IMG/VR virus record: IMGVR_UViG_3300042539_001224 | Span: 1 to 37,196 of that record | Origin: a virus | Reading direction: 5' to 3' (one strand) | DNA: 37,196 bases | Part shown: one piece after another, positions 1 to 37,196 of the stretch | Position numbering within the stretch: the first letter of the stretch is position 1 | Layout of the letters: each line of letters opens with the position of its first letter | Program-made: the position numbers and the translations under genes | The notes under the pieces: generated by a model | Seen by the model: only the letters and a program-made list of their open reading frames with translations | Told to the model about the DNA's origin: nothing | The model's database searches: none

Positions 1-1219
1 GTTCGGTCGTGGATCGACGCACGGACGCGCCGCCCACGTCGCCGCCCTGCAATTCCCAATGCAGAAATTCGAGCTGTTGCGCCATGGTCGGGGCGCGCCC
101 GTACCGCTCGCGCAGTTTCTTCAGGCGAGGGCCGCGCCACTGGCCGATACCATATGCCCCCTCGCCGCCGCCCTTCGGGTTGAACGCCGTCGGGTTGCCT
201 TGGCTTTCCGCAAGCACGCCGGCGGCGATGCCGCGCGCCTGCGCGTCCGGGTAGCCCTTGCCTTTGAAATATCCGGCGATCTCGTTAAACTTGGCCGCCT
301 GCCCGCCGCCGCCGGTCGCCGCCTGCCCGCCGCCGGTCGCCGCGGCAGGGGTGCGGCCAAGCATTTGGTCGATTAGTCCCGCGCGCGCTTGCTGCCCCGC
401 AAAGCCGACGTCGAGATATCGCCGGTTGTCCACAACCCAACGCATAAGGTCGACGAAGCCCTGCAGCGCCGGCGTCGACGCCGTCATAATTTCGCGACCA
501 AGACCCTCCCAAGACGTCTTTAGGTTCTCGATTTCCCGCTGAGTCTTTTCCGCTTGGTCGGCAGTCTCTTTGTTGACGAGGTTGAATTTCTCTTGCTCGA
601 CGACGAGGTTCGTAATCTCCTCGCGCCCGCGCTGCAGCGTCGAGATCATGGCGGGCGAAAAGCCCATTTGCCGCCCGAGTTCCGCCGCCCGCTCTTTCGG
701 CATTTTCTGGAAGGCGTCGGCGATCTTCAACAGGGCTTCCGCCGGATCCTTAAGGTCCGTGACCGTAAGCCCGAGCAAACGCATATAGGGGAAGAGCGGC
801 GACTCCCCCGTGAGCAGGATTTGTTGATAGGCGGACGCCAACAGAGAAAGGTCGTTGCTGGCGTCTTGCGTCGTGCCGCCGGCCCCGCGCAGCACGCCTT
901 GCCACGCCGCGATCTTTTCCGTAGTCACGCCGATGTTGCGCGATAGGCGGCCGGCGGCGGCGTCGCCCTGAATCAGCGCGGTCGCGAACGACTTGATCGC
1001 TCCGACGCCGCCGAACACGGCGAGAAAACCCAAGAGCTCGTTTTTGGCGGACACGAAGCCTTCGCGCTGTTTGCGCGACCCGGCCTCAATCTCTTTGCCG
1101 CGCTTGACCGCGGCGTCTTTTTCTTTGTCTAGCGCGCGCTGCGCCTCTGCCGCCTGCTTTTCAAAGTCAGACGGGTCCAGCCCCAGCGTGACGATCAGGC
1201 TGTCAATGATCGTCGGCAT
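1..1219 (-). CDS. Tape-measure protein with tail-lysozyme domain (partial, 3' end outside window)
   Basis: The gene starts at the ATG at 1219 (MPTIIDSLIVTLGLDPSDF) and runs off base 1, giving about 406 codons. The N-terminus is charged and coiled (KQAAEAQRALDKEKDAAVKR), then comes a hydrophobic, Ala/Gly-rich segment typical of tape-measure proteins. After a Gly/Ala linker, from roughly residue 305, there is a match to the phage tail lysozyme fold (Phage_tail_lys): AAGVLAESQGNPTAFNP, GGEGAYGIGQWRGPRL and QQLEFLHWEL, with the ES and GIGQWR signatures visible. The protein sets tail length during assembly. The embedded muramidase would cut peptidoglycan during DNA entry. It follows the chaperone pair in the canonical order. 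Its start overlaps the chaperone extension by 17 nt. Confidence 0.9.
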   Translation of the reverse strand, partial: MPTIIDSLIVTLGLDPSDFEKQAAEAQRALDKEKDAAVKRGKEIEAGSRKQREGFVSAKNELLGFLAVFGGVGAIKSFATALIQGDAAAGRLSRNIGVTTEKIAAWQGVLRGAGGTTQDASNDLSLLASAYQQILLTGESPLFPYMRLLGLTVTDLKDPAEALLKIADAFQKMPKERAAELGRQMGFSPAMISTLQRGREEITNLVVEQEKFNLVNKETADQAEKTQREIENLKTSWEGLGREIMTASTPALQGFVDLMRWVVDNRRYLDVGFAGQQARAGLIDQMLGRTPAAATGGGQAATGGGGQAAKFNEIAGYFKGKGYPDAQARGIAAGVLAESQGNPTAFNPKGGGEGAYGIGQWRGPRLKKLRERYGRAPTMAQQLEFLHWELQGGDVGGASVRRSTTE

Positions 1220-1349
1220 GGGCCACCCGGGCGTTGATCGCGTCCACGTTCACGACTTCCAACAGGCTAAACGCGTCTTCTAGGCTATAGACGGTTGCCA
1301 GCTCGTGCAACGTCGCTAGGCGGCTCGATACGACGATGCCTATGACTCG
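1203..1349 (-). CDS. Tail-assembly chaperone, frameshift extension (GT-type)
   Basis: This reading frame lies -1 relative to the upstream chaperone gene. It encodes 48 residues after the proposed slip, including LATLHELATVYSLEDAF and SLLEVVNVDAIN. That HEL-x-TVY-x-LED...DA pattern is what I would expect for the second half of gpG/gpGT-type chaperones. The frame has no ATG with a ribosome-binding site; the only upstream in-frame start is a TTG at 1427, inside the upstream gene. It is therefore most likely made as a fusion with the first 160 residues of the 1340-1828 product, about 208 aa in total. It ends 17 nt inside the tape-measure gene. Both proteins are expected to hold the tape-measure protein during tail assembly. 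The family match is from memory. Confidence 0.7.
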   Translation of the reverse strand, partial: RVIGIVVSSRLATLHELATVYSLEDAFSLLEVVNVDAINARVAHADDH

Positions 1350-1828
1350 GGGGACATTGGGATAGGGAATGAGATCCCGTCCGTCTTCATCCCCTCCGCG
1401 CCCTCGCTCGCCGCCAAGGTCTTCCAAGCGGCGGCGAGCGCGGAAAAATCCACGTGCAGCCCGAACACCTCTCGTCGGAGCTCAAGCAGCGTCGTCACTT
1501 CCTCGATATCGTCGTCGCCGAAAAGGCCGCGCACGATCGCCGGGTTTGACGGGTCGGGCACGATCTGTACGCACTCCATCATTTCGGCCAGCAACGGGGC
1601 GACTTCGTGATACTCGACGCCCGCGAACGCTTGCATGCCGAGCATGGCGAGCCCGGCGAACCCGGACGCACGGATATCGGGCGGAATGTCCGCGCCGCTC
1701 TTGGCCATGGCGAGGAACGCCCGGGCCGCCCACGCTTCCGCCGCGAGCGCCGACATTTCGGTCAAGAAAAAGACCTTGCCGTGGTCACGGTTCGCGGCCT
1801 TGACGGTGTAGGTTAGGGTCTTGCGCAT
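1340..1828 (-). CDS. Tail-assembly chaperone (G-type)
   Basis: This 162-aa protein begins MRKTLTYTVKAANRDHGKVF. It has a central helical block (AEAWAARAFLAMAKSG) and a run EVAPLLAEMMECVQIVPDP. Size, position between the tail tube and tape-measure genes, and an 88+ nt overlap with a conserved -1 frame identify it as the first protein of the gpG/gpGT chaperone pair. It is expected to be abundant in infected cells and absent from virions. The gene starts 3 nt after the tube stop, so the two are probably translationally coupled. I place it by context more than by sequence motif. Confidence 0.8.
   Translation of the reverse strand: MRKTLTYTVKAANRDHGKVFFLTEMSALAAEAWAARAFLAMAKSGADIPPDIRASGFAGLAMLGMQAFAGVEYHEVAPLLAEMMECVQIVPDPSNPAIVRGLFGDDDIEEVTTLLELRREVFGLHVDFSALAAAWKTLAASEGAEGMKTDGISFPIPMSPES
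1349..1355 (-). promoter_or_regulatory. Candidate -1 frameshift slip site
   Basis: On the minus strand the sequence GTCCCCC lies three codons before the TAG stop of the chaperone gene. Read as G-TCC-CCC in frame 0, a -1 slip gives GTC-CCC and continues into the conserved extension. The A-site codon re-pairs perfectly (CCC to CCC); the P-site re-pairing is imperfect. It is not a classical X-XXY-YYZ heptamer. GGAGGGG further upstream is an alternative. Its place in the overlap supports it, but the exact slip point is unproven. Confidence 0.45.
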
Positions 1829-1831
1829 GGC

Positions 1832-2269
1832 TTACCGGGGGGCCGGGGAGACGTCTTCCCACGTGATGCCGTAGGAGCGCGATTGCAGGACCTTCTTAAC
1901 GCCCGACATAGGCTTGTAGGACGTCAGGATGCCCCGCGTGAGAGCGTAGGTGCGGCCGACTGAGACAAGGGTGATGTTGCCGCTAACGCGCAGCACTTCG
2001 CGTGCGATTTTTTGCGACTGCGCCCACGTGTCAAACAGGTTGTTGGACGCGCTGTCACCCTGCAAAACGATCGTCATTTTGTACGGGACCGGGACGTAGC
2101 CGGCGGACAGGACGCCGTCGACGCCCATCATGGTTTCGGCGGGCTCGACAGCCTCCGTGTCGAAGGCGTCGTCGGTCGCGAACCCTTGGATCCGCTGCGG
2201 CGAGTTGAAGAGACCGGGAATCGTCAGCAGCAAGACGCTGTTGGCGGCGGTGAGCGTGCGGACGGCCAC
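1832..2269 (-). CDS. Tail tube protein (DUF3277-like)
   Basis: I start this gene at the GTG at 2269, which overlaps the sheath TAG stop (TAGTG), giving 145 aa (AVRTLTAANSVLLLTIPGLF...). The open frame extends further upstream, but only through the sheath gene in another frame. The sequence resembles DUF3277 tube proteins: a strand-rich N-terminus, a FATDDAFDTEAVEPAETMMGVDG segment, then PVPYKMTIVLQGDSASNNLFDTW. It lies directly downstream of the DUF3383 sheath, the usual pair in this class of contractile phage. It forms the inner tube on which the sheath polymerises. The family assignment is from memory of the pattern. Confidence 0.8.
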   Translation of the reverse strand: MAVRTLTAANSVLLLTIPGLFNSPQRIQGFATDDAFDTEAVEPAETMMGVDGVLSAGYVPVPYKMTIVLQGDSASNNLFDTWAQSQKIAREVLRVSGNITLVSVGRTYALTRGILTSYKPMSGVKKVLQSRSYGITWEDVSPAPR

Positions 2270-4191
2270 TATTGGATCTCCAACGACGAGAGGGTGATGG
2301 CCTGCACCGACTGCCCGTCGGTGTACCAGAAGGTCGCCGGCGGCGAGCCCCGGGCGGCGCGGACGATCGACGAAGCGTCTTCGATCAGCAGATACCAACC
2401 GCGCGTCTGGATCGTTTCGGCGATATCAAAGCCGGCTTGCGCGTTCACCTGCGCGATTTGCGCGGCGGACAGGGTCACGCCGGCGCGGATGGCCCCGAAG
2501 CTTACGGCGGCGTTGATCGGGTCGGCGGCGGCGGCTTCCATGAGCGCGTATCCGGCGACGTTGTATGGGACCGACTTGACCGACGTCAGCAGGTTCATAA
2601 ACGCGAGCTGGAAGCTGTTGTTCAACCAGATTTGATTGACGTACGAGTCGATCCACAAAAAGTCACCCGTGACCGTACCCGGGTAGAAAAAGCTGAATTC
2701 GTCGTTGGCCGTCGCCCACGCGCCGTAGAAATTATAGCCGTTGGCGACGAGCTGGTCGGCGATCGTGCGGTCGGTGACAGACGGGACCATGCCGGCTTGG
2801 CTTTTGAACGCGAGCGACGTTCGGTCGTTCTCACGCTCAAAGTCGATCGACGCGATAAAGCCCATGAGCATGGCCGCAAGGTATTGGTCGGTCGGGGAGT
2901 ACAGAAGCACGGTGCCCGAGTAGCCCGCGGCCCGGATGACCGCGCCGGCCGTGCCGGAAACCGACGACGTGGTGACCACGGCGTCCGTCGTCCAAAGCGC
3001 GTACAGGTAGCGATCGTCTTGGTCGTTCGCCCACGCGGCGAACAGGATCTCGTCGGCCGTCGACGGCTCAAACGTGGTCGCGAAGCTCGCCCAATTTTGG
3101 GCCTGCGCGACCACGGCGTTCATGTTGGTGGACGGGACGCCTTCCGGCGCGCCTTGCGACGTGACGGCCCCGAGAGCTTGCGTGAGCTTCAGCGACGTTG
3201 CGATGGTCCCCGAGCCAAAGCTCATGGTCCCGGCCGCGCCCGGCGTGCCCCCGGTGACCACGAAGGCCGAAGAGACGCTGTCATAGGTGACGACGGTTGG
3301 GCCGGCGCTGATGGTCGTGCTCGACGCCGTTTGCGAGGGCGAGACAAAGTAGGTCCCCGTCCCGCCCGTGCCGGTGCCGAGTGCGGTGATGACCGTTCCC
3401 GCCGTGACGCCCGAGCCGCTGACGACTTGCCCCACGGCGAGCGTGCCGCTGGCGACGGCCGACACGGTCATAGTGCCGTAGGACCCGGTGATGGTGGTGC
3501 TCGCGACCGACTGCGCGACGCTGACTTGATAGGTGCCGACCCCGAGCGCGGTGCCCGAGAGCTGCTTTTGCACTTGCGTGCCGGCGGTAACGCCCGTGCC
3601 GGCGAGGATAGCCCCGTTGACGACGGAGCCGCCGCCAACCGCCGTGACCGTGAGAATGTTGCCGGTGATCGATCCCGTAACGGAGAGGGTGGTCGTTGTG
3701 GCGATCGCGGCGGTGGTGACGGCGTCGTACGCGGCGAGAGCCGTCTGAATCGCGGTAGCGGCGGCGCTGAAGCTGGCGACGGCGGCGAGGTTGATCGACC
3801 CGGACGTCTTGGCCACGCCCGCGGTGGTCACCGTGAGGGTGCCGACCGGGACCGCCTGCAGTTGCGCGAGCGTCATGCTGGCCAGAGACGCGCCGCGCAC
3901 GTAGCCCGGGACGCCGCGGGTGTTGGTCGGGTACTGCGCGAAGAGCATCGCGCCGGGCTTGGCCGACGAGTTGTCAAAGCCGTTGAAGTACACGGCGGCC
4001 TGTGCCGCCTCCTCGCTCGACCCGCCGAAATAGGCGGCCACGGCGGCGGCGGTGGCGAACGACAGGACGGAGCCGATCGGCGCTTGAGTGTTCTCTGTCA
4101 GCAGCAGCCCGGACAGGGCAAGCGCGGTGCCGCCGGCCGAGATCACGCCGGGGTTGACGTTGACGATCTGTGAGGCGGGAATCGCGGCCAT
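2269..4191 (-). CDS. Tail sheath protein (DUF3383) with inserted repeat domain
   Basis: The 640-aa protein begins MAAIPASQIVNVNPGVISAGG, the usual start of DUF3383 sheath-like proteins. It has ...SVLSFATAAAVAAYFGGSSEE near residues 41-60 and the conserved FATTFEPSTADEILFAAWAN and DFLWIDSYVNQIWLNNSFQ stretches later. Residues about 166-296 are a two-unit Gly/Thr-rich beta repeat not needed for the sheath core, and they closely match a segment of the head cement protein in this phage. The protein forms the contractile sheath around the tube and drives penetration. The gene sits between the tail terminator and tube genes and overlaps both by one base. Confidence 0.9.
   Translation of the reverse strand: MAAIPASQIVNVNPGVISAGGTALALSGLLLTENTQAPIGSVLSFATAAAVAAYFGGSSEEAAQAAVYFNGFDNSSAKPGAMLFAQYPTNTRGVPGYVRGASLASMTLAQLQAVPVGTLTVTTAGVAKTSGSINLAAVASFSAAATAIQTALAAYDAVTTAAIATTTTLSVTGSITGNILTVTAVGGGSVVNGAILAGTGVTAGTQVQKQLSGTALGVGTYQVSVAQSVASTTITGSYGTMTVSAVASGTLAVGQVVSGSGVTAGTVITALGTGTGGTGTYFVSPSQTASSTTISAGPTVVTYDSVSSAFVVTGGTPGAAGTMSFGSGTIATSLKLTQALGAVTSQGAPEGVPSTNMNAVVAQAQNWASFATTFEPSTADEILFAAWANDQDDRYLYALWTTDAVVTTSSVSGTAGAVIRAAGYSGTVLLYSPTDQYLAAMLMGFIASIDFERENDRTSLAFKSQAGMVPSVTDRTIADQLVANGYNFYGAWATANDEFSFFYPGTVTGDFLWIDSYVNQIWLNNSFQLAFMNLLTSVKSVPYNVAGYALMEAAAADPINAAVSFGAIRAGVTLSAAQIAQVNAQAGFDIAETIQTRGWYLLIEDASSIVRAARGSPPATFWYTDGQSVQAITLSSLEIQ
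3304..3696 (-). repeat. Two-unit Gly/Thr-rich beta domain in the sheath
   Basis: Residues about 166-296 of the sheath contain two units of about 66 aa with the pattern LTVTAV-GS...GTGVTAGT...GVGTYQVS..Q...STTITG, then GTMTVSAV...GSGVTAGTVITALGTGTG and [16 protein letters not shown]. Most positions match the segment at 7514-7912 in the cement protein. The composition suggests a surface-exposed beta-sandwich or beta-roll decoration. The function is unknown. Confidence 0.85.
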
Positions 4192-4721
4192 TAAGAGGCT
4201 CCGGAATCAGCAGGCGGTTGCGTATTTACGGCGAGCGTATCGGCAAATTGAATAGGTGTCGAGACGGCGGGGTTCACCTGTAGCTGCACCTTCACAACCC
4301 ACCGCGTTTCGATCTGCTTCGCTTCGTTCTCGAAAGGGGCTTGCATCGGGTCGTCAATGAAGAGCGGCACGATATTTTCAGGGAAAGCGGTCACCCCGTA
4401 GGAGCTGCGAAACAGCGTGCGGATCGTCTGGACGTTGTCCGACGAGTTGGGCCCGTGGACGTCGACCTGCACTTCAACCTGCGTCGGCGCGGTCATGGCG
4501 ATCGCGACGGGGTTTACCGCCGCCGGATCCCATTCTTCCGCGGTGGTGGACAGGCGCACGCGCCGCCCCGGGGTGGCCACGACGAAGTCGGCGGCGGTCA
4601 CTTCCGGGACGCGGTTGGCCTGCCCCTGCACGACGTCGGTCCCCGCCGGGAGGATCGCCAACAGGAAGGTGCGAAGCGCCGTGAAGATGGCCGAATCAGT
4701 GACGGACGGTACGAAGCTCAT
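4191..4721 (-). CDS. Tail terminator / neck protein (gp12-like, LIC_12616-type)
   Basis: This 176-aa protein (MSFVPSVTDSAIFTALRTFL...) has the early S-x(2)-DSAIFTALRTFLLAILP helix and later TQVEVQVDVHGPNSSDNVQ..IRTLFRS. That is the pattern of the phage neck-terminator gp12-like family. Such proteins cap the finished tail at its head-proximal end. Its position directly upstream of the sheath fits. It overlaps the 4718-5119 gene by four bases (ATGA) and the sheath start by one base, so these genes are probably translated in a coupled way. Confidence 0.65.
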   Translation of the reverse strand: MSFVPSVTDSAIFTALRTFLLAILPAGTDVVQGQANRVPEVTAADFVVATPGRRVRLSTTAEEWDPAAVNPVAIAMTAPTQVEVQVDVHGPNSSDNVQTIRTLFRSSYGVTAFPENIVPLFIDDPMQAPFENEAKQIETRWVVKVQLQVNPAVSTPIQFADTLAVNTQPPADSGAS

Positions 4722-5119
4722 GGGGCCTCATTCTGCAGGGCGAGCGCCACCTTGCACCAATCGGCCCATGTCTCAAGCACGCCCACGACGAGCCACGTCC
4801 CGACCTGCGCCGGGGGCACGCCCGGGCCCTCCGAAATGACGACAAGATCGCCGCCCTTGCCGCGCACCCGGTTCACGCCTTCGATGTTGCCGTGCAGGTA
4901 CGCGGCGCGCGACGCGCCCTGTACGTTGATCGCGTCGAGCTGGCGAAGGTCTCCCCCGGACAGGGCTTGCATGTCCACGCTGGTGAGGGTGCGCTCGTCG
5001 TAGGTCGGCGTCTGCTTCCCGTCCGCGCCCGTCGTGTACCCGGTCGACAGGAACAGCGCGCCGGGAACCGCCGGCGTGACCGCCCGCGTGACGCGCGAGG
5101 CGATGCCGTTAAGGTCCAC
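4718..5119 (-). CDS. Putative head-tail joining protein
   Basis: The 133-aa product (MDLNGIASRVTRAVTPAVPG) has no motif that I can tie to a named family with certainty. It sits between a HK97-gp10-like neck gene and the tail terminator, the slot for head-tail joining proteins. It contains several short predicted strands (GALFLSTGY, DLVVISEGPG, TWLVVGVLETW), consistent with a small beta-rich connector. It overlaps the upstream gene by 11 nt and the downstream one by 4 nt. The role is inferred from context only. Confidence 0.55.
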   Translation of the reverse strand: MDLNGIASRVTRAVTPAVPGALFLSTGYTTGADGKQTPTYDERTLTSVDMQALSGGDLRQLDAINVQGASRAAYLHGNIEGVNRVRGKGGDLVVISEGPGVPPAQVGTWLVVGVLETWADWCKVALALQNEAP

Positions 5120-5561
5120 CGGTCACCTCGAAATCAACGGAGTTGAGCATGTGCGACGTGTCGATAAGCGGCTTCTCAAAGCCCTTGCGGGCAATCGTTG
5201 CCGGGGCGAGCGGCGGCGCGTTCGTGTCGACAATCGACTGCCGAAGTTGCCCGGCGATCCCCGCCCCCATGAGCTCAAGCGCCGCAGGGCCGTCGTAATC
5301 GTTGCCCTGCAGGATGCGCGCGAGAGACGGCCCCCACCCGTCGGCCTTGTCCGCGACCATGTTGGAAAAGAAAGGCCGGGGCGGGATGCCGCGCGACGGC
5401 GCGCCGAAGTTCTGAATTGCCGCCACGAGAGGTACGCTTGTGCCGTCCGGGTAGGTCGCGCCCTCTAGGAAGCCAACGCGCAGCGTGCCGGGCTTGCCGA
5501 CGCGCTTTGCAAGGTCACGAAGGTACGCCTCTAGCTTCGCGCCGCCCTTGATCGTGGCCAT
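5109..5561 (-). CDS. Neck / virion morphogenesis protein (HK97 gp10-like)
   Basis: This is a 150-aa protein. VAAIQNFGAPSRGIPPRPFF is the hallmark of the gp10-like and Mu virion-morphogenesis families: an aromatic-Gly turn followed by IPPRPF. The N-terminus is basic (MATIKGGAKLEAYLRDLAKRVGK). The C-terminus, LIDTSHMLNSVDFEVTGG, is the usual strand that ends these proteins. It is expected at the head-tail interface. It lies 3 nt after the DUF4054 connector, the common order connector, neck, terminator, sheath. Confidence 0.75.
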   Translation of the reverse strand: MATIKGGAKLEAYLRDLAKRVGKPGTLRVGFLEGATYPDGTSVPLVAAIQNFGAPSRGIPPRPFFSNMVADKADGWGPSLARILQGNDYDGPAALELMGAGIAGQLRQSIVDTNAPPLAPATIARKGFEKPLIDTSHMLNSVDFEVTGGP

Positions 5562-5564
5562 GCG

Positions 5565-5993
5565 TCACCGCCGAAAGATCGAAGCGTAGGAGTTGGACAC
5601 CGGCGGCGCGACGTAGCGGAAGCCGCGGTACTTGGCGACGGCTTGCCAGAAGGCCGCGCCGTATTTCGTCTGCAGCCACCACGCGGACGAACCGGCCGGC
5701 GGGCCCATGTCGGCGGATACGGTCACGCTGCCCTGCGTCGCGCTGTTGATGCGGCCGACGAGCGGCGATGCGCCGGGCATGTTGAGGGCGGCGATATGCG
5801 CCGTGACCATATTGAGAAGCGCGAGGCGAGGCTGGTAGGTGACGGCGTCGGCGGGCACTACGGACGCGTCGTCGTTGGCCAAATAGAGGCCGGCTTCCGC
5901 GAAGTACTCGACGGCGAGGGGCTCGTCGACAACCGTCGCCAATTCCGGATACCGGGTCGACCAAGACCCGTAATCGAAAACGGCGACGGTCAC
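5565..5993 (-). CDS. Head-tail connector, DUF4054 family
   Basis: The 142-aa product ([21 protein letters not shown]) matches the DUF4054 layout. It has F..RYPE.A.V at the N-terminus, an acidic [10 protein letters not shown] helix, [17 protein letters not shown] in the middle, and [20 protein letters not shown] near the end. Members are helical adaptor proteins that bind the portal ring and extend the channel. It sits between the capsid-proximal small gene and the neck gene, as expected. Confidence 0.8.
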
Positions 5994-6001
5994 CGGACGG
6001 C

Positions 6002-6373
6002 CTAGTTTTTGTCGGCGGGCGTGACGCCAGCGGCGGGCTTGCTCGGGTCGAGCGGCTCAAGGCCGGTCTTCAGTTCCGCAAGCTCGCGGGCCTGCGCCCG
6101 AGCGTTCGCGCCGTCCGCCTGCGCAAACACGAGGCCGCGGGCGTAGGGGCCGTAGCCTGCGTTCTCTTTGACCCATTGCTCCCAAAATTTGGCGGGAACA
6201 TTAGGAGTCAGGCCGTACGCGCCGGCGAGCTCGTGCGTCGCGATCGGCATGCCGTTAACGTCAGTCGCCAGACGCGCGCCGTTGAGGGTCACGCGTTGGC
6301 GGGTGCCGTCCGAGCCGCGGTTTTCGAGATGAAGGCCGTTCGGGAGTTTGCAGGCGACGGTGACCGTGTCCAT
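6002..6373 (-). CDS. Hypothetical protein downstream of the capsid gene
   Basis: This is a 123-aa protein. The N-terminus [19 protein letters not shown] has the look of a small conserved phage family that follows DUF2184 capsid genes. The region [27 protein letters not shown] is helical and the C-terminus is low-complexity ([12 protein letters not shown]). The role is unknown; a capsid-associated or head-completion function is plausible from position. It starts 3 nt after the capsid stop. Confidence 0.7.
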
Positions 6374-6376
6374 GGC

Positions 6377-7432
6377 CTAGACCCCGAGCATCGACGAGAT
6401 GGCGAACGGAAGGCGGATGATCGCGCCCCACGTGCCCTGCGACTTCTTCTGCTTGTAGGCGGACAGCTCGACGACGATCGGGTGCGCACGCATCTTCTCG
6501 GTGAAGGCGCAATACCCGGTGTCCTGCCCGTCCACGCTCGTCGCGATGAGCTGCACGAGCTCGCCGGCCGCCGTGTCGTACTCGACAGCGGTCTTGACGG
6601 TGATGTTCGGGAAGTTCTTTTTCAGAAGGTCGGCGACGCTGACGTTGAAGCTGTTGGTCGCGGTGAGCGCGATCGAAGAGCCCGGGCTCATGGCCAGCGT
6701 CATAGGCTGATCCATGTTGATCGTGCCGTTGGCCTGCGCGTTGAGCTGGACATAGAGCGACTGGATATCGCTGTACACTTCGTTCGCGGTGGCCGTGATG
6801 ACACCGGCGGTGACCCACGGGCCGTGAGCTTGGGTGTTGTACGCCTTCGCGCCCGGCTGCAGGGACGCGGACAGGCTCGGGTCGTTGAGCAGACCGTAGT
6901 TCTGCAGGCCCGAGATCCCGAAGAAGTAGGACCGGTTTTGAAACTTGTTGAGCGTCAGCGCCGACGCCACGTTGAGCTGCGCCGCCATGCCGATCTTGGC
7001 CGCGCCCCACATTTCCAGCGTCTTCTCGCCCCATTGGGTGATGGTCTGGTAGTGGTAGGATTGGCGCATGGGGAAGTTGACGTTCATCCCCACGCTGCCG
7101 TTGTCGCTGTAGTCGCCGTAGGCGCTGACTTCGCCGGTGTTCTCGACAATCGGGAACGTGGCGGTGGTCATCGTCCAATCGCCCTTTTTGACCTCGCCGA
7201 GAATGTCGGCGGCCTGCATCGGCGACACAAGGACGCGGATGAGATCCGGGTCGATGAAGTTGGTCAGGTACGCGGGGATGCCGGCGTTGCTCGTGGTGAC
7301 GAGCGTCGGCAGGGCGTCCATTGCGAACGCGAAGTCCCGGGCGATCTCCGGAGACACGTAGTCCGTGGCCCCCGGAAGGATAATGCCGTAGTCGCGCTCG
7401 ACGCGCGAGAAATCAGCGTGGCGACGCGTCAT
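6377..7432 (-). CDS. Major capsid protein (DUF2184)
   Basis: The 351-aa protein matches the DUF2184 major capsid family. It has an N-terminal MDALPTLVTTSNAGIPAYL segment, an FPIVENTGEVSAYGDYSDN loop, NFPMRQSYHYQTITQWGEKT, and the C-terminal GQDTGYCAFTEKMRAHPIVV strand before the A-domain end (IIRLPFAISSMLG). It forms the HK97-fold shell. There is no obvious long N-terminal scaffold. The protease/scaffold gene lies two genes upstream with the cement gene between them, a normal arrangement. Confidence 0.9.
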   Translation of the reverse strand: MTRRHADFSRVERDYGIILPGATDYVSPEIARDFAFAMDALPTLVTTSNAGIPAYLTNFIDPDLIRVLVSPMQAADILGEVKKGDWTMTTATFPIVENTGEVSAYGDYSDNGSVGMNVNFPMRQSYHYQTITQWGEKTLEMWGAAKIGMAAQLNVASALTLNKFQNRSYFFGISGLQNYGLLNDPSLSASLQPGAKAYNTQAHGPWVTAGVITATANEVYSDIQSLYVQLNAQANGTINMDQPMTLAMSPGSSIALTATNSFNVSVADLLKKNFPNITVKTAVEYDTAAGELVQLIATSVDGQDTGYCAFTEKMRAHPIVVELSAYKQKKSQGTWGAIIRLPFAISSMLGV

Positions 7433-7435
7433 GGT

Positions 7436-8359
7436 TTACCCCGGAGCCTGAGAAGACATTTTGATCAGCTCGCCCGCGCCGCCGATCGAAGCGGAATACC
7501 ACTTCGTCTCAACTGCGCCGGCGGCGGTGATGGTGGTGCTCGACGCGGTCTGCGTCGGGGAGACGATGTACGTCCCGGTGCCGCCCGTCCCGGTGCCGAG
7601 CGCCGAAATGAACGTGCCGGCGGTGACGCCGGTTCCGGACAGGACGTCGCCGATATCGAGCGAGCCCGAGCCAACCGCCGACACGGTGAGCGTGCCGTAG
7701 GTGCCCGAAACAGTGGTGCTCGCCGCGGTCTGCAGGATGCTCACGGCGTAGGTGCCGACGCCGCCGGCGGTGCCGGTGAGCTGGCGAGTGACGCGCGTGC
7801 CGGTGGTGACCCCGGTGCCCGAGATCGTGCCGCCAACGACGACAGTGCCCGAGCCAACCGCCGTGACGGTGAGGGTGGTGTCGGCGATCGAGCCGGTAAC
7901 GGAGAAGGTCGACGCGGCGATCGCCCCCGTGACGCTCGCCCCGGTCGGGGCGGTGCCGGTCGCGGCGAAGGTGACCGCGCCGGTGGCGTAGTTGGCGTAC
8001 GCCTTCAGGCCGATGGTCACGGCGTTGGATCCGCTGTTGGTCACCCAAAAGTCGCCGGCGCTGTGCAGGACGACGGGGAGCCCTTGAGGGATGACGTTGC
8101 TCGTCGACGCGAGGAACGTGGTAATGAGACCGACTTGGCCAGAGCGCGCCACGAAGCCGGTGACGAGGCCCGGACCGGCGTTGGCGACGGTGGTGTCGGT
8201 CGCTTCGTCGGCCCAAGCAAAGCGGCCGACGGTCACGCCGGCCGCGCCGGCGACAAAGCCGTTTTCATTCGTCAGCACGACGGCGCGCGGATTGGCGCTG
8301 GCGAAGTCACCCGCGACGGCGGGAGCCGGCGTGATTTTGACCGTGGTTTGAAAAGACAT
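7436..8359 (-). CDS. Structural cement protein (Gp24-like) with C-terminal beta-repeat extension
   Basis: Residues 1-135 follow the structural-cement Gp24 pattern: [64 protein letters not shown]. These proteins bind at capsid contacts and stabilise the shell. Residues about 150-282 are a two-unit Gly/Thr-rich repeat nearly the same as one in the sheath, followed by a short tail ([20 protein letters not shown]). At 307 aa it is roughly twice the length of the core alone. It lies between the protease and capsid genes. Confidence 0.8.
7514..7912 (-). repeat. Two-unit Gly/Thr-rich beta domain in the cement protein
   Basis: Residues about 150-282 repeat a 66-aa pattern: [55 protein letters not shown], then [50 protein letters not shown]. 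It matches the sheath insert at 3304-3696 over its whole length, with both units in the same order. Confidence 0.85.
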
Positions 8360-8371
8360 GGCGCGGCGTCC

Positions 8372-9724
8372 TTACGCGATCTTCAGGGCTTGGGCGGTCG
8401 GGAACCGCGAGCGGAATTCAGCGTCCGCCTTGGCATCCAGCGCGATGCGCGGGGCCTTCGGTTCGCTGGCGTCCGGGCGGGGGAGCATCTTCACCATGGC
8501 CGGGAAGGCGGACGGGTGGACGCCCTTGGTGTCGATCTTGGCGGCGTCGAGCGCGAGCTTGTACACCGCGGCTGCGCTGTCCATGCCCATCACTTCGCCC
8601 ACGTAGGGGAACACGGCCTTTTCGGCGGCGCGAATGTCGGCCACTTCCTTGAGCGTGGCGGAACGGATGGCGGCGGCGTCCATGGCGGGCTTCACCTTGT
8701 CTTCGTCTTCGTCGTCCATGTCTTCGTCGTAGCCGTCTTGCGCGGCCGGCGCGGCGCTCATGGCGCGAACGGCGGCGAGGGTCTCGTCGTCGACCTTGCC
8801 TTCAAGCATGGCGCAGATGCGCGACACGACGTCGCCGTCGTCATCGATGGCCGGCGGCTTGTCGGAAATGTCGGGCTCGGGGATCATGTCGGGCTCGTCG
8901 GCGGCGAGGCCGCCGCTGCCTTGCACCGCGCCGATCACTTTGATGACGTCGTCAACGTCAATGCCTTCGTCGGCGGCCAGTTTGGGGGTGACGGCGCGAA
9001 TCAGGCGCGGGGCGAGATCCTTGGTGGCGCTCTTGAAATTCTTGCGGGTGACGTCGCGGCAGAACGGCGTGGCGTCAAACGCGACGCCGTCGGCCAGCTT
9101 GGGCCCGATGAGGGCAGTCAGAGCGCCCGAGAGCATCAGTGCCGTGCGAGATTGAAGCGCCATGTGCCCCTCGAATTGACTGTCCCCGACGACAACGTCG
9201 GATCCGGCGCGCCCCTCTTCGACGAGCGCAACGTGGTTCCCGACGATGTTTCGCATGATTCCGTCGTAATGCAAACCCTTGTAGGTGCCCGGGGTCATGT
9301 CCGGGGTGTACCGGTACGCGCAAGACCATTCCTGTTGCTCGCGGCTCTCGATCCCGGCGATAGCCGGCCCGGACCACACAACGGCGGAATTCAGCAGGTA
9401 CGGGTCGCGAAAGACCGCGTCCGTGCCCGTCGAGCCGACGACGAGACCGGGCATATGCGAGTCTTCATCGTTCGCCGTGACCGGAACGTGTTTGGACAGG
9501 ATTGGCAGGTTGTTGAAGGTCGGGGCGGCCTTGGCCAGCTCTTCCGGGTCGCGCAACAGGCGGTACACGCGGCCCGGCTCAAGCCCGAGAGCTTCCGCGC
9601 CCGGGATCTCGTGACCGTAGTACGGGTTTACCGTCGCCTTTGAGATCCGCGTGACGCGGACGTGCAGCCGCCCGTCGACGTCATAGACGCGCACGGACCG
9701 GTCAAAGGCAAGACGATTGCTCAT
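8372..9724 (-). CDS. Capsid maturation protease with scaffold region (DUF2213)
   Basis: This is a 450-aa protein. Residues 1-180 match DUF2213 proteases: MSNRLAFDRSVRVYDVDGRLHV, the PYYGHEIPGAEALGL segment, FNNLPILSKHVPV, and the catalytic-type GNHVALVEEGRAGSDVVVGD. The His and the Ser/Asp-rich turn after it fit a herpesvirus/HK97-like serine protease fold. The remainder is acidic (DEDMDDEDEDKVKP) and helical, as expected for a scaffold. The protease cleaves the scaffold during prohead maturation. It lies upstream of the cement and capsid genes. Confidence 0.85.
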   Translation of the reverse strand: MSNRLAFDRSVRVYDVDGRLHVRVTRISKATVNPYYGHEIPGAEALGLEPGRVYRLLRDPEELAKAAPTFNNLPILSKHVPVTANDEDSHMPGLVVGSTGTDAVFRDPYLLNSAVVWSGPAIAGIESREQQEWSCAYRYTPDMTPGTYKGLHYDGIMRNIVGNHVALVEEGRAGSDVVVGDSQFEGHMALQSRTALMLSGALTALIGPKLADGVAFDATPFCRDVTRKNFKSATKDLAPRLIRAVTPKLAADEGIDVDDVIKVIGAVQGSGGLAADEPDMIPEPDISDKPPAIDDDGDVVSRICAMLEGKVDDETLAAVRAMSAAPAAQDGYDEDMDDEDEDKVKPAMDAAAIRSATLKEVADIRAAEKAVFPYVGEVMGMDSAAAVYKLALDAAKIDTKGVHPSAFPAMVKMLPRPDASEPKAPRIALDAKADAEFRSRFPTAQALKIA

Positions 9725-9755
9725 GTCCTCGCGTACCTCGATTTGCGCGGGTGCG

Positions 9756-9965
9756 CTAGCTGGCCGGGCCCGGCGTTGCGATCTCTGCGCGCACGGCGGC
9801 GATAGCCTCTTGATGGCGAATGTCCAGATTCATGAACACCTCCATTCCGTCGCGGCTGTCCCATTTCGCCGCAAGCGCGGTTTGGGTGGCCTGCCGAAGC
9901 TGCGCGAGCTCCTGCCCCAACGTGCGGACCATGATCTTTAGTTCGTCAAATTCTTCTTCGGTCAC
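9756..9965 (-). CDS. Small coiled protein, unknown function
   Basis: The 69-aa product starts at a GTG at 9965 with AGGA a short distance upstream. It is rich in charged and Leu/Gln residues (EEEFDELKIMVRTLGQELAQLRQATQTAL), suggesting a coiled coil. It lies between the fibre gene and the protease gene in the late operon. A chaperone-like or head-associated role is possible but there is no motif to support one. Confidence 0.6.
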   Translation of the reverse strand: MTEEEFDELKIMVRTLGQELAQLRQATQTALAAKWDSRDGMEVFMNLDIRHQEAIAAVRAEIATPGPAS

Positions 9966-9974
9966 GGTGGCGTC

Positions 9975-12900
9975 CTAGCTTTGCATAAGGGTAACGTAGT
10001 CTTCGTCGGCGGTGGACGCCGTCGGAAGGCTCTTAATCATCCAAGACGCGCCCGCGCCCATGCGGGCCATGTCGGCCTGTATTTGCCGGGCAAGATCCGT
10101 GTCCGCGAATTCAAGATTGCGCGCGTAGGGGTCCACGAATACCGCATATGCCCCCCGCGTATCGTCCCGGCGATCGTAGAAAACACTGTTGGCGTCGTTG
10201 GGCGCAAACGCGACGAGATACTCTTCCCACGTTAGTTTCGTACTGCCGCCCCACTTGAACGATGCCATGCCCCCCGGCGTAAAATTGACGATAATGTTGT
10301 AGTCTGCCGTAAAGGTGATCCCTGCGGCCTGTTCCGACCGAATAGTCACGCCGGTTGCGCGCGGGGTATCAATGACGATCAAGTTATGATGACACCCGGG
10401 CGTGTTGTTGCCGCTCGCCGGAACGTCGTAAATTGTCGCTCGGTAATCAGCGGGGTTGGCGTTCCCGTAAGTCGTCTCAAAATTCAGCGCAAGCGAAGTA
10501 TTATTGTACACTTGGTGGTTTTCTTGCAACCGGTACAGAATAATTCCGCGAAGGTTGGCGTCGTAGGAAAAGTTTTCGTGAACGCATACGTTTTCGTACG
10601 TATTTGTCATGGAGTTAAAATACGCAACCTTGTCGTACAGATTGTAACGATAGACCGCGTCGCACGGATCCACGAAGTTTCCGGCCCCCGCGTTACTCGT
10701 GCCGTAGCCTCGAACGTAGTTCCACTCGTACAGCGCCGTGAGCACGTTGTCGCACGCGAACGTGTCGCTAATCTGCAGCGCGCCGTTCGCGTTGCGATTC
10801 GAGCGCAAAATCAGGTGCGATACTTCATGATACGCGTAATCTCCCGCCGTGCCCCGGTGCGTATAGATCGGCGAGCCGTCATCAATATCAACGACGCCCC
10901 GCGTGAAAATCGAATACTTGCCCGTCGCGTCGGGCGCGTACGCGTTTAGCGCGTTGTTGTTAGGAGCGCCGCGCCCGTAGCATAGGAAGTCCCGGACAAT
11001 CCCGCCTTCTAGGTTAAGGGTGTGCTTGGTCCCGTGCGCCAAAACCACGCCTTCGTAAAGGCAGTTGGGGCCGCCGTTGACCGCGCCGAGACCGCTGTTC
11101 CAATGGCTAATACGCAGGTCATAGACCGAGCCGCCGGGGCGAGTACTGTTCTGCCCCCAAACCATTGCGGCGAACGCGGTGTTGGGTCGGTAGCTGTACG
11201 CTCCGAGATTTGGGGCCAGCCCGTCCGGGGTGTTGACGTAGAGCGTGTACGTCAGGCCGCTCACTAGCTCAAAAAACGAGCTGTCCGTCGTCGCGATGCA
11301 GTTTGCTTTAGACGTTGCCTGCCGCATGAGACACTCCGCGGCCAACGGAGTTGCGGCGGCGATGGAGTTCTGGATCCGCAAGACAGACAGGGTCGAATAG
11401 CCGTCGTTCATGATGCCCGCGGTCATCACAACCGTGGTCTTCCATGTCGTGCCGCTTTCAAGCGTCCACGGATACGCCGTGACGTCCGTGTCGCCCAAGA
11501 GTTGCGGGTAGCCGGGCAGTTTGTTGTCGAATTGGCCCTTGATGACGAGTCCCGCCGTCGTGGTCCCGAGCCCCTCAACCTTTTGACTGTTCCACGTCCC
11601 GAACAGCCCGACGACGTCGCCGGCCGCGAGCGTAGTCCCGGCGCTCAAATTTTGTTTTGGGGCCCAACGCGTCCCCGCCGCGCCGTCCGAGCCGGTTACG
11701 CTATTAAAGCTCTTGACGATATTCCCTTCGCCCTCGCCCCGGCGGTACGCGCTTGTCCAGCTACGCTGGCATAGAAATTGATCCTCAAGCGCCAAGCGGT
11801 GATCCGTGACCGGCGTGACGTCGTCGTAGCGCAAAATCTGCGGCAGATAGGCGCTATCCGTCTGGTACAGCTCCAACCCAAAGGCGGTGACGGTCGTGCC
11901 CCCGGACACATTGGTCAAGGTGATCGTCACGTACGGGCGCGGGAACGTATTGCTCCAAGTCTGGCGATACACGCCCGGCTGCGGCTCGGTCGTAGTGCTA
12001 CCCGCCGCGATCGTAACGCCGGCGAACATGACCTTGATCTGCATAACGCCGGTCACCCCCGTATTCAGGGGGAGATAAGCGAAAATGTTTCCCGGCACGT
12101 CAAAGATGCCCGAAGCGAGGTTCGGGCTTGTCCAAGTGGACCCGGGCGGAAAGGTGTACGATCCGTCCGCGTTTCGAGCGGCCCCGCCGGCGAGCGTGCC
12201 CATATACATTCGCACGGGCAAAAGCGGGGGATAGTCGCGAAGGTCCAGCGAAACTTGGCTATCGTAACGGGCCAAGCCGAAGCGGTACGCGTCCGGGCTA
12301 TAGGAGATTGTCGTAGCGTTGGCGTCCGCGCCGTTAGCGACAAACGCCATGACAATCGCGCCGCCGTTCGTCGGGAGCGAAGAGGACCCCGACACGAACG
12401 CCACGATGATTTTGCGATAACCCGTGCCGTCGAGGACCGTTCCAACGACATTGAAGACAAAAAACTTGCCCGACGCCGGTTCTGTAATAGTGATCTGGCC
12501 GGGGATAGACGCGACGGCGTTATCGAAGCTATCCAGCCACGCCGTAATCGTCCCGCCGCCCACCGCCGTGTTGTCCACGTACAGCCGCGTGACGCTGGCC
12601 AAGGTGGCGTTATCAAACCGGAGAGTCCCGGCCCCCGGGTCGCTGTCCGTGGTAGTGGTCGAAAACAGCAACGGCACGCCCGCCCCGGGGAGCCCGGTTG
12701 CACCGGTCGGCGCAAATAGCAGGGTCACCCGTTGCTCGTCTGCGGGCAAGGTCACGCCGTCGACGTAGGTCACCGGAATCTTGCGGTATCCGGTGCCGTC
12801 GATAACCGCGCCGGTCACGACGAAGATGGCAAACCCCGTCGCGCCCGGCTGTTGGACGTGCACGTACCCGCGGGCGGACGACGCGACGTTGTCGAAACTG

Positions 12901-13826
12901 TCCAGCCACGCGGCGACCGACCCGCCGCCCACCGCCGTGTTGTCCACGTACAGGAAAGTCACGCTGGCCAGAGTGGCGTTGTTAAACCGGATCTTACCCG
13001 CCCCCGGGTCGCCGTCCGTGGTAGTGGTCGAAAAGGTAAACCCGACGCCCCCCGCGACCAAGGCGCTCGCCGCCGCAGCGGTTGCCGACCCCTGCGCAGC
13101 GGTTGCCGACCCCTGCGCGCCGGAAGCACTGGCCGCGGCGGCGTCTGCCGAATCCTGCGCCTCCGCCAACACCGCCGCGGCGGCCTGCATCACGAGTGCG
13201 GCGATATCGACCGCCGCGGCTATGTTGGTGACAATCCCGGACGGGCCGATGTAGCCGCCCGTCGCCGGCTTGGTTCCGGTGCCGCCGACCCAATTAACGA
13301 TCTGTTGCACGATCCGCGCGCCGTCGGCGACGTTGGCGAGCACGGGAGACCAACCGTTTGTCCCGTCGTCGCCCGGGACGCCTTCATATCGCAGGATGAC
13401 GACGGGGTCGCCGCTGCCGTCCGCAGACAAGATGACCGATGCGCTACTAACGTCGACCCCCGTCCCCACGATCATTCCCGCCCCGGGCGGCGCAGCGCGG
13501 TAGCCGTAGGCTTGGATCTCGCCCGACCATAGCGTGCGCGGGTCCACGGGCGTTTCGTCCAGAAGCGCGAACGGCGTCGTCGCGCTCAAGCCGAGCTGCG
13601 CAACCTGCGCACGGGTCAAAATGATCTTGCGGCTGTAAACGTCGTCCCCGGGGGCAAGTTCGACCCGATACTTTCCGGAGACCTCAAAGAACAAATCGAG
13701 CGCCGAAATATCCCGGTAGGTCGACGGAGCCGTGACGAGCTCTTTCCACAACAGCACGACGGCGGCCCGACCGTGAACCGCGATATTGCCGGAAGCGTCA
13801 ACAACGACGCGTTGGCGAGCCGCCAT
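9975..13826 (-). CDS. Tail fibre / spike with right-handed beta-helix region
   Basis: The 1283-aa protein is modular. Residues 1-150 are a beta-rich N-terminal virion-anchoring type domain. Residues 219-258 are an Ala/Ser-rich heptad-like stretch (QDSADAAAASASGAQGSATA...), common in fibre shafts. Residues about 263-373 and 386-495 are two copies of a module beginning TFSTTTTDGDPGAGKIRF and ending ...VDGTGYRKI. From about residue 700 the pattern (NNA/YNL/ENF turns with aromatic stacks) suggests a pectate-lyase-like parallel beta-helix, common in receptor-binding spikes and depolymerases. I cannot assign a catalytic pair. It is the likely host-range determinant. Its location in the capsid gene block is unusual. 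Confidence 0.8.
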   Translation of the reverse strand: MAARQRVVVDASGNIAVHGRAAVVLLWKELVTAPSTYRDISALDLFFEVSGKYRVELAPGDDVYSRKIILTRAQVAQLGLSATTPFALLDETPVDPRTLWSGEIQAYGYRAAPPGAGMIVGTGVDVSSASVILSADGSGDPVVILRYEGVPGDDGTNGWSPVLANVADGARIVQQIVNWVGGTGTKPATGGYIGPSGIVTNIAAAVDIAALVMQAAAAVLAEAQDSADAAAASASGAQGSATAAQGSATAAAASALVAGGVGFTFSTTTTDGDPGAGKIRFNNATLASVTFLYVDNTAVGGGSVAAWLDSFDNVASSARGYVHVQQPGATGFAIFVVTGAVIDGTGYRKIPVTYVDGVTLPADEQRVTLLFAPTGATGLPGAGVPLLFSTTTTDSDPGAGTLRFDNATLASVTRLYVDNTAVGGGTITAWLDSFDNAVASIPGQITITEPASGKFFVFNVVGTVLDGTGYRKIIVAFVSGSSSLPTNGGAIVMAFVANGADANATTISYSPDAYRFGLARYDSQVSLDLRDYPPLLPVRMYMGTLAGGAARNADGSYTFPPGSTWTSPNLASGIFDVPGNIFAYLPLNTGVTGVMQIKVMFAGVTIAAGSTTTEPQPGVYRQTWSNTFPRPYVTITLTNVSGGTTVTAFGLELYQTDSAYLPQILRYDDVTPVTDHRLALEDQFLCQRSWTSAYRRGEGEGNIVKSFNSVTGSDGAAGTRWAPKQNLSAGTTLAAGDVVGLFGTWNSQKVEGLGTTTAGLVIKGQFDNKLPGYPQLLGDTDVTAYPWTLESGTTWKTTVVMTAGIMNDGYSTLSVLRIQNSIAAATPLAAECLMRQATSKANCIATTDSSFFELVSGLTYTLYVNTPDGLAPNLGAYSYRPNTAFAAMVWGQNSTRPGGSVYDLRISHWNSGLGAVNGGPNCLYEGVVLAHGTKHTLNLEGGIVRDFLCYGRGAPNNNALNAYAPDATGKYSIFTRGVVDIDDGSPIYTHRGTAGDYAYHEVSHLILRSNRNANGALQISDTFACDNVLTALYEWNYVRGYGTSNAGAGNFVDPCDAVYRYNLYDKVAYFNSMTNTYENVCVHENFSYDANLRGIILYRLQENHQVYNNTSLALNFETTYGNANPADYRATIYDVPASGNNTPGCHHNLIVIDTPRATGVTIRSEQAAGITFTADYNIIVNFTPGGMASFKWGGSTKLTWEEYLVAFAPNDANSVFYDRRDDTRGAYAVFVDPYARNLEFADTDLARQIQADMARMGAGASWMIKSLPTASTADEDYVTLMQS

Positions 13827-13835
13827 GTCGTACCC

Positions 13836-14699
13836 CTAGAACCAAGTCGTAATGACGACGCGTCCCGCGCCGCCGTTGCCGCCCGAGCCCGACGTGACCG
13901 CCGCGGCGGTGCCGCAAGCGCCGCCGCCCCCGCCACCCGAGCCCCGACCGCCGTTGCCGCCGTTGCCGGGCGTGGTGAGCCCCGAGCCGCCGCCGCCGCC
14001 GCCCGTGCCGCCTTGCAAGGCGAAAGGCGAGGAGCCTGCGGTTCCCGGATTTTCCGGCGCGCCACCTGCCGGGCCCGAGATCGTGCTTGACGAATTCACG
14101 CCGGGGAGGTTCCCGCCGATGCCGCCGGCATAGGTGACCGAAGCCGCGTCGACGCCCCCGCCACCCCCGCCCGAGCTGTTACGCCCTGCGGTCGTGCCGT
14201 TGTTGCCGTTGGCGGCAGTCGTCGTGCCGCCGTTGCCGCCGGCCACGCCGGCTTGGCCCGAGCCCGGGGCCGAAACCGCCGCGCCGCCCGCGCCAAAGTT
14301 ACCTTGGGATCCGCCCGCGCCGCCGTTGCCGCCCTGCCCGTAAAGCCAAGTCCCGAACCGCGATTGACCGCCCGCCGTGCCGTTGTTGCCCGAGACCGGG
14401 GAGCCCGACACGCCAGCGCCGCCCGTGCCGCCCGCGCCGACAATAACCGTCTCCGTGGCCCCGAGCCCAGACGCGAGCATTTCCATGCGGGTAAAGCCGC
14501 CTGCGCCACCGCCGCCACCGCCGCCGCGCGTTTGACCGGGCGCACCCGACGCGCCCGCGCCGCCGCCACCGCCGCCGCCCATCACCATGATCTCGCAACG
14601 CACCGCGCCGGCGGGCTTGGTCCACGTCCCGTCCGCGTCAAAAACTTGCACGTTGGTCGGGGTGGCGCTGCCGCCGGTCGCCGGGGGGAAATAGGGCAT
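13836..14699 (-). CDS. Glycine-rich phage adhesin
   Basis: I start this gene at the ATG at 14699, which overlaps the TAA stop of the upstream gene (TAATG), giving 287 aa. The N-terminal 40 residues include NVQVFDADGTWTKPAGAVRC, the start of many Gly-rich tail-tip adhesins. The rest is dominated by poly-Gly runs (GGGGGGGAGAS, RGGGGGGGAGGF) that would form polyglycine-II bundles, and it ends AGRVVITTWF. Such proteins bind host surface receptors at fibre tips. The gene lies immediately upstream (5') of the long fibre gene, so the two probably act together. Confidence 0.75.
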   Translation of the reverse strand: MPYFPPATGGSATPTNVQVFDADGTWTKPAGAVRCEIMVMGGGGGGGAGASGAPGQTRGGGGGGGAGGFTRMEMLASGLGATETVIVGAGGTGGAGVSGSPVSGNNGTAGGQSRFGTWLYGQGGNGGAGGSQGNFGAGGAAVSAPGSGQAGVAGGNGGTTTAANGNNGTTAGRNSSGGGGGGVDAASVTYAGGIGGNLPGVNSSSTISGPAGGAPENPGTAGSSPFALQGGTGGGGGGSGLTTPGNGGNGGRGSGGGGGGACGTAAAVTSGSGGNGGAGRVVITTWF

Positions 14700-15100
14700 T
14701 AGGTGAGCTCCGTGACCATGGCCGTTCCGTTGACCGACGCCCAAATGCCGGTAACGATCCCGGTAAAGCCGAACGGGACTTCGTAGTAGGACTCGGACGC
14801 CATTTGCACCGTGAACAGCGAAGTGCTCACGGTGCCGGCCCCGAGAAGCACGTACAGGACGGCGGTGCTGTCATTGTAGATCGTAAGGCCCTTGCGGGCG
14901 GTGTTACCCGCCTTGAGAGTCGTTGCGGACGTGGCCGACCCGACCGCCACCGTACCGCCCGTCGCGGACCGGGGCGACCCGGTAAGCATGCCCTTTAGGA
15001 GCGAGACAACGCTACTCGTGTCGGTCGGGGCCGTGTCCGCGGCGTCGCCACGCGCGCCAAGGGCCCAAAGCTCGGGAGGGGGCAGGGGGTTATAAGCCAT
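14699..15100 (-). CDS. Small beta-rich structural protein
   Basis: The 133-aa protein (MAYNPLPPPELWALGARGD) has a proline-rich start. Residues 50-133 alternate strands (GNTARKGLTIYNDSTAVLYV, TSLFTVQMASESYYEVPFGF), consistent with a jelly-roll or Ig-like decoration domain. I recognise the general type (small proteins beside fibre or head-decoration genes) but no named family. It sits between MuF and the Gly-rich adhesin, overlapping the latter by one base. Confidence 0.6.
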   Translation of the reverse strand: MAYNPLPPPELWALGARGDAADTAPTDTSSVVSLLKGMLTGSPRSATGGTVAVGSATSATTLKAGNTARKGLTIYNDSTAVLYVLLGAGTVSTSLFTVQMASESYYEVPFGFTGIVTGIWASVNGTAMVTELT

Positions 15101-15161
15101 GGGCGCGGCGCTCCGAAGGGAAGGCGTAGGGCCCTTTCATGCCACGAGGGGCGCGCGTTGC

Positions 15162-15953
15162 CTAGCCCGCCTCGTCAAACCCGGGAATGATCGGCACGGC
15201 AACGCAACGACAGTTGATCTCGACGCCGGGCCACGTCCATTTTCCCTCTAGGAACGCGCCTTTCTCGACGTCGTACGTCTTGCCGCTGAAGGCGACGTGC
15301 TCGGGGCGCGGCTCTTTCCCGCCGCCCGAGTGCAGCCATTTGGCCCGCTTGATTCCGAGTTCACGCATGCGGACGCGGGTCATGACCGCCGTCGCTTTGT
15401 TGTTCTGGTCGCGGGCGATGAAGGCGGCCCGGCGCTTGGTGATGCCGGTGCGCGCCTGCAGCTCGCGCGTGAGGGTGGCGAGATCCCGGCCGGCCGCCAC
15501 GCTGCGCATGACGTCGCCCTGCACTTGCTGCAGGTAGTTACCGGCGATCGACTTGATGAGCCCGACGTTTTCGGCGACGACGGCCTGATAGGCGTCGTTC
15601 TGCGCGGCGGTCATCTTGAACCGCACCGTGAACCCGCGCTTGCGCAGCGTGGCGGCCAAGGTCCGGTCGCTGCGATCGGTGGCGGCCTTCGCGAAGTGCG
15701 CGGCGAGCTCGTCGGCCAGCTTGTCGAAATTGCGTTGCCAGCGCCGGGCGAGCTTGCGCATGGCCGCCTCCATTTCCCGGGCAGGGCTCGCGTCCTGCGC
15801 CAAGGCTTCCGGCGGGTGGGCGCGGTAGTTGGCCCGGGTCCAGTAGATCACGCTGGCGACCATGTCGTCGATCGCCTTGTCGAGCTCGCGCCGGTACGCC
15901 GCAGCGACGCCTGCGTTCGGGTGGATCGGAGCGAGTGCTTTTTTCGTCGACAA
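15162..15953 (-). CDS. Minor head protein, MuF / SPP1 gp7 family
   Basis: The C-terminal half has the MuF signature: RAAFIARDQNNKATAVMTR, MRELGIKRAKWLHSG, a H..FSGKTY turn and GVEINCRCVAVPIIPG. I start at a TTG at 15953 (LSTKKALAPIHPNAGVAAAY), where homology to family N-termini begins, giving 263 aa. A GTG at 16010 would add 19 residues, but it reads through the divergent plus-strand promoter repeats and has no SD-like sequence. Neither start has a strong RBS. MuF proteins lie inside the capsid near the portal and aid DNA entry. It should be next to the portal gene but is cut off from it by the plus-strand island. Confidence 0.85.
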   Translation of the reverse strand: MSTKKALAPIHPNAGVAAAYRRELDKAIDDMVASVIYWTRANYRAHPPEALAQDASPAREMEAAMRKLARRWQRNFDKLADELAAHFAKAATDRSDRTLAATLRKRGFTVRFKMTAAQNDAYQAVVAENVGLIKSIAGNYLQQVQGDVMRSVAAGRDLATLTRELQARTGITKRRAAFIARDQNNKATAVMTRVRMRELGIKRAKWLHSGGGKEPRPEHVAFSGKTYDVEKGAFLEGKWTWPGVEINCRCVAVPIIPGFDEAG

Positions 15954-15954
15954 A

Positions 15955-16008
15955 CTGATATCCGCTATTGCATCTGATATCCGATACGCGTAGAGTCTGA
16001 CTGTAGCC
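15955..16008 (+). promoter_or_regulatory. Promoter/operator region for the plus-strand island
   Basis: There are two direct copies of CTGATATCCG at 15955-15964 and 15974-15983, 19 bp apart, about two helical turns. The downstream part TCTGACTGTAGCC is shared with promoters A and B. A possible promoter is TTGCAT (15968-15973), a 17-bp spacer and TAGAGT (15991-15996). AGGAG precedes the ATG at 16029. This is the divergence point between MuF (minus) and the island (plus). Confidence 0.5.
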
Positions 16009-16028
16009 ACTCAACAGGAGTTAGACAA

Positions 16029-16421
16029 ATGGCCGAGGTTCTCTATTCCTTCCCCGCCTACAGCGTCGTCGAGTGCCCCCGCTCTTGGAGACGCGAGCTG
16101 GACGGCGAGAAAATCCCGGTGTTTCGCGCCGGCGACGAGCTCGCTTTGATCTCCGACCCGCGCCGGCACTACCAACTCGGGTCGGTGGCCAGCTACGCCA
16201 TAAGCAACGACAGTTGCCCCATCGAAGCCGTCGAGCGCGCCCGGGGCTTCGGCCACGAGCTGCACTACGCCTTCGCTCTTGGGTCGTCGATCGTCTCGCA
16301 CGATCGGGAACGGGTCGAATACTACGGCGTCGAGATCGGCGACAAGATCCGCTTTGAAGGCCGCGTGTTTGAGTTGGTCGCGCAACCGAACAACAACATT
16401 GGCTTGAAGCCGGTCGCCTGA
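16029..16421 (+). CDS. Hypothetical protein, first gene of the plus-strand island
   Basis: The 130-aa protein (MAEVLYSFPAYSVVECPRSW) has no recognised domain. It looks like a compact alpha/beta protein (DKIRFEGRVFELVAQPNNNIG near the C-terminus). An AGGAG ribosome-binding site lies just upstream of the ATG. It is followed by a GC hairpin and then another small gene. Its presence in a separate, opposite-strand cassette suggests an early or accessory ('moron') function rather than a structural one. Confidence 0.65.
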   Translation: MAEVLYSFPAYSVVECPRSWRRELDGEKIPVFRAGDELALISDPRRHYQLGSVASYAISNDSCPIEAVERARGFGHELHYAFALGSSIVSHDRERVEYYGVEIGDKIRFEGRVFELVAQPNNNIGLKPVA

Positions 16422-16426
16422 CTTTC

Positions 16427-16442
16427 GGGGGCTTCGGCCCCC
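16427..16442 (+). terminator. TTCG-loop hairpin after the 16029 gene
   Basis: GGGGGC-TTCG-GCCCCC is a 6-bp perfect stem with a stable UUCG-type loop, a few bases after the stop. No clean U-run follows (TCCCTTCTC), so it may be a weak terminator or an mRNA-stabilising element. The surrounding 50-60 nt are repeated around 17,061. Confidence 0.5.
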
Positions 16443-16468
16443 TCCCTTCTCACAAGGAACCTGACACC

Positions 16469-16768
16469 ATGAAAGACTGGCTTGAAATGACGGAAGCGGA
16501 ACAGGACGCCGCCAACGCCGAAGCCTACGCCGCCGCGTGCGACCGCCTCCGAGACGCCTTGAGTCACCCCGCCGTCGACATGGCCGGCGCGCGTCGCCTC
16601 GCCGCTGCCCGACTCGCGGGGGACGTCGCTGAAGCGCGGCGCGAGATCCTGCTCGGCGAGCGCGCCCGGGCGACCAAAATGGACAAGCGGGCGGCGGCAA
16701 ACGCCCGCGCTCGATTGCCGGCGCTCGGGCTCGTCGAAGGCTTCATTTGGGATGCGGAATTGAGTTGA
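16469..16768 (+). CDS. Hypothetical helical protein
   Basis: The 99-aa protein is Ala- and Arg-rich and probably all-helical (EAEQDAANAEAYAAACDRLRD, ARATKMDKRAAANARARLPAL). An AAGGA box stands about 10 nt before the ATG. The stop codon falls inside the -35 box of the next promoter (A). I recognise no family. Confidence 0.6.
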   Translation: MKDWLEMTEAEQDAANAEAYAAACDRLRDALSHPAVDMAGARRLAAARLAGDVAEARREILLGERARATKMDKRAAANARARLPALGLVEGFIWDAELS

Positions 16769-16805
16769 CCGCCCCGTCATATCTGATATCTTCTGACTGT
16801 AGCCA
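16763..16805 (+). promoter_or_regulatory. Promoter A (43-bp copy 1)
   Basis: -35 TTGACC (16765-16770), 16-bp spacer, -10 TATCTT (16787-16792). TGAC-CGCCCC-GTCA forms an inverted repeat over the -35 and spacer. The 43 bp are identical to promoter B at 17436-17478. It drives the 16849-17055 gene. Confidence 0.7.
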
Positions 16806-16848
16806 CGGCGCGGCAATTCCGCCGGCGCCTTTTCCCCGGGAGGGTCCG

Positions 16849-17055
16849 ATGCTTGTGAAGTTTTCCACGCTGGCCGGCGGCGTTTTCATCGAAGTGCGAG
16901 CCGATGCCGAGAGTTACGGGCCGGCGGATCGCTGCTTCCGGTTCGATGAAGACGGCCGTTCCGAATGGGCGTCGTACGCGGACCTAACAAGCGCGAACCC
17001 TGCGCCAAGATGGTTTGGCCACGCTTTCCGCGCCGCGGACTTTGAGTTCGCCTGA
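16849..17055 (+). CDS. Small hypothetical protein
   Basis: I start at the ATG at 16849 (MLVKFSTLAGGVFIEVRADA), after GGGAGGG; the open frame extends upstream only through promoter A. The 68-aa product is strand-rich with conserved-looking aromatics (ADRCFRFDEDGRSEWASYAD) and ends FRAADFEFA. The role is unknown. It is one of the separately promoted island genes. Confidence 0.6.
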   Translation: MLVKFSTLAGGVFIEVRADAESYGPADRCFRFDEDGRSEWASYADLTSANPAPRWFGHAFRAADFEFA

Positions 17056-17060
17056 CTCTC

Positions 17061-17076
17061 GGGGGCTTCGGCCCCC
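17061..17076 (+). terminator. TTCG-loop hairpin, second copy
   Basis: GGGGGC-TTCG-GCCCCC with the same flanks as the hairpin at 16427 (GCCTGACT.TCGGGGG before, AAGGAACC after). No U-tract follows. It is probably a duplicated intergenic element. Confidence 0.5.
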
Positions 17077-17101
17077 ACCCTCAACATAAGGAACCACGCA
17101 A

Positions 17102-17428
17102 ATGGGAATTATCGTCTCTGTCCTCCGTGACGCCGCCGGCGGCGACTGCAGCTTGAACGGCGTGTCGAGCCGCTTTACCGATCTCTGCGTCGTGAACGTC
17201 CCGGGCCCCTTTGAGCCCCGCCCCGACCGCCCCGCCGCGATGCTCCTCGCGAACCACTACGGCACGGCTAAGGTCGTCCCGGTCGACGACGCCGGCAACG
17301 TCCGCCCGGGCGGCATGTTCGGGGGCAACTTCGTCAGCTCGTCGGACAGCAGGTGGGGCGACGCGGTCGCGAAGATCATCGGCGTGCGCATGACGGCGGT
17401 GCCGGTCCACGATCGGTACGAATGGTGA
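17102..17428 (+). CDS. Hypothetical protein
   Basis: This is a 108-aa protein (MGIIVSVLRDAAGGDCSLNG). An AAGGAACC stretch precedes the ATG. Mixed alpha/beta appearance with SRFTDLCVVNVPGPFEP and AAMLLANHYGTAKVVPVDD. I recognise no domain. It follows the second TTCG hairpin and shares the leader type with the 16469 gene. Confidence 0.6.
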   Translation: MGIIVSVLRDAAGGDCSLNGVSSRFTDLCVVNVPGPFEPRPDRPAAMLLANHYGTAKVVPVDDAGNVRPGGMFGGNFVSSSDSRWGDAVAKIIGVRMTAVPVHDRYEW

Positions 17429-17435
17429 CGATTTA

Positions 17436-17478
17436 AGTTGACCGCCCCGTCATATCTGATATCTTCTGACTGTAGCCA
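17436..17478 (+). promoter_or_regulatory. Promoter B (43-bp copy 2)
   Basis: -35 TTGACC (17438-17443), 16-bp spacer, -10 TATCTT (17460-17465), identical over 43 bp to promoter A and including the TGAC-N6-GTCA inverted repeat. GGAGAG just downstream provides the RBS for the 17492 gene. Confidence 0.7.
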
Positions 17479-17491
17479 AAGGAGAGAAGAA

Positions 17492-18085
17492 ATGGCCCTC
17501 AAAGAGATCCACCGTTACGTCCCCGCCGGGAGCGTCAAGGTCGCCGACAAGAAGTCGGACGCCGTCGCCTACCTCTACGAAGTCAAGAGGGGCGAGCGGG
17601 TCGACTTCGTCGCGGTCGCCTACCACGGCAAGGCGGGGAAAGCCGATTGGCACTTCCGCTACGCCAGCGCCGCCGCCCGGGAAGCCAAGGTCAAGAGCCA
17701 CTTTGAGTGGCGGCAGGCCGTCGCCGCGGCCAAGGTCGAGCGGGCCGAAGTCATCAAGGCGAAGCGGGCCGCCGGTCACAAGCTGGAGGTCGGGCACATT
17801 CTGGTGTGCTCATGGGGCTACGAACAGACGCAGGTCGACTTCTACCAAGTCGTCCGGTTGGTCGGCAAAGCGAGCGTCGCCCTCGTGAAAATCCCGGCGG
17901 TGGCCATGGAAGCCTCCGGTCCCATGTCGGACCGGGTCATGCCGGGCGGGAGCGAAGAGCTCGCCAGCGGCGAAGAGATCATCAAGCGGGTCTCTGCCTA
18001 CGACGGCGCGAGCGTGAGCATGAACAGCTACAGCAGCGCCTACCTTTGGGACGGCAAGCCGCGCCACCGGAGCTGGTACTACTAG
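17492..18085 (+). CDS. Hypothetical protein, largest gene of the island
   Basis: I start at the ATG at 17492 after GGAGAG; the frame upstream is promoter B. The 197-aa protein (MALKEIHRYVPAGSVKVADK) has an N-terminal beta part, a Lys/Arg/Ala-rich helix at residues 62-95, then GHILVCSWGYEQTQVDFYQV and strands to a polar C-terminus (SYSSAYLWDGKPRHRSWYY). I have the impression of related phage and plasmid proteins of unknown function but cannot name a family. Confidence 0.65.
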   Translation: MALKEIHRYVPAGSVKVADKKSDAVAYLYEVKRGERVDFVAVAYHGKAGKADWHFRYASAAAREAKVKSHFEWRQAVAAAKVERAEVIKAKRAAGHKLEVGHILVCSWGYEQTQVDFYQVVRLVGKASVALVKIPAVAMEASGPMSDRVMPGGSEELASGEEIIKRVSAYDGASVSMNSYSSAYLWDGKPRHRSWYY

Positions 18086-18091
18086 CCGAGC

Positions 18092-18115
18092 GAGAGGGGG
18101 TTGACGCCCCCTCTC
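18092..18115 (+). terminator. Hairpin with the -35 box of promoter C in its loop
   Basis: GAGAGGGGG (18092-18100), loop TTGACG (18101-18106), CCCCCTCTC (18107-18115): a perfect 9-bp GC-rich stem directly after the 18085 stop. The 6-nt loop is exactly the -35 hexamer of promoter C. No U-tract follows (AATCTGATATC), so termination strength is uncertain. Confidence 0.65.
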
Positions 18116-18151
18116 AATCTGATATCATTTAGCTGCAGACAGAGGAGAGAT
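18097..18151 (+). promoter_or_regulatory. Promoter C (55-bp copy 1)
   Basis: -35 TTGACG (18101-18106), 16-bp spacer, -10 TATCAT (18123-18128; 5 of 6 to consensus). The 55 bp, which include the GAGGAGAG ribosome-binding site, are identical to promoter D at 18383-18437. Confidence 0.75.
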
Positions 18152-18155
18152 CACG

Positions 18156-18383
18156 GTGTGGGTTCGGGGAAAAGACGCGGAACAGCCCGGCAAGTTTGCC
18201 TTCGAGCTGTACGAAGGTCGCGAGCTAGTCCAGCGGGTCGGCGGGTTCGCCAACGCTCAAGACGCCGACCGCGCCGCCGAAAAGGCCCAACGGGCGCTGA
18301 TCTTTCCGCCCGAATTCCGGGAGATCCCGGACGACATTGCCGCCATGAGCAACGCCGAATTGCTGGCCGAGCTCGGGTTTTAG
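18156..18383 (+). CDS. Small hypothetical protein
   Basis: This is a 75-aa protein starting at a GTG at 18156 after GAGGAGAG. Short acidic protein with FAFELYEGRELVQRVGGFAN and a helical AQDADRAAEKAQRALIF. The layout resembles small DUF-type phage proteins with a ferredoxin-like or coil fold. I recognise no family. Confidence 0.6.
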   Translation: MWVRGKDAEQPGKFAFELYEGRELVQRVGGFANAQDADRAAEKAQRALIFPPEFREIPDDIAAMSNAELLAELGF

Positions 18384-18437
18384 GGGTTGACGCCCCCTCT
18401 CAATCTGATATCATTTAGCTGCAGACAGAGGAGAGAT
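18383..18437 (+). promoter_or_regulatory. Promoter D (55-bp copy 2)
   Basis: -35 TTGACG (18387-18392), 16-bp spacer, -10 TATCAT (18409-18414). Identical to promoter C over 55 bp. The hairpin is shorter here (AGGGG...CCCCT) because its 5' arm falls in the previous gene's stop region. Confidence 0.75.
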
Positions 18438-18441
18438 AGAC

Positions 18442-18669
18442 ATGGCCAAGGAATTCTACGTCAGCATGATCCGCGAGGGCCGCGTCCAACGCGTCGCGCT
18501 CCTCGCCGGCCCCTTCCCCGAGCACGACGCGGCCCTCGCCATGGTCGAGCCGGCGCGCAAGCTGGCCTACGAAGCCGACCCCCGGTCGCATTGGGACCTG
18601 TTCGGCACGGTCGGCCGCGAGAGCGACGGCCGTAAAGGCGTTCTCAACGCTCGCCTTGGGTTGGCCTAA
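18442..18669 (+). CDS. Small hypothetical protein
   Basis: This is a 75-aa protein (MAKEFYVSMIREGRVQRVAL). GAGGAGAG lies before the ATG. The pattern of an initial strand, a basic turn and an amphipathic helix (AALAMVEPARKLAYEAD) is like small DNA- or protein-binding phage modulators such as host-takeover proteins. I can name no function. Confidence 0.6.
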   Translation: MAKEFYVSMIREGRVQRVALLAGPFPEHDAALAMVEPARKLAYEADPRSHWDLFGTVGRESDGRKGVLNARLGLA

Positions 18670-18673
18670 GACC

Positions 18674-18829
18674 ATGGGCCAAAAACCCCGCCCGTACACC
18701 GCCCGCCCGGTTGTGATACGCTTCGATCCCAAGGCCCTCGCCTTGCTCGACGCATGGCCCGGCGAGTGGGGCCGCACCCGCAAGATCAACGCTCTGATCG
18801 AACAGACGCTAGGAAAGCCCCCGAAATGA
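18674..18829 (+). CDS. Small ribbon-helix-helix-like protein (51 aa)
   Basis: The ATG at 18674 opens 51 codons ending in a TGA at 18827-18829. The sequence PVVIRFDPKALALLDAW followed by RTRKINALIEQTLG fits a short Arc/CopG-type ribbon-helix-helix unit: a strand with alternating residues, helix one, a turn, helix two. It overlaps the next start (ATGA). It may be a small DNA-binding regulator of the island. The fold call is by eye. Confidence 0.6.
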   Translation: MGQKPRPYTARPVVIRFDPKALALLDAWPGEWGRTRKINALIEQTLGKPPK

Positions 18830-19089
18830 TGCACCTAATACCGACCCCCGCGGGCGCGTTCGCGTTCGTCGGGCAAGTCCCGGCCCCGCTGGCCTTCGTG
18901 AGCACCGACCCGAAATACCTTGACTACGCCGCGCAGTCCGGGCCGGGGCTCGCGAGCAAGATCGCCAAGCGCGAAGGCGGCGTCTTCAAGACGAGATCCT
19001 ACCCAACCCGCGAGGCGGCCGAAAGCGCCGCTTTGGAATGGGCGGGGAGCGCCGAAGAGCTCGCCAAGCACTATTCCGGCGGCTCTTGA
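18826..19089 (+). CDS. Hypothetical protein, last gene of the island
   Basis: The start is MM (ATG ATG at 18826/18829) within ATGA of the RHH gene; the frame also runs upstream but only through that gene. The 87-aa protein has a strand-rich start (MMHLIPTPAGAFAFVGQVPA) and a helical C-terminus (TREAAESAALEWAGSAEELA). The gene ends in the middle of a convergent minus-strand gene (19071-19202), with a 19-nt overlap and no space for a terminator. Confidence 0.6.
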   Translation: MMHLIPTPAGAFAFVGQVPAPLAFVSTDPKYLDYAAQSGPGLASKIAKREGGVFKTRSYPTREAAESAALEWAGSAEELAKHYSGGS

Positions 19090-19202
19090 TCCTCCGGCTT
19101 CTTCAGCCACGCCGGCACTTCGATTTGAAGCGACGTCTCGTCTCGCAAGGGGCGGGCGTCATCTTCGTACAGGTCCGGGTCTTGCGCGTACGATTTGGTC
19201 AT
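19071..19202 (-). CDS. Small acidic protein (43 aa) after the portal
   Basis: The ATG at 19202 overlaps the portal stop (ATGA), and the frame runs 43 codons to a TAG at 19071. The product starts [15 protein letters not shown] and ends EVPAWLKKPEDQEPPE, so it is acidic and proline-rich. Translational coupling to the portal gene supports it. The role is unknown; a small late structural or assembly accessory protein is possible. Confidence 0.6.
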   Translation of the reverse strand: MTKSYAQDPDLYEDDARPLRDETSLQIEVPAWLKKPEDQEPPE

Positions 19203-21664
19203 TTGTCACTCTGCGATATGAGCGCCGGCGGTTCCCCGGGCGGCACGTTGTTGTCCCGGAATGACCACGCATCGACGAGACCCTTGATCCCTTCGAACGA
19301 TTCTTCGTTGCGGGTGTTCTGCAGGACCACGGCGGGCGGGACGTAGCGGCCGGCGCGGGTGAACCGCTCGACGGCCCGTTTCGCGGCCTCTTGGCGCGGG
19401 AGGTGCATATAGTGCGCCTCGACCCGGTAACCACTGTCTTTGAACCCCTCGACGAGCGCCTTGGCTTTCTCGGGCGATTTCAGCGTCGCGTCGTGGACAA
19501 GATTCAGGCCGGCGGCCTTGGCCAACCGGGTAATCTCGTCGGATATCTCGCCGCTTTCCTCGTGAACCTGCGCGGCGTTCCATCCTTCGTATTCAGGAAG
19601 CTGCGCCTTGATATGGTCCGGGTCCAGTACGATAGCCTTGGACGGGTCGTAAACGACGCCGGAAAGTTTTGACTTGCCCGACCCGCCGCGTCCGCCCAAC
19701 ACCGTAAACGTCGGGGCTTGTCCTGCCTCCGGACGTGCCCGGGCGACCGCTTCTTCCGACAGAAGATCCGTGATGATCTTTTGATGCAGGGCGCGACGCT
19801 CGGGCGTCCAGTTGCCTTGCGCGTCACGGTGTTGGTCGACGGTCGGTTTCGACTCGTCGACCCGGGCCTGCACGGACTTTAGGCGCGCCGCAGTGTCGAT
19901 CGGAAACCCGTTGAGAATGTCCGATTCGCTCACGTCGAATTTGTCGTGCAGCTTGGCGTATTCTGCGGCGTTGAATTGCGAAGGCGGAATGTAGCGGTGG
20001 CCAGCGGCGAGGAGTTTTTCCCGCGCCGCTGGGCTAAAATCCATTTTGGACCCGCCGCCCGGGGCGGCGCTGGCCGGCTCGGGGCTCTTGGGCGGGGCTT
20101 TGGCCTTCCCGCCGCTCGCGCCGCCGCCACCGCTCCCGAATTGGCCGTTTGCGGCGCGCGGGTGTTTGCTTTCTTCCCACTCCCCGGCCGCGTCCTGCGC
20201 GGGGGGCTCCTCGCCCTCAAGCGCCGGGTCGCCCTCTAGGCCGGGGTCGGCCGGCGGCTCGGGCGGCGGGGCGGACAGGTCGATTGCGTGATAGGGCCCG
20301 TTCTCGTCGGCGGCCAGTTGATTGCGGATCTCTTCCGGCGAAAGCACACCGCCGTCGACGTACACCATGTCCCGGTCGGCGTTGGTCTTGCGAATGGTCG
20401 CGACCGTAGCGTCGTCGTCTTCCCAAAGGCTGTTGAACGTAAAGGTGACGTCTTCGTCAATGTCGCCAAATTCGTTGAGCTGCAGGATATCGAGCACGGT
20501 CTTTAGGTGCGTCGCGAAGAGGTGTTGCTGTTGCGAAGCGATCCACGCGTAGTAGGTTTTGATCTCCCCGTCGCTCGACGCGTTGAGCCCCGACGGCGTG
20601 ATGCCCAACAGGACGACAAGCGGGATGCCGGCGACGCTGGCCATTTGCTCTTGGCTCTGCGCCTGCAGCGCGTCGAGCGTCGACAAGGGCGTTGAGACAT
20701 TGACGAAGTCTTCGGTGTCCATATCGAGGAGCGAGACGCCCCGATTGTCACGCATGCGGTTGTACAGCTCCGCCCGGGCGATCAGGTCGTCAGCGCCGCC
20801 GCCCTGCAACACCGCCGCCATGTTGGTCTTGAGAACGTCTTTGCTGTAGCTATGCAGCAGGTCGCTCACCGATTGGCGCGTGCGAATCCAGTTGTCGACA
20901 TACGGCAACGCCATTTGCGACAGGCTCACGCCGCCGAAGCTGTACGCCGGCTTCAGCAGGTCCGGAACCTCCCGCGACACGAACGTCAGCAGGCGCGAGG
21001 CGTGAACCTTCTTGCCCATGACGAACCACGATTTAGGCCGGTAGTAATGCGCCTTGAGCGGGTCGGCGCTGTTGTAGTTGTCCGGGTATGTCCAAACGGG
21101 CTCGACGGGGCGGAAGGCGAGGAGCGATCCGACCTTGATCTTGCGCTTGTCGACGAAGAGCGGCGCTTCAAGCTCTGCGGCGTCGTCGGTCTTCCCGGTG
21201 TCGACGTACAGGTGCGCGCGGCCGAAGAAACTGTCCAGCTCTGCGACGCGCTGGAAATGCGCCCGGACGTCGAATCGTTCCATAGCGGCGGTAAGCTGCG
21301 CGACGCGCTCGCTCTTGTCATCCTCGCCGGCCGCCGACAACGTGACCCACCGACGGGTCATGTCCTTAGCGATGATCTCGCTCATGCGGCGGTATTCAGG
21401 CCGCTGCGCAAGGGTCGCGAGGTACGGGTAGCCTAGGAAGGTTAACCCCCCGTCATAGCCGCCGTAGGGCGAGGAAAGCGCCCACTCGTACACGGTCACG
21501 GCGTCGTCCTGCGCCATAACAACCGCGTCGGGCGCGACGCCGGGCGGCGGGCTCGCCGGCGCAAAGGGGTTGGGGGCGCTGGCATGGCGCTCACGGCCCG
21601 GGCCGGCGGTAGCGGCGGTCGGAAGGGTGATTTTAAGCGCGGCCTTCGTCGGCTTGCTGGTCAT
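19199..21664 (-). CDS. Portal protein (DUF1073) fused to a C-terminal zeta-toxin-like kinase domain
   Basis: The protein has 821 aa. Residues about 50-460 follow the DUF1073 portal layout: [104 protein letters not shown]. Residues 494-540 form a Gly/Ala/Pro linker with the HPRAANGQF motif that I associate with enzyme-bearing phage virion proteins. Residues 650-800 look like a zeta-toxin/UDP-sugar kinase: P-loop GGRGGSGKS (657-665), [14 protein letters not shown] (D681), [25 protein letters not shown], and an Arg-rich [11 protein letters not shown] lid. The portal ring occupies one vertex and would carry the kinase domain. The substrate is unknown. Confidence 0.85.
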
Positions 21665-23259
21665 ACCTGTTTCACGGCCCCGGAGTTGATGCGCATGGGT
21701 TCGCGCGAGGTGCGACTGTATGCGATCATGACGGAGTCGGCTAGGTTCGGCGACTTGCTGTCATCCGGCGCTTTGTCAACGACGATCTTGCCAGACAGGT
21801 TGAGGCTGTACGTCGGTTGGGAAAGCTCCCCGGACAGCTTGGACAGCAGCGGCAAGTCCGGGTCGATCGAAATGATATCGTCCGGATTGTACGGGGCCGA
21901 CGCGGTCACCGCCCGGTGCGTGGCGCGGAACCGCTGGCGTAGCCCCCACCACGCTTGAGCCTTGGAATTGGAGAAAAAGTCTTCGTTCTTCCGGCCGGGC
22001 TCGTCTTGTCCAAGCGGGTTGAACACCGCCGCGGACCCCCGGAACGCCCGGGCGTCAAGAAACGGCCGACCTTCCTTGCCGCGCAGTTCGTTGATGACCC
22101 GGGCGTCGCCGCGCACGCCTGCCCCGAGCCCGTCCGCATCGTACAGGAAGCCCGGGAGGCCGTGCTTGTCGCACATACCAAAGGCGCGTTGCGTGCTGCC
22201 GAAAATGTCGTCGCCTACGCCCTTCCACTCGTCGAGATCCAACAGGCGCGGGCCGTGGCGGACGGCAAAGGCGAGGCTGTCCTTCCCTTCGTCGGCCACG
22301 TCAAAACCCCCGACCCGCGCGCCCGTCGGCGCAATCCCGAGCTTGGCGCACGCGTTAATGGCCGATTGAATCCACGCGGACGGGATAAGCACGCCCTCTG
22401 CGGACGCGCTGTAATCCCGGTCGACTTCCTGCGCGAGCGTCACGGGATCCAGCTCGTCTTTTTTCGCCTCGTACCACGCGTCATCTTTGCGGGGGTCGTC
22501 GCGCCAATCGAAAATGAAGACGCTGATTTTGCCGGAATGGCGCTTGATCTCAAACGGGTTGCCCCGGCCGTTGACGCTTGACATGTCGATACGGCAGTTG
22601 GTCGTTGCGGACAGGGACGCGTCGACAAGGCCCGGGCGCTCAAGGTGCGCGGACTCGTCGACGAAATAGATCGTCTTGCGGTCGCCGCGGCCGATGTTGT
22701 CGCCGGCCTCCCCCGTGATCGTTGACCGGGTCGCCGGGAATTTGATTCGCATATGGGGCGCGTCGTTCTTCAGCGACCACCCGGCTTTGAATTCGGGCGG
22801 CAGGCCGTGAATGAACATACGCGCCTTGAAGAACAGCGACTTTGGGTCGTCCAGCTTGTCGACGTACTCTTCCTTGCGCGACCCAAAGCCGATCGAGATC
22901 CCTTCGTGGAACAGGCAAAGCGTCGACGCGAGACCCACCGCGAGCCACGAAATCCCGCAATCCCGGCTCTTCTCCGTGATCCCCGGCTTGCGCGCCCGCC
23001 ATTGTTCCATGACCCATTCGATCCATTCCGTTTGCTTGGGGAACAACAGAAAGGGAATGGACGTCGGGAGGCCGATATCCGCGTTCCGGGGATCGAAGGT
23101 GACGCCCCAATCGTTGATGAACGCCGCGGGCTTGTCTCGATAGTATGCGCGCAGATAGGGCAGGCGCGCGTCGGGGTCTTCCCGGATCCACTGAAGCCGG
23201 CGCATGCGAGCCGCAAAGATCGGGACGTAGTCGGGGTTTTGCCAGTTAAAGTCTGGCAT
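21661..23259 (-). CDS. Terminase large subunit
   Basis: The 532-aa protein has both terminase domains. The ATPase domain has a divergent P-loop, [10 protein letters not shown] (96-105), and Walker [11 protein letters not shown] (D201, E202). The RNase H-like nuclease domain has [11 protein letters not shown] (D320) and YDADGLGAG (D374). It packages DNA at the portal vertex and cuts the concatemer. It overlaps the portal gene by ATGA. The small subunit is about 3 kb upstream, separated by the lysis genes; that split is seen in some phages. Confidence 0.95.
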
Positions 23260-23262
23260 GGC

Positions 23263-23463
23263 TTACCCGCCGGCCGCCCGCTCCCGCTCCGCCGCGGCGG
23301 TCGCATGCGGACGGTACGACAGGCGGTTCGCGAGCATGGTCGCGGCGGCCGGATGATCGCGCAGATGCTCTAGGAAGTCGGCCAGCGCCCAATCGCGCAT
23401 GTCGCGCGCCTCTTGCGCCGCTTCGTCCAGAGCGCGCCGCATATGCGTCGTGGTGATGGTCAT
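23263..23463 (-). CDS. Small hypothetical protein
   Basis: I start at the ATG at 23463, which overlaps the upstream gene by ATGA, giving 66 aa (MTITTTHMRRALDEAAQEAR). It is helical, with two Arg-rich amphipathic helices (RDMRDWALADFLEHLRDH, MLANRLSYRPHATAAA). The longer open frame upstream is out-of-frame shadow. Unknown role; perhaps a small packaging accessory, as it is next to the terminase. Confidence 0.6.
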   Translation of the reverse strand: MTITTTHMRRALDEAAQEARDMRDWALADFLEHLRDHPAAATMLANRLSYRPHATAAAERERAAGG

Positions 23464-23645
23464 GCGAGAGCCTTTAGCCCGACGATCGTGTGCCCGCAAT
23501 TCCCGCATTGCCGGCGCTCTTTGAACGCCCGAATTGGACGATCCTTGCCGCATCGCGGGCACTCGCCCACCGCCATGGTCACGGCGGCGTCTGGCCGAGC
23601 GCGGCGGTGTTGCTCGATAATGGCGATGGTCGTGGTGATGCTCAT
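23460..23645 (-). CDS. Small zinc-ribbon protein
   Basis: The 61-aa protein has two Cys pairs: CPRC (C29, C32) and CGNC (C47, C50), with 14 residues between the pairs, a typical zinc ribbon. It is preceded by a short helix and overlaps genes on both sides by ATGA. It may bind nucleic acid or protein. It is part of a three-gene set between the spanin and terminase genes. Confidence 0.65.
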   Translation of the reverse strand: MSITTTIAIIEQHRRARPDAAVTMAVGECPRCGKDRPIRAFKERRQCGNCGHTIVGLKALA

Positions 23646-24013
23646 GCGCAGAGATCCAACAGGCGGCAGAGCTCCCCGAGCGCGCCGGTCGGCGTGACAA
23701 CAGGGTTGGCTTCCTGCCCTTGCTCGACGAAATGGGCGGATAGGGCGCCCTTGGCGTCGGCAAGCGTCGCAAGGGCTTCGTCGCGCTCCCGGGTAAGGTC
23801 GGCGTGCGCGGTCCGGACGTCGGACGCGATGCCTTCCAACTCGTCGAGAAGCTCGGGCAGGCTCTTAGGGGCGGACATGGCGTCGATCGTCCTTTCGCGC
23901 TTGGCGAGCGTCGCCTCCGCGCGCTGCAGGGCTTCCGGGGTGCAACAGACGCAAGGGCCCATGTCGGGCATGTCGGACAGGTAGTGCGAGCCGGTGCAGT
24001 AGTCGCAGGGCAT
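23642..24013 (-). CDS. Coiled protein with an N-terminal Cys cluster
   Basis: I start at the ATG at 24013 (MPCDYCTGSHYL), with GGAG 8 nt before it; the open frame extends upstream. The 123-aa protein has Cys-rich CDYC...CVCC (C3, C6, C21, C23, C24), probably a zinc site, then a long coiled segment (ALQRAEATLAKRERTIDAM, DVRTAHADLTRERDEALATLADA). It is the first gene of the small cluster after promoter H. Function unknown. Confidence 0.6.
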   Translation of the reverse strand: MPCDYCTGSHYLSDMPDMGPCVCCTPEALQRAEATLAKRERTIDAMSAPKSLPELLDELEGIASDVRTAHADLTRERDEALATLADAKGALSAHFVEQGQEANPVVTPTGALGELCRLLDLCA

Positions 24014-24040
24014 GAAGGGCGCTCCGTAGGGGTGGCGACC

Positions 24041-24069
24041 ATGTAGCCTTAGCGTGACGGGGCCGTCAA
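24041..24069 (-). promoter_or_regulatory. Promoter/operator H (TGAC-N6-GTCA)
   Basis: On the minus strand TTGACG occupies 24069-24064 and forms the inverted repeat TGAC-GGCCCC-GTCA (24068-24055), within the last codons of the Rz1 gene. The -10 is not clear; CTACAT at 17-bp spacing is weak. It would drive the 24013 gene. Confidence 0.5.
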
Positions 24070-24387
24070 CTCTCGCGGCGTCTTGCACCACGCCGCCGCC
24101 GTCGTCAGCCGGTCCATGACTTCGCGGTCATGGTCGGAATAGGCCCCGAGCCACGTCAGGTATGAGTCGGTCGCGGCGCGTTCGGCCGGCGTGATCGGTT
24201 GGGGGAAGCCCGCGCCGTCGGGCACGAGCGGTGCGGCCGGGATCGCCGCGGTCAAAGCCGGCGGGCAGGTATCAGGGGCGACGGTGGGCGGCGGGAGCGT
24301 CTTGCCCGACCACCCCGCGCAACTGGCCAGCGTCGACGATGCCGCGAGAACCGCTAGCAGGCGCGGGAGCCGATACGATCCGTTCAA
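24049..24387 (-). CDS. Rz1-like outer-membrane spanin lipoprotein
   Basis: The 112-aa protein starts with a signal sequence (MNGSYRLPRLLAVLAASSTL) ending in the lipobox LASC (C23), so the mature protein is lipid-anchored in the outer membrane. The segment after it is proline-rich (LPPPTVAPDTCPPAL). Its first 116 nt lie in another frame inside the Rz-like gene, the classic overlapping Rz/Rz1 arrangement. It is expected to pair with Rz in the periplasm to fuse the inner and outer membranes at lysis. Confidence 0.8.
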   Translation of the reverse strand: MNGSYRLPRLLAVLAASSTLASCAGWSGKTLPPPTVAPDTCPPALTAAIPAAPLVPDGAGFPQPITPAERAATDSYLTWLGAYSDHDREVMDRLTTAAAWCKTPRELTAPSR

Positions 24388-24652
24388 TGGTCCGTCCTCG
24401 CGTTACGGCCAGCTTCAAGCCGGCGTCGCATGTTTGCTTGAGCCCGTCGTAGCTGGCCAACGCCGCGGCGGCCTCGCGTACCCGGGCGGCGGCGTTGGCG
24501 TTGGCCCGGTCGTTGGCCGCCTTGGTCTCGGCAACCTGCACCGCGAGCGCCGCCCGTGTCTGCCCGAGCTGGCCGCTCGTGAACGCCAGAGCGAGCACAA
24601 GACCGCCGATCGCCCCGACCCACCAGAAGCGCAGCAGGACGGCTACGGTCAT
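24272..24652 (-). CDS. Rz-like inner-membrane spanin
   Basis: I start at the ATG at 24652, which overlaps the upstream stop (ATGA), giving 126 aa. A signal-anchor helix at residues 5-26 (VLLRFWWVGAIGGLVLALAF) is followed by a coiled periplasmic region (ALAVQVAETKAANDRANANAAA, VREAAAALASYDGLKQ) with a Cys. That is the layout of an i-spanin. It is directly downstream of the peptidoglycan-enzyme gene. The open frame upstream of 24652 overlaps that gene only. Confidence 0.8.
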   Translation of the reverse strand: MTVAVLLRFWWVGAIGGLVLALAFTSGQLGQTRAALAVQVAETKAANDRANANAAARVREAAAALASYDGLKQTCDAGLKLAVTRGRTIERIVSAPAPASGSRGIVDAGQLRGVVGQDAPAAHRRP

Positions 24653-25026
24653 TCGACCACGCGCAAGAGCCGGTCGCCCGAGTCCCATATGGCGAGACGA
24701 ATCGGCAGACGCAGGATGATACAGCCGTGCGACGCGGTGCCCGGCGAGCGGATCGAATCGCCATGGATCCGAAACGCGCTTCGCCCGGTGCGATCGTGGA
24801 CGTCGTCGGGCGTGGCGTCGATCGGCTCAAGGCGAAGCGCGTTCGGCCCGACGTTGGCGCTGTTGTACAGCTCTGTGATTCGGTAGTCGCCGGTCGGTAT
24901 CGGGCCGGTGCCCCGGGCCTCTTCGGCGTCCGGATTGTTCTTGCCCCACTCGCGGCCGCTGTAGCCCTTGGCCACTTGGACGCCGTCGCGGGAGAGCGTG
25001 CCCGCGGATTGATCCCAAACCCACAT
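24649..25026 (-). CDS. Endolysin candidate, Tlde1/DUF2778 (L,D-transpeptidase-like)
   Basis: The 125-aa protein has residues G-PIPTGDYRI, then a FRIHGDS turn (H88) and SHGCIIL (H100, C102). SHGC is the catalytic motif of the YkuD-like/Tlde1 fold found in T6SS peptidoglycan effectors and in DUF2778 proteins. No signal peptide is visible, so it probably needs a holin. It lies between the holin-like gene and the spanins, the endolysin slot. An L,D-carboxypeptidase/transpeptidase activity on cell-wall stems would be unusual for a phage endolysin. Confidence 0.75.
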   Translation of the reverse strand: MWVWDQSAGTLSRDGVQVAKGYSGREWGKNNPDAEEARGTGPIPTGDYRITELYNSANVGPNALRLEPIDATPDDVHDRTGRSAFRIHGDSIRSPGTASHGCIILRLPIRLAIWDSGDRLLRVVE

Positions 25027-25367
25027 TAGGTTGTCGCCTCCGGTTTGCCGTCGGGACCGTTTAGCACGGCGCGAGGCGCTTCAACAACCGGTGATGACGG
25101 CTCGGTCATGTTGGTTCCGCGAATCATCGCCCATGCCGCGCCGGCAATGGCCAGAACGAACGCCCCGAGCCCGGCGAAGTATGACCCCCATTCCGGGGCG
25201 TTAGGGTACTTGGTGACGGCGACAAAGATGGTCACGCCTGCGCCGGTGAGGATGCCGAACGCGAAGAGGATGATCCCGAGCCCCCGGCCGATCGCGAACG
25301 TCTCGCCGTCGATCCCGGTGAACCAATCGTTGAGCATGCGCACGAGAGGGTTGGCGCGTGGCGTCAC
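25026..25367 (-). CDS. Holin-like membrane protein
   Basis: The 113-aa protein has two predicted membrane helices, about residues 26-52 (AIGRGLGIILFAFGILTGAG) and 62-84 (SYFAGLGAFVLAIAGAAWAM), separated by a short charged loop. The C-terminal tail is polar (TEPSSPVVEAPRAV). Position directly before the endolysin makes a class II-type holin likely. It overlaps the endolysin start by one base. Confidence 0.65.
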   Translation of the reverse strand: MTPRANPLVRMLNDWFTGIDGETFAIGRGLGIILFAFGILTGAGVTIFVAVTKYPNAPEWGSYFAGLGAFVLAIAGAAWAMIRGTNMTEPSSPVVEAPRAVLNGPDGKPEATT

Positions 25368-25726
25368 TTGACTAACAGGTCTTCAAGCCGGCGGCCCAAC
25401 ACCCACCAGAGAACCGCGACGAACAGCGAAACCGTGACGCTCGCCCCGATCAGTCGGGCGCGCCACGTGTTGACGAACATATCGTCTCTGGCAAAACGCG
25501 CGTCGACCTTGGCGCAATGCCGGCAAAGATCCCCGGCGAGCCCCTCGCCTATCAGGTCGCCGCGCTCGTCATGCCCGGACCACCCGACGATTTTCTTGAG
25601 GGCCTCTAGCTCGTGGACGACAAGCGCCAACTGCGCCTCAAGCCGCTTCAGCACGGCGGCGAGGTTTTGCTCTTCGTGGCTTGCGTCTGACACCTTGAAC
25701 ACCCCCGTTTCGCGTCGGCCTTTCAT
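25364..25726 (-). CDS. Membrane-anchored coiled protein of the lysis cassette
   Basis: The 120-aa protein has a coiled segment at residues 18-48 (EEQNLAAVLKRLEAQLALVV), a CRHC pair at C68/C71, and one membrane helix near the C-terminus (LIGASVTVSLFVAVLWWVLG). It could be an antiholin, a second holin or an unrelated membrane protein. The ATG at 25726 has a weak RBS; an internal GTG near 25697 is possible. It overlaps the holin gene by ATGA. Confidence 0.6.
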   Translation of the reverse strand: MKGRRETGVFKVSDASHEEQNLAAVLKRLEAQLALVVHELEALKKIVGWSGHDERGDLIGEGLAGDLCRHCAKVDARFARDDMFVNTWRARLIGASVTVSLFVAVLWWVLGRRLEDLLVK

Positions 25727-25765
25727 ATGGCCTGAATCGGGGTTGCGCCAAGGGCTTTTCTCGCG

Positions 25766-25957
25766 CTAGGCGCGCCCCGTCGTGATCGGCGCGCTGCACT
25801 CGCCACACCACCACCGGCCGGGCTTTCCGGCGGCGGGGGCGTCGCACCGGGAGCAGGCGGGCCGCAGGCGCAGGACGGGCGGCGCGGCCCTTGCCACGCG
25901 CCGGCTCGGACGGTCGGCTACGTACAGCTCTTGCTCGCGGCATTGCGCCCGGGTCAT
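25766..25957 (-). CDS. Small zinc-ribbon protein
   Basis: The 63-aa protein has a C-terminal zinc ribbon: CSRC (C35, C38) and CGEC (C51, C54), with a basic N-terminal half rich in Arg. It overlaps the TetR-like gene by ATGA, so the two are probably translated together. The function is not known; it may bind nucleic acid. Confidence 0.6.
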   Translation of the reverse strand: MTRAQCREQELYVADRPSRRVARAAPPVLRLRPACSRCDAPAAGKPGRWWCGECSAPITTGRA

Positions 25958-26214
25958 GCGAGCGCGCGCAGCCGGGCGAGTGCGGCCGCACCAAGCGCCT
26001 CGCTCACCGGTCGGCGGCCCATAGCGGCGAGAAACAGGTCATCCTTGGTCGGCCAGTGCTTCATGATCGCGCCGGTAGAGACCCCGGCTCCCCGGGCGAC
26101 TTGACGAATCGTGACGTCTTCGTACCCGTGCTTCACGAACAGGTCGCGGGCGACCATGAGAATCGTTGCTTGGGTGCGTTGCGCGGCAAGGGCGCGGGGC
26201 GAATCGGGGCGCAT
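25954..26214 (-). CDS. TetR_N-only DNA-binding protein
   Basis: The 86-aa protein has a full TetR N-terminal domain: helix RTQATILMVARDLFVKHGYE, then the HTH VTIRQVARGAGVSTGAIMKH and the following F helix WPTKDDLFLAA. The usual ligand-binding C-terminal domain is absent, so it is a stand-alone HTH. It sits downstream of its own apparent promoter (26242-26270). It may regulate the late or lysis genes. Start at the ATG at 26214, which has AGGAGA upstream. Confidence 0.75.
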   Translation of the reverse strand: MRPDSPRALAAQRTQATILMVARDLFVKHGYEDVTIRQVARGAGVSTGAIMKHWPTKDDLFLAAMGRRPVSEALGAAALARLRALA

Positions 26215-26241
26215 GGCTAGGTCTCCTCGTTAGGGGAGCAC

Positions 26242-26270
26242 TGTTAACCGAACGCCGCGCTTCGTGTCAA
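26242..26270 (-). promoter_or_regulatory. Promoter for the TetR_N gene, with an inverted repeat in the spacer
   Basis: Minus strand: -35 TTGACA (26270-26265, full consensus), 17-bp spacer, -10 TTAACA (26247-26242). The spacer carries CGAA-N8-TTCG (plus-strand 26249-26264), a good operator candidate for the gene it drives. It overlaps the last codons of the small terminase gene by 4 nt. Confidence 0.6.
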
Positions 26271-27019
26271 CCTTGCCCGGCCTTCAGGAAGTCCTCGTAC
26301 GCCCGGGCCGCCGCGTGCGGATCGTCAGCGGCGAGCTGCGCGACCTTGGCGACGACGCCTAGCGCCCCCGTCAAGTTCACGTTGTCTTTGAAGCCCCCGA
26401 GCATGCGGACGATGTTTTCCGCGCTCTTGCTCTGATCGGCGACGATGATCTCAAGCCCGCGGTTCGTTTTCTTCAGGCCGCGGTACAGCAGCCGCCCGCC
26501 GGGCGACAGGTTCCCGGTCGGCTTGTAGATCGGGTGCGGGATGCCCGCGCCGGCGCACTCGGGGCAGTCAGGGTGCGGCGGGTGGAAGGGACGCCACCCA
26601 AGGCCGCCCATAGGCGCGGGCAGTTCGGTCCCGTTCTTTGACGCGAGATCCACCGCCCGGGCGTACTCTTCGTCGCGCCACTGATGCTGGAATCCCTCGC
26701 CATTGCAGTAGCGGCAGTTGCCCCACTTGAGCTCCATAAGCTCGTTAGGGTCGGCCTGCACGATCATGACGTCGCGCACGAACATGTCGGCCAGCGTCAC
26801 GGTCACGGGGGCGGTCATGGTCGCCGCTTTGGCCAGCTCGTCGATCCTTGCGGAAATTTTGTGGTCGGCCAGTAGGCGCGACGCTTCGCTGGCGATCGTC
26901 GCGGGCTTGGTGTCCGGGCCGACGTTGTACGCAAAAACGTACGCAGCCGGGCCGTTACGATGCACGGCGTAGTGCTCGCAAAAAGCCTCTTGCTTGGCGG
27001 GGATAGCGGACTCGGCCAT
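26267..27019 (-). CDS. Terminase small subunit with zinc-type insert
   Basis: I start at the ATG at 27019 (MAESAIPAKQEAFCEHYAVH); the open frame continues upstream only into the repeat region. Residues 18-62 match the Terminase_2 HTH (AFCEHYAVHRNGPAAYVFAY, KPATIASEASRLLADHKISA). Two motifs CRYCNGEG (C102, C105) and CPECAGAG (C152, C155) form a DnaJ-like zinc pair inserted in the middle. It recognises the packaging start site. The repeat region next to it may include that site. Confidence 0.85.
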   Translation of the reverse strand: MAESAIPAKQEAFCEHYAVHRNGPAAYVFAYNVGPDTKPATIASEASRLLADHKISARIDELAKAATMTAPVTVTLADMFVRDVMIVQADPNELMELKWGNCRYCNGEGFQHQWRDEEYARAVDLASKNGTELPAPMGGLGWRPFHPPHPDCPECAGAGIPHPIYKPTGNLSPGGRLLYRGLKKTNRGLEIIVADQSKSAENIVRMLGGFKDNVNLTGALGVVAKVAQLAADDPHAAARAYEDFLKAGQG

Positions 27020-27101
27020 GGCCAACAGATACCTCGCGCGACGATGGTCACGCAATACCCCGACCGATACCCCGACCTTGAGCCCGGGTGTGGGTATCGA
27101 G

Positions 27102-27130
27102 CAAACCCTTACGCCACAACGGTTTGCGGG
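27102..27130 (+). repeat. 29-bp inverted repeat, left arm
   Basis: It begins CAAACCCTTACGCC and ends GGTTTGCGGG. It matches the reverse complement of 27343-27371 at 27 of 29 positions. The left arm itself contains the short inverted pair CAAACC/GGTTTG with a 13-nt loop. Confidence 0.85.
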
Positions 27131-27342
27131 CCTTGACGGCAAAAACATACCCCGACCTACGGTTTGGATCGGGGTATAGATAACCCATTGATATCTATAA
27201 TTAATTAGACATTTTACCCCTGATACCCAGTATATATCTAGATTGGCCCATATAATATTTCTCTTGTTTACATCATGCAGATGATAATAGGGTCCTGCCG
27301 CTCTAAGAAAACGCGTTTAGGTCGGGGTATCGGGGTATTTTT

Positions 27343-27371
27343 CCCGCAAACCCTTGTGGCGTAAGGCTTTG
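27343..27371 (-). repeat. 29-bp inverted repeat, right arm
   Basis: Reverse complement begins CAAAGCCTTACGCC and ends GGGTTTGCGGG; partner of 27102-27130. The two arms are 212 bp apart. Confidence 0.85.
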
Positions 27372-27418
27372 AGAGTACCCCGACTATCGGGGTATGGGTC
27401 GGGGTATCAGGGGTAAAA

Positions 27419-27793
27419 ATGGCCTGTTTGACGTGTTCCGCCGCCACCAACCGTCCATACTGCGACGATTGCGTGCGAGCGACAATTTTTGCGGCTGGAT
27501 ACGACGAGCGGACAAATTTGCTCGCCGTGCGTCGGTCAAAGCTCGTCAGCTATTTTTGGGAATGTCCGACGCACGGCTTGACGCTTTGGAGCACGGCGCG
27601 CGGGGCCTGCCGCGTCTGCAGCCCGGACCGGAACGACTCGCCGCGGGCGCAGGCACACCGCGCCGGCGCGGTAAGCTATCAGGCGCGGTGCGAGATCCAC
27701 GGCCTCACGGCGCACGCGACCCGGCACGGCAAGTGCCTCACGTGCTTTACGGCCGGCGGCGCGGTGCGTCGGTGGCTACGGGTGCCGGTCTAG
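27419..27793 (+). CDS. Three-site zinc-finger protein
   Basis: The 124-aa protein has an N-terminal four-Cys site (C3, C6, C15, C18) and then two copies of a CxxHGLT...CxxC module: C49, H52, C64, C67 and C91, H94, C106, C109. The repeats have the same motif order, suggesting an internal duplication. The ATG at 27419 is just inside the repeat region. A nucleic-acid-binding role is likely. It is the only plus-strand gene between 19.1 and 34.6 kb and is divergent from the small terminase. Confidence 0.75.
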   Translation: MACLTCSAATNRPYCDDCVRATIFAAGYDERTNLLAVRRSKLVSYFWECPTHGLTLWSTARGACRVCSPDRNDSPRAQAHRAGAVSYQARCEIHGLTAHATRHGKCLTCFTAGGAVRRWLRVPV

Positions 27794-27802
27794 GGCTCGT
27801 CG

Positions 27803-27961
27803 TCACCAGAGGTCTTGTGCGGTCCAGATCAGATACGCGACGCACGCGCAGGCGTGACCGATCGTCAGCGCCAACAGCCACGCCGGGAGAAAAGGCGTGC
27901 TTGCGACAACCCCGTCGATCGCCAGAGCGACAAGGATGCCTGCCCAACGCAACCGCCTCAT
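27803..27961 (-). CDS. Small membrane protein
   Basis: I start at the ATG at 27961, which overlaps the upstream gene by ATGA (52 aa). It has two likely membrane helices (WAGILVALAIDGVVAS and AWLLALTIGHACACVAYLIW) with a basic N-terminus (MRRLR). The longer open frame upstream is a different-frame shadow. Function unknown. Confidence 0.6.
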   Translation of the reverse strand: MRRLRWAGILVALAIDGVVASTPFLPAWLLALTIGHACACVAYLIWTAQDLW

Positions 27962-28137
27962 GAGCGCATGTCCATGGCGTCGGCCGCGCACTCGCACGAC
28001 GGGCCACACGGGACGCGCTTGCCGCACCCCCGCTCCCGGGCAAGGTGACGAGCGAGCCGCAGCACGCCCCCGCCGGCCAGCAACGCCACGAGCGCCACGC
28101 CGGGGATGAACGGGGCTATCCAGAACGGGTTAATCAT
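27958..28137 (-). CDS. Small Cys-rich membrane protein (59 aa)
   Basis: The ATG at 28137 opens 59 codons ending at 27958 (TGA). The N-terminal half is one membrane helix (MINPFWIAPFIPGVALVALL), followed by basic residues and a CGKRVPCGPSCECA cluster that could bind zinc. It overlaps neighbours on both sides by ATGA, which supports it although it is short. Function unknown. Confidence 0.6.
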   Translation of the reverse strand: MINPFWIAPFIPGVALVALLAGGGVLRLARHLARERGCGKRVPCGPSCECAADAMDMRS

Positions 28138-28373
28138 TGGGTACAGTCTCCCTTAAGGCGCTGCAGCGCCGCGACGGCCTGCCGCTTGGTGTTCGCGGGA
28201 ATGAATTCGGTTGAGCCTCTAGGCGAGCACGAGAACGGTATCACGGCCCTCTTGCTCCCGAGCTGCAGCACAAAGCGGCTATGCTTCCCGCCGGCCTCAA
28301 CGGTCACGGTGGCTCCGAACGCGTCGGCCGCCTCCCGGACCGCCTGCAGGGTGTCGCGTTGGTACTTTTTCAC
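28134..28373 (-). CDS. HicA-like small protein
   Basis: The 79-aa protein (MKKYQRDTLQAVREAADAFG) has the pattern VTVEAGGKHSRFVLQLGSKR, with a KH-type GKHSRF motif, then PFSCSPRGSTEFIP and a C-terminal helix KRQAVAALQRLKG. That resembles the small dsRBD-like HicA toxin fold. I see no HicB partner. It may instead be one of the phage-specific HicA-like families of unknown role. It overlaps its neighbours by ATGA. Confidence 0.55.
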   Translation of the reverse strand: MKKYQRDTLQAVREAADAFGATVTVEAGGKHSRFVLQLGSKRAVIPFSCSPRGSTEFIPANTKRQAVAALQRLKGDCTQ

Positions 28374-28624
28374 GCCTTCATCACGTCGTCAAAGGCGCGG
28401 TTCCAATCCGAGCGCTCGCCCTTCATGGCGTCAAAGACTTCGACTTCCGAGCCGTCCTGACGAACGACGAAGGTAGCGGTCGTGTCGTTCCAGCCTTCGC
28501 GCTTGCGGCGCTCCTGACGAACCTTCCACCCTTGCGCCTCGACCATGAACACGAAGTCAGATTTGGCCATGACGTCGACCGCGCGCCGGCGGCGGCTCAT
28601 GTCTTGGTTTCCGGGGCGGGCCAT
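28370..28624 (-). CDS. Small hypothetical protein
   Basis: I start at the ATG at 28624, which has GAGGAGA upstream (84 aa). The N-terminus is basic (RRRRAVDVMAKSD), then comes FVFMVEAQGWKVRQERRKRE and a strand/helix end (VEVFDAMKGERSDWNRAFDD). It is the first gene of an overlapping four-gene operon driven by promoter G. No family recognised. Confidence 0.6.
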   Translation of the reverse strand: MARPGNQDMSRRRRAVDVMAKSDFVFMVEAQGWKVRQERRKREGWNDTTATFVVRQDGSEVEVFDAMKGERSDWNRAFDDVMKA

Positions 28625-28654
28625 GTCTCGTCTCCTCTGCTTATAAGGGCATAC

Positions 28655-28680
28655 TCTCATAGCATGACGGAGCGGTCAAC
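28655..28680 (-). promoter_or_regulatory. Promoter/operator G (TGAC-N6-GTCA)
   Basis: On the minus strand TTGACC starts at 28679 and forms TGAC-CGCTCC-GTCA (28678-28665), followed by GCTATGAGAG. The upstream A/T stretch (AAAATAATAGG) comes from the primase stop. The 28624 gene follows with GAGGAGA as RBS. The -10 is not clear (GAGTAT at 17 bp). Confidence 0.55.
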
Positions 28681-28683
28681 CTA

Positions 28684-31086
28684 TTATTTTGCACCAAATG
28701 CAGCCGCGGCCGCCGTGCTCGCCGGGGCGGTTTGAGCCTTGGTGTAGAGCTCTGCGACTCGCCCGGGCGTGTCCGCGTTGAGGGCGATATGACCGGCCTT
28801 AATAAAGAGCTTGGGCTTGCCGTTGTCAGGCGTGACCACGTTGTCCACGCGCCCATCCTTGAGCGCCGGGTGCCAATCGTACCCGAGCGCCTGCATCATG
28901 CCGCGGCGCTTGGTGTGCGGGATGCCCGCGCGCATGCCGTCCAGCAACCGGGCAAGGTACAGGCTCGACACCCACCCGCCGGCAAAGCCCGGCCGGCCTT
29001 CCTCGATCGCCTCTAGGATCTCCTGTTCGGCGCGCCCGAGCGAGAACCGGATAGCCTCCCGCGTGCTCGACGTCTCGGGGGCCCGGGCGGGCATTTCCCC
29101 AACCGCGCGAGTCTTGAGGTAGTGGGCGACGACGGCGAAGCCCGGCGTCTGGCCGGCGTAGGCGTTGCGCCCGTGAAGCCAATCGTACAGGTCCGGGAAA
29201 TAGTCGCCGTCCATGCCCGACAAGATCAGGTCGGCCTTGCACTGTTGGGCCGCAAAGAAAATGCCGTACCGCCGTTCGTTGTCGTCGATCGGCACGCCGT
29301 CGCGGTGATTCGTGCAGATAATGCCGTTGGCGCGATTGTCGCCGGTAATCTGGTCAACGCCTTTCTTCTCAAAGGGCATGCGCAGGTTGGTCACGACGGG
29401 CTTAAATTCTTCCAGAAAGTCCCGTTTGTGCGACAGGCTGACTTCTTCAATCGCGATCCACGTCTTGCGCATAAGCCATGCGTTAAACTTCATCCCGTCC
29501 TTTGCCAGCGCGGCGGCGTTGGGGCGGTGCGAATAGCCCTCGCCGTTGATGTAGTCCATGACGAGCGTGATTAGCGTCTTGCCGTTGCCCTGCACGCCCT
29601 GCAGCACGGGCCACCACATGACCTTGACGCCCGGGCGTTGAGTGATAGCCGCGAGATAGTCGAGCAACAGGTCGGCGTCGTTGGCGTGCGGGTATTGCTT
29701 GCGCACGAGCTCGACAAAGCGGGAGGCGTCGCCCGGGGCGGTGACCGGCTCATAGGGCAGGTAGGTGTTGACGTACTTGCGCAACCCCTCCGTGACGATC
29801 TCCCCGGCGGCCAGCTCGGGCCGAAAGCACAAGTCGTCGACCACGGGGGGAATGTTCACGCGGCTACGGGTAAGGGCGAGATAGGCGCTGTCCGTCGTCT
29901 TCGCGCCGGTCGGGTCCAAGACAAAGAGGTGCCCCCCGTACTCGACGTCAAAGGCTTCTCGGACCATGAGCTTGTTCCGGGGCGCGCTGTATATCCGTAG
30001 GTGGTCGCTGATGAAGCTGCAGCCGGCAAAATGCTCTAGTTGCTCGTACGCGCCCTTGTACTCTCCGCCGCCGTCCCGCTGGCCGGGCACGCTCCCGACC
30101 ACGGGTTGCGCCGCCATGACCGCCTGCAGCGCCGCGGGCGGCTCGGGGGTGGCGCGGACCGGGTCGCTCGCCACCTTGGACACAAAGGCGCATGCCTTGA
30201 GAATGGTCGTCGACAGGTAGGCGGCGTGACTCGGGCTATCCCACTTTTCCCGGGCGAGCGCGGACCGCCGCATGAGCCGTTCGATCCGCTCGCAATCCTT
30301 GCCCGTCCAGAACGCAAAGTGATTCGCTAGGCTTTGGTCCGCCTCGCTTCGCCCGTCGTCCGGTACGTTGCCCGCCCAAAGGTCCGCAAACGTGCCCTTG
30401 CCCCCAAACGCCCCGGCGACGCTGCGCGAGGCCGCCGCAAGCGCCCGGCGCACAAGCTCGTCGTCGTCGGCCGGTCCGGACCACTCGGGCACGGGGGCCG
30501 TGGTCCACTCTTGCGGCGCGCCGGCGACGTGGACGGGCGGGGGGAAGTATTGCGCGACGGTGGCGGCCAGCGCCGCGGTGCAGTCGAGCCCGGCGTCGCC
30601 GGCGGCGTGATAGCCGGTGAGGGCGACGAAGCGCCCGGACGTGTAGAGCTCTAGGTGGTGGGGCTTGTAACGCGTGCCGTGCCCGGGGAGGGCGGCGTAG
30701 GTGCCGAAAATATGCAGGCCGGTCCCGGAGTGCGAAACTTCAACGGCGGCCCCCGCGAAGCGGGCGGCGAGCTCTTGCGCTACCGGGCTCCAAGTCCCGT
30801 CCGTCTGCAGCGCGCCGTCTATGTCCAGAAAAAAGAACGGGTCGGCCGCCGTGAAGACAAAGCCCGCGCCGGAACCCCACCCCCGGTCGTACGTTGGGGC
30901 CATGGCCAGCGCGCAAGCGGCGCTTGTCCAGTTGGCCGGGTCTTGAGCGTCGCACGGGACGCCCGTCGTCCATGAGCACGGGATCTTGTCAAACTTGCCC
31001 GGGTGCCCCGAGCGAGGTTGCGCGTACCACGTGACGAATTGCTCCCTCAACGCCAAAGGCGCGAGGGCCCCCGGTAGGGCCTGCAT
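28684..31086 (-). CDS. Primase-helicase (AEP-type N-terminus, SF3-like DUF5906 helicase)
   Basis: The 800-aa protein joins two activities. The N-terminus shows AEP primase residues: FFFLDIDGA (D88, D90) and VEVSHSGTGLHIFG (S120-H125). The C-terminal half has an SF3-type P-loop GVQGNGKT (497-504) and Walker B WIAIEEVS (E547/E548), followed by DNRANGIICTNHRDGVPID, the sensor/arginine-finger region of D5-like helicases. It primes and unwinds DNA in phage replication. It ends just before promoter G. The start ATG at 31086 is only about 15 nt from the neighbouring stop. Confidence 0.85.
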   Translation of the reverse strand: MQALPGALAPLALREQFVTWYAQPRSGHPGKFDKIPCSWTTGVPCDAQDPANWTSAACALAMAPTYDRGWGSGAGFVFTAADPFFFLDIDGALQTDGTWSPVAQELAARFAGAAVEVSHSGTGLHIFGTYAALPGHGTRYKPHHLELYTSGRFVALTGYHAAGDAGLDCTAALAATVAQYFPPPVHVAGAPQEWTTAPVPEWSGPADDDELVRRALAAASRSVAGAFGGKGTFADLWAGNVPDDGRSEADQSLANHFAFWTGKDCERIERLMRRSALAREKWDSPSHAAYLSTTILKACAFVSKVASDPVRATPEPPAALQAVMAAQPVVGSVPGQRDGGGEYKGAYEQLEHFAGCSFISDHLRIYSAPRNKLMVREAFDVEYGGHLFVLDPTGAKTTDSAYLALTRSRVNIPPVVDDLCFRPELAAGEIVTEGLRKYVNTYLPYEPVTAPGDASRFVELVRKQYPHANDADLLLDYLAAITQRPGVKVMWWPVLQGVQGNGKTLITLVMDYINGEGYSHRPNAAALAKDGMKFNAWLMRKTWIAIEEVSLSHKRDFLEEFKPVVTNLRMPFEKKGVDQITGDNRANGIICTNHRDGVPIDDNERRYGIFFAAQQCKADLILSGMDGDYFPDLYDWLHGRNAYAGQTPGFAVVAHYLKTRAVGEMPARAPETSSTREAIRFSLGRAEQEILEAIEEGRPGFAGGWVSSLYLARLLDGMRAGIPHTKRRGMMQALGYDWHPALKDGRVDNVVTPDNGKPKLFIKAGHIALNADTPGRVAELYTKAQTAPASTAAAAAFGAK

Positions 31087-31101
31087 ACATGAGCCTTAAG
31101 G

Positions 31102-31422
31102 CTAGAGGGCGGACTCGACGGCTTGTCGCTTCAAATCGTCGGGCGCGTCGCGGGCGATAGCGTCGCCCATGGCAAGACCCTGCGCAAGTACTGAAAGCAG
31201 GGGACGACGGACGGCTTCCCGCATCACCGCTTCGTGCAGCTCGGGCATGCCGCCAAAGGCCGCGCTGACGCTGCCAAGGCTGACGCCGGCCGCGTCGGCG
31301 ACACGCATGCGCGTCACCTTGGCGACGCCTTCCTCGTGGGCAATCGTACAGGCGGCGTCGAGTACCGCGGTATTCCGGGCGGCGTTCATGCGGTGCGCCC
31401 TCTGCTTTCGTCCGTCGCTCAT
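31102..31422 (-). CDS. Second TetR_N-like DNA-binding protein
   Basis: I start at the ATG at 31422 (MSDGRKQRAHRMNAARNTAVL), which has GGAAG upstream; the open frame extends into the promoter region. The 106-aa protein has a TetR-like HTH (VTRMRVADAAGVSLGSVSAA) and the next helix (FGGMPELHEAVMREAV), but only a short C-terminal helix (VLAQGLAMGDAIARDAPDDL) rather than a ligand domain. It lies next to an operator (31437-31450) at its own start. It is a candidate for the protein that binds TGAC-N6-GTCA. Confidence 0.7.
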   Translation of the reverse strand: MSDGRKQRAHRMNAARNTAVLDAACTIAHEEGVAKVTRMRVADAAGVSLGSVSAAFGGMPELHEAVMREAVRRPLLSVLAQGLAMGDAIARDAPDDLKRQAVESAL

Positions 31423-31436
31423 GGCGTGACTTCCGT

Positions 31437-31479
31437 TGACGTGTCGGTCATATCTACAAGGTTCCCACGGCAGATGCAA
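31437..31479 (-). promoter_or_regulatory. Autoregulatory promoter/operator I for the TetR_N-like gene
   Basis: Minus strand: TTGCAT (31479-31474), 17-bp spacer, TAGATA (31456-31451), then TGAC-CGACAC-GTCA (31450-31437) right after the -10, over the expected transcription start. A repressor bound here would block transcription of its own gene. Confidence 0.55.
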
Positions 31480-31825
31480 ACGCCGCGTCGCCACCGGCCG
31501 CGGTGACAAGGTCAAGCCATGCCTGTTGCGCGTTTTCGTGAGCGTCGCGGGGGTTTCGCCGCCACCCTTCGGCCTTCACTTCCCGGGCGAGAAAGACGGC
31601 CAGCGTCCGCCCGACGTGCGCCGGCGTGATCGTCACGCTGCGCCACCCGACGAGATCCGAGCTCTTCAAAACGGCGTTGAGGGCGGGTGATTCGTTGGCC
31701 AGCCCGAACCGCACCGGCCGGCCGTTCGCGTCCAGCAACACGCCGACGTTGTTTCGGTACAGGGTCACGCCGGGCAGGCGGGCCGCCTCGAGTCTTATCT
31801 GCGACTGCACGAAGGCTTCAGTCAC
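31454..31825 (-). CDS. VRR-NUC domain nuclease
   Basis: I start at the GTG at 31825, which overlaps the methyltransferase stop (GTGA), giving 123 aa (TEAFVQSQIRLEAARLPGVT). VRR-NUC residues are visible: LYRNNVGVLLD, KSSDLVGWR (D57), LAREVKAEGW (E82, K84) and a later Q in ENAQQAWLDL. The family is a PD-(D/E)XK fold, often Holliday-junction or replication-associated. It is translated with the methyltransferase upstream. Confidence 0.8.
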   Translation of the reverse strand: MTEAFVQSQIRLEAARLPGVTLYRNNVGVLLDANGRPVRFGLANESPALNAVLKSSDLVGWRSVTITPAHVGRTLAVFLAREVKAEGWRRNPRDAHENAQQAWLDLVTAAGGDAAFASAVGTL

Positions 31826-32424
31826 GGTAGCCACTCCACACCACCGCGCGATCCCGGGGGCATGCGGCCCGGCCGGTGCGCCCATGTCAGCCACGCGAAG
31901 TTTTGCGCCCCGCCGCCGGCGACGTTGCCGGCCTCAAGCCACGCCCCGGGCGGGCAGGACGGGCGAGTGCCGAGAAAGTACACGACGCTCGGGGGATGCT
32001 CGTAATAGAGCCCGGCGGCGCGGGCCTGCCCGAACAGGAAGCGCGCGTCCACGAAGGCCGCCACCCGGCCGTCGACGAGATCCAAGGCGCGGCGGATAGC
32101 GCGCTCTGCGCCGTCAGCTCCATAGTACGGGGGGTTGGTCACGATGTTGTCGGGCTTGTAGGGCAGGCCGTCCGCGAGGAAGTCGCCGGTCCCGATGAAC
32201 CACGGCGCGGCGGTCCGCTGGACAAGGTCCGACCCGGTCGCCGGGTAGCCGGCCGCGAGGAGCGTCTCGACGATGTTGCCCCGGCCGCAACAAGGGTCAT
32301 GCGTCCACCCGCCAAAGCCTCCGTCCGCGCGCAGCAGGGCTTGCGTCGCGGCGACGGGCTCAACGTACCAATCGTGGGGGTCGCGCTCCCAAAGGTGAGC
32401 GTCTTTGCGGGTCTTGCCGGTCAT
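31822..32424 (-). CDS. Adenine-specific DNA methyltransferase (NPPY)
   Basis: I start at the ATG at 32424, which overlaps the upstream gene by ATGA (200 aa). It has the AdoMet motif DPCCGRGNIV (residues 43-52) and the catalytic NPPY (97-100), as in N6-adenine methyltransferases. The target sequence is unknown. It may protect phage DNA from restriction or mark it for replication control. The stop is coupled (GTGA) to the VRR-NUC gene. Confidence 0.85.
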   Translation of the reverse strand: MTGKTRKDAHLWERDPHDWYVEPVAATQALLRADGGFGGWTHDPCCGRGNIVETLLAAGYPATGSDLVQRTAAPWFIGTGDFLADGLPYKPDNIVTNPPYYGADGAERAIRRALDLVDGRVAAFVDARFLFGQARAAGLYYEHPPSVVYFLGTRPSCPPGAWLEAGNVAGGGAQNFAWLTWAHRPGRMPPGSRGGVEWLP

Positions 32425-32627
32425 GCGCGGGAGCTGTCCACGCCCGCGGCCCACGCGGCGTAGGCGGTCGATCCGCGAACGTGCTTTGCGGGCTTGTCCG
32501 GGTTGGCGAGGCCGGCGCGGTAGGCGGCGGCGTTCCCGCCACCAAAACGAGCCGGCGCGCCCGGCGAGCGGAACAGGTCGTAAATTGCCTGCAGTTTGGC
32601 GTCGGCAAATTGGCGGCGACGGCTCAT
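32421..32627 (-). CDS. Small hypothetical protein
   Basis: I start at the ATG at 32627, which has AAGGA upstream; the longer open frame is shadow. The 68-aa protein (MSRRRQFADAKLQAIYDLFR) is basic at both ends with a Gly-rich centre (ARFGGGNAAAYRAG) and ends with RGSTAYAAWAAGVD. No family is recognised. It sits before the methyltransferase in the same operon. Confidence 0.6.
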   Translation of the reverse strand: MSRRRQFADAKLQAIYDLFRSPGAPARFGGGNAAAYRAGLANPDKPAKHVRGSTAYAAWAAGVDSSRA

Positions 32628-32646
32628 GGGGCTATTCCTTGTTGAG

Positions 32647-32898
32647 TTAGAAGCGGGCGACGGGGACGCCGCCGTTAGCGTCGGCCAAATACTCCGCGTG
32701 CGCTTTTGCGTCCGCCAAGCTGGCGAAGCCTTCGGTATCCCATTGCGCGTCGCCGACCGGCATAACGAGAAAAGCGTATTCTGCGGCGTTGCCGTCAAAG
32801 CCTTCGTAAGCCGAGTGGTCATACGCGGCGACTTCGGCCACCATGTCGTCGCGGGCCCCAAAGGCGATGAATTCGACGACGGCGATCTCGCGGGCCAT
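32647..32898 (-). CDS. Small hypothetical protein
   Basis: I start at the ATG at 32898, which has GGGAG upstream (83 aa). The N-terminus is MAREIAVVEFIAFGARDDMV, and the C-terminus FASLADAKAHAEYLADANGG is a helix. Acidic overall. No family is recognised. Its promoter F overlaps the helicase stop. Confidence 0.6.
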   Translation of the reverse strand: MAREIAVVEFIAFGARDDMVAEVAAYDHSAYEGFDGNAAEYAFLVMPVGDAQWDTEGFASLADAKAHAEYLADANGGVPVARF

Positions 32899-32925
32899 TT
32901 CTCTGTCTCCCTTGGCTACAAGGCA

Positions 32926-32953
32926 ATCTCTCATAGGATGACCGCACCGTCAA
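32926..32953 (-). promoter_or_regulatory. Promoter/operator F (TGAC-N6-GTCA)
   Basis: On the minus strand TTGACG starts at 32953 and forms TGAC-GGTGCG-GTCA (32952-32939), followed by CCTATGAGAG. The TTGAC overlaps the helicase TGA stop, and AAAATAATAGG precedes it. The layout closely matches promoter G. Confidence 0.55.
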
Positions 32954-34569
32954 CCTATTATTTTAGCCCGTAGCGCGTCCGCCTCCGCGACCCCGAGCGC
33001 CCGAGCGGACAGGACGTCGACCCCGAACGTGAGGTAGAAGAGCCGGTGAATCTCGCGGTCCATAAGTCCCCGGTCAAGCTGCGCCCGGACCCACCGTGTC
33101 ATTGCGTCGCGTAACGCCGCCTGCGCCTCTTGCTTGGCGTGCAGTGTCTTGACGTGGCCCATCTGCGCGATGCCCGGAACGTAGGCGGCGGCCAGCTTGG
33201 CGCGGTAGGTCTCAAGGGGCATGTCGAGCTCGTCGACGGCCCCGCGCAGCTTGGCCAGCGTTTCGGCGTCGAGCTCGGTCAAGTCGCCGTCGACCATGGC
33301 CGGCGAGCCCCGCGACTCGGGCGGCGGGGCGTCGACGCCGCAATAGGGGCAGGCGTTGCGGAACCGCTCGTAGGGTTGGAAGCAGCCGAGACAGACGCGC
33401 AGCGGGATTCCCGTGCTCCCGGACGATCGACGTTCCCGGCGGTCCAGCGTCCAATCCCGTTGGCGATCGGGCGGCCCGTGGCGCAGGAAGTTACCGACGT
33501 GGTCGATAATCATCGCCCGCTCTTTGCCCGGCATGGGGCGCAGCACGCGGCCGAATTGCTGCATATAGGTGGCCAGAGACGCCGTCTTGCGCGCCATGCT
33601 GCCGACTTCGATCGCCGGAAGGTCAAAGCCTTCGCTCACGATATCGACGACGACGAGCTGCAAAATGTCGCGCGCCGCAAACTGCCTCAAGATTTGACGA
33701 CGTACCCCGCCGTCCGTCGTGCCGACGAGAAGCGCGGCGCGCACGCCCGCGGCGTTGTAAGCGTCGGCGATCTCTCGCGCCGTGTCGGTATCCGGACAAA
33801 AGGTCACGCCTAGGCGACCCGGGGCCCATTTGAGGTAGTTAGCGACGACGTCCCCGACGATATGCGACGCCTTGGCCGCCGCGCGCAGCTTGGCCGTCGA
33901 CCAATCCCCGCCCGCGCCGATCTCGTCGTCGAGTAACTGCATATCCGACTCGACGCAGACCATGCGGTAGTCGGTTAGATAGCCTTGGTTAATCAGCCAC
34001 CGCATCGGCGGCCCCTGCACCATGACGTCGGCGACGCCGTCCGCGTGCCGCCCTAGCCCCTTGCCGTCCGCCCGTTGAGGCGTGGCGGTGGGTAGCAGCC
34101 CGCGCACCGCCGGCGACGTAAAGAGCCCGATCGCCTTGTGCCATTTGTTTTGCTCAACGACGTGGTGACCCTCGTCGGTCACCCATAGCTGCACTTGCGC
34201 CGCCCACGACGCGAGCCCGGGCCGGCGTATCAGCGTGTCGACGCTGGCCACCGCGCACCGGGCGGACGGGTAGTAGAAGCTCGCGCGCAGCTCCTCCATA
34301 TGGCTTTGGACGATGCCGCGGACGGTGTCTTGCGCAGCGATGATGTTGTGTCGGACGCCGTTACGCGCGAGGGCGAGAGACAGTTGCCCGACGAGCTCTT
34401 GCCGGTGCGCAATGACCGCCGACGCGCCGGGCTCGCTCTGCACGAGATCGGACAAGATCACGGTCTTGCCGCCGCCGGTGTCCAGCCGCATGAGCACGTT
34501 ACGGTGCCCCGCCGCCCATTGATTACGGACCGCGTCGGCGAGATCCTGTTGATACGGCCTTAGCGGCAT
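32950..34569 (-). CDS. SF2 DEAD/DEAH-type helicase with zinc ribbon
   Basis: I start at the ATG at 34569 (MPLRPYQQDLADAVRNQWAA); the longer frame overlaps the divergent promoter. The 539-aa protein has motif I DTGGGKT (30-36), DEGH (132-135), motif V-like VSEGFDLP, and motif VI QQFGRVLRP (337-345). A zinc ribbon follows (C393, C396, C407, C410). It may remodel DNA or protein in replication or recombination. It is divergent from the recombination operon. Confidence 0.9.
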   Translation of the reverse strand: MPLRPYQQDLADAVRNQWAAGHRNVLMRLDTGGGKTVILSDLVQSEPGASAVIAHRQELVGQLSLALARNGVRHNIIAAQDTVRGIVQSHMEELRASFYYPSARCAVASVDTLIRRPGLASWAAQVQLWVTDEGHHVVEQNKWHKAIGLFTSPAVRGLLPTATPQRADGKGLGRHADGVADVMVQGPPMRWLINQGYLTDYRMVCVESDMQLLDDEIGAGGDWSTAKLRAAAKASHIVGDVVANYLKWAPGRLGVTFCPDTDTAREIADAYNAAGVRAALLVGTTDGGVRRQILRQFAARDILQLVVVDIVSEGFDLPAIEVGSMARKTASLATYMQQFGRVLRPMPGKERAMIIDHVGNFLRHGPPDRQRDWTLDRRERRSSGSTGIPLRVCLGCFQPYERFRNACPYCGVDAPPPESRGSPAMVDGDLTELDAETLAKLRGAVDELDMPLETYRAKLAAAYVPGIAQMGHVKTLHAKQEAQAALRDAMTRWVRAQLDRGLMDREIHRLFYLTFGVDVLSARALGVAEADALRAKIIG

Positions 34570-34588
34570 GCTGCCCCGGATAAATAAG

Positions 34589-34617
34589 TTGACGGCCCGG
34601 TCATACGGTCCTAAGCG
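34589..34617 (+). promoter_or_regulatory. Divergent promoter/operator E (TGAC-N6-GTCA)
   Basis: TTGACG (34589-34594) lies in the palindrome TGAC-GGCCCG-GTCA (34590-34603). It is between the helicase (minus) and the recombination operon (plus). -10 TAAGCG at 17 bp is weak. AT-rich TAAATAAG precedes it. Confidence 0.55.
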
Positions 34618-34651
34618 TGGCTCCGTCAACAGCAAACGGAGACGCGGCCCG

Positions 34652-35389
34652 ATGGCCCTTCAGATCACTTTTTCCACGGACGGCCTGACGCCTAATGAGT
34701 CGCTTGCCCTGATGCGGCTTCTTGAGACAGTGTCTCCGGGCGCGGTTATGGCCGCAGCCCCGCCGCGTCAGTCTATCGTCGACACGCTGGCCGTCACGGT
34801 CACCGTGGACCCCGACGAGACCGGCGACGAAGACGACGCCCCGATCGACCCCGCCGTGGTTTTTGGCAACGGCCCTTTGCCGTCTGGTGCTACCTCTGCG
34901 CCGGCCCCCGAGCCGGCTGCCGGGCCTGCGGTGGCGGGCGTTGAGGTCGACGTGACCGGCCTGCCGTGGGATGCGCGGATCCACGCCGGCACGAAACGCC
35001 AGAACGCGGACGGCAAGTGGACGGCGAAGAAGGGCGTCCACGAAGAGACAATGCGCGTCGTGACGGATCAACTGCGCGCCAACATGGCCGCCCCCGCCGC
35101 CGTGCCGCCCCCGCCACCTCCCCCCGCGCCGGCCGCGCCCATCGTCCCGCCGCCCCCGCTGGCGACCCCGGCCGCCGCGGTCAACCCGACCATGACCGGG
35201 CCGCAGATGTTCGCCGCGCTCATGGCCAAGGTCACGGCGGCGCAGACGGCCGGCAAGCTGGCGACCGAACAGCTCAACGCGATCATTGCCGGCGTCGGCC
35301 TGTCCGCCACGTCCGCGCTCATGATGCGGCCGGATCTCATCTCGACCGTTGAAGCGCAGGTCGACGCGCTCGTGGCCGCGGCGGGCTAG
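34652..35389 (+). CDS. Proline-rich phage protein, unknown function
   Basis: I start at the ATG at 34652 (MALQITFSTDGLTPNESLAL), after GGAGA; the longer frame reads back through promoter E. The 245-aa protein has an acidic middle, the conserved-looking VDVTGLPWDARIHAGTKRQN and GKWTAKKGV stretch, then a proline-rich linker (PPPPPPPAPAAP) and a helical C-terminus. This kind of gene is often found upstream of DUF2800/DUF2815 genes in phages. Its role in recombination is unknown. Confidence 0.6.
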   Translation: MALQITFSTDGLTPNESLALMRLLETVSPGAVMAAAPPRQSIVDTLAVTVTVDPDETGDEDDAPIDPAVVFGNGPLPSGATSAPAPEPAAGPAVAGVEVDVTGLPWDARIHAGTKRQNADGKWTAKKGVHEETMRVVTDQLRANMAAPAAVPPPPPPPAPAAPIVPPPPLATPAAAVNPTMTGPQMFAALMAKVTAAQTAGKLATEQLNAIIAGVGLSATSALMMRPDLISTVEAQVDALVAAAG

Positions 35390-35391
35390 CC

Positions 35392-36501
35392 ATGGTCCCC
35401 GCCGGAATCTTGCGCCCGTCCAACGCGGCGCGTTGGTCCAAGTGCGCCGGGTCTTTCGTCATGGAAGCCCTGTACCCGGACGACGAGAGCGAGGCCGCCC
35501 GCCAAGGGACCGCCGCGCACTGGTACGTCTCGGAAGCTCTTGACGGGCGCGAGTGGCCGGCGGGGACGGTGACGCCCAACGGCGTCCCGCTTGACGGCGA
35601 AATGGTCGAGTGCGGCCAGCTTTACCTTGACCACGTCCGGGCGCTGCAGCGCGGCGGCGCGGCGGTCATGGCCGAATGGAAGGTGTATGCGCACGAGACG
35701 ATTCACCCCGAGTGCGAGGGCACTCCGGACGGCGTCGTTGTCGACATGGCCGCGCACCGCATCGTGATCGTTGACTACAAATACGGCCACCGCTACGTCG
35801 ACCCTTTTTGGAACGCGCAGCTCGTCGCTTACTTCGCCGGCGTGTGCGAGGCGGCGGCCCTATCGCGGCAAGACACGAAGGGTTGGGACGTCGAGCTTAC
35901 CGTCGTCCAGCCGCGCAACTACCACCCCGACGGCCCGGTGCGCACGTGGAAGACGCTAGGTCACGTGGTTTGGGCGGAAGTCGACAAGCTGCAGGAAGCG
36001 GCGTACCGGGCCAAGGAACCTAACGCCCCGACCGTCACCGGCGCGCACTGCCGCGACTGCACTGCCATTCACGCCTGCGAAGCGGCGTTGCGCGTCGGGA
36101 GCTACGCGATCGACATGCCCGGGCGCAGCATCCCGCAAGAGCTGCCCGACACGGCCCTAGGCGTGATCTTGACGCAGATTGACGCCGGGCTTGCCCGTCT
36201 TGAGGCCCTGCAGACGGGTCTCGTGGCGCAGGCTCAAGCGCGGATCCGCGCCGGCGGTAAGGTGCCCGGGTGGGGCCTTACGCAAGGCATGGGTCGCGAG
36301 AAATGGACCCTGCCCGCCGAACAGGTCATCGCCCTTGGCGACGTGCTTGGCGTCCCGCTGGCCAAGGCGGCGACGATCACGCCGGCGCAGGCTCGCAAAC
36401 TCCTAGACCCGGCGATCGTCGACGAGCTGGCGACGACGCCCTACGGCGAATTCAAACTCAAACCGTCCAACGACAAAACAGCAGCAAAGGCTTTCGGATA
36501 A
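35392..36501 (+). CDS. DUF2800 Cas4/RecB-like exonuclease
   Basis: This is a 369-aa protein. PD-(D/E)XK residues are visible: EGTPDGVVVD (D113), IVIVDYKYG (D128, K130) and WNAQLVAYF (Q143). A Cys set (C18, C220, C223, C229) would hold an iron-sulfur cluster or zinc as in Cas4. This family is a phage 5'-3' exonuclease partner for recombination. It starts 2 nt after the proline-rich gene and overlaps the DUF2815 start by one base (TAATG). Confidence 0.85.
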   Translation: MVPAGILRPSNAARWSKCAGSFVMEALYPDDESEAARQGTAAHWYVSEALDGREWPAGTVTPNGVPLDGEMVECGQLYLDHVRALQRGGAAVMAEWKVYAHETIHPECEGTPDGVVVDMAAHRIVIVDYKYGHRYVDPFWNAQLVAYFAGVCEAAALSRQDTKGWDVELTVVQPRNYHPDGPVRTWKTLGHVVWAEVDKLQEAAYRAKEPNAPTVTGAHCRDCTAIHACEAALRVGSYAIDMPGRSIPQELPDTALGVILTQIDAGLARLEALQTGLVAQAQARIRAGGKVPGWGLTQGMGREKWTLPAEQVIALGDVLGVPLAKAATITPAQARKLLDPAIVDELATTPYGEFKLKPSNDKTAAKAFG

Positions 36502-37196
36502 TGGCTCGCAACTTCACTTCCCCGGTCGGCCGCCTCGTGCAAGGCGACGCGTTCCAAGCGCAAACCTCGGACCAGCAGGGCAACCCCCGCGTGGTCAAGA
36601 CCGGCCCCAACGCCGGCCAACCGTCCCCGCAATGGTTCGTCGGCGTCGCCTTCGCCAAGACCGACCCCGCCTTCGCGCCGTTCTATGCCGAGCTTGACGC
36701 GGAAGCTCGGGCGGCGTGGCCGCACCTGTTCCCGACTCCGGGCGCTCCTTGCGTCCTGCCGACTTTCGCCATGAAGCTCATTGACGGCGACGGGTTCGAT
36801 ACGGCCGGCAAGCCGTGGTCGAGCCGCGAGGGCTTTGCCGGGCATTGGGTGTTCCGGTTCACGTCAGGCTTTGCGCCGAAGGTGGTCAAGCCGAACGGCC
36901 CGGGCGTGTGGTCGGAAGTCACCGACCCGCGCGAGCTCAAGGCCGGTTACTTCGTCCGCGTCGCCGGCAACATCAAGAGCAATGAGAACACGCAAAAGCC
37001 CGGCATGTACCTCAACTTCAACATGGTCGAGATCGCCGGGTACGGAGCCGAGATCGTCCAAGGCCCGAGCGCACAGGACGCTTTCGGTGCCGCCGCCGCT
37101 CTGCCCCCCGGCGCGTCCGCGGTGCCGATCGCCACGGCTCCGCTGCCCGGGGCGCTGCCCGGTGTCGCGCCTGCCGCTCCGGGCCTGCCCGTCACG
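36501..37196 (+). CDS. DUF2815-type ssDNA-binding protein (partial, C-terminus outside window)
   Basis: The ATG at 36501 overlaps the nuclease stop (TAATG) and the frame is open to the window end (about 232 codons). The OB-like body includes RLVQGDAFQAQTSDQQGNP, HWVFRFTSGFAPKVVKPNG, GYFVRVAGNIKSNENTQKPG and YLNFNMVEIAGYGAEIVQG, the pattern of DUF2815 proteins. The C-terminus is a Pro/Ala-rich tail (LPPGASAVPIATAPLPG). It is a likely ssDNA-binding partner of the nuclease. No stop codon is in the window. Confidence 0.75.
   Translation, partial: MARNFTSPVGRLVQGDAFQAQTSDQQGNPRVVKTGPNAGQPSPQWFVGVAFAKTDPAFAPFYAELDAEARAAWPHLFPTPGAPCVLPTFAMKLIDGDGFDTAGKPWSSREGFAGHWVFRFTSGFAPKVVKPNGPGVWSEVTDPRELKAGYFVRVAGNIKSNENTQKPGMYLNFNMVEIAGYGAEIVQGPSAQDAFGAAAALPPGASAVPIATAPLPGALPGVAPAAPGLPVT

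What the first reader, a model, noticed from the sequence alone, without database searches (positions are those of the whole stretch)
19199..21664. Portal protein fused to a zeta-toxin-like kinase
A DUF1073 portal (residues 50-460) is followed by a Gly/Pro linker with HPRAANGQF and then by a domain with P-loop [23 protein letters not shown], a HEES helix and an Arg-rich lid, as in zeta/PezT-type UDP-GlcNAc kinases. A portal ring of about 12 copies would carry the domain into the infected cell or hold it in the virion. I know that some DUF1073 proteins carry a C-terminal enzyme (such as the Acb1 phosphoesterase); a kinase in this slot would be a different cargo, possibly acting on nucleotide sugars, cell-wall precursors or host defence signals. 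The linker explains how it could move relative to the ring.
Basis: partly seen in the sequence, partly recalled or inferred. Interest (0 to 1): 0.8.

Follow-up and report, generated by a model that had tools for sequence, protein, structure and literature searches.

The report
Phage portal carrying a kinase cargo
A virus of bacteria has joined the ring protein through which its DNA enters and leaves the head to an intact zeta-toxin-type kinase, an enzyme that probably rides in the virus particle and acts on a small molecule of the host; carrying enzymes in this way is known, but this combination, and the kinase's repeated pairing with portals, had not been described in the papers I could search.

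Summary
One uninterrupted 821-aa frame (19199-21664, minus strand) encodes a DUF1073 portal (Pfam E 3e-86), a disordered linker of about 70 residues, and a zeta-toxin-family kinase module (E 4e-25; AlphaFold pLDDT 93.5; nearest PDB folds zeta, AvrRxo1 and PezT). The catalytic residues are kept in 58 diverged relatives, and the module evolves under strong purifying selection (pairwise dN/dS 0.05-0.10). The fusion occurs in 11 other IMG/VR contigs. Of 88 distinct modules, 11 are fused to DUF1073 portals and 36 lie downstream of an unrelated portal type, 34 of them directly. Other DUF1073 portals carry Acb1, Nudix, ART or zincin-like domains in the same slot, often behind the same HPRAxNGQF linker; most carry nothing. 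Two sister phages (TerL 94% identical) differ by exactly this module plus the opposite-strand genes beside it, so the cargo is optional. Iyer et al. 2017 already described effector fusions to portals and a zeta-like kinase fused to MuF, so this is a new variant of a known kind. The substrate is undetermined: UDP-GlcNAc contact residues are partly conserved and the score is far below NCBI's XopAJ/AvrRxo1 cut-off. Delivery into the host is inferred, not shown.

The parts
19199..21664 (-). portal-zeta fusion protein, 821 aa
   Evidence: single open frame; Pfam Phage_portal_3 + Zeta_toxin; start overlaps the terL stop by 4 bases
20369..21427 (-). DUF1073 / Phage_portal_3 domain (residues 80-432)
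   Evidence: Pfam E 3.2e-86; PHROG 146 portal E 7e-115
20036..20245 (-). disordered Gly/Pro linker (residues 474-543)
   Evidence: pLDDT mostly below 50 in the full-length model
20135..20164 (-). [10 protein letters not shown] linker motif (residues 501-510), recurrent cargo-boundary motif
   Evidence: found in cargo-bearing portals, absent from 48 portals without cargo; duplicated around extra modules in L002 and L003
19202..19987 (-). zeta-family kinase module (about residues 560-821)
   Evidence: 58-sequence alignment, AlphaFold pLDDT 93.5, Foldseek to zeta/AvrRxo1/PezT, purifying selection
19670..19696 (-). Walker [10 protein letters not shown] (residues 657-665)
   Evidence: K664 invariant in 58/58
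19616..19618 (-). catalytic Asp D683 (zeta D67, AvrRxo1 D193)
   Evidence: invariant in 58/58; alignment to 1gvn
19553..19564 (-). HEES helix start (residues 701-704)
   Evidence: E703 invariant in 58/58
21661..23259 (-). terminase large subunit, upstream neighbour
   Evidence: PHROG terminase large subunit E 2e-6
15162..16010 (-). MuF/SPP1 gp7-type head morphogenesis protein, next minus-strand structural gene
   Evidence: Pfam Phage_Mu_F E 2e-12; PHROG 324 E 5e-85
16757..19089 (+). opposite-strand gene array with four near-identical sigma-70-like promoters, lying between portal-zeta and muF
   Evidence: repeats, promoter pattern 4 hits against 0 expected, scan
18826..19089 (+). 87-aa protein convergent with portal-zeta; in 5/5 close portal-zeta relatives, 0/74 portal loci without the cargo; candidate partner or immunity gene

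Best explanation
The gene encodes a working portal subunit whose C-terminal tail carries, on a disordered tether of about 70 residues, a catalytically intact zeta-family small-molecule kinase. Shown: one continuous protein; portal fold and kinase fold; catalytic residues under strong purifying selection; the kinase module is optional for the phage and swappable with other enzyme cargo; the module is repeatedly fused to or encoded directly after portals. Inferred: the tail is built into the head with the portal ring, so that several copies travel in the particle, and the kinase acts on a nucleotide or nucleotide-sugar of the infected cell (UDP-GlcNAc-type sugar nucleotide or NAD-type nucleotide) to block wall synthesis or a nucleotide-based defence early in infection. 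Release from the ring, perhaps by the maturation protease cutting the linker, is a further inference without evidence here.
For: Fusion and folds. Active site: residues equivalent to zeta K46/T47/D67/K70/R158 are K 58/58, S/T 55/58, D 58/58, K/R 58/58, R 58/58 (zeta residues from PMC4938570). Selection: pairwise dN/dS of the module is 0.05-0.10 among L002-L005 at dS 0.35-0.61. Portal linkage: of 88 distinct modules 11 are fused to DUF1073 portals and 36 have a PF04860-type portal gene upstream, 34 immediately so; on the module tree the fusion label needs 6 changes, at least 2 forced by well-supported branches. Slot: DUF1073 portals carry Acb1, Nudix, ART or zincin-like cargo there, and L002/L003 have an extra ParB-like or GNAT-like module between two linker copies. 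Optional: L085 and L087 (TerL 94%) differ by this block. Precedent for head-delivered effectors fused to portal or MuF: PMC5512222, PMC9503650.
Against: No proteomics, activity or infection data exist; the phage is an uncultivated IMG/VR contig. A portal ring normally stays with the capsid, so delivery needs cleavage or another route that nothing here demonstrates. The gene sits in the head operon and should be expressed late, which also fits action in the producing cell. The substrate cannot be fixed from sequence.
Confidence: 0.5

Rival explanations
1. The kinase acts in the producing cell, not the next one: made late with the head proteins, it phosphorylates wall precursors (or NAD) to weaken the wall, help lysis or stop competing phages, and being tied to the portal is only a way to express it late and in quantity.
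For: It lies in the head operon next to terL and muF. Zeta and PezT phosphorylate UDP-GlcNAc and block MurA (PMC3062530). Four of the five UNAG-contact positions are identical or conservative.
Against: A translational fusion to the portal, arisen more than once, and other cargos in the same slot (Acb1, Nudix, ART) argue for carriage in the particle; a lysis helper would not need fusion.
Confidence: 0.25
2. The module is an AvrRxo1-like NAD 3'-kinase, so its effect is on NAD or NAD-derived defence signals rather than on the cell wall.
For: AvrRxo1 is the best single-sequence PDB match and has the highest TM-score normalised to the query (0.61). Both share the GNWxPERRxLH segment before the P-loop and a VHxES helix, which zeta and PezT lack. 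Nudix and ART cargos at other portals are NAD/ADP-ribose-related.
Against: The NCBIfam XopAJ/AvrRxo1 model scores 42 bits against a cut-off of 300. The profile built from the phage family matches zeta (57.6 bits) and PezT (44.9) better than AvrRxo1 (38.9). The substrate-site residues resemble zeta more than AvrRxo1, which keeps one of five (PMC4938570).
Confidence: 0.25
3. The kinase serves virion assembly or DNA packaging, for example by phosphorylating a head component or by ATP-dependent regulation of the portal.
For: Repeated pairing with portal genes of two unrelated families.
Against: About 60 of 80 related portals lack any cargo, and the sister phage L085 lacks it; unrelated enzymes occupy the same slot.
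Confidence: 0.06
4. The fusion is an assembly or annotation artefact, or a decayed passenger domain.
For: The window is a metagenomic virus contig.
Against: The same fusion is in 11 other contigs; the catalytic residues are conserved and dN/dS is low.
Confidence: 0.02

Closest known systems
Polyvalent and head-packaged effector proteins of phages (Iyer et al. 2017, PMC5512222), including MuF fused to a zeta-like kinase
   Same: An enzyme domain fused to a head structural protein in a packaging-gene context; a zeta-like kinase fused to MuF is explicitly reported there, as are PBECR and 2H domains fused to portals. Cyanophage PSS2 gp030 is a MuF + zeta example found here.
   Different: Here the carrier is the DUF1073 portal itself, the module belongs to a subfamily with a conserved N-terminal segment shared with AvrRxo1, and the same module recurs directly after unrelated portals. 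I found no report of portal-zeta fusions in the papers searched.
Epsilon/zeta and PezAT toxins (UDP-GlcNAc 3'-kinases)
   Same: P-loop kinase fold, Walker A, catalytic Asp, Thr118 equivalent and lid arginines.
   Different: Base-contact Thr128 not kept, Arg120 mostly Lys, extra N-terminal segment, no epsilon/PezA antitoxin identified, fused to a virion protein.
AvrRxo1/XopAJ (NAD 3'-kinase with Arc1 antitoxin)
   Same: GNWxPERRxLH segment and VHxES helix, similar fold over a longer stretch.
   Different: Far below the family cut-off; no Arc1 motif in the neighbouring 87-aa protein; substrate-site residues differ.
Portal-Acb1 fusions (anti-CBASS 2H phosphoesterase on DUF1073 portals)
   Same: Same portal family and same C-terminal slot (L094; L097 has a tail of the same length).
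   Different: The cargo is a hydrolase of cyclic nucleotides, not a kinase.

Membership tests
Phage portal, DUF1073 / Phage_portal_3 (PF06381) | Match over the curated Pfam cut-off across the portal core | tested here: met
   289.7 bits against 33.8, profile positions 2-355 of 357
Phage portal, DUF1073 / Phage_portal_3 (PF06381) | Position between terL and head morphogenesis genes | tested here: met
   terL 21661-23259 overlaps its start; muF, protease, cement protein and major head protein follow on the same strand
Zeta toxin family (PF06414) | Match over the curated Pfam cut-off | tested here: met
   88.7 bits against 22.3
Zeta toxin family (PF06414) | Catalytic residues equivalent to K46, T47, D67, K70, R158 | tested here: met
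   K664, S665, D683, K686, R767; conserved across 58 relatives (mapping)
UDP-GlcNAc 3'-kinase (zeta/PezT proper) | UNAG-contact residues E100, T118, R120, T121, T128 | tested here: inconclusive
   D709, T727, K729, S730, L737: one identical, three conservative, one lost
UDP-GlcNAc 3'-kinase (zeta/PezT proper) | Phosphorylates UDP-GlcNAc at the 3'-OH | not testable with these tools
   needs biochemistry
UDP-GlcNAc 3'-kinase (zeta/PezT proper) | Cognate epsilon/PezA-type antitoxin | tested here: inconclusive
   No known antitoxin recognised; an 87-aa convergent gene co-occurs with the module but has no known family
XopAJ/AvrRxo1 (NF041405) | Score over NCBI's curated cut-off | tested here: not met
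   42.3 bits against 300
XopAJ/AvrRxo1 (NF041405) | Arc1-type partner with KExFD...ExxYY motif | tested here: not met
   motif absent from the neighbouring 87-aa family (motif from PMC4938570)
Virion-packaged polyvalent effector | Enzymatic domain plus virion structural domain in one polypeptide, in packaging-gene context | tested here: met
Virion-packaged polyvalent effector | Presence in particles and transfer into the host | not testable with these tools
   needs proteomics and infection assays

The most novel reading that the evidence does not exclude
Portal, linker, zeta kinase and the opposite-strand promoter array form one mobile cargo-plus-immunity cassette. The kinase is a virion-borne toxin or effector, and the convergent 87-aa protein (18826-19089), driven from the repeated promoters on the other strand, is its dedicated antitoxin, so that the phage can make and load a toxic portal safely. 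In sister phages the whole block is present or absent as a unit.
Probability: 0.13. Interest if true: 0.75.

Novelty: new variant of a known kind. Interest (0 to 1): 0.52.

Why it matters
It makes testable whether phages use the portal ring, present in a fixed copy number, as a carrier for enzymes meant for the host. A zeta-type kinase that recurs beside or on portals of unrelated families points to a conserved role at the start or end of infection. The pair of sister phages with and without the cargo (L087, L085), and the linker motif that marks cargo boundaries, give a practical way to list further portal-borne effectors.

Tried and rejected
Literature searches for 'polyvalent proteins + zeta toxin', 'portal protein + zeta toxin' and similar gave no paper describing this fusion; only the held open-access library was searched. 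Searches failed on wrong frames or handles and carry no evidence; one search was a report that did not fit the schema. PADLOC gave no hit for the fusion or the opposite-strand genes. Among 50,697 cultured phage records no portal-zeta fusion was seen: the portal half matches 1069 records, while the kinase half matches only 16 (PSS2 MuF fusion, haloviruses, Bacteroides phages). An internal start that would free the kinase was considered (a Met near residue 543) and rejected because L087 has none there. A link to SpoT/MESH1-like HD genes downstream of stand-alone modules was seen in 21 of 123 loci (many of them near-copies) against 0 of 76, but they do not occur beside this portal-zeta gene, so I draw no conclusion. 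Co-occurrence of the 87-aa gene with the module is confounded by shared descent and by one contiguous block, so it is kept only as the novel case. I fetched no crop-pathogen effector sequence; comparison with AvrRxo1 rests on the PDB, NCBIfam and paper results.

Full report
Observation. The frame at 19199-21664 on the minus strand is a single 821-aa protein without stops. Pfam finds Phage_portal_3 (DUF1073) at residues 80-432 with E 3.2e-86 and Zeta_toxin at 645-785 with E 4.4e-25, both far over the curated cut-offs; PHROGs agrees on the portal. The gene lies in a head operon on the minus strand: small terminase 26267-27148, large terminase 21661-23259, portal-zeta, then MuF 15162-16010, DUF2213 protease 8372-9724, cement protein 7436-8359, major head protein 6377-7432 and sheath 2269-4191. 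The window is an IMG/VR virus record of 37,196 bases.

The kinase module. AlphaFold on residues 545-821 with 58 aligned sequences gives pLDDT 93.5 and pTM 0.88. Foldseek against the PDB puts zeta toxin (1gvn, 3q8x; E 3e-9), AvrRxo1 (4z8q-4z8v; TM up to 0.61 on query length) and PezT first, then polynucleotide kinases. The 58-sequence alignment keeps the residues that PMC4938570 lists as catalytic in zeta (K46, T47, D67, K70, R158) as K664, S665, D683, K686 and R767, at 55-58 of 58 allowing S/T and K/R. R773 and T727 are invariant too. Among L002-L005, pairwise dN/dS for the module is 0.05-0.10 at dS 0.35-0.61, about as low as for the portal. It is a maintained, probably active enzyme.

Substrate. 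The zeta residues reported to contact UDP-GlcNAc (E100, T118, R120, T121, T128; PMC3062530, and PMC4938570) map to D709, T727, K729, S730 and L737: one identical, three conservative, one lost. AvrRxo1, which phosphorylates NAD and not UDP-GlcNAc (PMC5087710; PMC5491322), shares a GNWxPERRxLH segment and a VHxES helix with the phage module, but NCBI's XopAJ/AvrRxo1 model scores only 42 bits against a cut-off of 300. I therefore assign fold and chemistry (a small-molecule P-loop kinase), not the substrate.

Who else has it. Scans of IMG/VR and of GTDB species genomes gave 68 and 14 loci with relatives of the module, and a profile-guided scan reported 182 viral matches, of which 80 were kept. After removal of identical modules, 88 remained: 11 are fused to a DUF1073 portal; 34 lie immediately downstream of a PF04860-type portal gene and 2 a little further; 5 have too little upstream sequence; 36 lie elsewhere. 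In L009, for instance, the portal gene (3512-5278) overlaps the start of the module gene (5275-6894). At least one of the 36, L039, has a diverged DUF1073 portal gene (3030-4436) shortly upstream that my local profile missed. Three fusions to MuF were seen (L053, L054 and cyanophage PSS2). On a tree of 85 modules the portal-fused state needs six changes, of which well-supported branches force two, and the window's clade of six sits among unfused modules. L136 carries a very different zeta kinase in the same slot, which suggests a separate acquisition.

The slot. Of 80 related DUF1073 portals most end near residue 500 with no cargo. Those with a tail carry zeta, Acb1 (L094), Nudix (L106, L132) or ART (L090, L125, L161) by Pfam, or an HExxH zincin-like stretch read by eye (L113, L152). 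The motif HPRxxxGQF/GKF occurs in 15 of 24 long portals and in truncated L021, and in none of the other 48 short ones. In L002 and L003 an extra ParB-like or GNAT-like stretch (read by eye) sits between two copies of the linker, whereas L004 and L005, with portals 88-94% identical to theirs, lack it. The linker thus marks cargo boundaries. In the full-length model residues 474-543 are disordered while the portal and kinase parts are mostly well predicted, with a low overall pTM of 0.46, as expected for a tethered domain.

Optional cargo. L085 and L087 have TerL 94% identical; the window's TerL is 79-80% identical to both. Their DNA aligns through the portal and again from the start of muF, but 2.5 kb in L087 is replaced by about 41 bases in L085. 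That block is the linker, the kinase and the opposite-strand genes. The portal therefore works without the kinase, which speaks against an assembly role.

Mechanism. Shown here: fusion, folds, active-site conservation, selection, portal linkage, swappable and optional cargo. Follows from published work: enzymes fused to MuF or portals are thought to be packaged and injected (PMC5512222, PMC9503650). Inferred: the kinase rides in the head on the portal ring and acts on a nucleotide-type small molecule of the host. Because a portal ring normally stays with the capsid (general knowledge), delivery would need release, perhaps by the maturation protease at the linker; nothing here tests that. Action in the producing cell is the main rival.

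Novelty. Iyer et al. 2017 state that zeta-toxin-like kinases are fused to MuF in phages and that PBECR and 2H domains are fused to portals. BFVD already holds uncultured phage proteins with this kinase fold, one annotated Acb1. The portal-zeta combination, the recurrence of this module directly after portals of another family, and the linker-bounded slot are new as far as the papers I could search tell. I rate it a new variant of a known kind.

Limits. All evidence is comparative; the virus is uncultivated and its host unknown. Pattern-based collection scans are not exhaustive, several loci are near-copies, and the library covers open-access papers only.

Noticed in passing
window 16757-19089 (+): Opposite-strand gene array between portal-zeta and muF with four near-identical sigma-70-like promoters (TTGAC(C/G)...TATC(A/T)T, 0 expected by chance) followed by RBS-like sequence. 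Relatives L003, L004 and L021 have their own repeated promoters at the same place, so each phage keeps its copies alike.
   Followed up: partly
window 18826-19089 (+): 87-aa protein of no known family, convergent with portal-zeta; in 5 of 5 close portal-zeta relatives and 0 of 74 portal loci without the cargo. A profile-guided IMG/VR scan found it nowhere else except one weak partial match (L169).
   Followed up: partly
window 27055-27407: Eight copies of ATACCCCGA (0.16 expected) in near-symmetric inverted arrangement around an AT-rich core, plus a 29-nt inverted repeat (27102-27130 / 27343-27371), between the small terminase gene and a plus-strand gene: looks like a replication origin or operator.
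   Followed up: partly
L011, L017, L027, L039, L047, L070 (downstream of the zeta gene): HD_4 (SpoT/MESH1-like) genes follow the stand-alone zeta gene (Pfam-confirmed in L039, L047 and L070), and an InPase gene lies further on in L070; InPase is fused to the zeta protein in L024 and L046. A possible nucleotide-metabolism cargo cluster.
   Followed up: partly
L007, L009, L013, L018, L020, L025 (N-terminal part of the zeta protein): A conserved, repeat-like N-terminal region with no Pfam hit (in L007, L013 and L025) and an ANRPGLxLxxxTDKxGHxxKRW motif precedes the kinase in portal-adjacent proteins, which often also have short C-terminal IILFLK-like tails.
   Followed up: no
L125, L134, L160, L161 (portal tails): A shared module reading by eye like a HipA or actin-fragmin-type kinase (GGVYTDDAGGKFYVKKP...DNQG...LDVGG) sits between HPRxxDGKF linkers on DUF1073 portals, followed by an ART domain in L125 and L161; Pfam did not name it.
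   Followed up: no
window 16414-16461 and 17048-17095: Two copies (88% identical) of a GC hairpin-like sequence TCGGGGGCTTCGGCCCCC, about 350 bases upstream of the promoter copies at 16765 and 17438.
   Followed up: no

Follow-up and report, generated by a model that had tools for sequence, protein, structure and literature searches.

We propose that the non-coding region between the small terminase gene terS and a divergently transcribed gene in the phage genome studied here is, with good probability, a replication origin, the iterons of which are bound by the C-terminal winged helix of the primase-helicase encoded by the same phage. The whole stretch of DNA analysed, termed the window, comprises the 37,196 bases of an IMG/VR virus record. 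In the proposed mechanism, the winged helix would bind the CGGGGTAT arrays, i.e. arrays of 8-12-bp iterons, that flank an AT-rich stretch. With several copies bound, helicase rings would assemble at the AT-rich core and then melt it. Once a strand is exposed, the PrimPol domain would begin primer synthesis on it, for which the conserved ATCAAnGGGTTA (ATCAATGGGTTA in the window) may be the site. We infer each of these steps, including the priming site and its direction, and also that replication starts at this region in vivo. An earlier note on this DNA had offered three readings of the region, i.e. an origin with iterons, a packaging site and a double operator; the first of these is supported by conserved arrays, a shared core and the co-variation of the repeats with the winged helix.

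Layout of the iteron region and its neighbours

The features of the region and of the relevant neighbouring genes are as follows (window coordinates):

26267-27022, minus strand: small terminase gene terS (Terminase_2, phrog_51); transcription leads away from the region
27023-27418, no strand: proposed origin, a non-coding region with iterons that has terS on one side and the divergent CxxC/CxxH gene on the other
27055-27076, minus strand: outer left array, tandem iterons ATACCCCGACCGATACCCCGAC, i.e. two CGGGGTAT with a 12-bp period
27102-27130, plus strand: left arm of the 29-bp inverted repeat (27/29)
27147-27154, minus strand: iteron CGGGGTAT on the terS side, immediately outside the conserved core
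27154-27237, minus strand: conserved core of ~85 bp (profile match), with tandem iteron, AT-rich spacer, ATCAATGGGTTA and inverted iteron
27170-27177, plus strand: iteron CGGGGTAT, in the orientation opposite to that of the core's tandem pair
27178-27320, no strand: AT-rich stretch (by AT content), candidate unwinding element
27181-27192, minus strand: ATCAATGGGTTA, conserved core element, candidate PrimPol start site
27212-27228, minus strand: GGGTATCAGGGGTAAAA, a degenerate tandem iteron with which the core opens
27323-27338, plus strand: right array, tandem iterons CGGGGTATCGGGGTAT with an 8-bp period
27343-27371, plus strand: right arm of the inverted repeat
27376-27415, plus strand: outer right array, with inverted TACCCCGA, CGGGGTAT at 27388 and 27400, and GGGGTA at 27410
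27419-27793, plus strand: divergent gene for a CxxC/CxxH zinc-like protein, with relatives in L006, L007 and L083
28684-31086, minus strand: NrS-1-type PrimPol/HBD/SF3 helicase of 800 aa, proposed origin-binding initiator
28762-29031, minus strand: winged-helix domain (codons 686-775 of the primase-helicase), proposed iteron reader
31102-31425, minus strand: TetR-like HTH protein, encoded immediately before the primase gene

The region had been described as a cluster of about nine repeats beside terS and between divergent genes, and both the position and the cluster are borne out. Eight exact copies of CGGGGTAT lie within 27055-27407, starting at 27055, 27067 and 27147 on the minus strand and at 27170, 27323, 27331, 27388 and 27400 on the plus strand, and one further copy is present elsewhere in the window, at 10362. 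This count of nine is far beyond what shuffles give, with an expectation of 1.0 for the whole window and none of 100 shuffles reaching nine. The shorter unit GGGGTA is present in 11 copies at 27056-27415. The 29-bp inverted repeat matches at 27 of 29 pairs, as noted earlier, compared with at most 20 for any two 29-mers when the 396 bp of the region were shuffled. The AT-rich core with two TATAAT sequences was likewise described correctly: AT content is 65% in the AT-rich stretch compared with 34% across the window, and TATAAT occurs at 27196 and 27251. The symmetric placement of the repeats holds as an approximation only, with the centres of different inverted pairs spread from 27199 to 27237. 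Hairpins had also been described in the leader RNAs of both genes; local stems do exist, but folding is no better than in shuffles (z -1.25 and -1.09), and on this ground we reject a function of their own for these hairpins. GC skew, put forward as a check for an origin, has no switch at 27 kb in the window and is uninformative in both the window and phage NrS-1. A nucleotide similarity search of the iteron region against cultured phages gave no match.

The primase-helicase has the NrS-1-type make-up, i.e. an AEP PrimPol, an NrS-1-type helix-bundle domain (HBD) and a helicase. It matches PF22763 (4e-20), PF19263 (DUF5906; 3e-15) and phrog_1829 (8e-112), and in comparison with NrS-1 structures the PrimPol N-terminal part matches with E=8e-26 and the helicase with 1e-5. 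A plasmid search with the protein gave partial matches only, mainly of the N-terminal part in haloarchaeal plasmids. A TetR-like gene accompanies the primase gene in 69 of 77 primase loci of relatives in addition to the window, and the cultured phages JD001 and Scuro have the same gene pair, annotated as TetR regulator and primase. The window also encodes a second short TetR_N-type HTH protein (25954-26214, minus strand; PF00440, 5e-16), a relative of the TetR-like protein that is encoded before the primase gene.

Arrays and a shared core in relatives

The 77 viral contigs that encode this primase, many of them partial, together with the window gave 78 records, which were scanned for short repeats in both orientations inside an AT dip. 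By the repeat criterion alone, 33 of the 78 records were positive compared with none in composition-preserving shuffles; an AT-dip iteron array or a match to the core profile described below is present in 48 of the 78, and the other 30, among them many partial contigs, are without an array by these criteria. Many of the relatives have one similarly built region each, the unit of which differs in sequence between phages (GGGGTA forms, ATGACCGAA, CGGGAGTA, TATGGGGG, CATAGGGAA, GTGGATAAG, GTTCGTAACG, ATCATAA, CTTCCAGCA and GTGACGCTG, among others) and is often arranged in tandem with a period of 8-12 bp and inverted across the AT stretch. The earlier note had held that a lack of repeat conservation in relatives would speak against its readings; the comparison gave the opposite, i.e. 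the arrangement is conserved and the repeat sequence changes.

Usually, the array lies just upstream of terS. It is directly 3' of the primase gene in L042, L070 and L080 and between terS and the primase gene in L059, and its neighbour is not TerS in L008 and L051. The DNA pattern TCGGGGTATNGGTCGGGGTA was dropped as an array finder in viral contigs because it gave only four stretches, at least one of which is unrelated (L087, beside an integrase gene). In two records with the same primase type, L070 (9447-9693) and L131 (the L081 record; 6551-6675), the unit is TTATCCAC(A), which resembles the box of DnaA/oriC-type origins (TTATNCACA); DnaA-like boxes are present in both arrays. In L080, positions 1-8000 hold integrase, primase and iterons followed by apparent capsid, protease and portal genes, and this stretch resembles a capsid-forming PICI-type satellite.

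Several arrays have in common a core of ~85 bp that consists of a tandem iteron, an AT-rich spacer, ATCAAnGGGTTA and an inverted iteron. A profile of this core built from nine loci, with the window left out, was searched in 2.25 Mb and matches the window at 27234-27170 (minus strand) with a modest E=0.01 and also recovers other phages with the primase (E<0.1); a reversed profile, used as control, gave one match, at E=0.4. Iterating the profile brought in further phages, among them Edwardsiella phage PEi21 and Klebsiella phage JD001, with E-values that are not independent because the second model includes the window. JD001 and PEi21 have two core copies each, and PEAT2 and LAPP1 have weaker matches. 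In every case, the core is followed closely, and in the same direction, by a late gene, i.e. terS or, for the second copies in JD001, PEi21, LAPP1 and PEAT2, Neck1. When all viral contigs were scanned for the core pattern irrespective of the primase, most matches again preceded terS. A search for core-bearing phages that lack the primase yielded only two new records close to completeness, each of which encodes it; everything else was a fragment. The tandem iteron and the ATCAA element are usually ~22 bp apart; in L051 (6128-6195) and L056 (14881-14981), this spacing is off by roughly one helical turn, in opposite directions, a pattern compatible with a protein that occupies a single face.

In JD001 (L143), the two copies, before Neck1 and before terS, are near-identical iteron regions of ~300 bp at 9440-9760 and 22960-23300, i.e. 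13.5 kb apart, and may be two origins or one origin and a regulatory copy. For an origin, it is unusual to be present twice per genome in almost the same form, and this counts against the origin reading. The two copies are in line with a late promoter or operator, in which the repeats would be sites of a regulator that switches the late terS operon and the divergent gene, with GGGGTA near -35, TAnAAT near -10 and a start near GGGTTA. The fixed, co-directional position of the core before late genes points the same way, as does the spacing of 17/18 bp between GGGGTA and TAnAAT in many loci; by contrast, a sigma-70 scan in the window found one site versus 0.9 expected, which is chance level. Two divergent transcription units begin in the region, so it very probably contains promoters too. 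In other words, the position before late genes and the promoter-like spacing make the late promoter the strongest rival to the origin or else a second function of the same DNA; what the repeats co-vary with helps to weigh the two.

Co-variation of the repeats with candidate readers

We used protein identity as predictor of a shared repeat unit among non-redundant phages with a known unit. The C-terminal part of the primase-helicase (residues 686-775) predicts repeat class, as assigned by eye from the scans, with an AUC of 0.785. In the test comparing other domains, the winged helix reached an AUC of 0.766 (p=0.002), after identity in PrimPol, HBD and SF3 had been regressed out it reached 0.757 (p=0.004), and under four class/redundancy settings it gave 0.78-0.83 (p=0.002), where the permutation p-values model shared ancestry only in part. 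The PrimPol domain does not predict repeat class (AUC 0.495), and residues 311-440 are more weakly associated (AUC 0.64-0.74). Among the 800 columns, the strongest associations are at 757, 747, 738 and 730, all of them within or next to the predicted recognition helix and wing. The AlphaFold2 model of residues 686-775 is a confident winged helix (block pLDDT 95-98), with column 730 as part of the recognition helix and columns 747-757 as part of the wing. Structural comparison of this model returned mostly winged-helix domains with Z of 5-6, which supports the fold class only; Foldseek gave no significant match (best E=1), and the winged helices of SaPI Rep and P4 alpha are absent from both match lists. 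L006 and the L047 group have ATGACCGAA and the wing residues GRAT in common, and their primases are distant.

The adjoining terS gene in most relatives is what one would expect for a packaging site (pac or cosB-like) to which the small terminase binds beside its own gene, and lambda cosB, which lies upstream of the lambda small terminase gene, provides an analogy for this position. However, TerS identity does not predict repeat class (AUC 0.500 compared with 0.689 for the winged helix on the same 23 loci, p=0.02). Moreover, in the natural recombinants L047 versus L049/L077/L082, primases that are 98-99% identical go with the same iterons and with TerS proteins of different families, i.e. the same array precedes unrelated terminases. 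Also against packaging are the arrays without TerS as neighbour and the two copies per genome in Jedunavirus-type phages such as JD001, and in PEi21. We therefore reject TerS as the reader of the iterons, and the packaging reading of the earlier note is disfavoured and very improbable.

The TetR-like protein is also rejected as iteron reader because it does not co-vary with the repeats (AUC 0.486, p=0.56). This result counts against the late promoter as the main function of the repeats, as do the differing families of the zinc-like partner among phages and the finding that the repeats track a domain of a replication protein; as a sole explanation, we regard it as improbable. The operator reading, with the zinc protein or another regulator, may still apply as a second role. 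In the case of the TetR-like protein, which alone among regulators is linked to the primase in nearly all relatives, the repeats do not change along with its HTH as operator sites would. The array could instead be bound by the divergent zinc-like protein, which is related to HNH/endonuclease VII, as the target of a mobile element or nuclease. A CxxC/CxxH gene is found on the other side of the array in many relatives, and some of these proteins match phrog_1081, phrog_1035 (endonuclease VII) or DUF723, but they belong to differing families across phages, and none was seen beside the arrays of L042, L070, L080 and NrS-1. Thus, this protein is rejected as a general reader, and we consider this explanation the least likely of all, with hardly any weight.

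Returning to the replication origin, a more far-reaching version, which we put forward tentatively and think rather doubtful, is that of a self-contained, re-addressable origin. Here, one protein would do all of the recognition (winged helix on iterons), melting (helicase on core) and priming (from a start element that the origin itself contains), the iteron would change along with the wing, and the core would double as a late promoter. If true, many mutually incompatible origin addresses would have been set on one conserved core, and late transcription of terS/Neck1 would be tied to replication, with two cores in some phages.

Implications and comparison with known systems

Primase-polymerases of the NrS-1 type need no primer to initiate a DNA strand. 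In the literature searched, no origin is described for phages with an NrS-1-type enzyme beyond the suggestion in a structure paper that two 8-nt NrS-1 sites ‘may serve as the origin’ (PMC7102993). The region reported here would provide dozens of phages with a defined candidate origin that can be tested, and cultured phages of Klebsiella, Edwardsiella, Pectobacterium and Acinetobacter are among them. It would also place the NrS-1 priming site in an origin context. The pairs of winged helix and iteron would also form a natural series for working out a DNA-recognition code.

NrS-1 (L166) has a homologous PrimPol/HBD and helicase, and between its primase stop (17051) and terS (17459) lies an array of 11-12 copies of AAAGTGTAACC with a GC content of 30% versus 41%. 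The published priming site TTTGGTTA (PMC8718748), found as a single exact copy in NrS-1, is located in this array at the junction of two iterons, at 17198, and has GGTTA in common with ATCAATGGGTTA of the window. The NrS-1 literature searched makes no mention of the array. An annotated hypothetical gene, NRS1_29 (17055-17456), covers it and is probably not a real gene. NrS-1 differs from the window in its repeat and in that a CII-like rather than a TetR-like gene precedes the primase gene.

In plasmid pRN1, orf56/orf904 similarly encode a regulator followed by a PrimPol-SF3 helicase-winged helix protein (PMC4234260); the proposed pRN1 origin, however, is a 100-nt stem-loop without iterons. The alpha protein of satellite phage P4 unites primase, helicase and an iteron-binding winged helix, and the P4 ori has iterons (PMC4234260), but the primase domain is of the bacterial (Toprim) type.

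The pri-rep origins of PICIs, for which E. coli PICIs are the closest comparison, consist of two iteron sets around an AT-rich region (PMC6092414), and the C-terminal domains of SaPI Rep (SaPI5) and Cch2 bind iteron origins (PMC7581432). The window is similar in that two iteron sets surround an AT-rich region, with a repeat sequence that varies by element. Its proposed initiator is an AEP primase-helicase (in SaPI/PICI, an AEP primase-helicase or a helicase), the C-terminal domain of which, going by its winged-helix fold and the co-variation, may bind the iterons. It differs in that the array is in a tailed-phage genome with an NrS-1-type PrimPol and next to terS, and in that it lies ~1.3 kb from the 3' end of the primase gene with another gene in between. 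Because it is not immediately 3' of the primase/rep gene, a position that is found in NrS-1, L042, L070 and L080, we do not class the array as a PICI origin. It is best read as an iteron/AT-rich/iteron array of the SaPI/PICI/P4 kind.
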